Shown one piece after another: positions 1 through 64,000 of a DNA stretch of 64,000 nt (its first letter is position 1; every line of letters starts with the position of its first letter). The position numbers were made by a program, and so were the translations under genes. The notes under the pieces were generated by a model that saw only the letters and a list, made by a program, of their open reading frames with translations, ran no database searches and had not been told where the DNA came from. The DNA is from Eubacterium limosum (GTDB lineage: Bacteria > Bacillota > Clostridia > Eubacteriales > Eubacteriaceae). Where the stretch lies: positions 2,418,001 through 2,482,000 of the forward strand of contig NZ_CP019962.1 in assembly GCF_000807675.2 (NCBI RefSeq). The letters run 5' to 3'.

Positions 1-360
1 GTGTCGCGTCCGTTTTTGCTGAAGGGGCTGCTGGACGCCATCCATGCCGATCATTTTGGGATGTGCTATGACAGCTCCCATGATTATATGCTGCCCTGCG
101 GCAGGGGAAGGATTCTGAAAGCGTACAAGGATCGTATTAAGGCACTGCATCTGTCCGACAATGACCTACAGATTGACAGGCACTGGATACCGGGTGAGGG
201 GGAAATTCCTTTCTGCGAGGTTATGCCTGAGATCCTGAGTACCGGTGTGGATTTTATTTCCTACGAGGTCATTGCTAACGACGAATGGAAAAAGCGGGAG
301 CCCCTTGACTTCTGCCGTGCAGTTCGGAGCAGTCTGGATCTGGATAACAATAATTTCTAA
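1..360 (+). CDS. Sugar phosphate isomerase/epimerase family protein, C-terminal part
   Basis: The visible 119 residues match the end of a xylose-isomerase-like TIM barrel (AP endonuclease family 2 fold). The segments MCYDSSHD and HLSDND, followed by HWIPGEGEI, are the metal- and substrate-binding strands typical of this family, which isomerises or epimerises small sugars and sugar phosphates. The frame is open at the window edge, so the gene probably starts upstream and the GTG at base 1 need not be the true start. It ends just before the promoter and riboswitch of the B12 operon and appears unrelated to it. The exact substrate cannot be told from this fragment. Confidence 0.75.
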   Translation: MSRPFLLKGLLDAIHADHFGMCYDSSHDYMLPCGRGRILKAYKDRIKALHLSDNDLQIDRHWIPGEGEIPFCEVMPEILSTGVDFISYEVIANDEWKKREPLDFCRAVRSSLDLDNNNF

Positions 361-389
361 TTGCACAATTCGGGGATTTGTGCTAAACT
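361..389 (+). promoter_or_regulatory. Predicted promoter of the btu-cbi operon
   Basis: TTGCAC at 361-366 and TAAACT at 384-389 are separated by exactly 17 bases. Transcription would begin near 396, just before the cobalamin riboswitch. Called by eye only. Confidence 0.5.
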
Positions 390-404
390 TCAATTAATAA
401 CTTA

Positions 405-560
405 ATGATGCTGTTTTGTTAGAGGAAAGCGGTTGAAATCCGCTACAGCCCCCGCTACTGTAATTGCAGACAAGATCCTCATAGACCACTGTCAGGCGTA
501 TCCTGATGGGAAGGGAGGATGGAGAAGGAAGCAAGAGTCAGGACACTTGAAGCAAAGCGA
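405..560 (+). promoter_or_regulatory. Cobalamin riboswitch upstream of btuF
   Basis: The sequence carries the hallmarks of the adenosylcobalamin riboswitch. There is a GAAAGCGGTTGAAATCCGC hairpin (424-442), then the core GCTACAGCCCCCGCTACTG (442-460), a GGGAAGG segment (508-514), and a B12-box-like AGAGTCAGGACAC (533-545). It lies between a promoter and an intrinsic terminator, so ligand binding most likely stops transcription of the uptake and corrin-ring genes. The boundaries are approximate. Confidence 0.88.
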
Positions 561-605
561 TATAATCACTTCGGAGGGAAGTAGAGGATTGTATATTTTC
601 ATAAT

Positions 606-640
606 CCGGCCTCTCTCGTGGGGTCGGTTTTCTTTGTTTT
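606..640 (+). terminator. Terminator of the btuF riboswitch
   Basis: Stem arms CCGGCCTC (606-613) and GGGGTCGG (620-627) pair over 8 bp with two G-U pairs, around a TCTCGT loop. A T-rich tract follows (628-640). Its position between riboswitch and btuF fits the expression platform. Confidence 0.72.
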
Positions 641-673
641 AAGCCGTTTTAAATTTATTTTATGGAGGGACCA

Positions 674-1624
674 ATGAAAAAGAGTGTGTTGAAAAGTTTG
701 CTGATGGCTCTGGCCTGCGCGGCGCTTTTGTTTGGCGCGGCAGGTTGTGCTCAGAAAGGCCAGAAGGGCGGAGAAGCTTCCGGCGCAGTTACCGGAGAAA
801 CAGCTTATCCTGTGTCCGTTAGCGACGATTTGGGCAACAATGTGGAAATCGAAAAGGAACCCACAAAAATCGTGTCTTTGTCGCCTGCGAATACAGAAAT
901 CCTGTTTGCGCTGGGTGTGGGTGACAAGGTTGTCGGGCGGACCGATTACTGCAATTATCCCGAGGAAGCCGCCCAGGTAGCGGCCATCGGCGATTACAAT
1001 AATCCCAATGTGGAAAAGATCATTTCCCTTGCCCCGGATGTTGTTTTGGCAGGTGATCTGATCAGCGACGATGTCCGCAGTCAGATTGAAGCTACTGGCG
1101 CGAAGGTCATTACCTTTACCCCCATGTCTGTAGACGCGGTGGAAAGCACGATTATCAATATCGGCAAAGTGGTCAACGCCAATGACAAAGCTAAGGAAAT
1201 CACAGACAGCATGACTAAAAAATACGATGAAATCAAGGAAAAGGCCGTGGCAGCCAATCCGCAGAAATCGGTCTTTATTGATATCGGCGGCTACTACAGC
1301 GCTGGAGACAACTCACTGCTGGGCAACATGCTCAAGGATATCAATGCCAAGAACATCGCCTCCGATGCCGGCACAGACTGGCCGCAGCTGAGCGTTGAGC
1401 AGATCATCGCAAAGAATCCGGACGTCTATGTGTCTTTCTTTACCACACCAGATGAAATTAAAAAGGTACCAGGCTTTGACCAGGTCAACGCGGTTAAGAA
1501 TGACGCCATTGTTTATTATGAAATGCTCTCTCCGGACAGCGACCTGATCCAGCGTCCGGGACCGCGTATTGTCGATGGGCTGGAGCTGCTGGCTACAGCC
1601 GTTTACCCGGATCAGTTTAAGTAG
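674..1624 (+). CDS. btuF: Cobalamin ABC transporter substrate-binding lipoprotein
   Basis: A 316-residue extracytoplasmic binding protein of the BtuF/FepB (helical-backbone) class. The ATG at 674 was chosen because GGAGGG at 664-669 sits just upstream and the product then begins with a lipoprotein signal: a basic N-end, a hydrophobic core and the lipobox FGAAGC. The mature part has the family start IVSLSPANTEILFALGVGDK and a downstream NYPEEA segment. The family includes haem and siderophore binders, but the cobalamin riboswitch in front and the corrin genes behind argue for corrinoid capture at the outer face of the membrane. It is the first gene of the btuFCD set. Confidence 0.88.
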   Translation: MKKSVLKSLLMALACAALLFGAAGCAQKGQKGGEASGAVTGETAYPVSVSDDLGNNVEIEKEPTKIVSLSPANTEILFALGVGDKVVGRTDYCNYPEEAAQVAAIGDYNNPNVEKIISLAPDVVLAGDLISDDVRSQIEATGAKVITFTPMSVDAVESTIINIGKVVNANDKAKEITDSMTKKYDEIKEKAVAANPQKSVFIDIGGYYSAGDNSLLGNMLKDINAKNIASDAGTDWPQLSVEQIIAKNPDVYVSFFTTPDEIKKVPGFDQVNAVKNDAIVYYEMLSPDSDLIQRPGPRIVDGLELLATAVYPDQFK

Positions 1625-1694
1625 AAAGATTTTTCCGCAGGCAGGCGTTTGCCGCCTGCGGAGGTTTTAAACAGACGGTTAAGAAAGAGGACGG

Positions 1695-2729
1695 ATGAAA
1701 ACAAAGTTGAAAAGATATGCGATGCCCTTATCCATTGTGGGGTGCCTGATCTTAATTTATTTATGCACCATCGTAGGCATTACCTCCATTCCTTTTGGCG
1801 AAGCCAACAGAATTTTACTGCACGAGGTTCTGCACCTGCCTGTTAATATGGAGGGTATATCAGCTGGTAATATTGCGATTATCTGGAATGTCCGGCTGCC
1901 AAGAGTCATTTTGGGCTTTCTGACAGGCGGAGCACTGGCAGTCTGTGGTGCTGCCTACCAGGGGATTTTCAAGAACCCCATGGCAGACCCTTTTATCCTT
2001 GGTGTATCCTCCGGCGCGGCTCTGGGCGCGTCGATCGGGATTGTCATGCACTTTTCAGCAGGTTTCCTGGGATTAAACGGAACCGCTGTTTTAGCTTTTG
2101 TAGGTGCCTTTCTGGCGATCTTTTTAGTGTACAACATTTCAAAGGTCGGGAGAAAAGTACCGGTTGCTTCCCTGCTACTGAGCGGGATTGCCGTGAGCCA
2201 GTCGCTGACGGCTTTTATGTCCCTGCTCATGATTTTCAATGTCCAGAGTATGAATCAGATTATGTTCTGGACCATGGGAAGCCTGAATGGCAAGGGATGG
2301 GACCAGGTAATCACTGTGTTACCTTACGTGATCATCGGCTGTTTGATCCTGTTCACAACCGTCCGAGAGCTGGATATTATGCTTCTCGGCGAGGATGCCG
2401 CCACACAGCTGGGGGTTAATACCGACCATCTAAAGAAAAAAGTGCTGGTTGTCTCGTCGGTGATCACATCAGCGGTGGTTTCAGTGACAGGGATTATCGG
2501 TTTTGTCGGGCTGGTGGTGCCGCACATTGTCCGGATTTTATCCGGCCCAAAGCATCGGATTCTGCTGCCTTTTTCACTGGTATTTGGAGGGACCTTCCTC
2601 ATTATCTGTGATACGCTGGCCCGGACTGTTTCCTCACAGGAAATCCCGGTGGGAATCATCACCGCTGCCTTTGGCGGCCCCTTCTTTATTTACCTTTTGC
2701 GTAAATCGAAGAAAGGAGGCGCTCGTTGA
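1695..2729 (+). CDS. btuC: Cobalamin ABC transporter permease (FecCD family)
   Basis: A 344-residue polytopic membrane protein with the FecCD/BtuC signatures. RLPRVILGFLTGGALAVCGA is followed by YQGIFKNPMADPFILGVSSG, and the C-terminal half has GFVGLVVPHIVR, the region that contacts the ATPase. About ten hydrophobic segments are visible, which fits the family. An AGAGGA ribosome site lies just before the ATG. It is the pore of the importer whose binding protein is encoded upstream and whose ATPase starts within its stop codon. Its place under a B12 riboswitch makes corrinoids the likely substrate. Confidence 0.9.
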   Translation: MKTKLKRYAMPLSIVGCLILIYLCTIVGITSIPFGEANRILLHEVLHLPVNMEGISAGNIAIIWNVRLPRVILGFLTGGALAVCGAAYQGIFKNPMADPFILGVSSGAALGASIGIVMHFSAGFLGLNGTAVLAFVGAFLAIFLVYNISKVGRKVPVASLLLSGIAVSQSLTAFMSLLMIFNVQSMNQIMFWTMGSLNGKGWDQVITVLPYVIIGCLILFTTVRELDIMLLGEDAATQLGVNTDHLKKKVLVVSSVITSAVVSVTGIIGFVGLVVPHIVRILSGPKHRILLPFSLVFGGTFLIICDTLARTVSSQEIPVGIITAAFGGPFFIYLLRKSKKGGAR

Positions 2730-3979
2730 TGGAAGATGCTGTTATGCTGAAATTTGAAGGCGTTCATACCGGTTACGGCAGCAAAGAGGTGATCAAAGGC
2801 TTTACAGCAGATATCCATAAAGGCGAGTTTGTCGGCCTTATCGGCTCAAACGGTACCGGTAAATCCACACTGCTTAAATGTCTGTCGGGCCTTCTGCCCA
2901 TCACTGGCGGCCGGATTGTGGTGAACGGCAGGGATAACGCCGATCTTAAGCAGCGCGAGCGCTCTCAGATGGTGGCGGTGGTACCACAGTCCTTTGACAT
3001 CGACTATGACTTTACGGTTGAAGATATTGTGCTCATGGGCCGAAATCCTTATCTGAGTTATAAGGACCGCGAGGGCGCTGAGGATTACCGGATTGTGGAG
3101 CAGGCCATGAAAATGACCAAAACCCTTGGCTTCAGAGGCCGCATGTTCAATGAATTGAGCGGCGGTGAGAAGCAGCGTGTGATCATTGCCCGGGCCATCG
3201 CTCAGGAGCCGGATATTATTCTGCTGGATGAGCCCACCTCCGCGCTGGATGTGCATCATCAGATCGAGGTTATGGAGCTTATCGACCAGCTCAATAAAAA
3301 CGACCATATGACTGTAGTGGCTGTCCTTCACGATATCAATCTGGCGTCGCGATACTGCAAACGCCTGATCATGATTCAGGGAGGCCGGGTAGTGGCAGAC
3401 GGGCCGCCGGCCGACGTGGTCATTGAGCGGAATTTGAAACAGCTTTACAATATGAAAATGCTGGTGCGGGAGAATGCGGTTTTTGAGAAACCAGAGATCG
3501 TACCCATCCGCGTCCTTGAGGGCGAGGAGGCCAGGAATCCGCTGCACATCCATGTGATCTGCGGCGGCAGCGGAGCTTCAAAGGTTATTGAGGAGCTGGA
3601 TGACATGGGACACCGTGTAACCGCGGGCGTCATCAATGAGGGCAGCGACGACTGGCTGGTCTGTAAATCACTGAACCTCGATATTGTCGTGGAGCGGCCT
3701 TTTACCACCATCTCCATGGAAAAGCAGCAGGAAAATTTAAAACTGATGCAGGATGCGGACATCGTTCTGATCGCGGATGTGCCCTTTGGGCTTGGCAACG
3801 TCAATAATCTGGAAGGTCTGGAGGCTCTGGACGCAGAGATTTACCTGCACGCAAACTGTCTGAATAATGATTTTACCGAGGGCAGGCTGGAAGCCTGTCT
3901 GAATAAGATACGCGAAAAGAAAACAGTGGTCGAAATCGGAGACCACGACGAGTTTCTGGAAATGCTTCAGCAACGTTAG
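2729..3979 (+). CDS. btuD: Cobalamin ABC transporter ATP-binding protein with extra C-terminal domain
   Basis: The first ~255 residues form a FecE/BtuD-type ATPase: Walker A GSNGTGKST, signature LSGGEKQR, Walker B IILLDEPTSALD and the switch histidine in AVLHDINLA. The remaining ~150 residues form a separate alpha/beta domain beginning near HIHVICGGSGASKVIEEL. The domain is not needed for ATP hydrolysis and is absent from E. coli BtuD, so the 416-residue product is clearly longer than a plain ATPase. The ATG at 2729 overlaps the btuC stop (TGATG) and has AAGGAGG at 2713-2719, indicating translational coupling. Function of the extra domain is unknown; nucleotide or corrinoid sensing is only a guess. 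Confidence 0.9.
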   Translation: MEDAVMLKFEGVHTGYGSKEVIKGFTADIHKGEFVGLIGSNGTGKSTLLKCLSGLLPITGGRIVVNGRDNADLKQRERSQMVAVVPQSFDIDYDFTVEDIVLMGRNPYLSYKDREGAEDYRIVEQAMKMTKTLGFRGRMFNELSGGEKQRVIIARAIAQEPDIILLDEPTSALDVHHQIEVMELIDQLNKNDHMTVVAVLHDINLASRYCKRLIMIQGGRVVADGPPADVVIERNLKQLYNMKMLVRENAVFEKPEIVPIRVLEGEEARNPLHIHVICGGSGASKVIEELDDMGHRVTAGVINEGSDDWLVCKSLNLDIVVERPFTTISMEKQQENLKLMQDADIVLIADVPFGLGNVNNLEGLEALDAEIYLHANCLNNDFTEGRLEACLNKIREKKTVVEIGDHDEFLEMLQQR

Positions 3980-4006
3980 AAATTGTGATACTTGGGAGAT
4001 TGTACT

Positions 4007-5395
4007 ATGAATACTTTTATGCTGGCGGGAGTCAGCAGTAATGTTGGGAAAACAACTGTAACCATGGGGGTAATGGCAGCCCTGTGCAAAAGGAATTGTC
4101 CGGTTGTCCCTTTTAAAACCGGACCAGATTACATTGATCCGATGTTTCACACCTTTGTCACTGGAAAAAAATCCACCAATCTGGACACCTGGATGGTGGA
4201 TCAGGAGACAATCCGCTCCCTGTTTTACCACAAGCTGTCGGAGAATTCGGTCGCAGTGATTGAAGGTGTTATGGGGCTCTATGACGGGCACGGTCTGGAG
4301 ACTGATGTGGGCAGCAGCGCTTATCTGTCAAAGGTTGTGGACGCGCCGGTCTTTTTGATCATTGACGGCCGGGGCATGTCCAAAAGCGCGGCGGCGATGG
4401 TAAAGGGCTATGCGGATTTTGACCCAGATACCCGGATTGCCGGTGTGATCATCAATAAGATCGCTTCGGAATCCCATTACCAGCTTTTAAAAGAAATGAT
4501 TGAGACCTGTACAGGGGTTCCCTGTGTAGGCTATTTTCCGAATTGTCCGGATATTGTTATGAACAGCCGGCATCTCGGCCTCATTCCGGTGGATGAGCTT
4601 CAGGGACTTCGGGAACAGGTGGAAAAGGCAGCGGCGCTGGCAGAGGAACACATTGATCTCGATAAGATGCTTCTGCTCAGCCGGAGAGAAGCCGTACCAC
4701 AGGTTCAGAAAGATCCATTTGACGCCTGTGCAGGGCGTTATGACGATCTGACCATAGGGTTTGCAAAGGATAAGGCATTCAGCTTTTATTATGAGGATAA
4801 TTTCAATGCCCTAAGGAAGCTGGGGGTCAGGCTGGTACCCTTTAGCCCTCTTGAGGATTATGAACTGCCAAAGGGCCTGGACGCTCTGTATATCGGCGGT
4901 GGCTTCCCCGAAATGTTTGGAAGAGACCTTGAGAAGAATCAGGGATTCAGGGAAAGCATCAGGGCGGCTTTAGAAAACGGCCTGCCCTGTTTTGCAGAAT
5001 GCGGCGGCCTGATGTATCTGACAGAAAGCATGGAAATGCTTGACGGGGAAAGGTATCAGGCGGCAGGCTTTTTTAAGGCAGACACCAAAATGACTAAGCG
5101 GCTTCAGCGCTTTGGTTATATTGATATTGATACCGTGATTAACAATACGCCCATACATATTAAGGGGCATGAATTCCATCACAGCCTGGTGCATGAGAAG
5201 GAGCCGATCCCCATGCGTTACCAGATCACTAAGGGAGACCGGAAATGGACCTGTGGCTTCTGTAAGGGCAATACCCTTGCCGGGTACCCGCACATCCATT
5301 TTTACAGCAACCCACAGTTTTTGCTGGCACTCCTTGATAAAGCCGAAGAAATCAAAAGGTTGGAGGAACAGGACAGTGAGAACAGTAACGGTTAA
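4007..5395 (+). CDS. cbiA: Cobyrinate a,c-diamide synthase
   Basis: A 462-residue glutamine-dependent amidase that converts cobyrinate to its a,c-diamide with ATP. The N-terminal dethiobiotin-synthetase-like half has the P-loop GVSSNVGKTTV and a downstream KTGPDYIDPMFH segment. The C-terminal type I glutaminase half has the nucleophile motif AECGGLMYL and a late HEFHHS segment. The ATG at 4007 is preferred over the upstream TTG at 3992 because a GGGAGA ribosome site precedes it and the P-loop then starts at the usual place. It follows btuD by 27 bases and its end overlaps the next gene by 20 bases. Confidence 0.93.
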   Translation: MNTFMLAGVSSNVGKTTVTMGVMAALCKRNCPVVPFKTGPDYIDPMFHTFVTGKKSTNLDTWMVDQETIRSLFYHKLSENSVAVIEGVMGLYDGHGLETDVGSSAYLSKVVDAPVFLIIDGRGMSKSAAAMVKGYADFDPDTRIAGVIINKIASESHYQLLKEMIETCTGVPCVGYFPNCPDIVMNSRHLGLIPVDELQGLREQVEKAAALAEEHIDLDKMLLLSRREAVPQVQKDPFDACAGRYDDLTIGFAKDKAFSFYYEDNFNALRKLGVRLVPFSPLEDYELPKGLDALYIGGGFPEMFGRDLEKNQGFRESIRAALENGLPCFAECGGLMYLTESMEMLDGERYQAAGFFKADTKMTKRLQRFGYIDIDTVINNTPIHIKGHEFHHSLVHEKEPIPMRYQITKGDRKWTCGFCKGNTLAGYPHIHFYSNPQFLLALLDKAEEIKRLEEQDSENSNG

Positions 5396-6254
5396 ATCAC
5401 CGGGCTCCTGCGGAGAATTTATCCAGGGGATCTATCAGGAACAGCCGTGCCTTGTATCCTGCCCCATCGACCTTTATTCCAATATCCGTATTGTGGAAGG
5501 GCCAGCTACACGTATGCTCGACACCAAGGCGGTTCAAATGCTTGATCTGATCTTTTCAGAATACAGCATTCCAAGAGAGGAAAAGCATCATATCAATATC
5601 CAGATGTCCTCGGAAATTCCCATTGAAAAAGGGATGGCCAGCAGTACTGCGGATATCGCCGGGATTGCCAGAGGGCTGAGTGCCTACTATGATCTGGGCC
5701 TCAGCGACAAAACTATCGCGGAGCTCTGCGTGTTTATCGAGCCGACCGATAATATAATGTTTGAACGGCTGAATCTTTTCAACCATGTGTGCGGCGATGT
5801 GCTGATGAATTTTGAGGCACAGCTTGAAGCGCAGATTTTGATTGTGGAGTTCAAGGGAGCCGTCAACACCATGAATTTTCATCGTCAGCAGGATGGCTAC
5901 ACGCGCGAGGAGGTCGATCGGTTTGAAGCGGTCCTGAAGCTTTTTAAACAGGGGCTGCAGGATAAAAACCTCAACGCGATCGGGCGTGCCTGTACCGAAA
6001 GCGCCCGGTTAAACCAGAAGATTTTATACAAGCCCCATCTTGAAGCGCTTGCAGCCTTGTCTGAGGAATTTGGCGGACACGGGGTTATTACTGGCCACAG
6101 TGGCACGGTTATCGGCGTGCTTTACAGCGAGGAGGCCTTTGACTACACTGCTTTTATGCAGCGATTTTTGAACGTTGTCCCTAAGAAGGATTACGACGCG
6201 CTGTTTTTGAAGAATATTATTCCCGGCGGCCTGAGAGTTTCCATAGAAAACTGA
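5376..6254 (+). CDS. pduX: L-threonine kinase (GHMP family, PduX-like)
   Basis: The product would be 292 residues from the GTG at 5376, which has GGAGGA eight bases upstream and lies inside the end of cbiA. The longer upstream frame only shadows cbiA. The N-end SPGSCGEFIQG and the glycine/serine-rich ATP loop EKGMASSTADIAG are those of GHMP kinases of the PduX type, and GHSGTVIG is the late C-terminal motif. PduX phosphorylates L-threonine. The product is decarboxylated by CobD (29844-30893 here) to aminopropanol phosphate for the B12 lower-loop linker. So the two partners sit in different riboswitch operons. Confidence 0.85.
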   Translation: MRTVTVKSPGSCGEFIQGIYQEQPCLVSCPIDLYSNIRIVEGPATRMLDTKAVQMLDLIFSEYSIPREEKHHINIQMSSEIPIEKGMASSTADIAGIARGLSAYYDLGLSDKTIAELCVFIEPTDNIMFERLNLFNHVCGDVLMNFEAQLEAQILIVEFKGAVNTMNFHRQQDGYTREEVDRFEAVLKLFKQGLQDKNLNAIGRACTESARLNQKILYKPHLEALAALSEEFGGHGVITGHSGTVIGVLYSEEAFDYTAFMQRFLNVVPKKDYDALFLKNIIPGGLRVSIEN

Positions 6255-6257
6255 GCA

Positions 6258-6292
6258 TGGCCTTTCTTTTAGGCCACAGCCGGAGAAGCGGC
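6258..6292 (+). other. Pair of short hairpins between pduX and cbiC
   Basis: TGGCCT (6258-6263) pairs with AGGCCA (6271-6276), and GCCG (6279-6282) pairs with CGGC (6289-6292). No T-run follows, so this is unlikely to be a terminator. It may protect or separate the messages of the two genes. Confidence 0.35.
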
Positions 6293-6326
6293 GGAGTTAC
6301 CGCGCAAACAACGAAAGGAAAATTAA

Positions 6327-6968
6327 ATGACAGCTTATATCAACAACCCGAAAGAAATTGAAAAAAGAAGCTTTGAGATTATTACCGAGGAGCTCGGCGG
6401 AAAGACCTTTCCGCCGGAGATCGCGGATATTGTAAAACGTGTGATTCACACTACCGCTGATTTTGAGTACGCAGACCTGATTGAATTTAAAAACAACGCG
6501 GTTGAGAGCGGTTTGAAAGCCCTTGAGGCCGGTAAAAAAATCTATGCGGATACCAGCATGATCAAGGTTGCGGTCAACCGTAAAGCACTGGCAGACCATC
6601 AACTTGAGATTGTCAACTATGTTCACGATGAGGATGTTGCAAAGGCCGCCAAGGAGCGAGGGGTTACCCGCTCAACCGTAGGCATGGAAAAAGCCCTGGA
6701 TGACGATTCGGTCGGTATTTTTGCCATTGGCAACGCGCCAACCGCGCTGTACAAGCTTATCGAATTTATCAAGGAAGGAAAAGCAAAGCCGGATTTAATT
6801 GTGGGTGCGCCCATCGGCTTTGTAGGTGCGGCAGAATCCAAGGAAGCACTCGACGAGTTGGACGCCCTGGGGGTTCCATACATTCGCATTAACGGCAGAA
6901 AGGGTGGAAGCCCGGTGGTTGCGGCGATTTTAAACGCCATGCTTTATAAATTAGGACGGGATTGGTAA
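6327..6968 (+). CDS. cbiC: Cobalt-precorrin-8 methylmutase
   Basis: A 213-residue protein, the usual length for CbiC/CobH, which moves the C-11 methyl group to C-12 to give cobyrinate. The catalytic histidine lies in RVIHTTADFEY (about His41). GNAPTALYKL, followed by GAPIGFVGAAESK, is the conserved C-terminal half that forms the dimeric active site. An AAAGGA ribosome site precedes the ATG. It sits in the first riboswitch operon after a 72-base gap that contains two hairpins, and cbiL follows 8 bases later. Confidence 0.93.
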   Translation: MTAYINNPKEIEKRSFEIITEELGGKTFPPEIADIVKRVIHTTADFEYADLIEFKNNAVESGLKALEAGKKIYADTSMIKVAVNRKALADHQLEIVNYVHDEDVAKAAKERGVTRSTVGMEKALDDDSVGIFAIGNAPTALYKLIEFIKEGKAKPDLIVGAPIGFVGAAESKEALDELDALGVPYIRINGRKGGSPVVAAILNAMLYKLGRDW

Positions 6969-6976
6969 GAGGAAGA

Positions 6977-7696
6977 ATGAAAGGTATATTTTATGGTTTG
7001 GGCGTCGGCCCTGGAGATCCAGATTTACTGACAGTAAAGGCACACAAAATTCTGCAGTCGGCAGATGTGATCATCACACCGACTAAAAAAATGGGAAAAC
7101 CAAGCATCGCATATCGTATTGTGGAAAGCCACATTACCGACCACACACGTGTTGTGGAGATGTCCTTCCCAATGATTTCCTTAAGCGCAGAGCGTGAAAC
7201 ACTGGAAAAGCAGTGGAAAGAAAACGCAGATGAAATTGAAAAAATTCTGGAAGAAGGAGAAAGCGTTGTTTTTTTAACCCTTGGAGACCCAATGGTATTC
7301 AGCACCTATTCCTATGTGATGGAATACCTTCTGGAGCGGGGCGTCGAGGTGGTGACCCTTTCCGGCGTGCCGTCCTTCTGTAACCTGGCAGCGCAGATCA
7401 ATGTTCCGCTGACCCAGGGAGAGGAATCACTGGGGATCGTGGCAATGACACAGCCCATTGAGGAAATACAGCAGATTCTGGACGCGCACCGCAACATTGT
7501 TATTATGAAGGTGAGCGCGGACAATAAACGTCTGGCAGAGGAGTTGGAAAAACGCGGACTGGAAAATTCCTTTGTGCTGGTATCCAATATCGGTATGGAG
7601 AACCAGAGCATGATCCGTGATATTGAGGTGCTCAAGGGCGATATTCCTTATCTTTCTACCCTGTTGATCAAAAAGGATTATGACATTACATTATAA
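6977..7696 (+). CDS. cbiL: Cobalt-factor II (precorrin-2) C20-methyltransferase
   Basis: A 239-residue SAM-dependent methyltransferase of the tetrapyrrole methylase fold. The N-terminal loop GLGVGPGDPDLLTVKA and the central LTLGDPMVFSTYSY and LSGVPSFCNLAA segments identify the C20 enzyme, which performs the first ring methylation after cobalt insertion. The ATG at 6977 is used with GAGGA just ahead; the upstream TTG at 6962 would overlap cbiC and adds five residues with no family match. In the anaerobic pathway its substrate is the cobalt-sirohydrochlorin made by CbiK (23056-23850). Confidence 0.92.
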   Translation: MKGIFYGLGVGPGDPDLLTVKAHKILQSADVIITPTKKMGKPSIAYRIVESHITDHTRVVEMSFPMISLSAERETLEKQWKENADEIEKILEEGESVVFLTLGDPMVFSTYSYVMEYLLERGVEVVTLSGVPSFCNLAAQINVPLTQGEESLGIVAMTQPIEEIQQILDAHRNIVIMKVSADNKRLAEELEKRGLENSFVLVSNIGMENQSMIRDIEVLKGDIPYLSTLLIKKDYDITL

Positions 7697-7714
7697 AAAG
7701 AGTTAAGAAAAATG

Positions 7715-7769
7715 GAGGCCGATGCAGAAATCGGGGTGCCCGGGGCACAAACGGTGCTGCAAAGGCCTC
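7715..7769 (+). other. Multi-stem RNA element between cbiL and cbiD
   Basis: GAGGCC (7715-7720) pairs with GGCCTC (7764-7769). They enclose two smaller hairpins: GAT/ATC (7721-7732) and GTGCC/GGCAC (7736-7748). Four T residues follow the closing stem, so it could be a weak attenuator or a processing site inside the operon. No function is known. Confidence 0.4.
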
Positions 7770-7785
7770 TTTTAGCGAGGATAGT

Positions 7786-8913
7786 ATGCTGGAAAAATAT
7801 ATAGAAAAAGGCGGTAAGCGGCTGCGCTACGGCTATACAACAGGTTCCTGCGCCACAGCGGCGGCAAAGGGCGCGGTATCCATGCTGCTGGGTGGTCAGA
7901 AGCTGGAAACCATCGGCATTGACACACCAAAGGGGTGGCCGCTGACCATCGAGCTGTTTGACTGTGAGATCGGTGATCACTGGGCTTCCTGCTCGGTGAT
8001 CAAGGATGGCGGCGACGATCCGGATATTACAAACGGCGTTAAAATTTTTGTGAAGGTGACCGAAAAGGCCGAGCCCGGCATTACTTTTAAAGGTGGCAGG
8101 GGCGTTGGGAAGGTTACCCTGAAAGGCCTGAGCCTGCCGGTGGGAGAACCGGCCATCAATCCGGTTCCGCGGGAGATGATCACCCGCGAAATTATGAAGG
8201 TTATGAAGGAATACGGGGCAGAGGGCGGCTATGAGGTAGAGGTCTCCATTCCAGACGGTGAGGTTCTTGCTAAGAGGACATTTAACCCAAAGCTGGGGAT
8301 TGTCGGAGGCCTGTCTGTAGTGGGTACCTCTGGTATCGTTGAGCCCATGAGCGAGGATGCGCTGAAGGAATCCATGCGGCTGGAGCTGTCCATGCTCAAA
8401 GCAAAGGGAAATGATGAAATTATCTTTGTTCCAGGTAATTATGGCAAGGATTTTGTGGAATCACTCCATCTGAATACAGAGGTGCTTGTGAAAACCAGCA
8501 ATTTTATCGGCTTTATGCTTGAGGAAGCCGAGCGGATGGGCTTTAAAAAGATTCTCTTTGTCGGGCATTTGGGAAAGCTGGTAAAGGTGGCCGGCGGTCT
8601 GTTTAACACGCACAGCGCGGTGGCCGATGGGCGGATGGAAATTCTGGCGGCGCACTGCGCGCTTCTTGGCGGCAGTCAGCCATGTGTCGAAAAAATTATG
8701 AACAGCACCACCACTGATGAGGCGACCGACTACCTGCTAGAGGAAAAAATACCGGGATATTTTGATCATCTGGCCGAAGCGGTTAAAAGACGCTGCGAGG
8801 CAAAGGTCTATGATAATATTGAAATTGAAACAATTATTTTTTCAAAGGCACATGGTCTTTTGGGTGAAAGCGGCGGAGCAAAGGATATGGTAGAAGCGTT
8901 ATGTATAAATTAA
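7786..8913 (+). CDS. cbiD: Cobalt-precorrin-5B C1-methyltransferase
   Basis: A 375-residue protein matching CbiD over its whole length. The N-terminal motif GYTTGSCATAAAKGA and the later GNYGKDF and HLGKLVKVAGG segments are characteristic. CbiD methylates C-1 of the ring after CbiG has opened the delta-lactone, a step restricted to the oxygen-independent pathway. The ATG has a GAGGA ribosome site. The end of the gene overlaps cbiE by 13 bases, consistent with coupled translation. Confidence 0.94.
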   Translation: MLEKYIEKGGKRLRYGYTTGSCATAAAKGAVSMLLGGQKLETIGIDTPKGWPLTIELFDCEIGDHWASCSVIKDGGDDPDITNGVKIFVKVTEKAEPGITFKGGRGVGKVTLKGLSLPVGEPAINPVPREMITREIMKVMKEYGAEGGYEVEVSIPDGEVLAKRTFNPKLGIVGGLSVVGTSGIVEPMSEDALKESMRLELSMLKAKGNDEIIFVPGNYGKDFVESLHLNTEVLVKTSNFIGFMLEEAERMGFKKILFVGHLGKLVKVAGGLFNTHSAVADGRMEILAAHCALLGGSQPCVEKIMNSTTTDEATDYLLEEKIPGYFDHLAEAVKRRCEAKVYDNIEIETIIFSKAHGLLGESGGAKDMVEALCIN

Positions 8914-9527
8914 AAGTAGTAAGCCTTGGGCCAGGACATCCTGATTATATTCTCCCTATCGCTAAGAGGGAAATTGCCGAGGCCGAGGTCATTTTATGCG
9001 GGGAACGGCACCTGGAGAGCTTTGACGCTGCCGGTAAAGAAGTCATGATTATCGGCAGGGGAACGCCCTTGTCTGAGCTGATGCAGCGTGTAAAGGAATG
9101 TTATGCTGCCCGGAAAACAGCCATTGTCGTGTCGGGTGACTGCGGCTTTTACAGTCTTTTAACCTACACGAAAAAGAGGGTTCCGGCAGAGGATATCGAA
9201 GCGATCCCGGGGATATCCTCCTTACAGTATTTTTTTGCTAAAATCGGCATGACCTGGCAGGACGCAGAGATGATGAGTCTGCACGGCAGGGATCAGGATC
9301 TGCTAAAGCGCGTAGCGACAGGAAATAAGGTTGGTATTCTGACAGACGGAGAGCATAATACAGCCTATATTGCCAAAATGCTGAGGGAGAACAGTTATGG
9401 GGAAAAATTCCTTTATGTTGGGGAAGATCTCTCCTATTCAGACGAACGGATTACAAGATTAACAGTGGAGGAAGGCCTTAGCTTTAAGGAAAAAGGCATG
9501 GCCGTAGTGGTGATTGCAGATGAGTAG
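8901..9527 (+). CDS. cbiE: Cobalt-precorrin-7 C5-methyltransferase
   Basis: A 208-residue tetrapyrrole methylase. The N-terminus VVSLGPGHPDYILPIAKR and the central VSGDCGFYSL and AIPGISSLQYFFAKIG segments are those of CbiE. The enzyme adds the C-5 methyl group; in many organisms it is fused to CbiT as CobL/CbiET, but here they are separate, overlapping genes. It overlaps cbiD at its start and cbiT at its end (8 bases). Confidence 0.92.
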   Translation: MYKLKVVSLGPGHPDYILPIAKREIAEAEVILCGERHLESFDAAGKEVMIIGRGTPLSELMQRVKECYAARKTAIVVSGDCGFYSLLTYTKKRVPAEDIEAIPGISSLQYFFAKIGMTWQDAEMMSLHGRDQDLLKRVATGNKVGILTDGEHNTAYIAKMLRENSYGEKFLYVGEDLSYSDERITRLTVEEGLSFKEKGMAVVVIADE

Positions 9528-10098
9528 AGTAGCTGGCTATAAAGATGAAGATTACATCCGGGGAAAGGCCCCGATGACAAAGAGAGAGGTCCGTATTCTG
9601 ACAATCTCTTTATTGGGTATTCAGGAAAAAGACATCGTGGTGGACATTGGCGCCGGTACTGGCGGCCTGACCATGGAGGCGGCTTACGCGGCAAATGAGG
9701 GCAGGGTTTATGCGGTCGAAGCCAAAGACGCGGCGCTGGAGCTTGAAAAACAGAACATTGAAAAATTCGGTGCAGACAATGTGACCATTATTTCGGGAAA
9801 AGCGCCGGCAGTGCTTGAGGAAATCAAAGAAAAGGTTGATAAGGTGATTATCGGGGGTACCGGCGGACAGCTTGAGGAGATTTTTGTCTGGTGCAAAGAG
9901 CATTTGAACCCAGGCGGCAGGCTGGTAGCAAATTTTGTCACCATGGAAAATGCATCCCTGGCCACAACCCTGATGCGCAAATACTTTACCGATGTGGACA
10001 TGATTCAGGTTGGGGTCAGCCGGGGTGAGTTTATCGGCGGCCTCACCATGCTGAAAGCATCCAACCCTATTTTTATTATTACCGGGAGTGCGGAGTAA
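9520..10098 (+). CDS. cbiT: Cobalt-precorrin-6B C15-methyltransferase (decarboxylating)
   Basis: A 192-residue class I methyltransferase. The N-terminal GKAPMTKREVRIL is typical of CbiT and VVDIGAGTGGLTMEAA is the SAM-binding loop; GGTGGQLEEI follows in the family order. The enzyme methylates C-15 and removes the C-12 acetate carboxyl group. The ATG at 9520 overlaps the cbiE stop by 8 bases. It is the last recognised corrin gene of the first operon; a Cys-rich gene begins on the very next base after its stop. Confidence 0.93.
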   Translation: MSRVAGYKDEDYIRGKAPMTKREVRILTISLLGIQEKDIVVDIGAGTGGLTMEAAYAANEGRVYAVEAKDAALELEKQNIEKFGADNVTIISGKAPAVLEEIKEKVDKVIIGGTGGQLEEIFVWCKEHLNPGGRLVANFVTMENASLATTLMRKYFTDVDMIQVGVSRGEFIGGLTMLKASNPIFIITGSAE

Positions 10099-10485
10099 AT
10101 GAAGCGGGAGCTTGGGATTGCCTATTGCGGCCTGGCGTGCTGTTTCTGCGGCGAACACATTGCTTGCCCGGGGTGCGGAAAAGACGGCTGTAAGGATAAA
10201 GAGAATTGTAAAAACTACAGCTGCTGCCGCGAAAAGGGCCTTGAAGGCTGCTGGGAATGTGAGGCGTTTCCCTGCAAAGACAGCATGTTGAAAGATAAAC
10301 GCATGAAAGCCTTCGCGCAGTTTGTTAAAATCTACGGCAAGGAGACGCTGCTGGACTGCCTTGAGAGAAATGAGAAAGCGGGATTAGTTTACCATAAAGC
10401 CGGGAGCCTGGAGGGTGATTATGACTTGCCGGAAAGCGAAGAAGGGATTATCGAGCTGATCTTAACAGGTGAGGTAGAGGTGTAG
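10099..10485 (+). CDS. Cysteine-rich DUF3795-type protein
   Basis: A 128-residue protein with 13 cysteines in the first 59 residues, including CGLACCFC, CPGCGKDGC and CWECEAFPC. This pattern is that of the DUF3795 family, whose role is not established; a metal or Fe-S site is likely. The C-terminal half is a short helical region without cysteines. It begins directly after the cbiT stop with no gap, so it is probably cotranscribed with the B12 genes. A link to corrinoid chemistry or cobalt handling is only suggested by position. Confidence 0.7.
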   Translation: MKRELGIAYCGLACCFCGEHIACPGCGKDGCKDKENCKNYSCCREKGLEGCWECEAFPCKDSMLKDKRMKAFAQFVKIYGKETLLDCLERNEKAGLVYHKAGSLEGDYDLPESEEGIIELILTGEVEV

Positions 10486-10566
10486 AGTGAACCGTCAAAG
10501 TTTTTTGATTCCGCGTCTGACAGCGTTTTGCATAAATTTTAATACACAATAACAAAAGAATTTATG

Positions 10567-10595
10567 TTTACGGTGAAGCGCCAAAATGGTATGAT
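10567..10595 (+). promoter_or_regulatory. Predicted promoter of the paaK-ACT pair
   Basis: TTTACG at 10567-10572 and TATGAT at 10590-10595 are separated by 17 bases, about 75 bases before the next start codon. Called by eye. Confidence 0.5.
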
Positions 10596-10669
10596 ATATT
10601 AAAGATTATTATTAATAAAGCATGCGGCAGCGGCCATGTGCTTAGAATAACAGAGAGGAATTGAAAATT

Positions 10670-11971
10670 ATGGAGAATTATTTCCAGCCTGAAATCGAGT
10701 GTGCCTCACGGGAACAGATCCGGGCCTGGCAGGATGAACGTTTGGTTGAGACGGTTAAGCATGTTTATGAAAACGTCCCCTATTACAGAAATCTGATGGA
10801 AGAAAAAAATGTGACCCCAGACGACATCAAGGGTGTGGATGATTTACACAAACTGCCGTTTTTAACAAAGGATGACCTGAGAGAGGCCTATCCTTACGGA
10901 CTTTTGGCAGAGCCGCTGGAAAACTGTGTGCGTATCCAGTCTACCAGCGGAACCACTGGACGCCGGGTCGTCGCTTTTTATACCCAGGATGATATTGACC
11001 TGTGGGATGAATGCTGCGCTCGTGCCATTGTGGCAGCCGGCGGAACCAAGGAAGATGTGGTGCATGTCTCCTACGGCTATGGCCTGTTTACCGGCGGCCC
11101 TGGCTTGAACGGCGGTTCCCATAAGGTGGGTTGTCTGACACTGCCGATGTCTTCAGGGAACACTGAACGTCAGATTCAGTTTATGCGGGATCTGGGCTCC
11201 ACGATTCTCTGCTGTACGCCATCCTATGCCGCGTTCCTGGGGGAAACGGTTTGTGAAATGGGTCTTCAGGATGAAATTAAGCTGAAAGCCGGTATCTTCG
11301 GTGCGGAAGCCTGGAGTGAGGAAATGCGCCAGGATATTCAGAATAAGCTTGGCATCAAAGCCTATGATATTTACGGGCTCACCGAAATCTCTGGGCCGGG
11401 CGTGTCCTTTGAATGCAGCGAACAGACAGGTATGCACATCAATGAAGACCACTTTATCGCTGAGATCATCGACCCGAATACCGGTGAGGTACTGCCGGAT
11501 GGCGAGAAAGGCGAGTTGGTATTCACAAGCATTACTAAAAAAGCATTCCCGCTGCTCCGCTACCGCACCCGTGACATCTGTGTCCTGAGCCGCGAAAAAT
11601 GCTCCTGTGGAAGAACCCATGTCAAGATGACCAAGCCAATGGGCCGCAGCGACGATATGCTCATCGTAAAAGGTGTTAATGTATTTCCATCACAGATTGA
11701 AACAGTGCTCTTAAACAAAGGGTATCCGGCAAATTATCAGATCATTGTCAGCCGTGAAAACAACAGCGATAAGCTGGATGTTCAGGTTGAAATGACCCTT
11801 GAAATGTTCTCGGATAACCTGAGAGAGGTTTCAGCCAGAGAAAAAGAACTGATCGACGCATTGAAGGCCATGCTCGGTATTTATGCCAATGTTCAGCTGG
11901 TTGCGCCGAAGTCCATTACCCGCAGCGAAGGCAAAGCCGTTCGCGTGATTGATAAACGTAATTTATATTAA
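10670..11971 (+). CDS. paaK: Phenylacetate-CoA ligase family protein
   Basis: A 433-residue adenylate-forming enzyme. STSGTTGRRV is the ATP-loop, YGLTEISGPG the A5 motif and YRTRDICVLSREKC the A7/A8 region followed by a CSCGRTH metal-like segment, all as in PaaK. Length and order fit the family, which makes acyl-CoA thioesters from aryl acids. The ATG at 10670 lies ten bases after GAGAGGA. In anaerobes such genes are found beside indolepyruvate oxidoreductase and ACT genes and serve amino-acid-derived aryl acetates. Here only the ACT partner follows, 11 bases on, so phenylacetate itself is not proven as substrate. Confidence 0.85.
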   Translation: MENYFQPEIECASREQIRAWQDERLVETVKHVYENVPYYRNLMEEKNVTPDDIKGVDDLHKLPFLTKDDLREAYPYGLLAEPLENCVRIQSTSGTTGRRVVAFYTQDDIDLWDECCARAIVAAGGTKEDVVHVSYGYGLFTGGPGLNGGSHKVGCLTLPMSSGNTERQIQFMRDLGSTILCCTPSYAAFLGETVCEMGLQDEIKLKAGIFGAEAWSEEMRQDIQNKLGIKAYDIYGLTEISGPGVSFECSEQTGMHINEDHFIAEIIDPNTGEVLPDGEKGELVFTSITKKAFPLLRYRTRDICVLSREKCSCGRTHVKMTKPMGRSDDMLIVKGVNVFPSQIETVLLNKGYPANYQIIVSRENNSDKLDVQVEMTLEMFSDNLREVSAREKELIDALKAMLGIYANVQLVAPKSITRSEGKAVRVIDKRNLY

Positions 11972-11982
11972 ACGAGGTGTAA

Positions 11983-12417
11983 ATGATGACGATTAAACAG
12001 ATTTCCGTATTTGTGGAAAACAAAGCTGGCCAGTTGTCGAATTTTGTGGATGTGCTGTCAGAAAATGATATTGACATGCGCGCCCTTTCCCTTGCCGAAA
12101 CCAAGGATTTTGGCATTGTCCGCGTCATTGTGGATGATTCTTATAAAGCGTCGACCGTCCTCAAGGAGGCTGGCTACATCTTTAAGCTGACGCCAGTGCT
12201 GGCAGCGGCTGTTCCAGATGAACCGGGAGCGCTGAAAAATATTTTGAAGATTCTGGGCGACAGCAACATCAACCTGGAATACACCTATGCCTTTATCACC
12301 CGAAAAAAGGATCTGGCTTACATGATCTTAAGGGTTGAAGACAATGAAAAAGCCATTGAAGCACTTTCAAGAAGCGGTGTGAAGCTGCTGACTCAGGAAG
12401 ACCTCGAAGAGCTTTAA
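11983..12417 (+). CDS. Tandem ACT-domain protein
   Basis: A 144-residue protein made of two ACT domains, about residues 3-70 and 72-140. Each has the beta-alpha-beta-beta-alpha-beta pattern, and PDEPGALKNIL in the second is the typical ligand-loop turn. Such stand-alone ACT pairs bind amino acids. Its place directly after the PaaK-like gene and before a strong terminator suggests a regulator or accessory subunit for that enzyme. The start could be either of the two adjacent ATG codons at 11983 and 11986. The ligand is unknown. Confidence 0.82.
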   Translation: MMTIKQISVFVENKAGQLSNFVDVLSENDIDMRALSLAETKDFGIVRVIVDDSYKASTVLKEAGYIFKLTPVLAAAVPDEPGALKNILKILGDSNINLEYTYAFITRKKDLAYMILRVEDNEKAIEALSRSGVKLLTQEDLEEL

Positions 12418-12435
12418 ATTGAAATAAATAAAAAA

Positions 12436-12471
12436 CCGGGACGTAACGAAAAGTTACGTCCCGGACTTTTT
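12436..12471. terminator. Bidirectional terminator between the ACT gene and fba
   Basis: A perfect 12-bp stem (CCGGGACGTAAC at 12436-12447 with its complement at 12453-12464) has a GAAAA loop, a T-run on the right and an A-run on the left. It can stop transcription from both convergent units. A close relative occurs at 32066-32098. Confidence 0.9.
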
Positions 12472-12480
12472 TTGCGCTGT

Positions 12481-13350
12481 TTAAGCGTCTGCCTTTCCAG
12501 TGGAACCGAAAAGATCCATTTTTACTTTTACGATATCTTTAATGGCCTGTGTGCCAGGTGCCAGTAATTTACGAGGATCAAAACCCTTGCCTTCAAGGTC
12601 TTTGCCGGCTTCGATGTATTTTCTGGTCGCTTCAGCAAATACGAGCTGGCATTCGGTATTTACATTGATTTTTGCTACGCCTAAATCAATGGCTTTTCTG
12701 ACCATTTCATCCGGAATACCGGTACCACCATGGAGAACGAGAGGCATATCACCGGTTTTTTCCTGAATTTTAGCTAAAACGTCGAAGTTTAAGCCTTGCC
12801 AGTTTTCTGGGTATTTTCCATGGATATTACCAATTCCGGCAGCTAACATGGTGACGCCTAAATCAGCAATTTTTTTACATTCTTCAGGATCAGCGAATTC
12901 GCCGGTTCCGACAACGCCGTCTTCTTCACCGCCGATGGCGCCGACTTCTGCTTCCAGGGATAAGCCCTTGCCGCGGCAGATTTCAACCAGTTCTTTTGTT
13001 TTTTCGATGTTTTCATCAAAAGGCAGATGAGAACCGTCGAACATGATGGATGAGAAGCCGGCTGCGATACAGGCCTTTGCGCCTTCGTAGCTGCCGTGGT
13101 CTAAATGAAGGGCAACCGGAACAGAAATATTTAATTCGTCCAGCATTCCGTTAACCATATTGGTGACTGTTTTATAGCCACACATATATTTTCCAGCACC
13201 TTCAGAAACCCCTAAGATAACAGGTGATCTCTGCTCATTGGCCGTCTGAAGAACCGCTTTGGTCCATTCAAGATTATTGATGTTGAACTGTCCCACACCA
13301 TAATGGCCTGCTTTTGCTTTATTAAGCATTTCTTTTGCTGATACTAACAT
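12481..13350 (-). CDS. fba: Class II fructose-1,6-bisphosphate aldolase
   Basis: A 289-residue zinc-dependent aldolase of glycolysis and gluconeogenesis, which splits fructose bisphosphate into two triose phosphates. Metal-binding histidines are visible in VALHLDHGSY, IGNIHGKYP and VLHGGTGIP, and AEVGAIGGEEDGVVG contains the conserved acidic loop. The length is usual for the short bacterial type. An AGGAGGA ribosome site precedes the ATG, and a good promoter lies at 13396-13424. It is transcribed against the paaK-ACT pair and shares a terminator with it. The GntR gene behind it is in the same orientation but has its own promoter. Confidence 0.95.
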   Translation of the reverse strand: MLVSAKEMLNKAKAGHYGVGQFNINNLEWTKAVLQTANEQRSPVILGVSEGAGKYMCGYKTVTNMVNGMLDELNISVPVALHLDHGSYEGAKACIAAGFSSIMFDGSHLPFDENIEKTKELVEICRGKGLSLEAEVGAIGGEEDGVVGTGEFADPEECKKIADLGVTMLAAGIGNIHGKYPENWQGLNFDVLAKIQEKTGDMPLVLHGGTGIPDEMVRKAIDLGVAKINVNTECQLVFAEATRKYIEAGKDLEGKGFDPRKLLAPGTQAIKDIVKVKMDLFGSTGKADA

Positions 13351-13395
13351 AATAGAATGATCCTCCTAAAATTTTGAGTTTAACTAACTTTATAA

Positions 13396-13424
13396 ATTAT
13401 ATATTAAGTGCAAAAAAGTCTCAA
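13396..13424 (-). promoter_or_regulatory. Predicted promoter of fba
   Basis: On the minus strand TTGAGA (13424-13419) and TATAAT (13401-13396) are separated by 17 bases, about 45 bases before the fba start. This is close to the sigma-A consensus. Confidence 0.7.
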
Positions 13425-13503
13425 GACCTATACCAATTTTTCCAGCATGAAAACCCAGGTTAATCATTTGCAGATTTTATTAAAGCGGTTTCATTTTTTT
13501 AGA

Positions 13504-14955
13504 TCAGAGAGTCTTTTCTTTAATTTCTTCAGGTTGCTCTGAGTAGAGAAGCCTTAATTTGTTCTCTGAGTACTCATAGGTATGCTTGTAAGTGCTCTCA
13601 ATGATTTTTCCCAGCAGAGCAGTATCGTTGTTTGAGATAGCCTTTGAGAGCTTGTCCATATCGCCGTATAAAAGGCGGTCGACACGGTCATAATCATCAT
13701 TACTGACAAAGGTTTTAAGAATGACCCCATAAGCCAGTTTGATTTTCAGATGCTCGTAAATATTCTGTATGGCCGGGGACTGGATTGATGAGATTAGAAT
13801 ATCGGTTAAGGCTGTTGTGATGCCGCGGCTGTAGCGTTTACTTTCCAGAAGCTCAAGAATATGTTTTTTGTCCTTTTCGCTCATGGATTTGAAAGCGTCA
13901 AAGGCGATAGCCTTACATGAATAGCGCAGAATCTGGAGACTGCTCAGGTATTCGTCCAGCTGGCCAAGGACTTCCGGGGAATGAGAACGCTCAAAAACGA
14001 TTTGGGTGCCCTTTCCATTAAAGGTTCTGGTCAGGCCGAGGGAATTCAGGATAGACAGGGCTTTTCGGACGGTAACTGGTGAAACGCCATAAACTCTGCG
14101 CAGTTCGGATTCGGAAGGAAGAAAATCGCCGGCTACATTGCCGGATTTTTCGCTCTCCCACATAATATCACTGGCAATCCTCAGATAAAGCGGTGTCGGA
14201 GCATTGTCGATAAACCAGTTAAAACTTTCAGCTTCAGAAGGCGCCGCCGGTGCGTTCACCATATAGGCCGCATCAAAGCGCTGGCTGATTTCATTAAAGC
14301 CCTGAAGCAGTAAATGATGAAAATGTTTGAAATTCTGCTTAGCGGCATGGTCCAGCAGTTCTTTGTACCATCCTTTGATGGTGTCTTCTGAAAGATCTTC
14401 ATGGAGCGTATGGCCAGTAATACTGCTGTGAATGGAGTCGATTCGGACAAAATCGCAGACCTGTTCAAAAAGTTCGATGATAAAAGGATTTTCTGTTCTT
14501 CTCAGGATATTCCGGATGAAGCGGCAGTGAAAAGCAAACAATTCGATCGGGTTGGAAGAATCCAGATTGTCGGTCATTTCGTAAAGGGTCATATAATCCT
14601 CACTGTTGCATTTAGAAGCGCCGTGTGTAATGATGCTGGGTAAAAGGATAGAAAGCATCCGGTATGTATCACTGATGCCGTGACACCGGTTTTTAAAGCG
14701 TTTTTCATAAGCTGCGCGGTGCTCTGGCAGGCGGCTGTCAAAGATAACCTGAGCATTTTTACCGTGGGAGCAGAAAATAAGATTGTTGTCCTGCAACAGA
14801 CGCAGGGCCTTTCGAACGGAATTACGACTGGCACCCATTTGTTTGCTGATTTTAGGTTCAGATGGCAGGGTATCACCCAGTTTTAATTTGCCGTTGTAAA
14901 TATCATCCTCAATCTTTCTGCAAATAAATAGATACAATGGAATTTCTTTTTTCAA
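13504..14955 (-). CDS. GntR-type regulator with two DNA-binding domains
   Basis: A 483-residue protein that looks like two GntR regulators joined head to tail. The first winged-helix domain spans about residues 8-72 (TLPSEPKISKQMGASRNSVR) and the second about 254-322 (FLPSESELRRVYGVSPVTVR). Each is followed by ~160 residues of mostly helical sequence, the likely effector-binding part. Ordinary GntR proteins are about half this length and dimerise, so this one may act as a built-in pseudo-dimer. Its target is unknown; fba behind it and the RNA/XRE locus in front are the nearest candidates. A possible extended -10 promoter lies just upstream. Confidence 0.8.
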   Translation of the reverse strand: MKKEIPLYLFICRKIEDDIYNGKLKLGDTLPSEPKISKQMGASRNSVRKALRLLQDNNLIFCSHGKNAQVIFDSRLPEHRAAYEKRFKNRCHGISDTYRMLSILLPSIITHGASKCNSEDYMTLYEMTDNLDSSNPIELFAFHCRFIRNILRRTENPFIIELFEQVCDFVRIDSIHSSITGHTLHEDLSEDTIKGWYKELLDHAAKQNFKHFHHLLLQGFNEISQRFDAAYMVNAPAAPSEAESFNWFIDNAPTPLYLRIASDIMWESEKSGNVAGDFLPSESELRRVYGVSPVTVRKALSILNSLGLTRTFNGKGTQIVFERSHSPEVLGQLDEYLSSLQILRYSCKAIAFDAFKSMSEKDKKHILELLESKRYSRGITTALTDILISSIQSPAIQNIYEHLKIKLAYGVILKTFVSNDDYDRVDRLLYGDMDKLSKAISNNDTALLGKIIESTYKHTYEYSENKLRLLYSEQPEEIKEKTL

Positions 14956-14984
14956 AATACAATCTCCTTTGGGGGTATTTTAAT

Positions 14985-14993
14985 AGTATAACA
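14985..14993 (-). promoter_or_regulatory. Predicted extended -10 promoter of the GntR gene
   Basis: The minus strand reads TG-T-TATACT (14993-14985), 30 bases before the start codon. No good -35 box is visible. Confidence 0.4.
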
Positions 14994-15287
14994 TCATTTA
15001 GTAAAAATCACATTTAAATTGAGAAAAAATTATAAAGAAATTCTCTTTTGCTTAACCTTTACCATATCGGAATTAGATGTAAGAGCCTCAAAATGAGGTG
15101 TACCCATTTTGAAGAGAATTAAACATAGAAAAAATATTTTGATGGTAGTAGAATACTGAAAATATTCTAAAATGGGTTTTTCACATTGTGAATTCGGGTA
15201 AAAATAAAAAAACGAATAAAAAGGATATAATTGGTTGAATTAAAATGATAACTTCAATTGCAGATAAAAAGTTTTTAAATAAAGAGA

Positions 15288-15316
15288 TTGCTTTGACGGG
15301 AGATTCGATTTATAAT
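15288..15316 (+). promoter_or_regulatory. Strong predicted promoter of a structured RNA
   Basis: TTGCTT at 15288-15293 and a perfect TATAAT at 15311-15316 are 17 bases apart. Transcription would start near 15323, just before a GC-rich hairpin region. The preceding 270 bases (15017-15287) hold no gene; they contain only short inverted repeats built on AAAATG, for example 15089-15095 with 15105-15111. Confidence 0.6.
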
Positions 15317-15322
15317 AAAGTA

Positions 15323-15570
15323 TATATATTGGGAAAACTAAATAAAAATTGCGGCATCCGGAAAGTGCTGGCACACTTATCCGGCTTGCGCAGGTGCACA
15401 ACCACCATACACAACGGCCCTGGGGGGCACGTACCGCATTACTTATTATAGGCTATTTTTGTGCTAAAAACAAGAGGACACCCTATAAATAAGTGGGCTT
15501 ATTTGTGTTAGCATTTTATAAAAGTGTCATATAACTGTGCATGGTTGGTTTAATCCTGCACAGTTTTTTA
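15323..15570 (+). ncRNA. Candidate structured RNA or leader upstream of the XRE gene
   Basis: A GC-rich block in an AT-rich intergenic region folds by eye into several stems. TGCGG (15350-15354) pairs with CCGCA (15434-15438). Inside, CCGGA+AAGTG (15358-15367) pairs with CACTT and TCCGG (15374-15384), and GCCC (15417-15420) with GGGC (15425-15428). Downstream, TTATAGG (15446-15452) pairs with CCTATAA (15482-15488), AATAAG (15488-15493) with CTTATT (15498-15503), and a terminator hairpin ends the unit. A strong promoter lies directly upstream. The unit can be a free small RNA or an attenuator of the XRE gene that starts 32 bases later. I could not match it to a named RNA family. Confidence 0.55.
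15533..15570 (+). terminator. Intrinsic terminator of the structured RNA
   Basis: AACTGTGCA (15533-15541) pairs perfectly with TGCACAGTT (15557-15565) and is followed by a T-run. It lies just before the ribosome site of the XRE gene. Confidence 0.75.
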
Positions 15571-15601
15571 TTTGGTTTTCCCTGAAATTTAGGAGAAGAC
15601 A

Positions 15602-15943
15602 ATGGAATCAAGGTTAGATCAAAAGGCAATTGGCCAGCGTATCCGGCAGCGTAGAACTTTTTTAAATATGAGCCGCGAGGATTTGGCGCGAAAAATAGGG
15701 ATTACACAGACTTTTTTAACGGACATTGAGCTGGGAACCAAAGGCTTTTCTCTTAAGAGTCTTGAACGTTTCTGCGAAGCGTTAAAAATGTCTTCAGACA
15801 GCATCCTGTTTGGCAAAAGCCTGGATGAGAAAGAAAAAAACACTGCATTGCTTGATATTCTAGAGCATTGCCCTGATGAAAAAAAGGAATACGCAGAAAG
15901 AATGATGATGCTCTTTTTAATGAGCCATGAAACAGAAAACTAG
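15602..15943 (+). CDS. XRE-family helix-turn-helix regulator
   Basis: A 113-residue protein with an N-terminal XRE/Cro helix-turn-helix at about residues 8-65: IGQRIRQRRTFLNMSREDLA, then IGITQTFLTDIELG. The C-terminal ~45 residues are helical and acidic with no known domain. An AGGAGA ribosome site lies before the ATG. There is no room for a separate promoter after the preceding terminator, so expression probably depends on read-through of the structured RNA. A terminator follows 17 bases after its stop. Targets are unknown. Confidence 0.85.
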   Translation: MESRLDQKAIGQRIRQRRTFLNMSREDLARKIGITQTFLTDIELGTKGFSLKSLERFCEALKMSSDSILFGKSLDEKEKNTALLDILEHCPDEKKEYAERMMMLFLMSHETEN

Positions 15944-15960
15944 CGTGAATGTGTAAAATG

Positions 15961-15991
15961 ACCGGACTCTGGAAAAAGAGACCGGTTTTTT
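15961..15991 (+). terminator. Terminator of the XRE gene
   Basis: ACCGG-A-CTCT pairs with AGAG-A-CCGGT (one A-A mismatch) around a GGAAAA loop, followed by seven T residues from 15985. Confidence 0.8.
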
Positions 15992-16093
15992 ATTGCCTGT
16001 AATCCGATTACAGAAAATATGTAGAATATTCGGTGAAATTGGCAAAAAACTGCTTATTTCCCATAAAAAGGGGTAGCGTCTGAGTCAGATTGG

Positions 16094-16102
16094 TGATATA
16101 AT
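16094..16102 (+). promoter_or_regulatory. Predicted extended -10 promoter of the hem-cob operon
   Basis: TG-A-TATAAT at 16094-16102 is a perfect extended -10 box about 40 bases before the riboswitch; the -35 region (16074-16079) is weak. The stretch 15992-16493 holds no gene, only this promoter, the riboswitch and a terminator. Confidence 0.5.
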
Positions 16103-16142
16103 TGGAAACGAAAATTGAATAGGAAAGACTAATGTAAAATCT

Positions 16143-16312
16143 GTTTTGGATTCTTTCGTTTTTGCTCCGGTAAAAACAAAGGATAAAGGGAATCTGGTGA
16201 AAATCCAGAGCGATCCGGTCACTGTAATTCGTTAAGTCTCCTTATGATGCCACTGGAATGAAAACCGGGAAGGCGAGGAGAATATAATGCGATGAGTCAG
16301 GAAACCTACTAA
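16143..16312 (+). promoter_or_regulatory. Cobalamin riboswitch upstream of hemA
   Basis: Typical elements in order are AAAGGGAATCTGGTGAAAA (16185-16203) with CCAGAG, then GATCCGGTCACTGTAA (16212-16227), CACTGGAATG (16251-16260), ACCGGGAAGG (16264-16273) and the B12 box GAGTCAGGAAACC (16294-16306). A terminator lies 100 bases on. Its position in front of hemA means that the cofactor would turn down the whole tetrapyrrole supply line, not only the corrin-specific steps. Confidence 0.92.
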
Positions 16313-16412
16313 ACAGAGTGCTAATAATTACCTCCAGGGAAAAGGGAACTTAGTAACGTTAATTTAATTGTGGTATCCGCAGTAATCAGCGTGGATAAAT
16401 AATTCTGTTGAC

Positions 16413-16457
16413 AAACCTCTTTTTTTACGGAGACGTAATGAAGAGGTTTTTATTTGT
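16413..16457 (+). terminator. Terminator of the hemA riboswitch
   Basis: AAACCTCTT (16413-16421) pairs perfectly with AAGAGGTTT (16441-16449), followed by a T-rich tail. It sits between the riboswitch and hemA. Confidence 0.8.
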
Positions 16458-16493
16458 TTTGAATGAATGTTTGATTGAAGGAGAAGGATTGAA

Positions 16494-17750
16494 ATGAAGT
16501 TAGTTGTAGTGGGGATCAATCATAAAGACACACCTCTGGAAATCAGGGAAAAGGGTGCTTTTATCAAGCGGACCGTAAAAGAAGGTATTGCGAGCCTTCT
16601 GGAAGAGGCGTGTATCGAAGAGGTGATCATTCTTTCTACCTGTAATCGAAGCGAAATTTACGTGGCGACCCGTGACGTGGAAGCAGCAGGCCGGGCGCTG
16701 AAAAATTTTTATATCGAGGAGAAATCCAGGGAGCTGGAAAATTATCTGTTCTGTGAAAAGGGCAGAGAGGCCATCCTGCATCTTTACCGGGTAGTGACAG
16801 GGCTGGATTCGATGATTCTGGGTGAGGATCAGATCTTAGGACAGGTAAAGGATGCCCTTGAATTATCCCAGTCTGTTCACGGCTGCGGGAAATATTTAAC
16901 CAAGGCTTTCAGAGAAGCCGTCACCTTTGCCAAGAAGGTTAAAACCGTTTATAAAATTTCCGAGACCCCGCTCTCCCTGAGCTCGACAGCGGTTAAGCAT
17001 GTTAAAAGAACCTATGAGGACTATGCCGATAAAAAGGTGCTGATCATCGGTTCTGGAAAAATGGGGCTTCTGGCGCTGCGTTATATGGCGGCAGAGGGCT
17101 TTAACAGCGTCTATATGACCAATCGTACCTATCATCCGGGGGATGAGTACCGTGATATCTATGAGGGCGTCAACATGATCCGCTACGAGGACCGCTATGA
17201 AGCCATTGAGGATATCGATGTGATTATCTCAGCAACAGCCTCACCCCATGTGGTTTTAAAACGGGAGCTCATGCCAGAGCGCAAAAAGCCGCTCATGGCC
17301 ATTGACCTGGCACTGCCAAGAGATATTGAGGAAGCCATCTCGGAAATGGACAGAGTCGAGCTGCTGACCATTGATAATTTTAAGGACATCATTGATGAAA
17401 AAATGCACTACCGTGAGCGAGTGGCAGAGAAGATCGCCCTCGAGATCGAAGAGGAAATCGACGGACTCATGGTCTGGATTACCAAGTCCAAGGTAGATAA
17501 CATGGTGGCACATTTTAACCAGGTTTCCGGACAGCTGGCAGACGAAACCATTGAGATTCTCAACAAGCGCTATCAGTTTGAGGGGAAGGACAAGGAATTT
17601 CTTGAAAAAATTGTCCATTCAAAATTCCGTGAAATGGTGATGCCGTCCATCAAACAGCTGAAAACACTGGACAGCGAGGACGATATACTGCGCTTTGAGA
17701 AAACACTGGCCTTTTTATTTTCAGGCGGCAATGCGGAGGCGGCTCAATGA
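16494..17750 (+). CDS. hemA: Glutamyl-tRNA reductase
   Basis: A 418-residue enzyme that reduces glutamate bound to its tRNA to glutamate-1-semialdehyde, the first committed step of C5-pathway tetrapyrrole synthesis. The catalytic cysteine is in ILSTCNRSEIY (Cys50), GEDQILGQVKDA is the family signature, and VLIIGSGKMG is the NADPH-binding loop. GGAGAAGG precedes the ATG. It is the first gene after the second cobalamin riboswitch and overlaps the next gene by 4 bases. Confidence 0.95.
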   Translation: MKLVVVGINHKDTPLEIREKGAFIKRTVKEGIASLLEEACIEEVIILSTCNRSEIYVATRDVEAAGRALKNFYIEEKSRELENYLFCEKGREAILHLYRVVTGLDSMILGEDQILGQVKDALELSQSVHGCGKYLTKAFREAVTFAKKVKTVYKISETPLSLSSTAVKHVKRTYEDYADKKVLIIGSGKMGLLALRYMAAEGFNSVYMTNRTYHPGDEYRDIYEGVNMIRYEDRYEAIEDIDVIISATASPHVVLKRELMPERKKPLMAIDLALPRDIEEAISEMDRVELLTIDNFKDIIDEKMHYRERVAEKIALEIEEEIDGLMVWITKSKVDNMVAHFNQVSGQLADETIEILNKRYQFEGKDKEFLEKIVHSKFREMVMPSIKQLKTLDSEDDILRFEKTLAFLFSGGNAEAAQ

Positions 17751-18331
17751 AAGGGCCGATTCTGCTCAACTTTAAAGGGAAAAAGGCCCTTGTGATTGGC
17801 GGCGGAAAGGTAGGGATGCGGCGCGCGGAAACCCTAGCCGGGTATGGGTGTTCTGTGACCTGCGTGGATAAAAACATGGAGGTTCCAGAAAAGCCGGTTG
17901 AGAACATCCGTTATATTAAAGCATACTGCCGGATCGAGACAGCCCTTGACGGCATGGATCTTGTAGTGGCGGCGACAGACCAGCGTGAGCTGAACGCCCA
18001 GATTCTTGAGAGCTGTAAAATACGCGGCATCTGGTGCAACGTTTCAGACGACCCGGAGCATTCTGATTTTATTTTTCCCTCAGTGGTAAGGCGGGGAGAC
18101 TTGACGATCTCGGTCTGTACCGACGGCGCCAGTCCAACGCTGACTACCCAGATAAAAAGGGAACTGGAAGAAAAATACAATGAAAGCTACGCAGAGCGTC
18201 TCAGTCTGCTTAAACAGCTGAGGCTGCATATATTGAAAACAGAAACCTCACCGGAGGCAAAAAAGAGACGGCTCAAGGAGCTGACAGCGTTAACCATTGA
18301 AGAATTGCAGAGAGAAGTGGAGAAAATATGA
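17747..18331 (+). CDS. Precorrin-2 dehydrogenase (SirC/Met8 N-terminal type)
   Basis: A 194-residue protein with the NAD-binding N-end LVIGGGKVGMRRAETLAGYG and the later CNVSDDPEHSDFIFPSVVRR, both typical of the CysG/Met8 dehydrogenase module. It oxidises precorrin-2 to sirohydrochlorin, the substrate for cobalt insertion by CbiK in this operon. There is no methyltransferase part as in CysG; that activity is in the next gene. It overlaps hemA and the hemC fusion by 4 bases each, so the three are translationally coupled. Confidence 0.85.
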   Translation: MKGPILLNFKGKKALVIGGGKVGMRRAETLAGYGCSVTCVDKNMEVPEKPVENIRYIKAYCRIETALDGMDLVVAATDQRELNAQILESCKIRGIWCNVSDDPEHSDFIFPSVVRRGDLTISVCTDGASPTLTTQIKRELEEKYNESYAERLSLLKQLRLHILKTETSPEAKKRRLKELTALTIEELQREVEKI

Positions 18332-20742
18332 AAATAATCGTAGGCTCAAGAGGCAGTAAGCTGGCAGTGGTCCAGACAAACTGGCTTCTTGAGGAATTAA
18401 GAAAAGCAAACCCGGAGGTCGATTTTGAACTCAAAATCATCAAGACAAAGGGCGATAAAATTCAGCACAAAGCCCTTGATAAAATTGGGGATAAGGGTAT
18501 TTTTACCAAAGAGCTGGAGGATGCCCTCTTAAGCGGTGAAATTGATATGGCCGTTCACAGCATGAAGGATATGCCTTCTGCATTGCCCGAGGGGCTGACA
18601 CTTTCTGTGCCGCCCATGCGGGAAGACCCGAGGGATGTGCTGTTGACACCGCATAAAATAAGCGCTGTCCAGGAGCTGCCCGAAAATGCAGTCATCGGTA
18701 CTGGAAGCAAACGCCGGATTTATCAGCTGAAAAATATCCGAAAAGATTTTGAAGTGGTGGGAATCCGCGGAAATATTGATACCCGTATCCGGAAAATGAA
18801 AGAGCAGGGACTGGATGGCATTATTCTGGCGGCGGCAGGCCTTAAACGCATCGGCGTTTATGAGAGCGAGGATTATACCTGCCTCCCACTTGAACCATGC
18901 CAGTTTGTATCGGCGCCAGCCCAGGGGATTCTGGCAGTGGAAATCCGTGAGGATAACGAAACCGTCAAGGCACTCATGGAATCTGTCAGTAACCCGGTTA
19001 CCAAGGCGCAAATGACAGCGGAACGCCAGTTTTTGATCAGCTTAAACGGCAGCTGCCATATCCCTATCGGAGCATACTGTGATGTGGAGGGTGAAAAATT
19101 GACCCTTTACGGACTTTTTGGCAACGAAGACGGCACGATTCTATATAAAGGACAGACAGAGGGAGCCCTGGGCGAGGAAGCAAAAATGGGAGACCGTCTG
19201 GCAAAGGAACTGAAAGAAATGGTAGAAGCAGAAATTAAGCCGGGCACGGTCTATCTGGCTGGCGGCGGCTGCGGTGATAAGGGACTGATCACCGTCAAAG
19301 CCATGGAAAAATTAAAAACCTGTGACGCGGTGGTTTACGACGCGCTGGTCAATGAGGAATTCCTGAAATGGACAAAACCAGAGTGTGAAAAGATTTATGT
19401 CGGCAAAAGAGCCGCCAACCATGCGCTGCCTCAGGATGAAATCAACGCTCTGCTGATCAAGCTGGGCAAGGAAGGCAAAAATGTTGTCCGCCTTAAGGGC
19501 GGCGACCCTTATGTTTTTGGACGCGGCGGCGAGGAAGGCGAGGAGCTCTACGACGCCGGAGTTCCATTTGAAGTGATTCCAGGGATTACCTCGGTTATCG
19601 GCGGCCTGGCTTACGCGGGTATTCCCATTACCCACAGAGACTGTGTCTCTTCCTTTCAGGTGGTTACCGGGCATCTGAAATCTGAGGAGTCTGAGCTGGA
19701 CTGGCCGGTACTGGCTAAATCCAAAGGGACCATCGTGTTTTTGATGGGCGTCAAAAATCTTGAAAAAATCACCGGAGAGCTGATGAAAAACGGGATGGAT
19801 AAAAATACGCCGGCGGCTGTGGTGCACCGCGCTTCTACGCCTTACCAGCGAGTGGTGGAAGGCACACTGGAAACAATCTACGGCATTGCCACAGAAGCCA
19901 GGATCACAGCGCCAAGCCTGATCGTAGTCGGCGATGTGGTGACCAAGCGTGAGAAGCTGCGCTTTTTTGACAGCAAGCCCCTTTTTGGAAAAAATATCGT
20001 GGTAACCCGCTCCAGAGAACAGAGCTCGAAAATGGTGGCGCAGATCGCAGAACTCGGCGGTAACGCCATCGAGTACCCGACCATCAAAATTGAGCCGATT
20101 CCTGAGAATGTCGATGCGCTGGCCGAGAACTTTGGATGTCTGGACAGGTACAGCCACATTATTTTTACCAGCACCAACGGCGTTGAAATTTTCTTCGACG
20201 CGCTGAAGGCCTCGGGCAGAGATACCAGAGCCCTCGGGAACATCCATGTGACAGCCATTGGCTCAGCAACAGCGGCGCTGCTTGCCGAGCAGGGGATCAC
20301 CGCGGATTTTGTGCCGAAAAAATATGTCGGCGAAGAGCTGGTTGACGGTTTAATGCCGCTTTTGACAGAAACGTCGCGGGTATTGATCCCACGCTCCAAA
20401 AACGCCAGGATTTACGTGGTTGAGGAGCTCCGCAAGGTTTGCCCGGTGGATGAATTTCAGATTTACGAAACGGTCCGAGAGGACAACACCGACGTCGATG
20501 TGGCGGAAATGCTGAAAAATAAAGAGATTGACTACATTACCTTCACAAGCTCCACAACGGTGCAATATTTTGTGGAAAAAATTGGCAGTGAAAATGTGGA
20601 TGATACTAAAAATGCAAAATGCGTTTCGATTGGACCTGTAACCTCAGACAAAATGAAAGAGCTGGGTTTAACGGTCGATGTCCAGGCAGAGGTTTATACC
20701 ATTGCCGGAATGATTGAAGCGATTCTGAATATGGAAAAATAA
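18328..20742 (+). CDS. hemC-cobA-hemD: Fused porphobilinogen deaminase / uroporphyrinogen-III methyltransferase / uroporphyrinogen-III synthase
   Basis: One 804-residue chain joins three enzymes. Residues 1-300 are HemC, with the dipyrromethane cofactor cysteine in LNGSCHIPIG (Cys243). Residues ~306-545 are the SAM-dependent uroporphyrinogen-III C-methyltransferase, with LAGGGCGDKGLITVKAM at the start and RLKGGDPYVFGRGGEE in the middle. Residues ~560-804 are HemD, with the typical FTSTNGVEIFF and ITFTSSTTVQYF segments. The chain therefore takes porphobilinogen to precorrin-2 in one polypeptide. No stop or frameshift interrupts it. The fusion directs hydroxymethylbilane towards sirohydrochlorin and B12. 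Confidence 0.94.
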   Translation: MKIIVGSRGSKLAVVQTNWLLEELRKANPEVDFELKIIKTKGDKIQHKALDKIGDKGIFTKELEDALLSGEIDMAVHSMKDMPSALPEGLTLSVPPMREDPRDVLLTPHKISAVQELPENAVIGTGSKRRIYQLKNIRKDFEVVGIRGNIDTRIRKMKEQGLDGIILAAAGLKRIGVYESEDYTCLPLEPCQFVSAPAQGILAVEIREDNETVKALMESVSNPVTKAQMTAERQFLISLNGSCHIPIGAYCDVEGEKLTLYGLFGNEDGTILYKGQTEGALGEEAKMGDRLAKELKEMVEAEIKPGTVYLAGGGCGDKGLITVKAMEKLKTCDAVVYDALVNEEFLKWTKPECEKIYVGKRAANHALPQDEINALLIKLGKEGKNVVRLKGGDPYVFGRGGEEGEELYDAGVPFEVIPGITSVIGGLAYAGIPITHRDCVSSFQVVTGHLKSEESELDWPVLAKSKGTIVFLMGVKNLEKITGELMKNGMDKNTPAAVVHRASTPYQRVVEGTLETIYGIATEARITAPSLIVVGDVVTKREKLRFFDSKPLFGKNIVVTRSREQSSKMVAQIAELGGNAIEYPTIKIEPIPENVDALAENFGCLDRYSHIIFTSTNGVEIFFDALKASGRDTRALGNIHVTAIGSATAALLAEQGITADFVPKKYVGEELVDGLMPLLTETSRVLIPRSKNARIYVVEELRKVCPVDEFQIYETVREDNTDVDVAEMLKNKEIDYITFTSSTTVQYFVEKIGSENVDDTKNAKCVSIGPVTSDKMKELGLTVDVQAEVYTIAGMIEAILNMEK

Positions 20743-20761
20743 AGAGAGGAAGTTGATTATT

Positions 20762-21727
20762 ATGTTACCAACCCGATTGAGAAAAAACGCAGCGGTTCGT
20801 GATCTGATCCGCGAAACAGAATTATCCATGCGCGATGTGGTTTACCCGTTGTTTGTGGTAGACGGGGAAAACATTAAGCGTGAAATCCCGTCCATGAAGA
20901 GACAGTACCACCTGTCGCTCGATATGCTGCCAAAGGAACTGGATGAGCTGAAGGCGCTGGGCGTCCGTTACATTATTCTGTTCGGCGTGCCGGATGAAAA
21001 GGACGCGGAAGCAACACCAGCCTTTGTGGATGATGGGATTATCCAGAAGGCCATCCGCATTGTCAAGGAAAAAGATCCGGAAATGTACGTCATCACGGAT
21101 GTCTGCCTCTGCGAATACAAGAGCGATGGGCATTGCTGCTTCTTCCACGATAACGGCGATATTAAGCGTGACAAATCGCTGGAAACCCTGTGTAAGGTAA
21201 CCGTGAGCCATGCGAAAGCCGGCGCGGATATGGTAGCGCCCTCAGACATGATGGACGGCCATATCGAAGCCATGCGTAAAGCACTGGACGATACAGGCTT
21301 TGAAAGCATTCCAATTATGGGCTATTCCGCCAAATTCGCGTCTACCTTCTATGGACCGTTCCGCGACGCGGCAAACTCCGCTCCGGCCTTTGGCGACCGC
21401 AGAAGCTACCAGATGGACCCGGCTAACAGCGAGGAAGCGCTGAAGGAAGTCGTGCTAGATATCGAGGAGGGCGCAGACATTGTCATGGTAAAACCTGCAA
21501 TGCCTTATCTGGATATCATTGCAAAGGCCAAGGAATTGTCTTATCTGCCAATGGCAGCCTACCAGGTCAGCGGCGAATACGCGATGATCCGGAATGCGGT
21601 AGACGCCGGCTTGTTAGATGAAAAGGCCATTTATGAGAGTATGCTGTGCATTAAACGTGCGGGGGCCAAAATCATCATCACCTATTTCGCAAAAGATTTA
21701 AAAGCATTGATTGAAAAATATCAGTAA
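20762..21727 (+). CDS. hemB: Delta-aminolevulinic acid dehydratase (porphobilinogen synthase)
   Basis: A 321-residue enzyme that condenses two aminolevulinate molecules to porphobilinogen. The two active-site lysines lie in MGYSAKFASTFYGPF and IVMVKPAMPYLD. DVCLCEYKSDGHC is the cysteine-type zinc loop. The ATG at 20762 is preferred; an in-frame TTG at 20753 lies only two bases after AGAGAGGA. It ends in front of hemL, whose frame opens inside it but whose likely start follows its stop. Confidence 0.94.
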   Translation: MLPTRLRKNAAVRDLIRETELSMRDVVYPLFVVDGENIKREIPSMKRQYHLSLDMLPKELDELKALGVRYIILFGVPDEKDAEATPAFVDDGIIQKAIRIVKEKDPEMYVITDVCLCEYKSDGHCCFFHDNGDIKRDKSLETLCKVTVSHAKAGADMVAPSDMMDGHIEAMRKALDDTGFESIPIMGYSAKFASTFYGPFRDAANSAPAFGDRRSYQMDPANSEEALKEVVLDIEEGADIVMVKPAMPYLDIIAKAKELSYLPMAAYQVSGEYAMIRNAVDAGLLDEKAIYESMLCIKRAGAKIIITYFAKDLKALIEKYQ

Positions 21728-21740
21728 AGGACAGAATAAA

Positions 21741-23030
21741 ATGAAGCATACAAAGTCGACTGCACTTTTTGAAGAAGCGAACCGTGTTATTCCCGGCGGG
21801 GTCAACAGCCCCGTCCGCGCTTTTCAGTCAGTGGGTATGCCGCCGATCTTTATCGACCATGGAAAGGGCTCAAAGATCTATGATGCGGATGGAAATGAAT
21901 ACACTGACTATATCTGCTCCTGGGGGCCGCTGATTCTCGGCCATGCCGCGGATGCTTATTACGACGGCATCGATGAAGCGCTGAGAAAGGGCAACACCTA
22001 CGGCGCGCCGACAGAAATTGAGATCCGCGTGGCGGAAATGATCATTGACGCTTACCCGTCTATGGATATGGTGCGCATGGTCAACTCCGGCACCGAGGCC
22101 ACCATGAGCGCCATCCGCCTGGCCAGAGGCTATACCGGGCGTGAGAAATTCATCAAATTTGAAGGCTGCTACCATGGACACAGCGATTCTCTGCTGGTAA
22201 AATCCGGCTCCGGCACCCTGACCTACGGTGTGCCCACAAGCCCAGGCGTTACTGCTGGTACGGCCAAGGACACGTTGGTGGCAACCTACAATGACCTGGA
22301 TTCCGTTAAAAAGCTTTTTGATGAAAACAAGGGAGAGATCGCCTGTGTGATCGTCGAACCGGTCGCGGGCAACATGGGTGTTGTGCCGCCGGACAGCACC
22401 TTCATGAAAGGCCTGAGAAAGCTGACCGAGGAAGAGGGTGCCCTGCTGATTTTTGACGAAGTCATCACAGGGTTCAGGCTGGCCTTTGGCGGCGCACAGG
22501 AGGTGCTGGGCATTAAGCCGGACCTTACCACACTCGGTAAGATCATCGGCGGCGGTATGCCGGTAGGCGCCTTTGGCGGACGGCGGGATATCATGGAAAA
22601 GCTCTCACCGCTCGGCCCGGTTTACCAGGCAGGTACCTTGTCCGGAAACCCCATCGCCATGAAAATGGGGCTCAACACCTTAACCTATCTCAAGGAACAC
22701 CCAGAGGTTTACACCCATCTGGAAGACTGTGCCAGGCAGCTGGAAGCCGGTTTTAACAAAAATATTAAGGAAACCGGTGTTAAGGCAAAGATGGTGCGCT
22801 TTGGCGGAATGAGCGCCTTGTTCTTTACCGATCAGGAAATCAGTGATTTTAGCAGTGTGATGACCAGCGATACAAAAACCTACGCAAAATATTTTGCCGA
22901 AATGCTGAACCGCGGCAATCTGATGCCGCCGGCACAGTTTGAAGGGATTTTTGTCTCAGCCGCCCACACCAAAGCCGATATTGAAAAGACCATTGCCGAC
23001 AATCTGGCTGCGCTTAAGGCGCTTGCATAG
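21741..23030 (+). CDS. hemL: Glutamate-1-semialdehyde 2,1-aminomutase
   Basis: A 429-residue PLP enzyme of the class III aminotransferase fold that turns glutamate-1-semialdehyde into aminolevulinate. RVIPGGVNSPVRAF is the N-terminal signature, MVNSGTEATMSAIRLARG binds the cofactor phosphate, and TTLGKIIGGGMPVGAFGG holds the PLP lysine. The ATG at 21741 has AAAGGA upstream; the upstream ATG at 21711 would lie inside hemB. With hemA and hemB it completes the C5 route to porphobilinogen. Confidence 0.95.
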   Translation: MKHTKSTALFEEANRVIPGGVNSPVRAFQSVGMPPIFIDHGKGSKIYDADGNEYTDYICSWGPLILGHAADAYYDGIDEALRKGNTYGAPTEIEIRVAEMIIDAYPSMDMVRMVNSGTEATMSAIRLARGYTGREKFIKFEGCYHGHSDSLLVKSGSGTLTYGVPTSPGVTAGTAKDTLVATYNDLDSVKKLFDENKGEIACVIVEPVAGNMGVVPPDSTFMKGLRKLTEEEGALLIFDEVITGFRLAFGGAQEVLGIKPDLTTLGKIIGGGMPVGAFGGRRDIMEKLSPLGPVYQAGTLSGNPIAMKMGLNTLTYLKEHPEVYTHLEDCARQLEAGFNKNIKETGVKAKMVRFGGMSALFFTDQEISDFSSVMTSDTKTYAKYFAEMLNRGNLMPPAQFEGIFVSAAHTKADIEKTIADNLAALKALA

Positions 23031-23055
23031 AGAATAAAAGAACAAGGAGTGCAGA

Positions 23056-23850
23056 ATGCCCAAAAAAGCTTTATTAGTGATAAGTTTCGGGACATCTTAT
23101 CGTGAAACCCGGGAAAAAACCATCGGAGCCATCGAGAGAGACTTGCAGAAAGGCTTTCCGGATTATGATTTCAGACGCGCTTTTACCTCGCGGATGATCA
23201 TCAAGAAACTCAGAGAGCGTGACAATGAATATGTGGACATTCCCCACGAAGCCCTTGAAAAGCTGAAAAATGAAGGCTATACCGAGGTTGTCTGCCAGAC
23301 AACACACGTCATCAACGGCTACGAATACGATTTGACCATCAACGAGCTCAAAAAATTTGAAAATGATTTTGATGTGCTGACCATCGGCGCGCCGCTTCTG
23401 ACAACCATTGACGATTATGAGCAGGTGGCCAGAACAGCCATCAGTGAGCTGCCAGAAATGAAAGAGGGCGAAGCCCTGCTCTATATGGGACACGGCAGCG
23501 AGCATCACGCCAATGCCACTTATCCGGCCATGGATTACACCTTTAAGCACTTAGGCTATAAAAACGCCTTTATGGGAACCGTAGAGGGCTTTCCGAGTCT
23601 GAGCGATATTATTCCGCAGCTTAAGGAAAAAGGATACCATAAGCTTTACCTGGCGCCTTTTATGATCGTAGCCGGTGATCATGCCATCAACGATATGGCA
23701 AGCGACGAGGAAGACTCATGGAAAACACTGCTCGAAAACGAAGGCTTTGAAGTGGAATGTGTCCTGAAGGGACTCGGCCAGTTTAAGGGCATTCAGGATA
23801 TGTTTTTAGAGCATGCCAAGAACGGCACAAGCGTTAAAGAACTGCTTTGA
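23056..23850 (+). CDS. cbiK: Anaerobic sirohydrochlorin cobaltochelatase
   Basis: A 264-residue class II chelatase of the CbiK type. The N-end LLVISFGTSYRETREKTIGA and the catalytic stretch YMGHGSEHHANATYPAMDY contain the cobalt-binding histidines. The enzyme inserts Co(II) into sirohydrochlorin and so commits the intermediate to the oxygen-independent B12 route. No signal peptide is present, so it is the cytoplasmic form. It follows hemL by 25 bases. Confidence 0.93.
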   Translation: MPKKALLVISFGTSYRETREKTIGAIERDLQKGFPDYDFRRAFTSRMIIKKLRERDNEYVDIPHEALEKLKNEGYTEVVCQTTHVINGYEYDLTINELKKFENDFDVLTIGAPLLTTIDDYEQVARTAISELPEMKEGEALLYMGHGSEHHANATYPAMDYTFKHLGYKNAFMGTVEGFPSLSDIIPQLKEKGYHKLYLAPFMIVAGDHAINDMASDEEDSWKTLLENEGFEVECVLKGLGQFKGIQDMFLEHAKNGTSVKELL

Positions 23851-23896
23851 AAAATTGAAAATCAACAAATACATCAAATAAAAACTAGGAGTACAA

Positions 23897-24658
23897 ATGA
23901 AAAACACAGTATACTTAATCGGGGCGGGTCCTGGAGATCCGGAGTTAATTACCTTAAAGGGCAAGCGCTTGATTGGCGAAGCGGACATTATTATCTACGC
24001 AGGCTCTCTGGTCAACAAGGAAGTGCTGGCAGGCCACAAGGAAGACGCTGAAATTTACAACAGCGCCTCCATGACACTGGACGACGTCATCGAAGTGATC
24101 ACCAGGGGCGTTAACGAGGGCAAGAAAGTTGTTCGTGTCCACACTGGCGATCCGGCGATCTACGGCGCGATCCGTGAACAGATGGACCGCCTGGAGGAAG
24201 AAGACATTCCCTTTGAAGTGGTGCCGGGCGTCAGCTCCTTTACCGCCTCAGCCTCTGTTCTGAAAAAAGAATTTACACTGCCGGACGTGTCACAGACCGT
24301 TATCTGCACCCGTCTGGAAGGCCGCACTCCAGTGCCGGAAAAGGAAAAACTTGAATCACTGGCAGCGCATCACGCTTCCATGGCCATTTTCCTGTCCGTT
24401 CAGATGATCGACGAAGTGGCAGAACGCCTGATGACCCAGTACGAGCCCACCACACCCATTGCCGTTATCCAGCGTGCAACCTGGGAAGACCAGAAAGTTG
24501 TTCTGGGAACCCTTGAAACCATTGCGGATAAGGTAAAGGAAGCCGGTATTACAAAAACCGCTCAGATTCTGGTCGGGGATTTCCTGGGCGACAAGTACAG
24601 CCTTTCCAAGCTGTATGATCCGTCCTTTACCCACGAATACCGCACCGCTACAAAATAG
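23897..24658 (+). CDS. cbiF: Cobalt-precorrin-4 C11-methyltransferase
   Basis: A 253-residue tetrapyrrole methylase. LIGAGPGDPELITLKGKRLI is the N-terminal SAM-binding loop, and RVHTGDPAIYGAIREQM with VVPGVSSFTASASVL are diagnostic of CbiF/CobM. It methylates C-11 after ring contraction. TAGGAGT precedes the ATG. The preceding 46-base gap is plain AT-rich sequence. Confidence 0.93.
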   Translation: MKNTVYLIGAGPGDPELITLKGKRLIGEADIIIYAGSLVNKEVLAGHKEDAEIYNSASMTLDDVIEVITRGVNEGKKVVRVHTGDPAIYGAIREQMDRLEEEDIPFEVVPGVSSFTASASVLKKEFTLPDVSQTVICTRLEGRTPVPEKEKLESLAAHHASMAIFLSVQMIDEVAERLMTQYEPTTPIAVIQRATWEDQKVVLGTLETIADKVKEAGITKTAQILVGDFLGDKYSLSKLYDPSFTHEYRTATK

Positions 24659-24661
24659 GGT

Positions 24662-25732
24662 ATGAAGCGCACAGAGAGATGGGCCGTTGTCGCTGTTTCC
24701 AGACAAGGTGTCCGGAAAGCCCTTGAGGTAAAGGAGCACATTCCTGAAAAAGCGCCGGACATCTTTACCATGGAGAAATACGCCGCCCCCGGAACACAGC
24801 TGATCCGCGGAAAAATCGGTGAATTTTTCGGAACGCTCATGGCCGATTACGATACGGTTTTATGCATCATGGCCACAGGTATTGTGGTTCGGAGCATTGC
24901 GCCCCATCTCGGCCATAAGTCAAAGGATCCGGGCATTTTGGTCATGGATCCGGACGGGAAGTATGTTATCAGCCTTTTATCCGGACATCTCGGACACGCC
25001 AATGAGAACGCCGTATATCTGGCAAAGCGTATGGACGCCCAGCCCGTCATTACCACCGGAACCGATGTGAAGGGCAGTATGGCAGTGGATGTGCTGGCTG
25101 AAAAGCTGGGCTGCACCATTGCGGATTTCACCACGGCCAAGGATGTAACCGCCTTGATCCTGGACGATGAACCCGTCGCCCTGATTGTCGAAGAGCACGG
25201 TAAACCCACTGGGCTGGTGCTGCCGCCGAATCTGGTTTTTTCAGAAAAGCAGGAGGCCCTTTCCGGCGATTACAGCGGCTGCGTGGTGGTCTCAGCCGAT
25301 GATCCGTTTATCTGGCCGCCAGGAAAACCCGTTATTCAGATCGTGCCGAAAAAAATCGTGATCGGTATCGGCTGCCGTAGGAATACCGAGGCAGCGCGGA
25401 TTGAGGAAGCTGTGAGACAGGTGCTCGCCGCCCTTGAGCTCCATCCGCTATCCGTTAAGGCATTTGCTACCATTGGCCTGAAAGCCGATGAGAAGGGAAT
25501 ACACGCGGCCTGCAAAACCTTTGACGCAGAGCTTAAGGTGGTGCCGGATGATTTTGTGAAAATGGTACAGAGCCGTTTTGAAGGCTCGGACTTTGTTTTC
25601 AAAACCACAGGTCTCTACGCGGTCAGCGAGCCGTGCGGCTATGTGGCGTCCGGCTTTGGCGCGTGTTTGCTGGAGAAGCAGAAGTGTGGGGGAATTACCC
25701 TGTCGGTCTGGCAGGTCGTCAATAAAGAATGA
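24662..25732 (+). CDS. cbiG: Cobalt-precorrin-5A hydrolase
   Basis: A 356-residue CbiG. The N-terminal half holds VLCIMATGIVVRSIAPHL and YVISLLSGHLGHANENA, and the C-terminal half holds IGIGCRRNTEAARIEEAV, the family start of the conserved CbiG C-domain. The enzyme opens the ring-A delta-lactone and releases acetaldehyde, a step specific to anaerobic synthesis. The ATG is only three bases after the cbiF stop, in the operon order cbiF-cbiG-cbiH-cbiJ. Confidence 0.93.
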   Translation: MKRTERWAVVAVSRQGVRKALEVKEHIPEKAPDIFTMEKYAAPGTQLIRGKIGEFFGTLMADYDTVLCIMATGIVVRSIAPHLGHKSKDPGILVMDPDGKYVISLLSGHLGHANENAVYLAKRMDAQPVITTGTDVKGSMAVDVLAEKLGCTIADFTTAKDVTALILDDEPVALIVEEHGKPTGLVLPPNLVFSEKQEALSGDYSGCVVVSADDPFIWPPGKPVIQIVPKKIVIGIGCRRNTEAARIEEAVRQVLAALELHPLSVKAFATIGLKADEKGIHAACKTFDAELKVVPDDFVKMVQSRFEGSDFVFKTTGLYAVSEPCGYVASGFGACLLEKQKCGGITLSVWQVVNKE

Positions 25733-25789
25733 ACTGCGGCTTTGGGCTGGAGATCGTTTTGAAATAAGCAAATTAAGAGGAGAAATAGA

Positions 25790-26530
25790 TTGAGTAAAAA
25801 AATTTACGTAACAGGTCTGGGGCCAGGTCTGTATGAACATATGACAGAAGCCGCTAAAAATTCCTTGAAGGATGCGGACGTGATTGTAGGCTATAAAACC
25901 TACATTGATTTGATCAAAGATTTAATCGGCGATAAGGAAGTGCTTTCCTCTGGAATGCGCAAGGAAATCGACCGCTGCCAGGATTGCCTGGATCTGGCTG
26001 AACAGGGAAAAACCGTTACGCTGGTAAGCTCCGGTGACGCGGGCGTGTACGGTATGGCAGGCATTATGCTGGAAATCGTTGAAAAGCAGAAAAGCGACGT
26101 TGAAGTGGTTGTGGTCCCTGGGATTTCCGCCGCCAATGCGGCAGCGTCTACCTTAGGCGCTCCTTTGATGCACGACTACTGTGTCATCAGCCTCAGCGAC
26201 CTGATGACCGACTGGGAAATGATTAAAAAGCGCCTGCGCTGTGCTGGCGAAGGCGATTTTATTGTGACACTCTACAATCCAAAGAGCAAGGGCCGTCCGG
26301 ATAATATCGTGGAAGCCCAGAAGATTCTGCTGGAATATAAAGCACCGGAAACACCGGTGGGCATTGTCAGAAACGCCAAGCGTGCCAATGAAAGCTACGT
26401 CATCACCACACTTGAAAAAATGTGCGATGAAGAAATCGACATGTTTTCCATGGTGGTGATCGGCAATTCCAAAACCTATATTACAGAAGACCATTTAAAA
26501 ATGATTACACCACGGGGGTACCAGCTGTGA
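25790..26530 (+). CDS. cbiH: Cobalt-factor III (precorrin-3B) C17-methyltransferase
   Basis: A 246-residue tetrapyrrole methylase. VTGLGPGLYEHMTEAAKNSL and the central LVSSGDAGVYGMAGIMLE and VVPGISAANAAASTLGAP segments fit CbiH/CobJ. It methylates C-17 and contracts the ring. The start is a TTG at 25790 preceded by AGAGGAGA, the only well-placed start for the full N-terminal loop. Its stop overlaps the GTG start of cbiJ. Confidence 0.92.
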   Translation: MSKKIYVTGLGPGLYEHMTEAAKNSLKDADVIVGYKTYIDLIKDLIGDKEVLSSGMRKEIDRCQDCLDLAEQGKTVTLVSSGDAGVYGMAGIMLEIVEKQKSDVEVVVVPGISAANAAASTLGAPLMHDYCVISLSDLMTDWEMIKKRLRCAGEGDFIVTLYNPKSKGRPDNIVEAQKILLEYKAPETPVGIVRNAKRANESYVITTLEKMCDEEIDMFSMVVIGNSKTYITEDHLKMITPRGYQL

Positions 26531-27279
26531 TTCTGGTCCTCGGAGGAACGTATGACAGCCGCAAGCTGACAGAGGCGCTGCTCGGACAGGGCTGCGCCGT
26601 TCTTTATTCCTCCGTAACTGCTTATAATACAGCAAGCCTTCCGGAAAACGCACGTCTGGAAATCCACACCGGAGCCCTTGAGACAGACGGACTGGCCGGG
26701 CTGATGGCTGAAAAGCGCATTGAGCTCTGTGTGGACGCCACCCATCCTTACGCGAAAGAGGTTTCGCTCAACGCCATCGCGGCCTCGAAAAAAGCAGGGG
26801 CCGCCTATGTGCGCCTGGAAAGGCCGCGGATGATGGATGACGGGCAGCAGACGCTGGGGTTTCCGGATTATGAATCAGCAGTGCGTTACCTTTTGGAACA
26901 GGAGGGCAATGTCCTGCTGACAACAGGAAGCCGCCAGCTGGAGTTTTACGATCCTCTGCCCAAGGAACGTGTGATCGTGCGGGTGCTGCCAACCAGCAAG
27001 GTGCTTGAAAAGTGTGAGCGTCTTGGCTACAAGCCACAGAATATCATTGCCATGCAGGGGCCTTTCAGCTACGCTATGAACGTGGAGACCATCCGCCAGT
27101 TCGACATTCGGTTTTTGGTCACAAAGGACAGCGGCGACGTGGGCGGCGTCAGTGAAAAGCTGCGCGCTGCGGCCGATATGGGCGTGCGTGTTATATTTAT
27201 CGAACGCCCCAGGATTGAGTACCCGGTCGTCTTTAATACAGCAGAGGAAATACTCGGCTGGATGGCAGAAAATAAATAG
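26527..27279 (+). CDS. cbiJ: Cobalt-precorrin-6A reductase
   Basis: A 250-residue reductase of the CobK/CbiJ family, which reduces the macrocycle with NAD(P)H. The N-end LVLGGTYDSRKLTEALLGQG is the nucleotide-binding loop, CVDATHPYAKEVS is the family signature, and AMQGPFSYAMN and LVTKDSGDVGGVSEKL follow in the expected order. Translation starts at a GTG that overlaps the cbiH stop by four bases. Confidence 0.92.
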   Translation: MILVLGGTYDSRKLTEALLGQGCAVLYSSVTAYNTASLPENARLEIHTGALETDGLAGLMAEKRIELCVDATHPYAKEVSLNAIAASKKAGAAYVRLERPRMMDDGQQTLGFPDYESAVRYLLEQEGNVLLTTGSRQLEFYDPLPKERVIVRVLPTSKVLEKCERLGYKPQNIIAMQGPFSYAMNVETIRQFDIRFLVTKDSGDVGGVSEKLRAAADMGVRVIFIERPRIEYPVVFNTAEEILGWMAENK

Positions 27280-27326
27280 TTAAAACCAGATCAGTGTGCG
27301 CATAAAAATAAAGCTAGGAGTAAAAA

Positions 27327-28826
27327 ATGAAAAAGGCAAAAAATATCATGTTTCAGGGGACGGGCTCATCCGTGGGAAAAAGCCTGCTGACCGCAGCAGT
27401 ATGCCGGATTCTGAACAATAAAGGTTACCGTGTAGCGCCCTATAAATCCCAGAATATGGCGCTTAATTCTTATATAACCCTCGACGGCAAAGAGATGGGC
27501 AGAGCGCAGGTCGTTCAGGCGGAATGTGCCAGAATTGAGCCGCAGGTAGAGATGAATCCAGTGCTTCTGAAGCCGAACTCAGACGTGGGCTGCCAGGTTA
27601 TCCTGAATGGAAAGGCCGAGTTTAACATGAACGCGGTCGAGTACCATGCCCATAAGGCAAAGCTGACCGATGTGGTCATGGACGCCTACAATATGCTGGC
27701 AGAAAGCCATGACATCATCGCCATCGAAGGCGCAGGAAGCCCGGCAGAGATCAATCTCCGTGACAACGATATTGTGAATATGGGACTGGCAGAAATGGTG
27801 GACGCGCCGGTTATCCTCATCGGCGATATTGACCGCGGCGGGGTCTTTGCCTCCGTTTACGGTACCATCAAGCTGCTTGCGCCAGAGGAACAGGCAAGAA
27901 TCAAGGGCTTTATCATCAATAAATTCCGGGGCGACGTCGAGCTGCTTACGCCAGGCATTGAGATGATCGAGGAAAAGGTAGGCGTTCCGTGTCTGGGTGT
28001 TATCCCTTATCAGCGCCTTGTCATTGATGATGAAGACAGTGTAACCGAGCGGTGGGATGAACAGCGCGAGGGCGTGATCACCATCGGTGTGGTACGGCTG
28101 CGTCATATTTCTAACTTTACCGACTGCACAGTCTTTGACATGTACCCCGATGTTAAGGTAGAATATTATGAGAACCAGCGGGAGCTGCACCGTGCCGATC
28201 CCGATCTCATTGTAATACCGGGCAGCAAAAATACCATTGACGATATTGTGAAGCTGCGGGAAAGCAGGCTGGAGGAAGAAATTCTGGCCAAGCATACAGC
28301 TGGCGTGCCGGTAATCGGTATCTGTGGCGGCTACCAGATTCTCGGCGATGAGATCTGTGACCCGCACTGCGTCGAGTCTACAGTAGGTTCCATCAAGGGG
28401 TTGGGGCTGTTAAACATGCGCACTGTGCTGGAGGAAGAAAAAACCACCACGCGGGTGGCAGGACACATCAGTGCAGATTTCTTAAATATGGGACTGAGCG
28501 GCAGTGCCATCACCGGCTATGAGATCCATATGGGTGAAACCACGCCCATTGATGACACCAAGAGCTTTTCAACGCTTGAGGACGGGCGCTCGGACGGCGC
28601 GGTATCCGCAGACGGTACAGTTATGGGGACCTATCTGCACGGCGTGTTTGACAACGATTCGTTCCGTGAAAAATTAATTGAAACCCTGAAAAAGAAAAAG
28701 AACATCGCGTCAGAGAGCGAAGCGGTCGATTTCAAGGCCTTTAAGGAAGAGCAATACGATCTGCTGGCCGAAACCGTTGAAAATAATCTGGACATGCAGA
28801 AATTAATGGAAATTATTGGAGTATAA
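27327..28826 (+). CDS. cbiP: Cobyric acid synthase
   Basis: A 499-residue amidase (CbiP/CobQ) that adds four amide groups to adenosylcobyrinate a,c-diamide. The ATP-binding N-half has MFQGTGSSVGKSLLTAA and SQNMALNSYIT. The glutaminase C-half has the nucleophile motif VIGICGGYQILGDEI and the late GTYLHGVFDN histidine. GCTAGGAGT precedes the ATG. It is followed by cbiB after one base. Confidence 0.94.
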   Translation: MKKAKNIMFQGTGSSVGKSLLTAAVCRILNNKGYRVAPYKSQNMALNSYITLDGKEMGRAQVVQAECARIEPQVEMNPVLLKPNSDVGCQVILNGKAEFNMNAVEYHAHKAKLTDVVMDAYNMLAESHDIIAIEGAGSPAEINLRDNDIVNMGLAEMVDAPVILIGDIDRGGVFASVYGTIKLLAPEEQARIKGFIINKFRGDVELLTPGIEMIEEKVGVPCLGVIPYQRLVIDDEDSVTERWDEQREGVITIGVVRLRHISNFTDCTVFDMYPDVKVEYYENQRELHRADPDLIVIPGSKNTIDDIVKLRESRLEEEILAKHTAGVPVIGICGGYQILGDEICDPHCVESTVGSIKGLGLLNMRTVLEEEKTTTRVAGHISADFLNMGLSGSAITGYEIHMGETTPIDDTKSFSTLEDGRSDGAVSADGTVMGTYLHGVFDNDSFREKLIETLKKKKNIASESEAVDFKAFKEEQYDLLAETVENNLDMQKLMEIIGV

Positions 28827-28827
28827 G

Positions 28828-29832
28828 ATGCTTTTAGGAATGAGCGCTGGCATTTGGTTTTGTCTGATTGTGGGAGCTGTGGTGCTGGACCGCCTGATCG
28901 GCGATCCGGCATGGATTCCCCATCCAATTGTATACATTGGAAAACTGGTTGGATTTTTAACAAAAAAATTAAATAAGGGCAAGGCCAGAAAATTCAAAGG
29001 CCTCATTCTCTGGGTATTGACAATTGTGATTACCGGCGCTGTTATTCTGGCAGTGCAGTATATTACATACCGGCTCAATATCGTTTTATTTTATGTGGTG
29101 AACCTTTACCTTTTATCCACCACCATTGCGGCGAAATGTCTGCAGGAGGAGGTCATGAAGGTCTATGACGCACTGCGGGACAAGGATATACCAAAGGCCC
29201 GCACCATGGTCGGTTACCTTGTGGGGCGCGATACCCAGGAGCTCCAGGAAGGCGGCATTGTCCGCGCGACAGTGGAAACCACCGCGGAAAACACCATTGA
29301 CGGAGTGCTCGCGCCGATTTTCTACATGTTTGTCGGCGTTGTCCTGTGGGTTTTTGTGCCCTTTGTCAACCCGCTGCTGCTGGCCATGCTGTACAAAGCC
29401 GTCAACACCATGGATTCCATGGTCGGCTACGTTCAGGAGCCCTACAAGGACTTTGGCTATTTTTCCGCCAAAATTGACGATATCGCCAACTTTGTCATCG
29501 CACGTATTGGAAGCTGGTTTATGCTCATTGGCGGCCTGTTTCTGGGATATAGGGTCGGTGAAGGGCAGCGGATTTACGCGCGCGACCGAAAGAACCATAA
29601 AAGCCCAAATTCCGGGCATCCAGAATCCGTGGTGGCCGGGCTCTTGGGCGTTCAGCTGGGCGGCACCAACCTGTATTTCGGGCAGACGCTTGAAAAGCCG
29701 ACCATCGGCGATGCCGGACGGAGCCTGGCCTACGAGGACATTAAGGATACCATCAGCATTATGTTTTCCAGTGAGGTCGTTATGATGGTACTCACGGGCC
29801 TGATTTTCTTTGGAATTTATATTGTTTCATAG
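28828..29832 (+). CDS. cbiB: Adenosylcobinamide-phosphate synthase
   Basis: A 334-residue integral membrane protein that attaches aminopropanol phosphate to cobyric acid. LDRLIGDPAWIPHPIVYIGK is the family N-terminus, and VGRDTQELQEGGIVRATVET and NSGHPESVVAGLLGVQLGG are conserved loops between hydrophobic segments. The ATG at 28828 is preferred because TTGGAG at 28816 can serve as its ribosome site and the TTG there lies inside cbiP. The substrate arm comes from CobD, the next gene. Confidence 0.93.
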   Translation: MLLGMSAGIWFCLIVGAVVLDRLIGDPAWIPHPIVYIGKLVGFLTKKLNKGKARKFKGLILWVLTIVITGAVILAVQYITYRLNIVLFYVVNLYLLSTTIAAKCLQEEVMKVYDALRDKDIPKARTMVGYLVGRDTQELQEGGIVRATVETTAENTIDGVLAPIFYMFVGVVLWVFVPFVNPLLLAMLYKAVNTMDSMVGYVQEPYKDFGYFSAKIDDIANFVIARIGSWFMLIGGLFLGYRVGEGQRIYARDRKNHKSPNSGHPESVVAGLLGVQLGGTNLYFGQTLEKPTIGDAGRSLAYEDIKDTISIMFSSEVVMMVLTGLIFFGIYIVS

Positions 29833-29843
29833 TGAGGAAAAGA

Positions 29844-30893
29844 ATGAATAAACATGGCGGATATCGAGGCGACAAAAAAGACGTGCTGGATTTCAGCATT
29901 AACATTAACCCGCTGGGGATGCCGGAGGGACTGAGAAAAAGGCTGGAAACAGCTCTGGACGACCTCGGCAGATACCCGGAGATCACAGGCGAGACAGCCC
30001 GGAATAAAATCGCAGAGGACATCGGCGTCGCGCCAGAAAACGTGATTTTGGGGAATGGCGCCATTGAGCTGATCTATCTTTTTGCCAGAGGCGTTCACCC
30101 GGAGCAGGCGCTCATTCCAGTGCCCACCTTTAACGAGTACCGCCGGGCGCTCAGTATGAACGGCTGCGGCGGAGTCAGCGAGCTTACGCTGTCGCCGGAG
30201 GATGATTTTGAGCTGGATCCCGAAAGGCTCATCCGACTGGCAGAGGAATGCCGCCCGAAGGCGGTGTATCTCTGCAATCCGACCAACCCGACAGGGCGCC
30301 TTTACAGCAAAGCCTTTATCAAGGAGCTGATGGATCGGATGGACCCTGAAATTATCTGGTTTATTGACGAGTCCTTTATCGAATTTTCAGGCATCGAAAC
30401 CTGTCTGGAATATGTAAACCACTCCGACCGCCGTCTTTTCCTGCTACGTTCACTGACCAAATTCTTTGGGGTGCCGGGACTGCGGATCGGCTACGGCGTC
30501 GGCTCAGCAGGGCTTATCCAGGCCATGGAGGCCTACAAAGAGCCATGGACCATCAATACCCTGGCGCTGGAAGCCGCCATGTGTATCTACGATGACAAAG
30601 CCTATATGCAGAAAACGCGGGACTACATCCAGACAGAGCGGCAGCGTGTTTTCGACGCCCTGTCCAGTCTGCCTGGTCTGAAGGTGTATCCGAGCGGCGC
30701 GGATTTCCATTTGTATAAGGTGGCGGGAAGAAGCGCGCAGACACTTCAGAAGGAGCTGCTTGAGCAGCGTATCAATATCCGGACCTGTGAGGATTTTGCT
30801 GGACTGGAAACCCAGTTTTTCAGAGCAGCCATCAAGCGGCGTGAGGATAACGACCGTCTGATTGCAGCTTTAAATAATATTTTAAGGGGATAA
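29844..30893 (+). CDS. cobD: Threonine-phosphate decarboxylase
   Basis: A 349-residue PLP enzyme of the histidinol-phosphate aminotransferase fold. LDFSININPLGMP is the usual start, ILGNGAIELIYLFAR and CNPTNPTGRLY are cofactor and substrate loops, and LLRSLTKFFGVPGLRIGYG holds the PLP lysine. It makes aminopropanol phosphate from threonine phosphate, which PduX (5376-6254) supplies. The ATG at 29844 has GAGGAAA ahead; the frame extends upstream into the cbiB stop. Confidence 0.92.
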   Translation: MNKHGGYRGDKKDVLDFSININPLGMPEGLRKRLETALDDLGRYPEITGETARNKIAEDIGVAPENVILGNGAIELIYLFARGVHPEQALIPVPTFNEYRRALSMNGCGGVSELTLSPEDDFELDPERLIRLAEECRPKAVYLCNPTNPTGRLYSKAFIKELMDRMDPEIIWFIDESFIEFSGIETCLEYVNHSDRRLFLLRSLTKFFGVPGLRIGYGVGSAGLIQAMEAYKEPWTINTLALEAAMCIYDDKAYMQKTRDYIQTERQRVFDALSSLPGLKVYPSGADFHLYKVAGRSAQTLQKELLEQRINIRTCEDFAGLETQFFRAAIKRREDNDRLIAALNNILRG

Positions 30894-30899
30894 AAGAAA

Positions 30900-31454
30900 A
30901 TGGGAAGCTTAGTATTTGTAACTGGCGGCGCCCGAAGCGGCAAAAGCAGTTTTGCGGAAAAGGCAGTCAAGGAAGTGGGCAGCAAGGTTGCCTACATTGC
31001 CACAGCCATTGCCTTTGATGACGGCATGAAGGACCGGATACGAAGACATCAGGAACAGCGTCCGTCAGAGTGGGCAACCATCGAGCGCTATAAGGATTAC
31101 GAAGTTATGGCGGAGGATCCTGCCTTTCAGGAGGCCGACGTCATTCTGTTTGACTGCCTGACTGTTATGATCACCAACAATATGCTGGATTACGATGTGG
31201 ATTATGACCACTGCGGCATGGACACCATCGCAGAGGTTGAGGATAAGATCAGGGAACAGGTTAAGATCCTGCTTGAGGTGTGCAGAGACAAGCACCTGTT
31301 CATGGTCTCAAACGAAGTGGGGCTGGGGCTTGTGCCCTCCTATAAGCTCGGCAATTACTTCAGAGATATTTCCGGAAGGATGAATCAGTACGTGGCCTGC
31401 CGGGCCGATGAGGTCTATTTTACCGTTTCAGGAATTCCAATGAAATTGAAATAA
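30900..31454 (+). CDS. cobU: Adenosylcobinamide kinase / GTP:adenosylcobinamide-phosphate guanylyltransferase
   Basis: A 184-residue bifunctional enzyme, the usual length. The P-loop VTGGARSGKSSFAEKAV and the guanylylation region IRRHQEQRPSEWATIE are those of CobU, and LVPSYKLGNYFRDISGRMNQ is the conserved C-terminal stretch. It produces GDP-cobinamide, the last corrin intermediate made by genes in this window. cobS, cobT and cobC do not follow; the operon appears to end here, although no clear terminator is visible. Confidence 0.94.
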   Translation: MGSLVFVTGGARSGKSSFAEKAVKEVGSKVAYIATAIAFDDGMKDRIRRHQEQRPSEWATIERYKDYEVMAEDPAFQEADVILFDCLTVMITNNMLDYDVDYDHCGMDTIAEVEDKIREQVKILLEVCRDKHLFMVSNEVGLGLVPSYKLGNYFRDISGRMNQYVACRADEVYFTVSGIPMKLK

Positions 31455-31481
31455 AAGACCCGGATTTTTGTCATTCAGGAA

Positions 31482-31510
31482 TTGTAATAAAACCGGGAAT
31501 GCGATATAAT
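31482..31510 (+). promoter_or_regulatory. Predicted promoter of the SEC-C gene
   Basis: TTGTAA at 31482-31487 and a perfect TATAAT at 31505-31510 are separated by 17 bases, 35 bases before the next ATG. Confidence 0.6.
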
Positions 31511-31544
31511 ATTTTGAGCAAAACAGGAACAGAAGGAGAAAACG

Positions 31545-32057
31545 ATGAGTTTATACGAAGAATGGAAAGAGGTCTCAGACATTGATCCTGCGGAGGATGA
31601 AAAAGGCTATAAAGCGCTTTGGAATGAATATCTGACTAAAGAAACGGCTTTTTATGAAGATATTCTGGGTAAAAAACAGGATGTTGTAGAAGGAACCATC
31701 AGTGAGCTGGCAGAAAAATACGACGTCACCCCCGTGATGATGGCAGGCTTTATGGACGGCATCAGCGAGAGCCTGAAATCGGATTTCGATAACCTTGAAG
31801 AGCTGGAAGCCGATACCCAGGTACGCCTGGAAATTGACTTTGAAAAGCTGTACTACAACATGGTAGGCGTACCGGCCGAATGGCTTTATGATCTGCCGCA
31901 GTGGGATGATATCCTGACAGCCCAGAGAAAACGGGAATTGATGAAAGCCTCCAGAGAAAGAAACACCGTTGTTAAAAAAGAAAAGATCGGACGCAATGAT
32001 CCATGCCCATGCGGCAGCGGTAAAAAATATAAAAAATGCTGCGGTAGAAACGCGTAA
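31545..32057 (+). CDS. SEC-C zinc-motif protein
   Basis: A 170-residue soluble, acidic, mostly helical protein ending in a classic SEC-C motif, [20 protein letters not shown]. This zinc-binding tail is best known from SecA, but it also occurs on many small proteins of unknown role. The N-terminal ~145 residues have no domain I recognise. It has its own promoter and an AGAAGGAGAA ribosome site, and is closed by a strong terminator, so it is a single-gene unit between the cobalamin operon and the recombinase. Confidence 0.78.
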
Positions 32058-32065
32058 GCATAAGG

Positions 32066-32104
32066 CCCCGGGATGTAACGAAAAGTTATGTCCCGGGGTT
32101 TTTT
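32066..32104 (+). terminator. Terminator of the SEC-C gene
   Basis: A 14-bp stem (32066-32079 with 32085-32098), closed by the same GAAAA loop as at 12436, is followed by a T-run. Two G-U pairs replace G-C pairs of the related hairpin, so only the + strand RNA pairs fully. Confidence 0.9.
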
Positions 32105-32135
32105 GTTTAAAGATAAATTTTACAGAGGAAGAGAA

Positions 32136-33059
32136 ATGAAAGCAGAAATGACCTTAGCAGAATGGATAGGAAAGCGGCAGCAGTCGGTTCGGCTCACAAG
32201 CTTAAAAACCTATGAAAGCTATGAGCGGGCGCATATTATTCCTTTTTTGGGCAGCCAGAGGCTCGCAAGCATCAGTAATCAGCATATGATGGAATTCAGG
32301 GAGCATTTAAAAAGGAAGGAAAAGCTCGCGCCAAAGACGATTCGAGACATACAGGGACACCTGATTAAAATCCTGAAGGATGCCAAATCACACGGCTATA
32401 TCGAAGCCGTGCCAGAGGCAGCCAAAGCGGTGTTGAAGACCAGCGAAAAGCCGATTTTATCCCAAAGCGAGCAGAAAATACTGTGCGAGACGCTGAAAAA
32501 AGATTTGAATGCAAAATCGATGGCGGTCCTTTTATCCGTAGGCGCAGGGCTGAGACTGGGCGAAGTGATGGGATTAAATGTGGGAGATGTGGACCTGGAG
32601 GCAGGCGTTTTGCGCGTCCGGTACAGTCGCCAGCGGGTAAAAACAGCGGAAGAAGACAAAACTAGCGTGATCAAGACAGCGCTGAAAACAGGAAAAAGCC
32701 GCCGGGATATCCCGCTGAACGAACCGCTAAAAGAAATTTTAAAAGAATATCTGAAACACAGCACCCAAAAAGATATCCAGAAGCCACTGATCTCCTGGAA
32801 AGAAAAAAGGCCCATTGACGCACGGACCATTCAATATTATTTTACAGAATTAAAAAAAAGCCATCAGCTCGACCCTTCGGTGACCTTTCACAGCCTCCGT
32901 CATTCCTTTGCCACCCGAGCCCTGGAAGCAGGCGTTGACATGCAGGCCCTGTCCGAACTCATGGGACACAGCAGCGTTGCCTTTACCCTGAGCTGCTACG
33001 GACATTGCGCCACAGAGCATAAAAGAGCGCAGATGGAAAAAATGGCACAATGCTGGTGA
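32136..33059 (+). CDS. Tyrosine recombinase beside an invertible segment
   Basis: A 307-residue phage-integrase-family recombinase. The N-terminal ~100 residues form the SAM-like core-binding domain. The catalytic set is complete: Arg140 (GAGLRLGEV), Lys187 (TGKSRR), His252 and Arg255 (FHSLRHSFATRA), His278 (LMGHSSV) and nucleophile Tyr288 (SCYGH). The ATG at 32136 has AGAGGAAGAG ahead; the frame is open back to 32088, inside the terminator. The gene ends 8 bp before the left inverted repeat. This is the arrangement of DNA invertases that act on a neighbouring promoter. No other phage or plasmid gene is nearby. Confidence 0.92.
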   Translation: MKAEMTLAEWIGKRQQSVRLTSLKTYESYERAHIIPFLGSQRLASISNQHMMEFREHLKRKEKLAPKTIRDIQGHLIKILKDAKSHGYIEAVPEAAKAVLKTSEKPILSQSEQKILCETLKKDLNAKSMAVLLSVGAGLRLGEVMGLNVGDVDLEAGVLRVRYSRQRVKTAEEDKTSVIKTALKTGKSRRDIPLNEPLKEILKEYLKHSTQKDIQKPLISWKEKRPIDARTIQYYFTELKKSHQLDPSVTFHSLRHSFATRALEAGVDMQALSELMGHSSVAFTLSCYGHCATEHKRAQMEKMAQCW

Positions 33060-33067
33060 AATAAGGG

Positions 33068-33095
33068 TCGTTAAGTTAGGAACTTAACGATAAAA
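33068..33095 (+). repeat. Left inverted repeat (IRL) of the invertible segment
   Basis: The 28-nt repeat matches the reverse complement of 33279-33306 at 27 of 28 positions. It is built like a tyrosine-recombinase core site: arm CGTTAAG (33069-33075), 7-bp spacer TTAGGAA (33076-33082), arm CTTAACG (33083-33089), then ATAAAA. The spacer is asymmetric, which gives the site a direction. Confidence 0.9.
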
Positions 33096-33138
33096 TAACT
33101 ATAAAAATATTTCTTTTCTCAATAAAATTTTCAATAAT

Positions 33139-33166
33139 TTGATTTTTCTGCAATTGTTTTTATAGA
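33139..33166 (+). promoter_or_regulatory. Weak promoter-like boxes, rightward
   Basis: TTGATT (33139-33144) and TATAGA (33161-33166) are 16 bases apart, pointing at the dockerin cluster in the given orientation. A terminator-like hairpin lies between them and the first gene. Confidence 0.3.
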
Positions 33167-33196
33167 TTTTATTGTCATAAAATCTTATACTTCTCG

Positions 33197-33233
33197 ATTA
33201 TATAAGTCTATCATGTTTTATTAAAACTTGCAA
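33197..33233 (-). promoter_or_regulatory. Promoter-like boxes, leftward in the given orientation
   Basis: The minus strand has a perfect TATAAT (33202-33197) and an alternative TTGCAA (33233-33228) with TAGACT (33210-33205) at 17-base spacing. After inversion of the segment these would face the dockerin cluster. Confidence 0.35.
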
Positions 33234-33271
33234 TATGTGGCAAAAAGTGTGGCAAGTCTTTTTTTATTTTT
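33226..33271 (+). terminator. Terminator-like hairpin inside the invertible segment
   Basis: ACTTGC (33226-33231) pairs with GCAAGT (33252-33257) over a 20-base loop, followed by CTTTTTTTATTTTTT. The stem is short but the T-run is strong. The loop contains the direct repeat TGTGGCAA twice. Confidence 0.35.
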
Positions 33272-33278
33272 TGATGTT

Positions 33279-33306
33279 TTTTATCGTTAAGTTCCTAACT
33301 TAATGA
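33279..33306 (-). repeat. Right inverted repeat (IRR) of the invertible segment
   Basis: Reverse complement of 33068-33095 with one mismatch at 33304. The spacer reads TTCCTAA (33292-33298) on the + strand, opposite to IRL, so recombination between the two sites would invert, not delete. The frame of the next gene is open back into this repeat (ATG at 33303), but that start is not used here. Confidence 0.9.
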
Positions 33307-33347
33307 TGAATTTAACTTTAAGTAAGGAGAGGAAGGAGAGCGTTGTC

Positions 33348-36146
33348 ATGAAATTAAAAAAAAGAGTGGTACATATTCTAACAGTTTTATTAATCTTAGT
33401 TCTGCTGCCTGTAGGTGTATTTGCACAACAGGATTTTGGGGAAAAGTCTGAGACAGACAATTCGGCGAAACAGTTGACAGAGCAAGAGGCTATACCATCT
33501 GCGACATCTGAAAATACACAAGCTAATAAAGTAAATGTAACGGAAGAACTCGAAGATAAATTAACAAAACCGGAAAAAGAGGAAACAATGCCGCTATTGG
33601 AATTGCCTGAATTCAATCTGCCACAGATATCAGTAACAGAGCAGAATGAGATACAAAAATCAGAGCCTGAGTCTTCACCTCGACAAGAAGTTAAAAGAAT
33701 CGAGACAGTAGCAAAAGATGATTATACATACCGAGAAGTGGAAGGTGGCATTGAAATTACTAAATACAGCGGTACAGATGCCGATGTAATCATACCGGAT
33801 ACGTTTGAAGGCAAAAGTGTCATAAGCCTGGCAGCACATTCATTTTCTAACAATTCGACCATCATTTCTGTTACAGTTGGCGCAAACGTGCAGAAAATTG
33901 GTAGTTATGCTTTTTATTCCTGTAGCAAGTTAGCTAAGGTGGTTGTTCCTGCTTCTGTGATAGATATCGACAGTAATGCTTTTGGATATGACAATCAGAT
34001 TAAAATTTTTGGCACGCCGGGGAGTTTTGTCCAGACTTACGCCGAAACAAATCATTTGAACTTCGTTAATATAATGGCTAAAAAGTCAGGAGATTTCTAT
34101 TATGAAAATGACACAGTAGACGGAAGTATCGGAGTTCGAATATTAACTTACGAAGGAAAAAGCGCGGTTTTGAATCTCAATACAATCGAGGGAAAAAATA
34201 TTATAACAATTGGTAAAGGTGCTTTTTTCAACAATCAAACACTGGAAAGTCTCAGCCTGGGAAAACAGATAAAAATAATCGAGGATAACGCTTTTAGCAG
34301 CTGTAGCAGTTTGAAAAATGTAACATTTGCAGAGGGACTGAAAAGTCTCGGCAGTAATGCTTTTAGCAGGAGTGCGTTAACCACTGTTAAAATGCCGAAT
34401 TCGACAGAGAGTTTGGGAACTTATGTTTTTTATTATTGTGAGTCTTTGAAAGAAATCACGACGGGCACAGGGATAAAAATTATTCCGCAGTCTTTTGCCT
34501 CGAATTGTATTAATCTTGAAAAAATCACCTTTAATGGAGAAGTTGAGGAAATAAATAGTTATGCTTATACTGGCTGTGGTTCACTGCGTGTTATTGAAAT
34601 TCCTGCGAGTGTTGTCACATTTGGGGATTATCCTTTTAATCAATCTACGATTATTTCAGGGAAGAAAGGCAGCGCTGCAGAAAAGTTTGCAAAAGAAAAA
34701 GGATTAATGTTTGTAGATGAAAGCACGAAAAAATCAGGTGATTTTTATTATGAGGAGATTGAAAACGGTGTGCGGATTATCGGTTTCACATCAAACAGTA
34801 GTGAACTGACGATACCAGACAAACTTGAAAATAAGGATGTAGTTGAAATCGGTAATTCTGCTTTTTCTGGGAATTCAAATCTGAAAACAGTTACTGTGGG
34901 TAATAGTATTATTGTTATCGGCAATAATGCTTTTTCGACATGCAGAAATCTAAAAATTGTAAATTTCAACCAAAATTTATCAAAAATTGGGGACAGTGCG
35001 TTTTTTGAATGCAGAACGTTAAAATCCATAACACTACCGGAAAATATTAAAACAATTGGAAAAGATGCGTTTGGGGGTTGTAATGGCTTGAAAAAATTAG
35101 AAATTCCCGAAGGCATACAGTCCATCAGCTGTGAAGGATATACATATAAGCCGTTAAATGCGCATATTGTCGGCAAAGAAGGCACAGAAGCTGAAGCGTT
35201 TGCGAAGGATAAGGGATGGCCTTTCGTCAGCGATACCACGCCCAATGAAAATGACTATTATTATGAAAGTGTCGACGATGGGGTTAAAATACTGTTTTCG
35301 GCCAATTCGGTAAACAAAGATGTCCCCCAAAGCCTGGGCGGAAAACCCGTTGTTGAAATTGGAGACAGCGCCTTTGCGTATGATAATGATATCGAAAATT
35401 TTGAAAGTGGCAATGTCCGTTTTATAAATGCAAATGCATTTGTAGGCAGCACCCTCAAAAATATTAAACTTTCAGAGAAAACGGAGGATATCGGAGATTA
35501 TGCTTTTAGAGACTGCAAAGCGTTAACGGCCATAAAAATTCCTAACAGTACGAAAGAGTTGGGAGTTGGCGCTTTCAACTATTGCAGCAAGTTGGCGTCC
35601 GTCACATTGGGAAATAGCATTCAAACAATAAAAAGTGGCACTTTCGATTATGCAGCCTTCAAATCGATCACGATGCCGACTTCCATCAAAACAATCGAAA
35701 ATGCGTTTTGGCAAAGCCGAGTAGAGACATTGATTATTCCGGAAAATGCCGAGGACGTTACCTTGAAGGATTATTCTTTGAGATTATACAGTCTTAAAGA
35801 GCTCTATCTACCAGCCTGTGTAACAACCATTGAGGAAAATGCGATTGGGGATTATCATTCGCCGGATTTGATTATTTACGGAGATGCTGGTTCGGTCGCG
35901 GAGGCGTACGCTCAAAAATACAACATTAATTTCAGCACAGAGATGTGGCAGTTAGGGGATGTAAATAAAGATAAGCAAATCAACGCCTCCGATGCTTTAT
36001 TAATTTTACGACATTCTGTCAAGGAAATAGAACTGACCGGCAATGATTTCATCTGGGGAGATGTCAATAAAGATACACTGGTCAACTCATCGGATGGTTT
36101 GCAGATATTAAGATATGCCGTTAAAGAGATTAATCATTTTGATTGA
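33348..36146 (+). CDS. Secreted BspA-like LRR protein with C-terminal dockerin (first gene after the switch)
   Basis: A 932-residue secreted protein. A signal peptide (VLLILVLLPVGVFA) is followed by ~95 residues of acidic linker, then from about residue 124 four BspA/LRR_5-type modules, each opening with a YxYxExxxG-like segment (KKSGDFYYE in modules 2 and 3). Typical repeat cores are IGSYAFYSCSKL and IGDSAFFECRTL. The last ~66 residues are a type I dockerin with two calcium loops, DVNKDKQINASDALLILRHS and DVNKDTLVNSSDGLQILRYA. The ATG at 33348 follows AAGGAGAGGAAGGAGAG and gives a proper signal peptide. The dockerin should attach it to a cohesin such as those at 38002 and 40786. The LRR part suggests binding to host or microbial surfaces. 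Confidence 0.9.
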   Translation: MKLKKRVVHILTVLLILVLLPVGVFAQQDFGEKSETDNSAKQLTEQEAIPSATSENTQANKVNVTEELEDKLTKPEKEETMPLLELPEFNLPQISVTEQNEIQKSEPESSPRQEVKRIETVAKDDYTYREVEGGIEITKYSGTDADVIIPDTFEGKSVISLAAHSFSNNSTIISVTVGANVQKIGSYAFYSCSKLAKVVVPASVIDIDSNAFGYDNQIKIFGTPGSFVQTYAETNHLNFVNIMAKKSGDFYYENDTVDGSIGVRILTYEGKSAVLNLNTIEGKNIITIGKGAFFNNQTLESLSLGKQIKIIEDNAFSSCSSLKNVTFAEGLKSLGSNAFSRSALTTVKMPNSTESLGTYVFYYCESLKEITTGTGIKIIPQSFASNCINLEKITFNGEVEEINSYAYTGCGSLRVIEIPASVVTFGDYPFNQSTIISGKKGSAAEKFAKEKGLMFVDESTKKSGDFYYEEIENGVRIIGFTSNSSELTIPDKLENKDVVEIGNSAFSGNSNLKTVTVGNSIIVIGNNAFSTCRNLKIVNFNQNLSKIGDSAFFECRTLKSITLPENIKTIGKDAFGGCNGLKKLEIPEGIQSISCEGYTYKPLNAHIVGKEGTEAEAFAKDKGWPFVSDTTPNENDYYYESVDDGVKILFSANSVNKDVPQSLGGKPVVEIGDSAFAYDNDIENFESGNVRFINANAFVGSTLKNIKLSEKTEDIGDYAFRDCKALTAIKIPNSTKELGVGAFNYCSKLASVTLGNSIQTIKSGTFDYAAFKSITMPTSIKTIENAFWQSRVETLIIPENAEDVTLKDYSLRLYSLKELYLPACVTTIEENAIGDYHSPDLIIYGDAGSVAEAYAQKYNINFSTEMWQLGDVNKDKQINASDALLILRHSVKEIELTGNDFIWGDVNKDTLVNSSDGLQILRYAVKEINHFD

Positions 36147-36165
36147 TAGACGGAACAAAAGTATT

Positions 36166-37941
36166 ATGGGAGAACAAAAAAGAAAAAGAAAAAATTCAAA
36201 TAAGAAGAGTAAAAAAGACAAAAGAAACAGTGTTATATTGACAAATAATAAAAATGCAGCCGCTGCCAGAAAAAAAGGCGTTGACTTTTTTAAAGTGATT
36301 TTATTTACTATTCCCTTTTTCTACGGATTGTTTTACGAATTCACAGCCTGTCTTTCTGGCATAGCACTGGCAGTATTTCTGATTTATTGGATTTATAAAC
36401 AAGAAACTTTTTGTTTTGGCGGAACAGGCGCCAGCCTGCTGATGGTTTTCTTTCTCTGCTATCTGCTCACCTGCATCTGGGCGGTTGATCGGGGAATGGC
36501 CTTTGCAGGATTTATCAAGATTTCGCCTTGCATTTTGTTTTTACTGGTAATGATGCAGTTCACGCGGAATGAGATCAGGGACTGCCTGCAAGTGGTTCCG
36601 TTGTCGAGTGCCGTAATGGCTGTTTTATCCATTTCTGGGTTTATCATTCCGGAATTTTCCAACTGGTTTATTGATGGTGGACGATTGGGCGGATTTTTCC
36701 AATATGCCAACAGCTTTGCTCTTTATCTGCTTTTGGGAATAGTTGTTATTGGCTTTAGGAATGAACGTAGCCCTGTGAATATGGCGCTATTTGGTATTTT
36801 ACTGCTCGGTATTTTTCTGACAGGCAGCCGAACTGTTTTTGTCTTAACGGCTGTGCTTGTATTGGTCTTGTTGATAAAGGCTGAAAAAATACGGCTGCCT
36901 CTTTTGGGGATTTTCAGCGTACTCCTTGCCGTGGTTCTGGTGTATGTCATTCTATCGGGAGATACTGGCGGAATTGGACGGTTTACAAAACTGTTCACCC
37001 AGTCCACAGAGTTATGGGGGCGTGTATTATACTGGAAGGATTCCATACATCTTTTGATCGAGAATCCTTTTGGTATTGGCAGTTCGGGTTATTATTACAT
37101 ACAGCCTCAGGTGCAGACGGGCGTTTATTCCACGCGATACGTTCATAACATGCTATTGCAGATGGGGATGGACGCGGGGATCCCGGCTATGTTGATTTTT
37201 GGATTTGTATTTTTAAAAACACTTTTTTCTGAAAAGCGCAGCTTTATGGAAAAAACACTATTGATGCTCATCGGTATCCATAGTTTTGTAGATTTTGATT
37301 TACAATTTTTGTGCATATGGTTCATCTTACTTATGGTGTTTGATCTGGGTAAGGTGAGAACAATTTCTACACCCCTCATTGCTAAAAAGGCATTTATAAC
37401 TATTTTGGCACTTATATCAGGGTTTTACACTTATCTTGGAATTGGTTTTTATTCAGGACATATAGGTAATTATGAAAATGCTTTAAAGATACTGCCATTT
37501 GAAACTGAGTTTAAGACAAATATGATTTTAGAGGGCTCGTCAGAGAATGACACTATCCGTTTATCAAAAGATATTTTGAACACGAATGATGCGGTGGCAC
37601 TGGCTTATGAAGGAATGGTTCTAGAGGCAGGGCAACGTCAGGATTATGAGTCAATGATTTTGTATAAGCAGGAGTCTATTAAGCGTGCTAAATATGATGA
37701 AAAACGTTATGAAGAATATTTGAAAATTCTTGAGGAGACTATGGATTTTTATAATAAACGCGGCGAAATTGAAAAAATTTATTATTATGGAGATATGGCG
37801 TTACAAATTCCTGATATGCTTAGGCAGGTGGAGAATAATACCGATCCGATCGCTTATCAGATAAAAGATAAACCTCAATTGGAATTGTCGGAAAACGCCC
37901 GTGTTTATTTAAATCAGCTTCAAGAATGTTTAATTCATTAG
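36166..37941 (+). CDS. O-antigen ligase / oligosaccharyltransferase-family membrane protein
   Basis: A 591-residue polytopic membrane protein. A very basic N-terminus (about residues 4-30) precedes roughly ten hydrophobic segments, then a soluble ~150-residue helical, TPR-like C-terminus. The Wzy_C signatures are visible: GGFFQYANSFALYLLLG, then LTGSRTVF, and RVLYWKDSIHLLIENPFGIG with VHNMLLQMGMDAGIP in the large extracellular loop. Members transfer polysaccharides to lipid or protein acceptors. It starts 19 bases after a dockerin gene and precedes the cohesin scaffold, so it may attach glycans to these surface proteins. Ligase, polymerase and protein-glycosylating members cannot be told apart by eye. 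Confidence 0.75.
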   Translation: MGEQKRKRKNSNKKSKKDKRNSVILTNNKNAAAARKKGVDFFKVILFTIPFFYGLFYEFTACLSGIALAVFLIYWIYKQETFCFGGTGASLLMVFFLCYLLTCIWAVDRGMAFAGFIKISPCILFLLVMMQFTRNEIRDCLQVVPLSSAVMAVLSISGFIIPEFSNWFIDGGRLGGFFQYANSFALYLLLGIVVIGFRNERSPVNMALFGILLLGIFLTGSRTVFVLTAVLVLVLLIKAEKIRLPLLGIFSVLLAVVLVYVILSGDTGGIGRFTKLFTQSTELWGRVLYWKDSIHLLIENPFGIGSSGYYYIQPQVQTGVYSTRYVHNMLLQMGMDAGIPAMLIFGFVFLKTLFSEKRSFMEKTLLMLIGIHSFVDFDLQFLCIWFILLMVFDLGKVRTISTPLIAKKAFITILALISGFYTYLGIGFYSGHIGNYENALKILPFETEFKTNMILEGSSENDTIRLSKDILNTNDAVALAYEGMVLEAGQRQDYESMILYKQESIKRAKYDEKRYEEYLKILEETMDFYNKRGEIEKIYYYGDMALQIPDMLRQVENNTDPIAYQIKDKPQLELSENARVYLNQLQECLIH

Positions 37942-38001
37942 AGGGATATATCGTACAAAATGTACTTTATATATAAATTTATAAAAGAAAGAGGTTAAAG
38001 C

Positions 38002-40707
38002 ATGAAAAAGAAGTCATTGATGAAAAAAATGACCAGTCTGATTGTGGCTTTGGCATTGATGCTGACAATGATACCAGCTGCATTGGCAGAGGAGCCAATG
38101 CGTGTATCATTATCAACGGAAGCTGGAGAGATCAAACCAGGCGAAGAATTCACTGTGACGGTTAATGTGTCAGAAGGCTCAAAGATGGGAGCCTTCGATT
38201 ATACCATTAACTACAATTCAGATGAAGTGGAAGTGGTAAAAGCCGTTAAAGGCGATGCCTTTAAACGATGGACTGATCGTCTCGATGAGGAAGGAAAGAG
38301 TTCCCCGACCTGGACGATTAACAAAGAAATCGCAGGCGAATTAAATCTTGCGATCGCCTCTCCTGAGTGGATGACAGAAGGAGGTGCTCTGCTCGTTGTG
38401 ACCTTTAAGGCTAAAACCAAAGCGGTTATGGGGGATGCGCAGATTACACAGACCATTAAAAACTGTGAACACGCTAAAGGTCAGGGTGCAATGGAAACTG
38501 TACCTGCAATCAATGAAGAAGATGTTACCATCAAAGATAAGGTGAAAGTCGACCCCGATGTCAGTGCTGTCACATTAAAAACTGCGCCGACAAAGACCAG
38601 TTATATTACTGATAAAGAGACATTTGATCCTGCCGGCGGCGTTATCACTGCGACCTATACAAATGAGGCCACTCAGGATTTTAATTTGACAGCAGAAATG
38701 TGCAGTGGTTATGATTTGAGTAAATCCGGTAAGTATGCCGTTGATGTTACTTATAAAAATGTTAAGGCGGCAAAAGGTTTCGATATTACAGTAGCCGAAC
38801 GTTCAATTACTTCAGCGGTCTTTACGGAGCCAACGGGAGATCAAAGAAACTATCTCCAGGGAAAACCTGAGCAGCATCTGGATTTAACAGGAGCTTTCTG
38901 GCAAGTGGAATATAGTGATAGAACCAGCGAAGAGATTGCTGTGACAGAAGCAATGTGCTCTGGCTATAATCTTGAAAATGCTGGCAATCAGAATGTAACG
39001 GTCAGGCTTCCAGGATGGGACACCGCAGGAAGTTTTGAAATTTATGTTAAAGCCAAGACGGTCACGACAATTGCAATGGATTCTGCCCCTGCAAAAACAG
39101 AGTACGTTGCAGGAAAAGACACCAAATTAGATGTTTCCGGCGGTAAGTTGAAAGTTACTTATGATAATGGTGTCACGGAAAGCATCGCTCTGACAGATGT
39201 AATGTGTTCAGGATACGACTTAAATACGCTGGGTACTCAGACAGTGACGGTTACTTATGGTGAAAAGACAACGTCTTTCACGATTAATGTGCGCAAAGAA
39301 ATTGACAGACTTGAAGTGACACCGCCAACAAAATTAGAATATGTTGAAGGACAGACTTTTGACCCAGCCGGAGGAAAAGTCAAATTAATCTATACAGACA
39401 AAACTGAAGAAACCGTTGACCTGACAGCCGAAATGTGTCAGGGAATGGATATGAGCAAAGCTGGTACCTACGCGGTCATGGTTAGCTGCCAGAATAAACA
39501 AGTGGAGAAAGCTTTTGATGTAAAAGTCATTCCTAAAACAATTGTAGCGGCACAGTTTACCGCACCAACCAGTGACCAAACAAATTATCTGGAAGGAAAG
39601 AAGAATCAGCATCTCGATCTGACAGGAGCCCACTGGACAGCACAGTACAACGATGGCGATGAAAAAGAAATAGCAGTGACAGAAGCTATGTGTTCGGATT
39701 ATGATTTTAACAAACCGGGCAATCAGACCGTAACAGTTACATTGCCTGAATGGAAGACGCCAGCCACTTTTGCTATTACAGTTATTGAAAAAACTGTTAC
39801 TGGAGTTTCAATGAACACTCTGCCGGGCAAAACGGAATATATTGCCGGACAGGACATGAGCTTAGATGTAACAGGTGGAAAACTTAGCATCGTTTATGAT
39901 AATGGCAATTCCGAAATTGTTAATCTGACAGCGGATATGTGTTCAACAGTCGATTTGACAACACTTGGCGTACAGACCGTCAAGGTAACTTATGCCGAAA
40001 AAGAGACAAGTTTTAATATTTCAGTTAAGAAAGCTTTAAAAACGATCGAGTGGAATACCGAACCGACGAAAACGACTTATAAACAGGGCAGTGCATTTGC
40101 CGCGGATGGCGCCATTAACGCAATCTATACAGACGGTTCAAACGCCCTGGCTATTCCGGTAACAGTAGAAATGTGCTCTGGCTACCAAATGGAAAAAGCC
40201 GGGAAACAGGTAGTGGTTGTCACTTACACTCAAAAGGCTGAAGATACAATTGTTGCAGGAAATAAAAGCTTAAGCTACACAATTGCGATTGATGGGATCA
40301 CGCTGAAAACAACACCGCAGAAATTGGAATATAAGATGGGTGAAGCATTGAATCCTGCAGGATTATCTGTTGTTTTCTATGACAGTACAAAAGATGCTGA
40401 AGCAACCATTGTATGGGAATCCACTTTGCTTAAAGTAAGCGGATATGATGCAAATAAAGAGGGGACTCAGAAAATTACGGTTATTTATACGGATCATAAT
40501 ACTAAGGAAGAATATCAGCTGAAGGATGCCTTTGAAGTAACAGTTGTTAAACAGATACCAGTCAATAACGATAAAAACAAAAAGGACGGCAAGAATAATT
40601 CTTCTAATCCGTCTACAGGTACTGCAGCAGGTAGTGCGGCAGTTATCGCTGCTTTGTTTGTACTGACTGCAGTTGGTATAAGAGCTTATCAAATACGCAG
40701 AAAATGA
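38002..40707 (+). CDS. Cell-wall-anchored cohesin scaffold with eight Ig-like repeats
   Basis: A 901-residue surface protein. The signal peptide ends near MIPAALAEE. Residues ~33-165 form a cohesin-type beta domain (GEIKPGEEFTVTVNVSEGSK, then FDYTINYNSDEVEVV). Eight bacterial Ig-like (Big_3-type) repeats of ~75-85 residues follow, many with the motif EMCSGYDL. Repeats 1-3 resemble repeats 4-6 in order. The C-terminus has the sorting signal NPSTG, a hydrophobic segment (VIAALFVLTAVGI) and RRK, so a sortase should link it to peptidoglycan. It is the likely wall receptor for the dockerin proteins. The Ig repeats probably act as a stalk. No sortase gene is in the window. Confidence 0.85.
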   Translation: MKKKSLMKKMTSLIVALALMLTMIPAALAEEPMRVSLSTEAGEIKPGEEFTVTVNVSEGSKMGAFDYTINYNSDEVEVVKAVKGDAFKRWTDRLDEEGKSSPTWTINKEIAGELNLAIASPEWMTEGGALLVVTFKAKTKAVMGDAQITQTIKNCEHAKGQGAMETVPAINEEDVTIKDKVKVDPDVSAVTLKTAPTKTSYITDKETFDPAGGVITATYTNEATQDFNLTAEMCSGYDLSKSGKYAVDVTYKNVKAAKGFDITVAERSITSAVFTEPTGDQRNYLQGKPEQHLDLTGAFWQVEYSDRTSEEIAVTEAMCSGYNLENAGNQNVTVRLPGWDTAGSFEIYVKAKTVTTIAMDSAPAKTEYVAGKDTKLDVSGGKLKVTYDNGVTESIALTDVMCSGYDLNTLGTQTVTVTYGEKTTSFTINVRKEIDRLEVTPPTKLEYVEGQTFDPAGGKVKLIYTDKTEETVDLTAEMCQGMDMSKAGTYAVMVSCQNKQVEKAFDVKVIPKTIVAAQFTAPTSDQTNYLEGKKNQHLDLTGAHWTAQYNDGDEKEIAVTEAMCSDYDFNKPGNQTVTVTLPEWKTPATFAITVIEKTVTGVSMNTLPGKTEYIAGQDMSLDVTGGKLSIVYDNGNSEIVNLTADMCSTVDLTTLGVQTVKVTYAEKETSFNISVKKALKTIEWNTEPTKTTYKQGSAFAADGAINAIYTDGSNALAIPVTVEMCSGYQMEKAGKQVVVVTYTQKAEDTIVAGNKSLSYTIAIDGITLKTTPQKLEYKMGEALNPAGLSVVFYDSTKDAEATIVWESTLLKVSGYDANKEGTQKITVIYTDHNTKEEYQLKDAFEVTVVKQIPVNNDKNKKDGKNNSSNPSTGTAAGSAAVIAALFVLTAVGIRAYQIRRK

Positions 40708-40738
40708 AGAATAAGCATTAAAAAATAATGATTGAAAG

Positions 40739-40766
40739 GGGCGGAGTGATGACTTCCGTCCTTTTT
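40739..40766 (+). terminator. Terminator or attenuator between the two cohesin genes
   Basis: GGGCGGAG (40739-40746) pairs with TTCCGTCC (40754-40761), including two G-U pairs, followed by TTTTT. It may lower expression of downstream genes relative to the scaffold. Confidence 0.6.
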
Positions 40767-40785
40767 CATAAAAAGGAATGAGTAC

Positions 40786-41517
40786 ATGAAATCAAAAACA
40801 TCTTTTTTAATCCTATTATTATTGATAACTGCCATCATTTATACGCCAGCCGTTTTTGCGCAGCAAGGCGAAACAAATATTTCTAAAACAGAAGAAAATG
40901 ATATGGTAATCTACAGTTTGAATCTGGCACAGAATTCAAATATTCAAGCAGCCGATTTTGTCCTTTCTTACAAAGGAGAAAATCTGGAATTTGTGGAAAT
41001 AAAAAATGGGCCCCTTGCGTCTGCAGAAAATACGATGGTGGCCAGAAATCATGTAGCTGAGGAAAAAAAGATTTATTGCAGTTATGCCTCGCTTAACCCC
41101 AATGAGAACGGCGGTACGATTTTAAATGTTTACTTTAAAAAAATATCCAATTCTTCGGAACAGCCGGTTGTAGGAATCGAAGTTAAAGATCAGTACAATG
41201 AAAACAATGAGCTTATGAGCGAAAAGTTGATAACAGGAGACCTATCGGTGGCGGCTGTAGAAACGGATAAATCCATCAATGACAGCGACGCTCCATCAAC
41301 AGCTCTAGAAGCGTCGGAAGAAAATATTCCCGTTCAAATTGATAATATAAACGAGGAAACATCTGAGAATAATAATGTAAACGATATGAAAAGTAATACT
41401 GATACGTTTTCCAATCAAAGGATGATTTCAGCGATTGTTGTAGGAATGATTCTCGTACTGCTCATCGTTGTTGCGGTGGTGGTAAAGAAAAATAAAAAGA
41501 ATTCCAAAAACAGCTGA
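40786..41517 (+). CDS. Membrane-anchored cohesin-domain protein
   Basis: A 243-residue protein: signal peptide (LLLLITAIIYTPAVFA), one cohesin-like domain at about residues 27-160 (LNLAQNSNIQAADFVLSYKG, then NGGTILNVYFKK), an acidic low-complexity linker, and a C-terminal membrane segment (IVVGMILVLLIVVAVVV) ending in a lysine-rich tail. It lacks a sorting motif, so it would hold its partner at the membrane. It thus offers a second attachment point for dockerin proteins. The cohesin call rests on beta-strand pattern and context and is less certain than in the scaffold. Confidence 0.72.
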   Translation: MKSKTSFLILLLLITAIIYTPAVFAQQGETNISKTEENDMVIYSLNLAQNSNIQAADFVLSYKGENLEFVEIKNGPLASAENTMVARNHVAEEKKIYCSYASLNPNENGGTILNVYFKKISNSSEQPVVGIEVKDQYNENNELMSEKLITGDLSVAAVETDKSINDSDAPSTALEASEENIPVQIDNINEETSENNNVNDMKSNTDTFSNQRMISAIVVGMILVLLIVVAVVVKKNKKNSKNS

Positions 41518-41541
41518 TGGTAAACTGAAAGGAAATAAGAA

Positions 41542-44500
41542 ATGAAAGTTAAAGAATTTTTTGCATTGATCCTGGCGCTTGTACTGTGTATAGTGGCAGT
41601 GCCCGCCAATGTCTTTGCAGAAAACACAGTGTTTACAGAACCCGTTTTAGTAAATGAAGAAATATCGGAAAACCAGGGAAGTAAAAAAACAGAAGAAAAA
41701 GCCACAGATAAAGCGGACATTAAAGCTGAAGAGCCGGAGAGGACGGAAACGCCTGACAGCACAGAAGAAAACAGCGAGGCTTTGGATTTACCAAACTTTA
41801 ATTTGCAGCAGACAGAGCCAGCAGCGGAGAGTTTTGAAGAATACTACGGAGCAGCAGCTAAAGACATTTTAGAAGAAGGCGATTATCAGTATAAAAGCAT
41901 CGAAAATGGCGTTGAGATTGTAAAGTATACTGGAAATGACGCGAAAGTCGTTATTCCAGATACTTTGGTAGAAAAAGAAGTGGTGTCGATTGGCGAAAAG
42001 GCTTTTGCCAATAATAAAACTCTTGAGAGTGTTGATATCGGAAGAAACGTTCAAAAAGTCGGGGAGTATTCATTTTATTATTGTGAAAAGCTTAGTGATG
42101 TGAATATACTAGCATCGCTAACAACGATTGGAAACAATGCGTTTTCAGGATGTTACGCTTTATATAATATCGAAATTCCAGCCAGTGTCGCCACTATTGG
42201 GGAAAGTGCTTTGGGATCGTACAGCGGCCTGAAGATTTTTGGCGAATGGGGCAGCGCGGCACAGATTTATGCAAGTCAAAATGGATTGACGTTTATTGAT
42301 GTAAAAGGCGCAAAAAAATCGGGCGATTTTTATTATGAAGATGCGATTTACTTTGACCACTCAACTCCAGGAGCAAGTGCTGAATATCGTGGCATCCGTA
42401 TTCTCTCCTACGAGGGCGATGCAGCAGATCTGAGGCTGTCCGTTTTAGAGGGGCAGAAGATTGTTGAAATTGGAAAAAATGCCTTTAGAGGTAATGGTTT
42501 CTTGAAAAATGTTTCCTTTGGACCGGAGATTAGATTAATCAATAATGGAGCCTTTGCTGAATGTAAAAATTTAAAAAACATTGAGTTAAATAAAGGCCTG
42601 ATTGAAATTCAGTTTCGAGCGTTTGGAGCAACCGCGATTGAACAGGTGGTCATTCCCGAGTCTGTAAAAATTTTAGGAGGGAGCACTTTTTCTGGATGTA
42701 AGAAACTGAAAATTGTAGTGACCGGTGCTGGCGTTACGGAAATACCAGATTCCTTTTCAGGAGAGTGCGAGACTTTAGAAGCGGTAACTTTCAAAGGACA
42801 AATTACAAAAATTGGATCAAGCGCCTTTAGAAACTGTAAAAAGCTGACCGACTTTGAAATTCCCAAAAGTGTTATCACTATTGATTATGGTGCATTTGCT
42901 TATTGTACAAATATGCATTTTATTGAAATTCCAGAAAACGTCACGAATATCGGAGGGGGACTCTTTTCAGGTATTGAATCTATTGTTATTAAAGGCACGA
43001 CAGGAAGCGCCGCAGAGCAATATGCGATAGAAAATAACCAAATTTTTATAACAGATCGGACATCCAAGTCCGGTGATTTTTATTATGATGATGTGGACGG
43101 CGGTGTGAAAATTATGGGTTACACGGGAACAGATAAACCAAAACTGACACTTTCAAAAATTGAAGGTAAAAACATTATTGAAATTGGTTTTAATGTCTTT
43201 CGCAGTCATAGCGAACTGATAGAAGTAAACTTTGGAACAAGTGTCAAAAAAATTGGCAACTACGCGTTTTACTATTGCCAGAATTTATCGACGGTTCATT
43301 TAAACGAAGGCCTTGAAAAAATTGACCACCATGCTTTTAGTTATTCTGGCGTAACGACCATTGACATTCCGGATTCTGTTAAAGAACTTGGAGTATATGA
43401 GTCAAAAGAACGAGCGGATTCTTTATCGGGATGTGCTATTTTTGAACAATGTAATGATCTAAAGTCTGTTACAGTCGGTGCGGGACTCAGCGTTATACCG
43501 GCAAAAACTTTCTCATATTGTGAAAAGTTAAAAACAGTAGATTTTAAAGAGAAAAGCAGCCTGATTGAAATCGGTTCATGGGCCTTTGCCGGGTGCGACT
43601 CAATCAAACAGCTTTCTTTACCGGAGGGTCTGCAAAAAATTCAGGATTATGCATTTTATAGCTGTGATGAACTAAACAAGGCGATAATTCCGGCAAGTAT
43701 AACAAATATTCATTCTAACGAAAATCAGCACGCTTTTAGCTCAGATAATTTACTGTGCATTTTTGGCAAAAAAAATACTCAGGCAGAAGCTTTTGCAAAA
43801 AGATCTGGTATTCCATTTGTCAGCGAACAGACGCCGAAAGAAAATGGATATTATTATGAAAATATCGAGGGCGGCGTAAAAATTATCAGAGCAGAGAACA
43901 CCGGAAATGCATCGCTTCCAGAAAAACTGGGCGGAGAGCCGGTTATTGCCCTTGAAAAAGCGTCCTTTGTCGGAGATATGGATTTAACAGAGGTTAGCAG
44001 TGCGAAGCTTAAATCAATTGGAGGCTATGCCTTTAAAGGCTGTGAAAATCTTAAAAAAATAAATATCGGCAGTAAGCTGGACACAATTGGAGAATGGGCT
44101 TTCAGCAAATGTAAGGGACTTGAAGCTGCTAATATTTCCACAAAGGCCTTAGGTGCCGGAGCTTTTACTTATTGTGACAAACTGTCCAGTGTAACCCTGT
44201 CAGATCTTGAAAAACTTGAAAGTACAACCTTTGGTCGCTCTGGATTAAAATCGCTTACTTTGCCAGATACCATTAAAATATTAGGAGAAGAGGCGATTCT
44301 TCAAAGCAATTTGGAAATAGTCCGAATTTCTTCCCAAGCACAAAATGTGACTCTAGAAAACAACTCCATGGCTTCCGATCATCTGAAGTCTGCTTATTTG
44401 CCCTCAGGCGTAACGATTATTAGAGAAAGAACCTTTGGATGGCAACCGCCAGAAGATTTAAGTATTTATGGTGAAGCAGGGACAGTGGCGGAAGCTTATG

Positions 44501-44736
44501 CCAATGCACACAACATTACTTTCAGCACAGAAATGTGGCAGCAGGGAGATGTCAACAAAGACAGCAACATTAATGCCTCTGACGCCTTGATGGACTTACA
44601 GCACGCGGTCAAAGAACTGACATTGACGGACAGTGATTTTGTCAGAGGTGATGTCAATAAAGATAATGTCGTCAATGCCTCTGACGGCTTGCAGATTTTA
44701 AGGTATTCGGTGAAGGAAATTAATCATTTTGATTGA
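41542..44736 (+). CDS. Secreted BspA-like LRR protein with C-terminal dockerin (second paralogue)
   Basis: A 1064-residue paralogue of the product at 33348. It has a signal peptide (VLCIVAVPANVFAE), an acidic linker containing LDLPNFNLQQ, and four LRR_5/BspA-type modules beginning GDYQYKSIENG, KKSGDFYYED, SKSGDFYYDD and NGYYYENIEGG. Modules end in the recurring pattern GSAAxxYA. The dockerin loops are DVNKDSNINASDALMDLQHA and DVNKDNVVNASDGLQILRYS. It starts 24 bases after the small cohesin gene. The N-terminal cassette after the signal peptide (EPVLVNEEISENQ) recurs in the next two dockerin genes, a sign of recent duplication or recombination. The binding target is unknown. Confidence 0.9.
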   Translation: MKVKEFFALILALVLCIVAVPANVFAENTVFTEPVLVNEEISENQGSKKTEEKATDKADIKAEEPERTETPDSTEENSEALDLPNFNLQQTEPAAESFEEYYGAAAKDILEEGDYQYKSIENGVEIVKYTGNDAKVVIPDTLVEKEVVSIGEKAFANNKTLESVDIGRNVQKVGEYSFYYCEKLSDVNILASLTTIGNNAFSGCYALYNIEIPASVATIGESALGSYSGLKIFGEWGSAAQIYASQNGLTFIDVKGAKKSGDFYYEDAIYFDHSTPGASAEYRGIRILSYEGDAADLRLSVLEGQKIVEIGKNAFRGNGFLKNVSFGPEIRLINNGAFAECKNLKNIELNKGLIEIQFRAFGATAIEQVVIPESVKILGGSTFSGCKKLKIVVTGAGVTEIPDSFSGECETLEAVTFKGQITKIGSSAFRNCKKLTDFEIPKSVITIDYGAFAYCTNMHFIEIPENVTNIGGGLFSGIESIVIKGTTGSAAEQYAIENNQIFITDRTSKSGDFYYDDVDGGVKIMGYTGTDKPKLTLSKIEGKNIIEIGFNVFRSHSELIEVNFGTSVKKIGNYAFYYCQNLSTVHLNEGLEKIDHHAFSYSGVTTIDIPDSVKELGVYESKERADSLSGCAIFEQCNDLKSVTVGAGLSVIPAKTFSYCEKLKTVDFKEKSSLIEIGSWAFAGCDSIKQLSLPEGLQKIQDYAFYSCDELNKAIIPASITNIHSNENQHAFSSDNLLCIFGKKNTQAEAFAKRSGIPFVSEQTPKENGYYYENIEGGVKIIRAENTGNASLPEKLGGEPVIALEKASFVGDMDLTEVSSAKLKSIGGYAFKGCENLKKINIGSKLDTIGEWAFSKCKGLEAANISTKALGAGAFTYCDKLSSVTLSDLEKLESTTFGRSGLKSLTLPDTIKILGEEAILQSNLEIVRISSQAQNVTLENNSMASDHLKSAYLPSGVTIIRERTFGWQPPEDLSIYGEAGTVAEAYANAHNITFSTEMWQQGDVNKDSNINASDALMDLQHAVKELTLTDSDFVRGDVNKDNVVNASDGLQILRYSVKEINHFD

Positions 44737-44802
44737 GTGTGGGTTATAAAAATAATAAAGCTCAGGAAATAATGGAGACTTAAGACGAAAGGAAGACAAG
44801 AA

Positions 44803-47800
44803 ATGAGAATGAAAAGATCCTTGGCGCTTATAATGGTGGTAGTGTTATGTGCAGCAGTACTGCCCGCCAGCGCATTTGCAGTGAACGCGGAACTTTCGGA
44901 ACCTGTTTCATTAAACGAAGAAGCAATTTCAGAAGAGCAGAAAAACGCGAATACAGAAGAAACACTCGTGAATGAAAAGGAAATTAATCCTGAAAACACA
45001 CAGGACGCCGAAGCACCGGACAGCCAGACAGAAGACAATAATACTTTGGATTTACCCGAGTTCACGATGCCTGAAACAAAAGCGAATGAAGAGATAACCT
45101 CTCAGCAGGATAAAGCGGTTAAAGTGGCAGCCCAGACAGGAGAAGAATCGATGACTGCAGAGGGCTTTAAATACCGAGAGATAGAAGGCGGTTTGGAGCT
45201 CTGTGCTTATACAGGAACAGCAGAGGATGTGGTTATTCCAGATACCATTGATGGAAAGGCAGTTGTCGCAATTGGAGATATGGCTTTTTGGATCAATGAT
45301 TCGATCAAATCCGTTGTGATAGGTGAGAATATCCAGAGAATTGGAGAAGAAGCATTCTATTCCTGTAATCTGTTAAGCCAAATAACTTTTTCCAACAGTG
45401 TCAGAGAAATTGGTAAACAAGCGTTTTATCATTGCCAAGCATTAAGCAAAGTAAGGCTTCCTGACAATATTATTGAAATTAGTGAATCAGCCTTTGCGTC
45501 GTGTATTGTGTTAAGCCAGATCAATATTCCAGGCACCATTACAAAAATTAATGATCGTGTATTTAATGGGTGTAACGAATTGATCAAAATTGAAATTCCA
45601 GCCAGTATTAAGGCGATTGGAGAATTTGCGATACCGCAGAGAACTAAAATCTATGGTACGTCGGGCAGTGCAGCTGAGGTGTATGCAACTAAAAACTACA
45701 ATACTTTTATCAATGCCAATAGCCATCATTCCGGTGATTTTTATTATGAGGATTATCAATATTATGGCGAAAACGGCAGTGAAAATGGTGTGAAAATTCT
45801 CGCCTATGAAGGCAGTGATACAGAACTGAAGCTGAGCACGCTTGACGGCAAAAAAATTCTGTGCATAGGAGCGAGCGCTTTTAAAGGGAATAAAACGCTT
45901 CAAAGCTTAACTATTGGTAATGAAGTAAAAATCATTGAGCCGTATGTTTTTAGTCTATGTGAAAATTTGAAAGCAGTGAATTTATCAGAAGGGCTGGAAA
46001 GCATTAGTGCTGAGGCCTTTTGCAATACGGGTATTGAAGTAATCGAGATACCTAATTCTGTAAAGATACTGTACAGCGGTGTTTTTTCAAATTGTCATTT
46101 ATTAAAAAAAATAACAACCGGAACAGGCATTACAGAGATTCCATATGAATTTGCTTCCGGTTGCAGCACTCTGGAAAATATTGTGTTTAAAGGAAACATA
46201 ACAAAGATAGAGGAAAAGGCTTTTAAAGATTGTTTAAAATTACGTAAAATTGACATTTCTGAAAGTGTCATTGAAATAGGGCGTGATGCTTTTGTACAGG
46301 GTACCACCATTGTCCACGGAAAGGCAGGAAGTTACGTAGAGCAATACACTAAAGAAAACGGTATCGTTTTTGTCGGCGAGAATACCCAGAAATTAGGGGA
46401 CTTCTATTATGAAGCCGTTGAAGGCGGCGTCCGGATTACAGGCTACACAGGAAATGCTTCGAAGCTGACTCTTCCGGAAAAGCTGGGAAATCAACCTGCA
46501 GTGGAAATTGGTGTTTCTGTTTTTGCCAATAATAGCAATCTGGAGAGCGTAATAGTAGGGGGAAGTATCAAAACGATTGGAGACTATGCTTTTACCAATA
46601 ATAATAATTTGAAAGATGTCACGATTAGTGGAAACGTAAAAACCATTGGCGATTATGCCTTTGCAAATAATAATAGCCTAAAAAGTGTTACAGTCGGTGG
46701 AAGTGTTGAAATTATTGGAAATAATGCCTTTAAAAACTGTGGAAGCTTGATGGATATCCACTTAAATGAGGGCCTTCAAAAAATTGAAAGTGGAGCTTTT
46801 TATCAAACAGGTCTGACTAGCCTGTCTTTGCCGGATTCTTTGGCAGAAATGGGAATTAGCGCCTTTGAAGGCTGTAAGAAGCTAACTTTTGCTCATGTGG
46901 GCAGTGGACTTAAAGCGATTCCGAATAGAGGATTCTGGGATTGCGGAGAGTTAGAAAAGTTCGAATTTTCAGAAAATAGTGCATTAGAGAATATTGGGGA
47001 TTTGTCCTTTTCTCATTGTGTATCGTTGCAGGAAATTAAGTTTCCTGTAAGTTTGAAAAGTATTGGTAGCAGAGCTTTTGGAAATTGCCAAAAATTAAAA
47101 AATGTTGTTATTCCAGCAGTTCAGTCAATTTGGCGGGACCAGCGTCCATATGGGGATTCCTTCAATGAATGTTACGGTGTTATCTTTTTTGGCACACGAG
47201 GTACAGATGCCGAGGCTTTTGCCAAAGAAAAAAATATTCCTTTTGTCACAAGCGAAACCAGTCGCGATGGTGCTTATTATTACGAAGACGTAGCGGGTGG
47301 CGTTAGAATAGTGATGGCAGAAGATCCAGGTCAAAAGGATATCCCGGCAGCGCTTGGTGGAAAAACAGTGGTTGAAATTGGTCAAGGTGCCTTTGCCAAT
47401 GATGCCGATCTGGAAACTATTTCCGGCAATAATCTACGCACTATCGGAGACGTCGCTTTTGGTCATTGTGAAAAAATAAAAAGGATCAAGCTTGGTGATC
47501 AGCTGGAAACAATTGGCAGACAGGCCTTTATTCATTGTGAGAATCTTATGGAAGCCAAAGTACCTAACAGCACAAAAGCAATGGGAATAGGTGCATTTAC
47601 TTATTGCGAAAGCATGACATCTGTAACTTTGGGGACTGGACTTGAGACTATTGAAGCAGAAACATTTTCATGGACTGGCCTTAAAACAGCTACCTTGCCG
47701 ATTTCTATTAAAAATATCGAAAGATACGCTTTTAGCAATACATTAGAAGACCTGATTATCCCGGAAGGGGTGCAGAGTGTGACCTTGAAAAAAGATGCTT

Positions 47801-48201
47801 TCGGTGATGATGGTTCCCGTATAAACTATATGCCGAATCTCAAATCACTGAGAACAGTTTATCTGCCAGACGGAGTCACGACCATTGAAGATAAGGCTTT
47901 TGGCGAAAGACCTTCAATCTATTTGACGATTCACGGCAATACCGGTTCGGCAGCGGAGACCTTTGCGCAGAAAAATAACATTACTTTCAGCACAGAAATT
48001 TGGCAGCAGGGAGATGTCAACAAAGACGGTAGCATCAATGCCTCTGATGCCTTGATGGACTTACAGCACGCGGTCAAAGAACTGACATTGACGGGCAGTG
48101 ATTTTATCAGAGGCGATGTCAATAAAGACAACATCGTCAATGCTTCTGACGGCTTACAGATTTTAAGGTATTCGGTGAAGGAAATCAATCATTTTGATTG
48201 A
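44803..48201 (+). CDS. Secreted BspA-like LRR protein with C-terminal dockerin (third paralogue)
   Basis: A 1132-residue protein with the same plan as its upstream neighbour: signal peptide (VLCAAVLPASAFAV), linker with LDLPEFTMPE, four LRR_5/BspA modules (GFKYREIEGG, HSGDFYYED, KLGDFYYEAVEGG, DGAYYYEDVAGG) and dockerin loops DVNKDGSINASDALMDLQHA and DVNKDNIVNASDGLQILRYS. The third module has extra tandem repeats built on IKTIGDYAFTNNNNL. The dockerin-coding DNA is close to that of 41542-44736, including long identical runs, which suggests recent duplication or gene conversion. GACGAAAGGAAG stands before the ATG. Confidence 0.9.
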   Translation: MRMKRSLALIMVVVLCAAVLPASAFAVNAELSEPVSLNEEAISEEQKNANTEETLVNEKEINPENTQDAEAPDSQTEDNNTLDLPEFTMPETKANEEITSQQDKAVKVAAQTGEESMTAEGFKYREIEGGLELCAYTGTAEDVVIPDTIDGKAVVAIGDMAFWINDSIKSVVIGENIQRIGEEAFYSCNLLSQITFSNSVREIGKQAFYHCQALSKVRLPDNIIEISESAFASCIVLSQINIPGTITKINDRVFNGCNELIKIEIPASIKAIGEFAIPQRTKIYGTSGSAAEVYATKNYNTFINANSHHSGDFYYEDYQYYGENGSENGVKILAYEGSDTELKLSTLDGKKILCIGASAFKGNKTLQSLTIGNEVKIIEPYVFSLCENLKAVNLSEGLESISAEAFCNTGIEVIEIPNSVKILYSGVFSNCHLLKKITTGTGITEIPYEFASGCSTLENIVFKGNITKIEEKAFKDCLKLRKIDISESVIEIGRDAFVQGTTIVHGKAGSYVEQYTKENGIVFVGENTQKLGDFYYEAVEGGVRITGYTGNASKLTLPEKLGNQPAVEIGVSVFANNSNLESVIVGGSIKTIGDYAFTNNNNLKDVTISGNVKTIGDYAFANNNSLKSVTVGGSVEIIGNNAFKNCGSLMDIHLNEGLQKIESGAFYQTGLTSLSLPDSLAEMGISAFEGCKKLTFAHVGSGLKAIPNRGFWDCGELEKFEFSENSALENIGDLSFSHCVSLQEIKFPVSLKSIGSRAFGNCQKLKNVVIPAVQSIWRDQRPYGDSFNECYGVIFFGTRGTDAEAFAKEKNIPFVTSETSRDGAYYYEDVAGGVRIVMAEDPGQKDIPAALGGKTVVEIGQGAFANDADLETISGNNLRTIGDVAFGHCEKIKRIKLGDQLETIGRQAFIHCENLMEAKVPNSTKAMGIGAFTYCESMTSVTLGTGLETIEAETFSWTGLKTATLPISIKNIERYAFSNTLEDLIIPEGVQSVTLKKDAFGDDGSRINYMPNLKSLRTVYLPDGVTTIEDKAFGERPSIYLTIHGNTGSAAETFAQKNNITFSTEIWQQGDVNKDGSINASDALMDLQHAVKELTLTGSDFIRGDVNKDNIVNASDGLQILRYSVKEINHFD

Positions 48202-48260
48202 GTACGACCAGAAAAAGATTGAGAAGACGACAAATACCTTAATGAAAAGGAAGGTGTGAA

Positions 48261-50030
48261 ATGAAATTAAAAAGAACTATGGCAATTATGATGGCGGCAG
48301 TGCTGTGCACAACAGCACTGCCCGTCAGCGTCTTTGCAGAAGACACAACTCATGTAGAATCGGTTTTAGTGAATGAAGAAATGTCTTCAGAAAATCAGAG
48401 AAATGGTGAAAATGCGGTTGAACAGACCGAGGAAGAACGACAGGCAGATTTGAAGTGTATTGAAGCCATGCCTTGGTCTGACGATCTGCAGATGACAGCA
48501 GCTCAGGCGGCAGCCAGCCAGTTGATCGATGATGAGATCACGGTCAAGAGCCGTCTGGAAAGCATTCAGCATTCAACATATCCAGACGGGTCAAAATTTG
48601 AAGAAGAGGGATTTTACGGAGCGACTACCTGTTTTGGTTTTGCAAAGAAAATACAGTATCTTCTGTTTGAAAATATTGTTTCATGGAATTATGATGGCTC
48701 TGCCAATTCGGGACTCATAACGATTGGATCGGTTAGTCCAAACTATACAGCGGATAATGTCGCTAGTCTTCTTTCGCAGGCACAGGTTGGAGACCTCCTC
48801 CAGCTTGAAAACGGCAACGGTTATTCACAGCACTCTATGATTTTCGGAGGACGGACAGCCGGCGGCTTTATTATCTATGATGCCAACTGGGATAGAGCCA
48901 ACACCGTTTTTATCCGTGAGGTTGGTTATGGTACGTTTTCTGGAAGACAAAATCCAAAATTATCGCTTCTGCGCAATACCAACTACCCCAAAAAGGCTGT
49001 TAATGATGTGAAAGCGCCAACTGTGTCGGATGTGGTCATTTCGGATGTATCGCCCTATGCTTATCAGGTTTACTGTAATGTAAGTGATGATGTCGCTGTT
49101 AAATCTGTCAGAGTTGCGGTGTGGACAGAGAAAAATGGACAGGATGATTTGAAATGGGTTGATGCGGCGGTCAAGGACAATACAGCATCGGCAATCATTT
49201 ACCTTGGCGATCATAATTACGAAGAAGGCATCTACCATACGCATATCTATGCTTACGACTATTCGGGGAAACAAACAGGAGTTGCTGCGTCGGACACAGC
49301 TATTGACTATACAGCGCCTGAACTGGCAGAAACGCAATTTGTTAAAAAAAATCACAGCCGTTTTGTGATCGGTGGAAAGGTAGAAGATATGATTTCCGGT
49401 GTTGACCGTATTGAAATAAGAACGGTCTGGCCGGGCGGCGAAGTGACAGAAAAAGCAGTGATAACAGGAAACAACTGGGAGTATGCTTTTAATTTTACGG
49501 ATCATCAGGCAGGTTCTGGTTATTATTACATTTATATAACAGCTTATGATAAAGCCGGGAACAGCAACTATAACTGGTCACCGACATTGTCAGAATATTT
49601 TGACGTTCGGCTTGTTCAATACATGGTTAATTTTGATACGCAGGGCGGAAATACAATGGCATCTGCGCTGGTTCAGGAAGATATGTTTCTAAAGAAGCCG
49701 GAAGATCCGCAACGGGAAGGCTATATTTTTAAAGGATGGTACCAGGATAAAGCATGCACAAAAATCTGGAACTTTGATAAAGATCGTGTAGAAGAAAATA
49801 AAACCTTATACGCCGCCTGGGCGGAAAAGGGAATCCTCGGCGATGTGTATGAAGACGGCAGTATCAATTCATCCGATGCGCTTTTGTGCCTGCGGCATTC
49901 GATAAAGGAAGTTTCATTAAAAGGCAATCAGTTTAAGCAGGCAGATGTTACCTTTGATGATAAAGTGAACGCTTCTGATGCCTTGCAGATTTTGAGGTAT
50001 GCGGTGAAAGAAATCAATCGTTTTGATTAA
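48261..50030 (+). CDS. Secreted papain-like-domain protein with GBS-Bsp, InlB-type repeat and dockerin
   Basis: A 589-residue secreted protein. After the signal peptide (VLCTTALPVSVFAE) and the shared cassette ESVLVNEEMSSENQ comes a domain with a cysteine-peptidase layout: Cys124 (TTCFGFAKK), VGDLLQL, His191 (SQHSMIFGG) and an Asp/Asn in IYDANWD. Two Ig-like domains follow; the first resembles GBS-Bsp repeats (VAVWTEKNGQDDLKW). Then comes an InlB/Flg_new repeat (GYIFKGWYQDKACT) and a dockerin (DVYEDGSINSSDALLCLRHS, DVTFDDKVNASDALQILRYA). The N-terminal domain may cleave peptide or cell-wall amide bonds, but an inactive binding role is possible. The gene at 51625 has a related N-terminus. Confidence 0.82.
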   Translation: MKLKRTMAIMMAAVLCTTALPVSVFAEDTTHVESVLVNEEMSSENQRNGENAVEQTEEERQADLKCIEAMPWSDDLQMTAAQAAASQLIDDEITVKSRLESIQHSTYPDGSKFEEEGFYGATTCFGFAKKIQYLLFENIVSWNYDGSANSGLITIGSVSPNYTADNVASLLSQAQVGDLLQLENGNGYSQHSMIFGGRTAGGFIIYDANWDRANTVFIREVGYGTFSGRQNPKLSLLRNTNYPKKAVNDVKAPTVSDVVISDVSPYAYQVYCNVSDDVAVKSVRVAVWTEKNGQDDLKWVDAAVKDNTASAIIYLGDHNYEEGIYHTHIYAYDYSGKQTGVAASDTAIDYTAPELAETQFVKKNHSRFVIGGKVEDMISGVDRIEIRTVWPGGEVTEKAVITGNNWEYAFNFTDHQAGSGYYYIYITAYDKAGNSNYNWSPTLSEYFDVRLVQYMVNFDTQGGNTMASALVQEDMFLKKPEDPQREGYIFKGWYQDKACTKIWNFDKDRVEENKTLYAAWAEKGILGDVYEDGSINSSDALLCLRHSIKEVSLKGNQFKQADVTFDDKVNASDALQILRYAVKEINRFD

Positions 50031-50052
50031 ATCAAAGAGACAGGAAAAACAA

Positions 50053-51525
50053 ATGAAAAAAGTGATAAATATACTTGCATTCATCGTTCTGGTACTTTTA
50101 ATTGGAATATTTCCAGTATGTGCGGAAAATAGTGGTGTCGAGCAAAGTCAAGTGATACAGATTAATAAGACAAATTTTCCGGATGAGAATTTTAGGAGTT
50201 ATGTAAAAGATGAAGTGGCCAAAGGCGGAGATGTTTTAACACCGGAAATGATTGAACGTACGAACGCTATCTTTGTAAGTGAGCGTTTGATCAAGAATTT
50301 GGATGGGATCCTTTATTTTAAAAATCTTGAAAACTTGTTTTGCAGCAATAATTATCTGACAGAGTTAGACGTCAGGGGTTTGATACATTTAAAGAATTTG
50401 TCCTGCTTTGACAACTATTTAGGAGTATTAGATTTGACAGAAAACTCTGAATTGGAAAATTTGTTATGCTGGAATAATCGGATAACTTCAATTCATTTAA
50501 AAGAAAACAGCAGCTTAAAGCAAATTACATGCAATTTAAATCAATTAGAAACTTTAGATCTAGATGAAGCTATTAATCTTGAGAAAATCTATTGTTCAGA
50601 GAATCGTTTAACGCGTTTAAATGTAAATGAATTAAAAAAACTAACACAATTGTACTGCAGCAATAACCAATTAAGTAGTTTAGATGTGAAAAACAATGAA
50701 AACCTGACAGAATTAGACTGTTCTTCAAATCAATTGAATGAACTGGATTTGAGTGGAGCGACTTATCTCAGATCGTTAGCGTGTTACAATAACTGTCTTG
50801 CTAAATTAAACATAGAGAAAAATACTTATCTTAACAGCGGCACATCCTATACCTCAGGGCAGACGGTCAGTGCTTTGAAAGTAGTGGAAAACACCAATGG
50901 ATTCGAAATGGATTTAAAAGCGCTGGATCTGATGGAGGAAGATTTTGAAAAGATAACGATGACTGGTGGTGGAGTATTAAATAAAGAAACTGGAATTGTA
51001 ACGTTTATCGACCGTCCATATGCCGTTTATTATGAGTACAATACAGGTAATAAAGGCCTGGAAATGCGTGTTGATATACCCATTAAATCAGTTTCTGAGA
51101 TTACACTTGTGCAAATGCCAGTCAAAACCCTTTATGCTTTTGGTGAAGATTTAGATTTGGCAGGATTAAAGATCGAAGCCCTTTATAATGACGGCAGCCG
51201 AGAAATAGTTAATGAAAATTTACAGGGAATGGGATATAGCAGTGAAATTGCCGGAGCGCAGACACTAACAGTCATATATAAAGAAAAGACTGTTCAGTTT
51301 ACAGTAGAGGTACTGGAACCGGAATATCTTTTAGGAGATATTAATGCCGATATGGCTATTAACTCATCGGATGCCCTTCAAGCATTGCGCCACTCAGTTA
51401 AAGAAATTGTTTTGACCGCTGATATGTTCATTCGCGCGGATGTCACAAAAGATAATCTTGTTAACGCTTCAGACGCCCTGCAGATTTTGAGGTATGCGGT
51501 CAAAGAAATCGATCGGTTTGAATAA
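50053..51525 (+). CDS. Secreted leucine-rich-repeat protein with Ig-like domain and dockerin
   Basis: A 490-residue secreted protein. Signal peptide (IVLVLLIGIFPVCAEN), a short N-cap, then about nine ~21-residue leucine-rich repeats with a recurring cysteine and asparagine pair (LYCSNNQLSSLDV). A single Ig-like domain of the scaffold type (LAGLKIEALYNDGSREIV) follows, then the dockerin (DINADMAINSSDALQALRHS, DVTKDNLVNASDALQILRYA). These LRRs are a different type from the BspA modules of the larger paralogues and resemble internalin-like adhesins. The ATG at 50053 is preferred; the frame opens at 50023 inside the upstream gene. Confidence 0.87.
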   Translation: MKKVINILAFIVLVLLIGIFPVCAENSGVEQSQVIQINKTNFPDENFRSYVKDEVAKGGDVLTPEMIERTNAIFVSERLIKNLDGILYFKNLENLFCSNNYLTELDVRGLIHLKNLSCFDNYLGVLDLTENSELENLLCWNNRITSIHLKENSSLKQITCNLNQLETLDLDEAINLEKIYCSENRLTRLNVNELKKLTQLYCSNNQLSSLDVKNNENLTELDCSSNQLNELDLSGATYLRSLACYNNCLAKLNIEKNTYLNSGTSYTSGQTVSALKVVENTNGFEMDLKALDLMEEDFEKITMTGGGVLNKETGIVTFIDRPYAVYYEYNTGNKGLEMRVDIPIKSVSEITLVQMPVKTLYAFGEDLDLAGLKIEALYNDGSREIVNENLQGMGYSSEIAGAQTLTVIYKEKTVQFTVEVLEPEYLLGDINADMAINSSDALQALRHSVKEIVLTADMFIRADVTKDNLVNASDALQILRYAVKEIDRFE

Positions 51526-51556
51526 GTTATAGCAGAGCCTTGATGTTATATTTGTA

Positions 51557-51589
51557 AGCATACAGACCGATTTACTAGGTCTGTATGCT
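51557..51589 (+). other. Perfect 12-bp hairpin between dockerin genes
   Basis: AGCATACAGACC (51557-51568) and GGTCTGTATGCT (51578-51589) form a perfect stem with a 9-base loop. No T-run follows, so it is more likely a processing, stability or protein-binding element than a terminator. Confidence 0.55.
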
Positions 51590-51624
51590 GCTGATGAAAA
51601 TTTATATAGAGATAAGGTGACGAA

Positions 51625-53826
51625 ATGATGAAAAAAGTAATGAGACGAAGTTGCTTTATATTATTTTTTACGGTATTGCTAACTACTTTAGTACCAATTT
51701 CCAGAGCAAATGCAATGTCAAAATTTGAATTTGATCAAAAATTAAACGAAGCGCAAATTGAATATTGGCACGGGAAAAAACAAACGTTTTTTGACCATGG
51801 GGAGACTTGTCATGGATATGCTAGGCAACTAACAAAAGTTATATTTGGAGTGGAATGTGGTAATGGCCTAGGAAAAGGATGGATTAGGATTGATGCGAAT
51901 TCAAATGATTCGAAAATTAATAATGTACATATAGGAGATCTTGTTCGTTTTCGCAATACACCTTCTCTTGATCATACAATCATTGTTACTAATATCATTG
52001 GGGATACTATCATTTATACCGATTGCAATAGTGATGGACAGTCAACGATAAAGTGGAACCAGCAAATATCAAAGGGGACACTTGCGGGGAAATTAAGTCA
52101 GCCACTAGTTTTTAATCAAGGAGCTTACGGTTATATAGCACATTATGCAGCTAATCCTGTCCAATCCACACTCCCCTGTGAACACGATCTGGATTCTCCA
52201 AGGCAAGGAGACTGTGTTTTTGGCGATGGTTTTATCCTTCAGGGCTGGGCATTAGACGGCGAGGGAATATCCAGAGTGACCTATACCATTTTTAATGAAG
52301 CAACAGGAAAGACATCGCAGGAACAAGACATGCAGATGGGAATGGAACGAATTGATGTTTACAATATATATCCACAGTACAATAATCGAAATGCCGGTTA
52401 TTATAAATATATCGACTCGCGGGAACTGGAGAAAGGACATAATATTATCGATGTCTATGCGTATACGCCAAGCGGCAGAAAGCATATTGAGCACAGAGGT
52501 ATTTTGTTTATTGACGATACAAAGCCGGTTTTGACTAATGTTGAAATTATTGATTTAGGAAACAAGGGGTTTACGGTCACAGGAAAATGCAGTGATGAAG
52601 GCAGCGGTGTGGATAAAATAAGGATTGCGATTTGGTCAGATAAATACGGACAGGAAGAAAATCTGTGGCATGATATTGGGGTTGGGCCGGATCAACGGTT
52701 TTATTACCGGGTTAATTTTGATGAATACCATGGAGAAAAAGGGCCGTATAATATCCATTTATACGCATATGATCGGGCGAAAAACCCGGGATTTGATGCG
52801 ATAGTCGGGTACGTACCAATGCTAAAACCAGCTCAAATAGAAGAAAAAAATGGACATCTGTACGCACTTTATGATACATCTTTGACATGGGCAGGTGCAA
52901 GAGATCAGGCGGTGTTTATGGATGGACATTTAGCGACGGTGAATTCTCAGGATGAACAAAAATTTCTGACTGCGATGGTGGAAAAGGGTGAGAAAAATAG
53001 TTATTGGATTGGGGCGGAAACGCAGGATTATCAAATATGGCGTTGGATAACAGGTGAAAGTTTTGACTATAGGAACTGGTCACAGAATCAGCCGGATAAT
53101 TATGGCAATATTGAAGATAAGGCAGCGATTTATTCAGCAGACGGGACATGGAATGATTTGAACAACGAAGACCGTTATGGAACCGGCTTTATCGTTGAAT
53201 ATGAATTGCAAAATAACGAAGGCAGTAAAATGCTGAACTACAATGGCAAACTCTATACGCGCTATGATGTCAGCTTGCCGTGGAATGAAGCGCAGAAATT
53301 CTGTGAGATGAAAGGCGGAAGATTAGCAGTTGTTAAAGATCAGGAAACACAAAATATATTAAAAGAACTTATCCAGGATGGTGGGCGTTCCGAATATTTG
53401 TTGGGTGCCTCGGCTGAAAAAAATAAAGGAGAATGGAGATGGATCGATAATAGCCCATTAACCTACACGAATTGGGGAATAAATGAACCCAATAATACCT
53501 CCAGTTGTGAAGAGTATCTTGTTATGGGCGTGGATGGTTGCTGGAATGACCGTGCGACTTATTTTGAAAATATGCAGACGACGCTAGGCTTTATTTGTGA
53601 ACAGGAGGAAAAGCCTGAAGTAGTTTTGAAAATTGGCGATGTAAATGATGATAAAATCATTAACGCAACCGACGCATTGATGGTACTGCGCCACTCGGTT
53701 AAAGAAATCACGCTTAAAAACAATGAGTTTATCCGGGCGGACGTCACAAAAGATAATACAGTTAACGCAACCGATGCATTGCAGATTCTGCGCTATGCAG
53801 TCAAAGAAATCGATCGTTTTGATTGA
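51625..53826 (+). CDS. Secreted papain-like-domain protein with two C-type lectin domains and dockerin
   Basis: A 733-residue secreted protein. After the signal peptide comes a domain like that of 48261-50030: Cys62 (ETCHGYARQL), IGDLVRF, His117 (LDHTIIV) and Asp133/Asn135. A GBS-Bsp-like Ig domain (IRIAIWSDKYGQEENLW) follows. Two C-type lectin-like domains come next, ~405-527 and ~538-660. The first has QPD (489-491) with WND (509-511); the second has EPN (621-623) with WND (640-642) and four cysteines. In animal lectins QPD favours galactose and EPN mannose, and WND binds calcium. The dockerin (DVNDDKIINATDALMVLRHS, DVTKDNTVNATDALQILRYA) ends the protein. It is probably a surface lectin displayed by the cohesin proteins. 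Confidence 0.85.
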   Translation: MMKKVMRRSCFILFFTVLLTTLVPISRANAMSKFEFDQKLNEAQIEYWHGKKQTFFDHGETCHGYARQLTKVIFGVECGNGLGKGWIRIDANSNDSKINNVHIGDLVRFRNTPSLDHTIIVTNIIGDTIIYTDCNSDGQSTIKWNQQISKGTLAGKLSQPLVFNQGAYGYIAHYAANPVQSTLPCEHDLDSPRQGDCVFGDGFILQGWALDGEGISRVTYTIFNEATGKTSQEQDMQMGMERIDVYNIYPQYNNRNAGYYKYIDSRELEKGHNIIDVYAYTPSGRKHIEHRGILFIDDTKPVLTNVEIIDLGNKGFTVTGKCSDEGSGVDKIRIAIWSDKYGQEENLWHDIGVGPDQRFYYRVNFDEYHGEKGPYNIHLYAYDRAKNPGFDAIVGYVPMLKPAQIEEKNGHLYALYDTSLTWAGARDQAVFMDGHLATVNSQDEQKFLTAMVEKGEKNSYWIGAETQDYQIWRWITGESFDYRNWSQNQPDNYGNIEDKAAIYSADGTWNDLNNEDRYGTGFIVEYELQNNEGSKMLNYNGKLYTRYDVSLPWNEAQKFCEMKGGRLAVVKDQETQNILKELIQDGGRSEYLLGASAEKNKGEWRWIDNSPLTYTNWGINEPNNTSSCEEYLVMGVDGCWNDRATYFENMQTTLGFICEQEEKPEVVLKIGDVNDDKIINATDALMVLRHSVKEITLKNNEFIRADVTKDNTVNATDALQILRYAVKEIDRFD

Positions 53827-53859
53827 AAAAAGTGTTTTATGAAAGACAGGTAATAAAGG

Positions 53860-56800
53860 ATGAAAAAGAATAGATTATGGTTGATTAACATTTTAGTTTG
53901 CTTTTTTCTTTTAATTGGCGGAACTGTTTATGCCGAAGAAAGTAATTCAGATGCTTTAATAAATGCGGGGCATACTCCGATACAAATCGAAAAAAGTAAT
54001 GAAATGGGAACTTCTTCAGAGCAAGTGAATGAGGGAAAACTGGAGGATAAAAACACCTTATCCACTCATTTTGTTTCAAAAAAGGATATTAACCAAATAA
54101 ACGTTAATAGTGTACAAGCATCTGAAGACGCGAAAAAAGCAATAGAAAACTTCAATTATTCATCAAACTTGAGTTTCGAAAACAGAGCTGTATCAAGGCA
54201 GGAAGAGAGATGGGGCTATCAAGATTTGGACAAACGGTCAAATAGTGCGGCTAGAAAAGCATTGTATTCAGAAATCCAAAATGCAGCAGCTGACTTTGAA
54301 AAAAGCAATGTAAATATTGAGAATAAATTTGAAAATAAAAATGTATTTGCAAGTATTGACCTGTCTGCTCTTGGTTTATCGGAGACGGAAGTGGTCGAAA
54401 CCTATAAAGTTTTCACCTATGATCATCCGGAATATTATTGGCTTACGAATAGTTTGACTATTATATATAGTGATAATAATCCTAATTTACTTTTATCCGT
54501 TTATGATGAGTATGTTTTATCAGAGGAAAGAAATAAATGTGATGCAGTCATCCAAAATGCTATTTCAGAGTATGAAGCGTTGACCGTTGGAATGGCAACA
54601 AATTATGATAAAATTCTCGCGGTTCATGACAAAATCATTAAGGATATTGACTATGCGTATAATGAAGCTGGAGATCCGAAGACCGCTGTTTGGGCACACA
54701 ATATTATGGGGGTTTTTGAAAATAAATCGGCTGTTTGTGAAGGATATGCCCGTGCTTTTCAATTAATTATGAATCATTTTGGTATTGAAAACGTGTATGT
54801 TACCGGATTTGCTGGAGAAGACCACGCCTGGAATATGGTAAAGCTTGACGATGGTCAATACTATTATATCGATACTACTTTTGACGATCAGCCTGCTTTT
54901 CCGGGAGGGGTGATGTATGAATATTTTAACGCACCAGTAGCGCAGTTTGAAGCGATACACACAGCGGAACAACCAACTGGAATAGGAATCGATTTTCTTT
55001 ATGAATTACCAAAAGCGTCTGAGAATGACGCCTATACTTATTATCGAAAAATGAACGCCTACGCTGAAGATGGAACAACAGATGATTTAGAAGCGATCCT
55101 TAACCATTATGTGGAAGCTGCAAAAATGGTGTCGGATTCAGACAGAAATGTCATTGCGATAAAGACAGACAGCAGTAATTTCCAGAACACGTTTAATATG
55201 CTTGGAATGTACTATGATATGGATATTGAAAAAAATGCATTAGATTATTATCTTCAGGAAGTTAAAAATTCCGAAGGACAGTGTATCGGCGGCGGTGATG
55301 TAACTATCAGAGCTGACGCAGAGCATCACACCATTTATATCGCTTTGGCAGAGCAGCCGGAAATGGCGGAAGCGTACAAAAATGGCGAATCTGTTGGTAA
55401 ATTTAAGTCTTTTACAGAGGCTTATGCGATGCTAACAGATGGCCAGGCGGATTATACTTTGAAAGTGTTAACAGAGTATGCGATGTTTCCGGAAAATATG
55501 CCTGCGTATGATAATGTACAGATTGAAGGATCACTGTTTTATGATGGTTTTTCAATTGGCGACGAGAAAGTCTATCACACTTCAACTTTATATCTGACAA
55601 AAGATTTTACTTTTAGTAAAAATATCACATTTAAAAATTTAACAGTTGAACCGGCTTTTGTACAGTATAACAGGCGTCATATTACTTTGGATCAATGTAC
55701 CATGAGATTAAAAGGCGAGCCGACATGGGTACGATTTGGAACTACTTTTTTCTGGGTTAGTTTTGATGAAAAAAGTGAATCTACCATTATAATCGAAGGG
55801 GACAGACAGGATCATAGTCAGGATCAACCTCAAAATGAAAAGAATTCTGGCGGTTCGTTTAACTATGGACGAATTGGTATCAGTAAAATCAAATTGATGG
55901 AAGTATCGCAATTGCAGTTTTTAAATATTATCGGGAGAATCGGCCAAATTGAGACAGGAGCGGTAAGAAATTCACAGGATGAAGAGATAAGACACAGTAA
56001 TGCAACAGTTCTTTATAATGAGGTGAATAATATTGAAGTTGGTTCTGTGCATATCTCAAAAGATGCTTATCTCACCTCAATGGTTAGCCTTGATACTAAT
56101 GCCTCCACTATGGAGTCAATAACCGGTGACAAAAATGATCATATTGATCCAAATCTGACTTTTGGAAATTGGTACAATAAAACAAATCAGTACAATCAAA
56201 TATATTTGACCTGCCGTCCAGAAGAACAGGTCAATAGCGCATTGTTAAACTTTAATTTGTTGGGAGATATCATCGAAGGTGATTTTCATGTTTTATGGAA
56301 CGAAAGCTCTGAGGAGCCTTGGCAGGAGAAAGACTTTGTATTTTTGAAAGCACCGGCATTAGAAGAAGAAAATGTAACTTTTCAAAAAAGTTGGAATCAT
56401 TTTTTAACCAGTAAAAAGAATGAAAAGGGTGAATTTGTTTTGTCGAAACAAATTTATTGTGATGATGTAAAAGCAAAAGACAACATTATCGTTGTTGAAA
56501 CTGGTCAAAAGAAGAAGTTTGATTTTATTTATTATCCTGAAAATCATACCGAAAAGTATACCGAGGTTGGATATTCAACGCTGGATCCTCAGATCGCTGA
56601 GATTGATGAACAAGGTTTTATAACAGGAAAATTAGTGGGAACAAGCGATGTAACTGCCGTTTTAGGCGGATATATCGGAATAGAGGCGACGGTGAAGGTA
56701 ATAAATGGCGGCGAGATAGAGAAGCTGGAGCTTTTATCAAAGCCAAAGAAACAGATTTATTATGTCGGGGATTATCTGCAGACAGAGGGAGGAGCATTAG

Positions 56801-57663
56801 TCGCGCGGTATAAAGATGGAAGTTCTGAAGAAATACCCATTACCACAGATATTTGCAGCGGTTATGATAAAAATAAACTGGGAAAACAGAGGATAACAGT
56901 TGCCTATCAAAATCAAAAAACCGAATTTGAAATTGAAATGCAGCCGACGATTGAAGCGATACAGAGTATTGCTGTAAAAGAATCGAATGCATTGAAAAAG
57001 ACATATTATTATCGTGAAGATAGTGGACGCGACAATATCCAACTTGAAAATGAAAAGCTGCTAGTCACCGATGCAAATGGTCAAATTATGGAAATTGATA
57101 TGAGTGATAAAAGTGTAAAAATTCAAAAGAACTGTGACTTCTCTCAAAAAATCTGCAAGATCAATATTACATACAAAGGAGTAGGCACAAGTTTTGATAT
57201 CCCTTTAGTCAGTATTCCAATGGGTACGACATGCATTGTTGACGCACCGTTAAAAACATCTTACAAAATTGGTGAGGATCTAAATCTGGCGGGAGGAAGC
57301 TTCAGTTTATATTTTGAAGATGAGCGCATCCAAAATGTTCCTTTAACCGACCCGGAAGTTCATATCAGCGATTATGAAAAATATACAACGGGAACACAAA
57401 AAGTTAATGTTGAATACAGAGGATTCAGCGCACCTTTTGAAGTGACCGTTTCATCAAATATTTTTACCTTTGGAGACGTCAACGCCGACAAAGCGATTAA
57501 CGCATCGGACGCGCTTTTAACCTTGCGTCACTCGGTAAAGGAAATAATTTTGGAAAACGAGCCGTTTACACGGGCAGATGTGACGAAAGACGGAATGGTC
57601 AACGCGTCGGATGCACTGCAGATACTGCGGTACTCGGTGAAGGAAATCGAAAGCTTTGATTAG
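53860..57663 (+). CDS. Secreted transglutaminase-like protein with Ig-like domains and dockerin
   Basis: A 1267-residue secreted protein. The signal peptide ends near GTVYAEE. A transglutaminase-like domain spans about residues 225-350 with an intact triad: Cys293 (AVCEGYARAF), His322 (EDHAWNMV) and Asp338 (YYIDTTFDDQ). The middle ~500 residues have no firm assignment but include beta-rich stretches. A Big_2-like domain (YSTLDPQIAEIDEQGFITGK) and about three Big_3-like domains follow, one with ICSGYDKNKLG as in the scaffold. The dockerin loops are DVNADKAINASDALLTLRHS and DVTKDGMVNASDALQILRYS. Bacterial relatives act as proteases or protein cross-linkers at the cell surface; which applies is open. 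Confidence 0.85.
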   Translation: MKKNRLWLINILVCFFLLIGGTVYAEESNSDALINAGHTPIQIEKSNEMGTSSEQVNEGKLEDKNTLSTHFVSKKDINQINVNSVQASEDAKKAIENFNYSSNLSFENRAVSRQEERWGYQDLDKRSNSAARKALYSEIQNAAADFEKSNVNIENKFENKNVFASIDLSALGLSETEVVETYKVFTYDHPEYYWLTNSLTIIYSDNNPNLLLSVYDEYVLSEERNKCDAVIQNAISEYEALTVGMATNYDKILAVHDKIIKDIDYAYNEAGDPKTAVWAHNIMGVFENKSAVCEGYARAFQLIMNHFGIENVYVTGFAGEDHAWNMVKLDDGQYYYIDTTFDDQPAFPGGVMYEYFNAPVAQFEAIHTAEQPTGIGIDFLYELPKASENDAYTYYRKMNAYAEDGTTDDLEAILNHYVEAAKMVSDSDRNVIAIKTDSSNFQNTFNMLGMYYDMDIEKNALDYYLQEVKNSEGQCIGGGDVTIRADAEHHTIYIALAEQPEMAEAYKNGESVGKFKSFTEAYAMLTDGQADYTLKVLTEYAMFPENMPAYDNVQIEGSLFYDGFSIGDEKVYHTSTLYLTKDFTFSKNITFKNLTVEPAFVQYNRRHITLDQCTMRLKGEPTWVRFGTTFFWVSFDEKSESTIIIEGDRQDHSQDQPQNEKNSGGSFNYGRIGISKIKLMEVSQLQFLNIIGRIGQIETGAVRNSQDEEIRHSNATVLYNEVNNIEVGSVHISKDAYLTSMVSLDTNASTMESITGDKNDHIDPNLTFGNWYNKTNQYNQIYLTCRPEEQVNSALLNFNLLGDIIEGDFHVLWNESSEEPWQEKDFVFLKAPALEEENVTFQKSWNHFLTSKKNEKGEFVLSKQIYCDDVKAKDNIIVVETGQKKKFDFIYYPENHTEKYTEVGYSTLDPQIAEIDEQGFITGKLVGTSDVTAVLGGYIGIEATVKVINGGEIEKLELLSKPKKQIYYVGDYLQTEGGALVARYKDGSSEEIPITTDICSGYDKNKLGKQRITVAYQNQKTEFEIEMQPTIEAIQSIAVKESNALKKTYYYREDSGRDNIQLENEKLLVTDANGQIMEIDMSDKSVKIQKNCDFSQKICKINITYKGVGTSFDIPLVSIPMGTTCIVDAPLKTSYKIGEDLNLAGGSFSLYFEDERIQNVPLTDPEVHISDYEKYTTGTQKVNVEYRGFSAPFEVTVSSNIFTFGDVNADKAINASDALLTLRHSVKEIILENEPFTRADVTKDGMVNASDALQILRYSVKEIESFD

Positions 57664-57675
57664 AGAGGAAACGAA

Positions 57676-58866
57676 ATGAAAAGGATAAAGGAAACGATTT
57701 TACTAATCTTATTGGTGCTTGTGTGTCTTGCCGCTGTTCCTGTGGGCATTTTTGCAAAGGGGGAGATAAAAAATCAGGCTTCAGAGACTTCCAATGATAT
57801 TAAATCACTGGAAAAATTAAATAGCTCTGAATTGAAAATAAACCATGAAACCCTGGATATTTCGTTGGAACGCTCAGAAAGACTTAAAGTCACCAATGCC
57901 GAAGGACAGGACGTCATGGTTACGTGGTCGAGTGATCAGCCAGAAGTGGCAAGTGTGAGCGATACAGGTGAGGTTTACGGAAAGCATGAAGGAACCGCCA
58001 ATATTACCGCCATCGCAGAAAACGACGGACAGAAAATTAACTGCCAGGTGACCGTTTATGGGTTTATCTTTCAAGTAAATAATGGGCGTGCCACAGTTTT
58101 TCACTATGATGGTATGGGCGGAAATATTATTGTGCCCGCTACGTTTAATGGTGATCCTGTACATATTTTAAGTTTCACGGCTAATGGGGAACCCAAATTA
58201 GAACAGCCGATCCGTAGCATTGTTTTCTCAGAAGGAATTGAATACGTATCATCAACGGCTTTTTATGGCATGGCGGATCTTGAATCAGTAGAATTTCCAT
58301 TGACCTTTAAAGGGGACTCCAGTGGAAAGGTTGACCTTGGCAATACAAAAATTAAAAATTTAGATGGTTTTAAGAAGGTAACACAAATCAGAGAACTGGA
58401 CGCGTATAACAATAAGCAGCTAACAGACATCAGCGGAATAGCTGGAATAGCCGGACTCGAGGTGATAGGATTATCAAACGCCTCTGTTTCAGACATATCG
58501 GTATTATCGAAGCTTACCAATTTAACACGTGTTGGGCTTAACAATACGCCAATATCTGATGTTTCACCTATGTCCTCTTTAGAAAATTTAAAAGAAGTCA
58601 GCTTAGGTGGGACAAATGTCAGCGATGTTCATTTTTTCAAAAATAAAGGGCTTAAATATTTAGAACTTGCAGGAAGCAAGGTTTCTGATGCGGATAGGCT
58701 GTCATTTGTTAAAGTGTCAAATATCACTTATTATCTGGAATCCGACCGTTATCAGGAATATTCCTTTTACGACAGATATCCGATGGGGTGTTGCCAGAGT
58801 ATAAGGAAGGATCATCATCTTATGAGCTATCCTTTGAGATGGAAGATCCGAGTTAGCAGTATTTAA
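57676..58866 (+). pseudogene. 5' part of a frameshifted dockerin gene: Big_2 and internalin-like LRR
   Basis: The reading frame gives 396 residues: signal peptide (LVLVCLAAVPVGIFA), a Big_2-like domain (VTWSSDQPEVASVSDTGEVY), a BspA-like stretch, then internalin-like ~22-residue LRRs (LTRVGLNNTPISDVSPMSSL). The last ~30 residues lose family character. From 58782 the sense continues in frame 3 (DGVLPEYKEGSSSYELSFEM) and from 58850 in frame 2. Single-base losses after CC at 58780-58781 and again at 58848-58849 explain both shifts. The intact parent would be ~646 residues with a dockerin. It is either a recent pseudogene or has sequencing errors. Confidence 0.75.
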
Positions 58867-58873
58867 GACATTC

Positions 58874-59614
58874 GTGCTCAGTTCATCATTTTTACTTACT
58901 CCATTAAAACCAGATCAGACAATCTGCAGATTACGACTGAATGACGCCGTAACCGATCCTTTTACGATAACGATCTCCGATGGCCGCGTCGAACATCTTT
59001 ATGAACAGAATATTTATTTAGAAGTCATCTATCCTAAAGATGCCGTGCCTGATGGATATCACGTGCAAATTGACAATGTGACTCCCGATGAAGCCGATAA
59101 AGCCGCAATTTTAAGTGCTTATCCCAATGCTAAAATATGTCATTTCTACGAACTTTCAATGGTTCATGAAAATAGGAGCAAAATTACAGATTTTAATAAG
59201 CCGGTCACCATCCGGCTGCAAATACCAGCCTATGTTGATAATCCTAAAAAACTGACCTTTGTTTATTTTGGCGAAAAAGGACCAGAGACTTTAAAAACAA
59301 CCATCTGCACGGATGGTTACGTTGAATATCAGATTGGCCATTTCAGCAAATATTTTCTAATTGAGACGGAAAATGAAAACCCAACAACCACTGTCCAAAC
59401 AGAAAATCCAGTTTATCCTTTAGGAGATGTCAACGTCGATAAAGCGATTAACGCATCGGACGCGCTTTTAAACTTGCGCCACGCCGTTAAAGAAATCACG
59501 CTGGAGGGTGATGCGTTTACTCGCGGAGATGTCACTTTTGACCAGTCAATTAACGCATCTGACGCACTGCAAATTTTGCGGTATGCAGTCAAGGAAATCT
59601 CAGATTTTAAATAA
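58874..59614 (+). pseudogene. 3' part of the frameshifted gene: beta-rich region and dockerin
   Basis: The frame gives 246 residues with no signal peptide and no convincing ribosome site. It contains a beta-rich region (YLEVIYPKDAVPDGYHVQ) and ends in an intact dockerin (DVNVDKAINASDALLNLRHA, DVTFDQSINASDALQILRYA). Open sense actually begins near 58850, upstream of the ATG at 58874. It is the continuation of the preceding LRR fragment; on its own it could not be secreted. The dockerin remains as well conserved as in intact paralogues, so the break must be recent if real. Confidence 0.75.
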
Positions 59615-59682
59615 AGTACGTAAAGAACGTAGATAAAAATGAGTACACGCGCGATAATGAGTAAAGTGAATGGAGAAAAGAA

Positions 59683-62600
59683 ATGAAAAAGTTTAAACAG
59701 TCAGTGGCTTTTCTGACGATTCTGGTATTCTGTTTTTTAACGTTGCCAACAAATGTTTTTTCGGAAGAATTGTCAGATCATCAAACGGAGAAATTGGTAG
59801 AAGAGGATAATCTACAGATCGAACAGTTAGCATCAATAAACCAGACCCAGATTATTACCGGAGAAGACTGCAGCGGTTATATTGATGAAAAAGGTAATCT
59901 ATGGACATGGGGAAGTAATAATTATGGTCAATTGGGAACCGGTAATTATGAAAGTCGGAAAAAGCCAGTTTTGGTCATGGAAAATGTTAAACAAGCGGAT
60001 TTTGGCCGATACTTTGGAGCTGCCGTTAAGACAGACGGCAGCGTATGGACTTGGGGATTTAATAAAGGGGGCTGTCTGGGCAACGGAAAAGAGGAAACGT
60101 CAAACCCAACCCCAAGTATGATAATCGAAAGCGGTATTAAGTCGATCAGTATGGGTCTTTTAAACGGTGCAGCCATTACGGAAGGTGGGACTCTGTTAAT
60201 ATGGGGAGGCAACGGGAGCTTTCAGCTTGGCGACGGTGACCGTGCGATGGATGCGATTTTAAAAGTTTGGAATACCCCACGAGAATTAATGCAGGGAGTT
60301 AGTGCAGTCAGCATCGAGGGAGAAAATGTTGCGGTGGTAAAAAATGATAGCAGTTTGTGGACCTGGGGAAATAATGTGAGTGGGCAGTTGGGATATACCT
60401 TGCAAAATGGGGAGTTAATATCTCCAACACCACAGGTTGCTCTAAATAGCGTCGAAGATATTTGCCTGGGAGATAAGTATGTCACAGCGTTAAAAACGGA
60501 CGGAAGTCTCTGGACCTGGGGCGAGAATAGTAGAGGGGAACTGGGGGATGGAACCACAGTGAGCCGTACGGAACCTGAAAAGATTCTGGATGACGTAAAG
60601 ACCATTGGAAATGGCTGTGCAGTTAATAATTCAGGCGATTTACTAACATGGGGAAACAACAATGTTGGCCAAGCAGGCGATGGAACAACAGAGATGAAAA
60701 GTACGCCAGGTGTTGTTTTAGATAATGTAAGACAAGTGAACCGAAGCAGCAGCCACAGTGGGGCGATTAAAGAAGATGGGACAATCTGGACCTGGGGAAG
60801 TAATCGAGACAATGCACTGGGTAATCCTTATCTGTATGAGTATTTTCAAACAACCCCACAACAAATTTTTGTACCCGCGCATGCGGAAAATGAAGTGACT
60901 GCTTTTAGCACAACGGGTGTGCTCATCATTGATGAAGATACAGAACGGCCGATTCCAGATGTTTCCATAAAGTTAAACAATGAAAGCATCGCAGAGGCAA
61001 CCGATGATCAAGGCTACTCGGTTTTGAATTTTGGAGATTCCATTGAGGGAGAAATAAGTTTTGAAAAAGAAGGGTTCGAGACAAAGATTATACCGGCCAC
61101 TGAAGTAGAGGCAGGAAAAATAAATAGAATCCTTATGAAAAATGCAGATGGAATCCCGGATTTAATACTGCCAGAAGACATAAAGGTAGAGTCGGACACC
61201 CTGAATGGGCCTTCCATTGAATTTTTTGGCGAGGAGTTTTATCTCTTTTCTACAGATATCAAAATAGATATTCCTTTTGGAGAAGTGGTAAAAGAAATTG
61301 ATCGTGAGAAAAAAACGGTAAAATGTTTATTAGGCATAGATCCTAAAGAATTTAAAGACTTTGATTGGAAAAAAGATTATAATGATTACGTCAATTTTAT
61401 TAAGCAATATGGCGCTAATAATGGTATTGCGAATTGGAATAATAGCATTTTAAGAAATAAAATACTAAAAAATAATAAAAGTAAAATTGGATTTTCGTTA
61501 GATGCAAAGGTAATTGGATATATCGAATATAGCTATGCTTCGGGGATTATGAAGCCTGTAGAAGGAGGCCGAATCATAGAAGGAAGCGCTAAAATAGGGG
61601 GAAGTATTCCACTGTCTACACCAGTTTTCTACTTTAAATGGGAACTTAAGGGAAAAGTGAAAAGTGAAACAGAATGGGTTCTCGTCAATAAAGGAGATCA
61701 TATTAGCATAGACACATATTTTGATAGTGAACTAAGTTGTATTCCTTTGGCAGGTGTAGGCGCTGGGATTGAGAAGATAGCTGGCGCAGAAGTAGGAATA
61801 AAAGGGGCAGTGACGGGGACGGCTAAAATTGATACAACGATGTCAAAGTATGATTTAGAAGAAATTTTTGGTGCCAATATATCGGCTTCGGTCTATTTTA
61901 AAATATATGCTTTCTTTTTTGAGACAGGTGATGAACGGACATTTATGCAATGGACACTTTATCCTAATAAAAAAAGACCAGATTACAATGGTAGCGGCGG
62001 TGGTGGTTTCCGATTTAATAGTTTAAACAATGAAAAAAATCAGTTAAAATCGATTCCCAGAGATTACTTAAATCAACCACATGCGGCTGTTCAAAAAAGA
62101 AGTTTAGCGGCTAACGTATATGAACAAAAAAGCGTTTATCCAAATGGAGAGCCCAGACTGATAACATTGGATGATGGGAGAGTGATGGCTTTCTGGATCG
62201 GTGATAATGGTAAAAAGTCAGACATGAACCGGACAACATTAATGTACACAATCAATACGAACGGTGTGTGGAGTGAGGCAGAAGCGGTTTGTGAAACAGG
62301 CCGTGCCGATTTTTCGCCGACCGTTTATGTCAAGAATGGTAAAGTTCGTCTTGCATGGATTAATGCGACAAAAGAATTTAGCGATAATACGACATTAGAA
62401 GACATGGCAAAGAATGTACAGATTTCAACCGCTGAGTTTGATGGAAATACTTTTAGCTCGCCTGTATATTCAAATTCAGGAAAAATGCCTTTGATGCTTC
62501 AAATAACAGAAGAAAATAATAATCCGGTTGTTTACTCTGTCTTAAACAGTGGAAATGATCCGTTTATGATGACAGGTACGGAAACAATTTACCGTCAGGA

Positions 62601-64000
62601 AATGCTAAATGGTGTCTGGGAAGAACCGCAGGTCATTCAAGATAACGTGAAAGGACTGACTGGTCTCGCCTGTGAAGATGGCCGGATGCTTTATTCGAAA
62701 GATAAAGATGGCGATTATACGACAAACGGTGACAGCGCTGTTTATGAAGTGACTGCGAATCAATCGGCAGTACAGATTTCAACAGATGGCGCAGATGTAG
62801 CTGGTTTACAGTATAGCGGTGACCGTTTTTACTGGTTAGAAAATGGCAAACTATATGATGAAAAAGAAAAGATATTGACGGACATTACCTGCACAGGGGA
62901 TTATCGGATTATTAATCTTAATGGACAACGGGCTGTCTTAACGACAGATAAAGTCGATCAAGATTCCTATGCAGAAGAAATTTTTATTGCCTATGAAAAT
63001 GAAAATGGATTTGAACCGGCAATGCAGTTAACAGATGATAAAAAAGGAATACGTTCCTTTGATGCAGTCTTTGATGAAAGTCAAAAACCAGTAGTTGCAA
63101 TGAACCAAATCAACTTTCAGACTGAAGGTGAAAAAGAAGATCCGTTTGGAATTACCGATTTTATTATTCAACAAGAAGAAAATCGGTACGATTTAGTTGC
63201 TTCACAATTTATGACATATGATAGCAAAAACATTGCTCCAGGCCAGGATGTTAAGCTTACAGCAGAGGTGAAGAATGAAAGTACTGAAGATTTTAATGAT
63301 GATGTAAATGTCTGCTTAATTGATAAAGATGGTAAAAAAATTAGCGAGTTTGAGTACAATTTGAAATTATCTACAGGAGAAACTGATTATATTGATATAA
63401 ATTATCCTCTGCCTGAAGATTTAAAATGTCATGAGATAACCGCTTCAATAACACCTAAGAATATCGTTGACAATAACTTAAACAATAATATAGCAGAGGC
63501 GACAATAGGTTATGGAGACGCAACCATTACAAATTCATATTATATAAACGCATACGGAGAAGGGCCGACATTATATGCAACTGTAATGAACATCGGTTAT
63601 GAAACATTAAAAAATGTACGAGCAGAAGTCTATCAGGATGGGGTGATGGGAGAAAAGCTTGGATCAATTGAACTTGAAAGTATGGAACCGGGCCAGGAAA
63701 AAGAAGTAACATTCCATATTGACGAATCCTGTATAAAACATAATAATGAAAATGATGGTAAACAACTCCATGTGGAAATCTTAACAGACTCTCTTGAAAA
63801 TCGAATGGATAATAATGGCGCGGATGAGTTGGTACTTGCACCTAAGACCCGTTCGATTGAGCTTTCTAAAAAAGAAGCGTTAATCGCCTCTGGTCAAACC
63901 ATACAATTAAAAGCTATAAAAATTCCAGAGACATCACTAAGTGAAGTAACTTGGCTTAACAGTGATACTCAGGTTGCGGATGTTGATCAAAATGGGCTGG
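59683..64000 (+). CDS. Large secreted RCC1 beta-propeller protein, C-terminus beyond the window
   Basis: The frame from the ATG at 59683 stays open to the window end (1439 codons). GGAGAAAAGAA precedes it. After a signal peptide (ILVFCFLTLPTNVFSE), residues ~57-398 contain seven RCC1 repeats, each with a core like LWTWGSNNYGQLGTG, at about 74, 122, 172, 225, 277, 321 and 368; seven make a closed propeller. A carboxypeptidase-regulatory-like domain (~408-485), a long region without firm assignment, a CARDB-like domain (SKNIAPGQDVKLTAEVKN) and the start of a Big_2-like domain (VTWLNSDTQVADVDQNG) follow. Its neighbours all end in dockerins, so one may lie beyond the edge; this cannot be seen. 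The target of the propeller is unknown. Confidence 0.85.
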   Translation, partial: MKKFKQSVAFLTILVFCFLTLPTNVFSEELSDHQTEKLVEEDNLQIEQLASINQTQIITGEDCSGYIDEKGNLWTWGSNNYGQLGTGNYESRKKPVLVMENVKQADFGRYFGAAVKTDGSVWTWGFNKGGCLGNGKEETSNPTPSMIIESGIKSISMGLLNGAAITEGGTLLIWGGNGSFQLGDGDRAMDAILKVWNTPRELMQGVSAVSIEGENVAVVKNDSSLWTWGNNVSGQLGYTLQNGELISPTPQVALNSVEDICLGDKYVTALKTDGSLWTWGENSRGELGDGTTVSRTEPEKILDDVKTIGNGCAVNNSGDLLTWGNNNVGQAGDGTTEMKSTPGVVLDNVRQVNRSSSHSGAIKEDGTIWTWGSNRDNALGNPYLYEYFQTTPQQIFVPAHAENEVTAFSTTGVLIIDEDTERPIPDVSIKLNNESIAEATDDQGYSVLNFGDSIEGEISFEKEGFETKIIPATEVEAGKINRILMKNADGIPDLILPEDIKVESDTLNGPSIEFFGEEFYLFSTDIKIDIPFGEVVKEIDREKKTVKCLLGIDPKEFKDFDWKKDYNDYVNFIKQYGANNGIANWNNSILRNKILKNNKSKIGFSLDAKVIGYIEYSYASGIMKPVEGGRIIEGSAKIGGSIPLSTPVFYFKWELKGKVKSETEWVLVNKGDHISIDTYFDSELSCIPLAGVGAGIEKIAGAEVGIKGAVTGTAKIDTTMSKYDLEEIFGANISASVYFKIYAFFFETGDERTFMQWTLYPNKKRPDYNGSGGGGFRFNSLNNEKNQLKSIPRDYLNQPHAAVQKRSLAANVYEQKSVYPNGEPRLITLDDGRVMAFWIGDNGKKSDMNRTTLMYTINTNGVWSEAEAVCETGRADFSPTVYVKNGKVRLAWINATKEFSDNTTLEDMAKNVQISTAEFDGNTFSSPVYSNSGKMPLMLQITEENNNPVVYSVLNSGNDPFMMTGTETIYRQEMLNGVWEEPQVIQDNVKGLTGLACEDGRMLYSKDKDGDYTTNGDSAVYEVTANQSAVQISTDGADVAGLQYSGDRFYWLENGKLYDEKEKILTDITCTGDYRIINLNGQRAVLTTDKVDQDSYAEEIFIAYENENGFEPAMQLTDDKKGIRSFDAVFDESQKPVVAMNQINFQTEGEKEDPFGITDFIIQQEENRYDLVASQFMTYDSKNIAPGQDVKLTAEVKNESTEDFNDDVNVCLIDKDGKKISEFEYNLKLSTGETDYIDINYPLPEDLKCHEITASITPKNIVDNNLNNNIAEATIGYGDATITNSYYINAYGEGPTLYATVMNIGYETLKNVRAEVYQDGVMGEKLGSIELESMEPGQEKEVTFHIDESCIKHNNENDGKQLHVEILTDSLENRMDNNGADELVLAPKTRSIELSKKEALIASGQTIQLKAIKIPETSLSEVTWLNSDTQVADVDQNGL

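Follow-up and report, generated by a model that had tools for sequence, protein, structure and literature searches.

Eubacterium limosum is a gut bacterium that grows on simple gases and methanol. In the genome of strain ATCC 8486, a tyrosine recombinase gene is followed by a short non-coding segment between inverted repeats and then by a long run of surface-protein genes. Is this segment an invertible promoter, and which genes would it control? We examined the locus in a stretch of 64,000 nucleotides (the window, to which all positions refer unless stated otherwise) and compared it with other genomes. Our main reading, to which we assign a probability of about 0.78, is a phase-variation switch in which the recombinase would flip a 217-bp promoter segment upstream of the surface genes. 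Judged from sequence comparison, inversion of the segment itself (33079–33295) is very likely. We regard the region 33068–33306 as a new putative invertible promoter with an unusual target, a cohesin-dockerin cluster. The type of switch is already known; it is the target, 33 kb of interlocking surface-protein genes, that is unusual. The features are listed in Table 1.

Table 1. Coordinates and properties of the features discussed in the text
Feature	Position	Strand	Remarks
Tyrosine recombinase, 307 aa, likely invertase	32136–33059	+	PF00589, E=6.6e-30
Left recombination site, TCGTTAAGTTAGGAACTTAACGA	33068–33090	+	10-bp arms, centre AGG
Right recombination site	33284–33306	-	same site in opposite orientation, centre CCT, one arm mismatch
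Putative invertible segment, 217 bp, centre to centre of sites	33079–33295	.	non-coding
Predicted promoter	33205–33233	-	-35 TTGCAA (33233–33228), 17-nt spacer, extended -10 TGA-TAGACT (33210–33205); faces recombinase
CAC box, TTGCCACACTTTTTGCCACATATTG	33231–33255	-	extends into the -35 element
First target gene	33348–36146	+	signal peptide (by eye), BspA-type LRR, C-terminal dockerin; LRR_5 1.5e-96, Dockerin_1 1.3e-7
O-antigen ligase / Wzy-like membrane protein	36115–37941	+	PF04932 9.7e-20; start from mechanical ORF list
Large protein, N-terminal cohesin and Big_3 repeats	38002–40707	+	Big_3 2.1e-58
Small cohesin protein, C-terminal membrane anchor (by eye)	40786–41517	+	PF00963 5.9e-6
Two LRR-dockerin genes	41542–44736, 44803–48201	+	
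Six genes	48261–59614	+	five dockerin: GBS_Bsp-like; LRR/Big_3; C-type lectin; transglutaminase; one short
LRR/Big_2 protein, no dockerin match	57676–58866	+	among the six genes of 48261–59614
RCC1-repeat dockerin gene	59683–64548 (window end 64000)	+	
14th gene, dockerin	64605–66629	+	beyond window

Recombinase, inverted sites and putative target cluster

The initial annotation had described a complete tyrosine recombinase gene ending 8 bp before the left repeat, and its frame is indeed intact. The product scored 104.6 bits against PF00589 (cut-off 27.1), which places it among the tyrosine recombinases. Residues R140, K184, H252, R255, H278 and Y288, which we take to be the catalytic set, are invariant across nine family members. 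The protein stayed below the NCBIfam cut-offs for XerA, XerC and XerD (118 vs 220, 92 vs 335 and 79 vs 330 bits, respectively). The Fim-type DNA invertase models did not claim it either: NF007370 matched weakly (19 bits, cut-off 221), and NF007371, which is matched by eight of the nine clade members described below (best E 1e-7), gave no match at E≤0.001.

A 28-nt inverted repeat with one mismatch had also been proposed, and 33068–33095 differs from the reverse complement of 33279–33306 at one of 28 bases. This pair contains the best perfect inverted repeat of the window (25 bp, copies ≤1 kb apart); 30 first-order Markov simulations of the window yielded 12–14 bp at best. A 21-nt site with free centre and up to two mismatches occurred exactly twice in the window and never in 100 shuffles. 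A chance origin of the inverted site pair is excluded. Each site is a near-perfect palindrome with 10-bp arms and just three asymmetric central bases, AGG or CCT. The division into 7-bp arms and a 7-bp spacer given earlier is therefore one choice of split and is refined here to 10-bp arms and a 3-bp centre; the opposite orientation of the two sites stands. The next gene does lie close beyond the right repeat, at a distance of 41 nt (ATG at 33348, preceded by AGGAGAGGAAGGAGA).

The predicted downstream cohesin-dockerin surface cluster was recovered as a run of 14 same-strand genes (33348–66629, 33 kb) encoding ten dockerin and two cohesin proteins. A genome search placed the cohesin of the large protein above its Pfam cut-off (G000:2456113–2456448, E=4.4e-9), but whole-protein hmmscan left it unlisted. 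Gaps within the run are shorter than 100 bp (mechanical ORF ends). In the window part of the cluster, terminator-like matches on both strands did not exceed those in shuffles (13 vs 12.2 and 7 vs 10.6). Promoter-like matches in the first half numbered 65 vs 37.4 in shuffles (both strands), so internal promoters may serve the later genes. The cluster shares cohesin and type I dockerin modules with cellulosomes. However, no glycoside hydrolase family exceeded its Pfam cut-off in the 14 proteins, and the cargo consists of LRR, lectin, RCC1 and transglutaminase proteins, unlike the dockerin-borne carbohydrate-degrading enzymes of a cellulosome.

A recombinase clade with paired sites in Eubacterium

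We searched 41 genomes (five Eubacterium and 36 others) for the 17-mer site core with up to one mismatch. All 16 matches fell into four Eubacterium genomes and formed inverted pairs; the site family was absent from the fifth Eubacterium genome and from all 36 others. A reversed control of the pattern gave four single matches in the 41 genomes, none of them in a site-bearing genome. Recombinases with at least 44% identity numbered nine, split 2+2+2+3 over genomes G000 to G003, and formed one clade (support 100/100). In all nine loci the site pair lies 9–16 bp past the recombinase stop codon, and the centres (AGG in six loci, GGG in two, GGA in one) are identical within each pair. Beyond the 3' ends of the 28 more distant recombinases, no comparable short pair was present. 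The window segment is thus flanked by inverted repeats around a predicted promoter, and the adjacent intact gene, with nine of nine family members site-paired, probably encodes the cognate recombinase.

The more distant recombinases have a different arrangement: 23 of the 28 are enclosed by inverted repeats of their own, which a 900-bp limit on arm separation had hidden and a wider limit revealed. One of seven locus groups of these recombinases was inverted between species.

Within the clade, the segment of locus G001a aligned to that of G002b in inverted orientation (95.2% over 187 bp) and to that of G002a likewise (84.9%), and in both comparisons the adjacent target gene aligned directly. 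A homologous cassette, at a locus different from that of the window, therefore stands in opposite orientation in another species. Cassette and target are homologous between G001a and G002a/b; upstream of the recombinase no sequence aligned, so that their location in the same place is unproven. The sister switch had the same orientation in three records, namely G000b, G003b and one more from E. callanderi. As G000b and G003b are almost identical to each other, the nine loci are not fully independent. In the additional E. callanderi record, a 492-bp inversion lies within the gene that the sister switch would control. A search of its ends returned no inverted repeat, which makes an assembly error likely, and we did not use it.

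The window's cohesin protein was not found in G001 to G004, the exact window locus occurs in no relative among them, and the cluster sits in an island absent from three related genomes. Among the loci examined in four genomes, we counted six to nine candidate private inversion loci per genome. The window switch would be one of at least nine candidates in the E. limosum genome, two of which precede cohesin-dockerin clusters.

A conserved promoter class and its orientation

The initial annotation had pointed to promoter-like boxes in the segment. A plain consensus scan of 32900–33500 returned three matches where 1.7 were expected, nothing beyond chance; we rejected it as promoter evidence and used cross-genome conservation instead. 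This brought out a conserved promoter (Table 1) that the scan had missed, as it carries eight of 12 consensus bases (by eye) at a threshold of nine. The motif TTGnnn-N17-TGnTAnnnT is present in all nine segments. It faces the recombinase in eight and the target in G001a; in G003c another match in the same direction outscored it. The extended -10 of the window promoter agrees with the motif RTGNTATAAT given for E. callanderi (PMC13340025). The top match of the plain scan is also leftward (TTAATA-16-TATAAT, 33224–33197).

As assembled, the best-supported candidate promoter thus points away from the surface genes, which would correspond to an OFF state. In this respect the earlier description needs correction. 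Recombinase-driven inversion of a promoter, also claimed before, is favoured by the nine site-paired loci, the one inverted homologous segment and the promoter motif shared by all nine segments. In the ON orientation, the distance from -10 to right site would be 115 bp, vs 26–27 bp in the other eight loci. Terminators within segments were considered as a block in the OFF state and dismissed as not general. The window segment has none, G003b has one clear hairpin directed at the target (CCCCTAAATAGGGG with a T-run) that G000b repeats, unlisted, with one base changed, and the hairpin in G003c is a different one that faces the recombinase.

Upstream, the promoter carries a conserved direct-repeat box, the CAC box. 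The box alone was found at 11 sites in six of 25 genomes, with one control match. Combined with the promoter it occurred 48 times, spread over 21 of the 67 genomes of the order, with no control match; the pattern was derived from sites in G000 to G003, G011 and G013, which match by construction, so that the sites in further genomes and the empty controls form the independent part of the test. Elsewhere, the class precedes polysaccharide, flagellin-like, BspA-LRR and cohesin genes. Among 31 sites checked, the window site was the only one in an inverted-repeat setting. The E. limosum genome has a second CAC-box promoter, and the RNA it would produce matched no Rfam family at the gathering threshold. 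Pcauto of Clostridium autoethanogenum (PMC6873888) was considered as a candidate match to the CAC box; the passages covered gave no sequence for comparison. Given the box, two keys are probably needed for expression, namely the orientation of the segment and a box regulator.

We weighed three other explanations. The inverted sites could be palindromic operators or autoregulation sites of the recombinase, in a segment that never inverts. Operators are often palindromic, as each site by itself nearly is. However, in the genomes searched the sites are paired and inverted beside one recombinase clade, their centres match within pairs and differ between loci although operators need no matching asymmetric centres, and one homologous segment stands inverted. 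We therefore consider operators very unlikely. That the locus is a former switch, now locked, with intact-looking parts and a cluster that is either not expressed or transcribed from internal promoters, is unlikely on our assessment. The OFF orientation of eight of the nine segments, together with the sister switch unchanged in three records, is also compatible with switches that move rarely or are locked. The window recombinase is the most diverged member of its clade (44–49% identity to all others, on a long branch in the tree), the right site has its arm mismatch, and a terminator-like hairpin ~30 nt before the recombinase ATG (by eye) leaves hardly any space for a separate recombinase promoter. 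Against this stand the intact 307-aa frame with its invariant residues, the perfect left site and a promoter exact to its class.

Inversion might instead exchange one promoter or regulatory input for another, with weak drive into the cluster from 33172–33201 at present and CAC-box control added after flipping. A weaker rightward match (TTGTCA-18-GATTAT) is indeed present in the assembled orientation. Chance is expected to yield such matches in an AT-rich stretch, as the scan counts given above indicate. Of the remaining eight segments, seven have their best match directed at the recombinase and one, G001a, has it directed at the target, on an ad hoc score whose margin between directions is only 1–3 points in most segments. 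Promoters in both directions are accordingly quite unlikely in our view.

Relation to known switches and proposed mechanism

In the preferred reading, a phase-variation switch, the recombinase (32136–33059) would bind the two inverted sites and flip the 217-bp segment. In the assembled orientation, the surface genes would be OFF, with the promoter reading back into the recombinase gene from its 3' end. In the other, it would read across the right site into the 14 genes, possibly as a single transcript of ~33 kb (33348–66629), and cohesin receptors would appear at the cell surface together with dockerin-bearing proteins of the LRR, lectin, RCC1 and transglutaminase kinds. As a tentative extension, possible though doubtful, we suggest a two-key switch with self-feedback. 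A captured CAC-box promoter would gate a 33-kb adhesive coat by orientation and regulator, antisense transcription into the recombinase in the OFF state would damp switching, and the locus would be one unit of the genus-wide private inversion loci.

The fim switch of Escherichia coli likewise combines a promoter segment, inverted repeats, tyrosine recombinases and a surface structure as target. The window locus resembles fimS with FimB/FimE in all these respects; it has one recombinase instead of two and a cohesin-dockerin cluster instead of pili. The fim segment, of promoter only, is 296 bp long (PMC5903667). In Clostridioides difficile, short upstream segments are reported to invert at cwpV/Cdi1, flagellar Cdi4, cmr, pdcB and pdcC (PMC2784873, PMC9286219, PMC8844915, PMC5903667). 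Like the window segment they lie ahead of surface genes, in C. difficile also of signalling genes, in a member of the Clostridia. RecV of C. difficile is described as acting at more than one switch (PMC5903667), whereas each candidate Eubacterium switch has its own adjacent recombinase and matched centres. Invertons of gut Clostridia form groups that are linked to groups of tyrosine recombinases and lie near surface genes (PMC11892184), as in the window. The main text of that study contains no match to 'Eubacterium', and cohesin and dockerin gave no matches there.

Literature searches, mostly at the level of listings, returned no description of DNA inversion or phase variation for E. limosum or E. 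callanderi, and none of an inversion upstream of cohesin-dockerin genes. 'Eubacterium limosum' and 'invertible promoters' co-occurred only in unrelated places in the texts checked. In the portions covered, PMC10795377 contained none of the terms sought and PMC7079680 lacked 'inversion'. Five blocks in reverse orientation are reported between E. limosum B2 and ATCC 8486, given there without coordinates (PMC9503626). A genome-wide start-site study of ATCC 8486 has been published (PMC5651825), which should make the proposed switch testable on existing data.

If the switch operates, a clonal culture of this acetogen would be a mix of coated and bare cells. Phase variation of the coat would then matter for gut colonisation, adhesion and sensitivity to phages, and for how reproducibly E. 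limosum performs as an industrial strain. At the level of the genus, the private pairs of recombinase and site would represent a natural catalogue of inversion tools.

Recombination sites and the recombinase family

The two copies of the 28-nt repeat differ by a single base, as the initial annotation had described, and they hold the longest perfect inverted repeat of the window (25 bp, for copies at most 1 kb apart; 12-14 bp in 30 Markov simulations). The site occurred twice in the window and in none of 100 shuffles. Each site is a palindrome with an asymmetric centre, and the two centres are oriented face to face, which agrees with the opposite directions proposed for the spacers. The arms can be taken as 10 bp long around a 3-bp centre; 7-bp arms around a 7-bp spacer are one choice of division.

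Searching 41 genomes for the core 17-mer (at most one mismatch) gave 16 matches, all in inverted pairs and spread evenly over four Eubacterium genomes (four per genome). None was found in the fifth Eubacterium genome (G004, 80% complete) or in 36 other genomes; a reversed control pattern gave four single matches, in four of these 36. A ninth site pair, with a different centre, was present in E. callanderi (G003). The pair lies 9-16 bp beyond the stop codon in all nine recombinases of at least 44% identity, and the centre is identical within each pair (AGG in six, GGG in two and GGA in one). The GGG loci, a sister switch in E. limosum (G000b) and its E. callanderi counterpart (G003b), are near-identical copies. 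In a tree of 36 recombinases from four genomes, which excluded the fragment L094, the nine paired recombinases formed one fully supported clade. In E. limosum (G000), 17 recombinase matches were counted and 11 of them examined.

By eye, the recombinase gene starts ~30 nt past a terminator-like hairpin of the preceding gene. A dedicated promoter would have little space there, and expression of the gene may depend on read-through.

Features of the switch and of related loci (window positions unless a genome, G, or an extracted locus, L, is named; a/b/c, individual short switches)
Feature	Position	Remark
Recombinase gene	32136-33059
Site pair	33068-33090 / 33284-33306
Segment	33079-33295
Direct-repeat (CAC) box	33231-33255 (-)
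Hairpin and recombinase start	32068-32136	by eye
Molybdenum-cofactor riboswitch	G000:3421013-3421126
Long segments in G000	3618435, 1090324, 2889028, 1970617, 1678884, 2746280, 800957	recombinase inside inverted repeats
Second dockerin-cohesin pair	L091:4885-12840 (G000:1678884-1686839)	1.68 Mb
HD-like protein genes	L087:6656-7174, L088:11464-12060, L089:6241-6765, L091:6173-6769, L085:7895-8530	by eye
Signal-peptidase-like gene, small secreted proteins	L090:9418-11843	by eye
Inverted 492-bp stretch	L281:2979-3470 vs L084:10526-11017	two E. callanderi records
RNA behind CAC box	L032, L219-L222 (G000:1306710 and relatives)	size by eye
Targets of G000b, G003b, G002a, G001a, G002b		large surface proteins; by eye
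Targets of G001b, G003a		LytTR-like regulator; by eye
Target of G003c		HD-like protein, then large surface genes; by eye

The predicted promoter: its class and orientation

The motif TTGnnn-N17-TGnTAnnnT is present in each of the nine segments. The extended -10 fits RTGNTATAAT, given as the -10 motif of E. callanderi KIST612 in PMC13340025, and the T/G-rich -14 site that PMC5651825 reports for ATCC 8486. G001a is the only segment in which this predicted promoter points toward the target; in the other eight, that of the window among them, it points toward the recombinase. A candidate for the invertible promoter expected before the cluster thus stands within the segment, but as assembled it faces the recombinase.

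The window promoter belongs to a separate class with a direct-repeat box (CAC box) extending into the -35. The box alone gave 11 matches in six of 25 genomes and one control match; box plus promoter (50-bp pattern, at most one mismatch) gave 48 matches when 67 genomes of the order were searched, 21 of which had at least one; the reversed control gave none on either strand of all 67. Judged by eye from translations, genes behind this class encode polysaccharide chain-length, CapD-like, flagellin-like and hydrophobic-W proteins and kinases. One such promoter precedes a BspA-LRR gene (L259) and another a cohesin-dockerin cluster (L260, genome G054), next to which no recombinase was seen by eye. 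A flanking inverted repeat scoring above 13 was found at none of 30 other CAC-box loci tested out of the 48 matches; the window scores 25. Its segment is also longer than those of the other switches (217 bp vs 165-168), with 115 bp vs 26-27 from the -10 to the right site. We infer from these sequences that the switch acquired a CAC-box promoter, either by capture or by exchange. This promoter class also suggests that a regulator of the box would be needed for expression.

A CAC-box promoter also precedes an unnamed RNA of ~200 nt that is conserved in four Eubacterium genomes and ends in a strong hairpin and T-run; its G000 copy had no Rfam match at the gathering threshold.

Probable inversion and the downstream gene run

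We consider it probable (roughly 0.8) that the recombinase flips the segment and that promoter direction sets the surface genes ON or OFF. After a flip, the promoter would face 33348 (ON), with a leader of ~175 nt. In the assembled, OFF state, transcription from it would enter the recombinase gene in the antisense direction and might, speculatively, feed back on switching.

The G001a segment aligns in reverse with that of G002b (95.2% over 187 bp) and of G002a (84.9%), and in both cases the neighbouring target gene aligns directly. No alignable sequence was found upstream of the three recombinases, so these are homologous cassettes, unproven as copies of the same place. Among seven groups of more distant recombinases, one (L090/L106/L108) carries its segment in opposite orientations, G003 differing from G000 and G001, between 2.5-kb flanks that are 96.6-99.5% identical; within each of the other six, orientation is the same as far as comparable. 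Counting against inversion, the window's own locus was found in no relative compared. Alternatively, the switch is locked and inversion no longer occurs in this lineage. We regard this as unlikely, although two results lend it some weight: the promoter we favour was missed by a plain sigma-70 scan, and, also counting against inversion, the sister switch is oriented alike in G000b, G003b and L281. The last is an IMG/VR contig whose 99.8-100% identity to G003 led us to treat it as another E. callanderi.

In the target gene of the sister switch, a 492-bp stretch differs in orientation between two E. callanderi records with the frame kept; no inverted repeat was found at its ends, and it is probably an assembly error.

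Fourteen co-directional genes extend from 33348 to 66629, past the window end, with gaps below 100 bp between mechanically assigned ORF ends; ten encode dockerin and two cohesin. Within the window, terminator-like matches in the run were not commoner than in shuffles. Promoter-like matches exceeded shuffles in its first half (65 vs 37.4), so internal promoters are possible, and showed no excess in the second (52 vs 46.1). Sequence shared with relatives ends at ~32108 in G000 and resumes at ~67218; in three relatives, of which G003 had its ORFs listed, a TetR-like gene follows the gene that precedes the recombinase in G000. The cluster's cohesin protein was not found in G001-G004; other cohesin domains occur elsewhere in G000, G001, G002 and G003. 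Recombinase, switch and cluster therefore look like one lineage-specific island.

Promoter inversion by tyrosine recombinases is known, including in Clostridia (C. difficile; PMC5903667). We found no report of it in E. limosum or before cohesin-dockerin genes in an open-access collection, which covers few subscription journals; as far as that collection shows, this is a new instance.

Further candidate inversion loci in the genus

Of 28 lower-identity recombinases tested (27-36%; L087-L114, G000-G003), 23 sit inside their own inverted repeats of 17-33 bp, with segments of 1.1-1.6 kb. Behind one of them, whose recombinase lies within a perfect 33-bp repeat (L091; same layout in L099 and L100), is a second dockerin-cohesin pair with proteins of 1402 aa (dockerin by eye) and 490 aa (cohesin, PF00963). 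By eye, the genes behind another (L090) resemble a matrix operon of the SipW/TasA type. Next to the candidate inversion loci, a gene for a small protein judged by eye to be HD-like (172-211 aa) recurs; an HD-type gene by an invertible site in Desulfitobacterium is mentioned in PMC5903667.

G000 is one contig of 4,422,837 bp; Song et al. 2017 place its molybdenum-cofactor riboswitch at 3,421,126 of a 4.4-Mb circular ATCC 8486 genome (PMC5651825). The integrase-family gene ELIM_c1031, frameshifted in CO-evolved ATCC 8486 populations according to PMC7079680, may lie near the candidate inversion locus at 1.09 Mb, judged by gene number. With seven long loci and two short switches, E. limosum ATCC 8486 carries at least nine candidate inversion loci.
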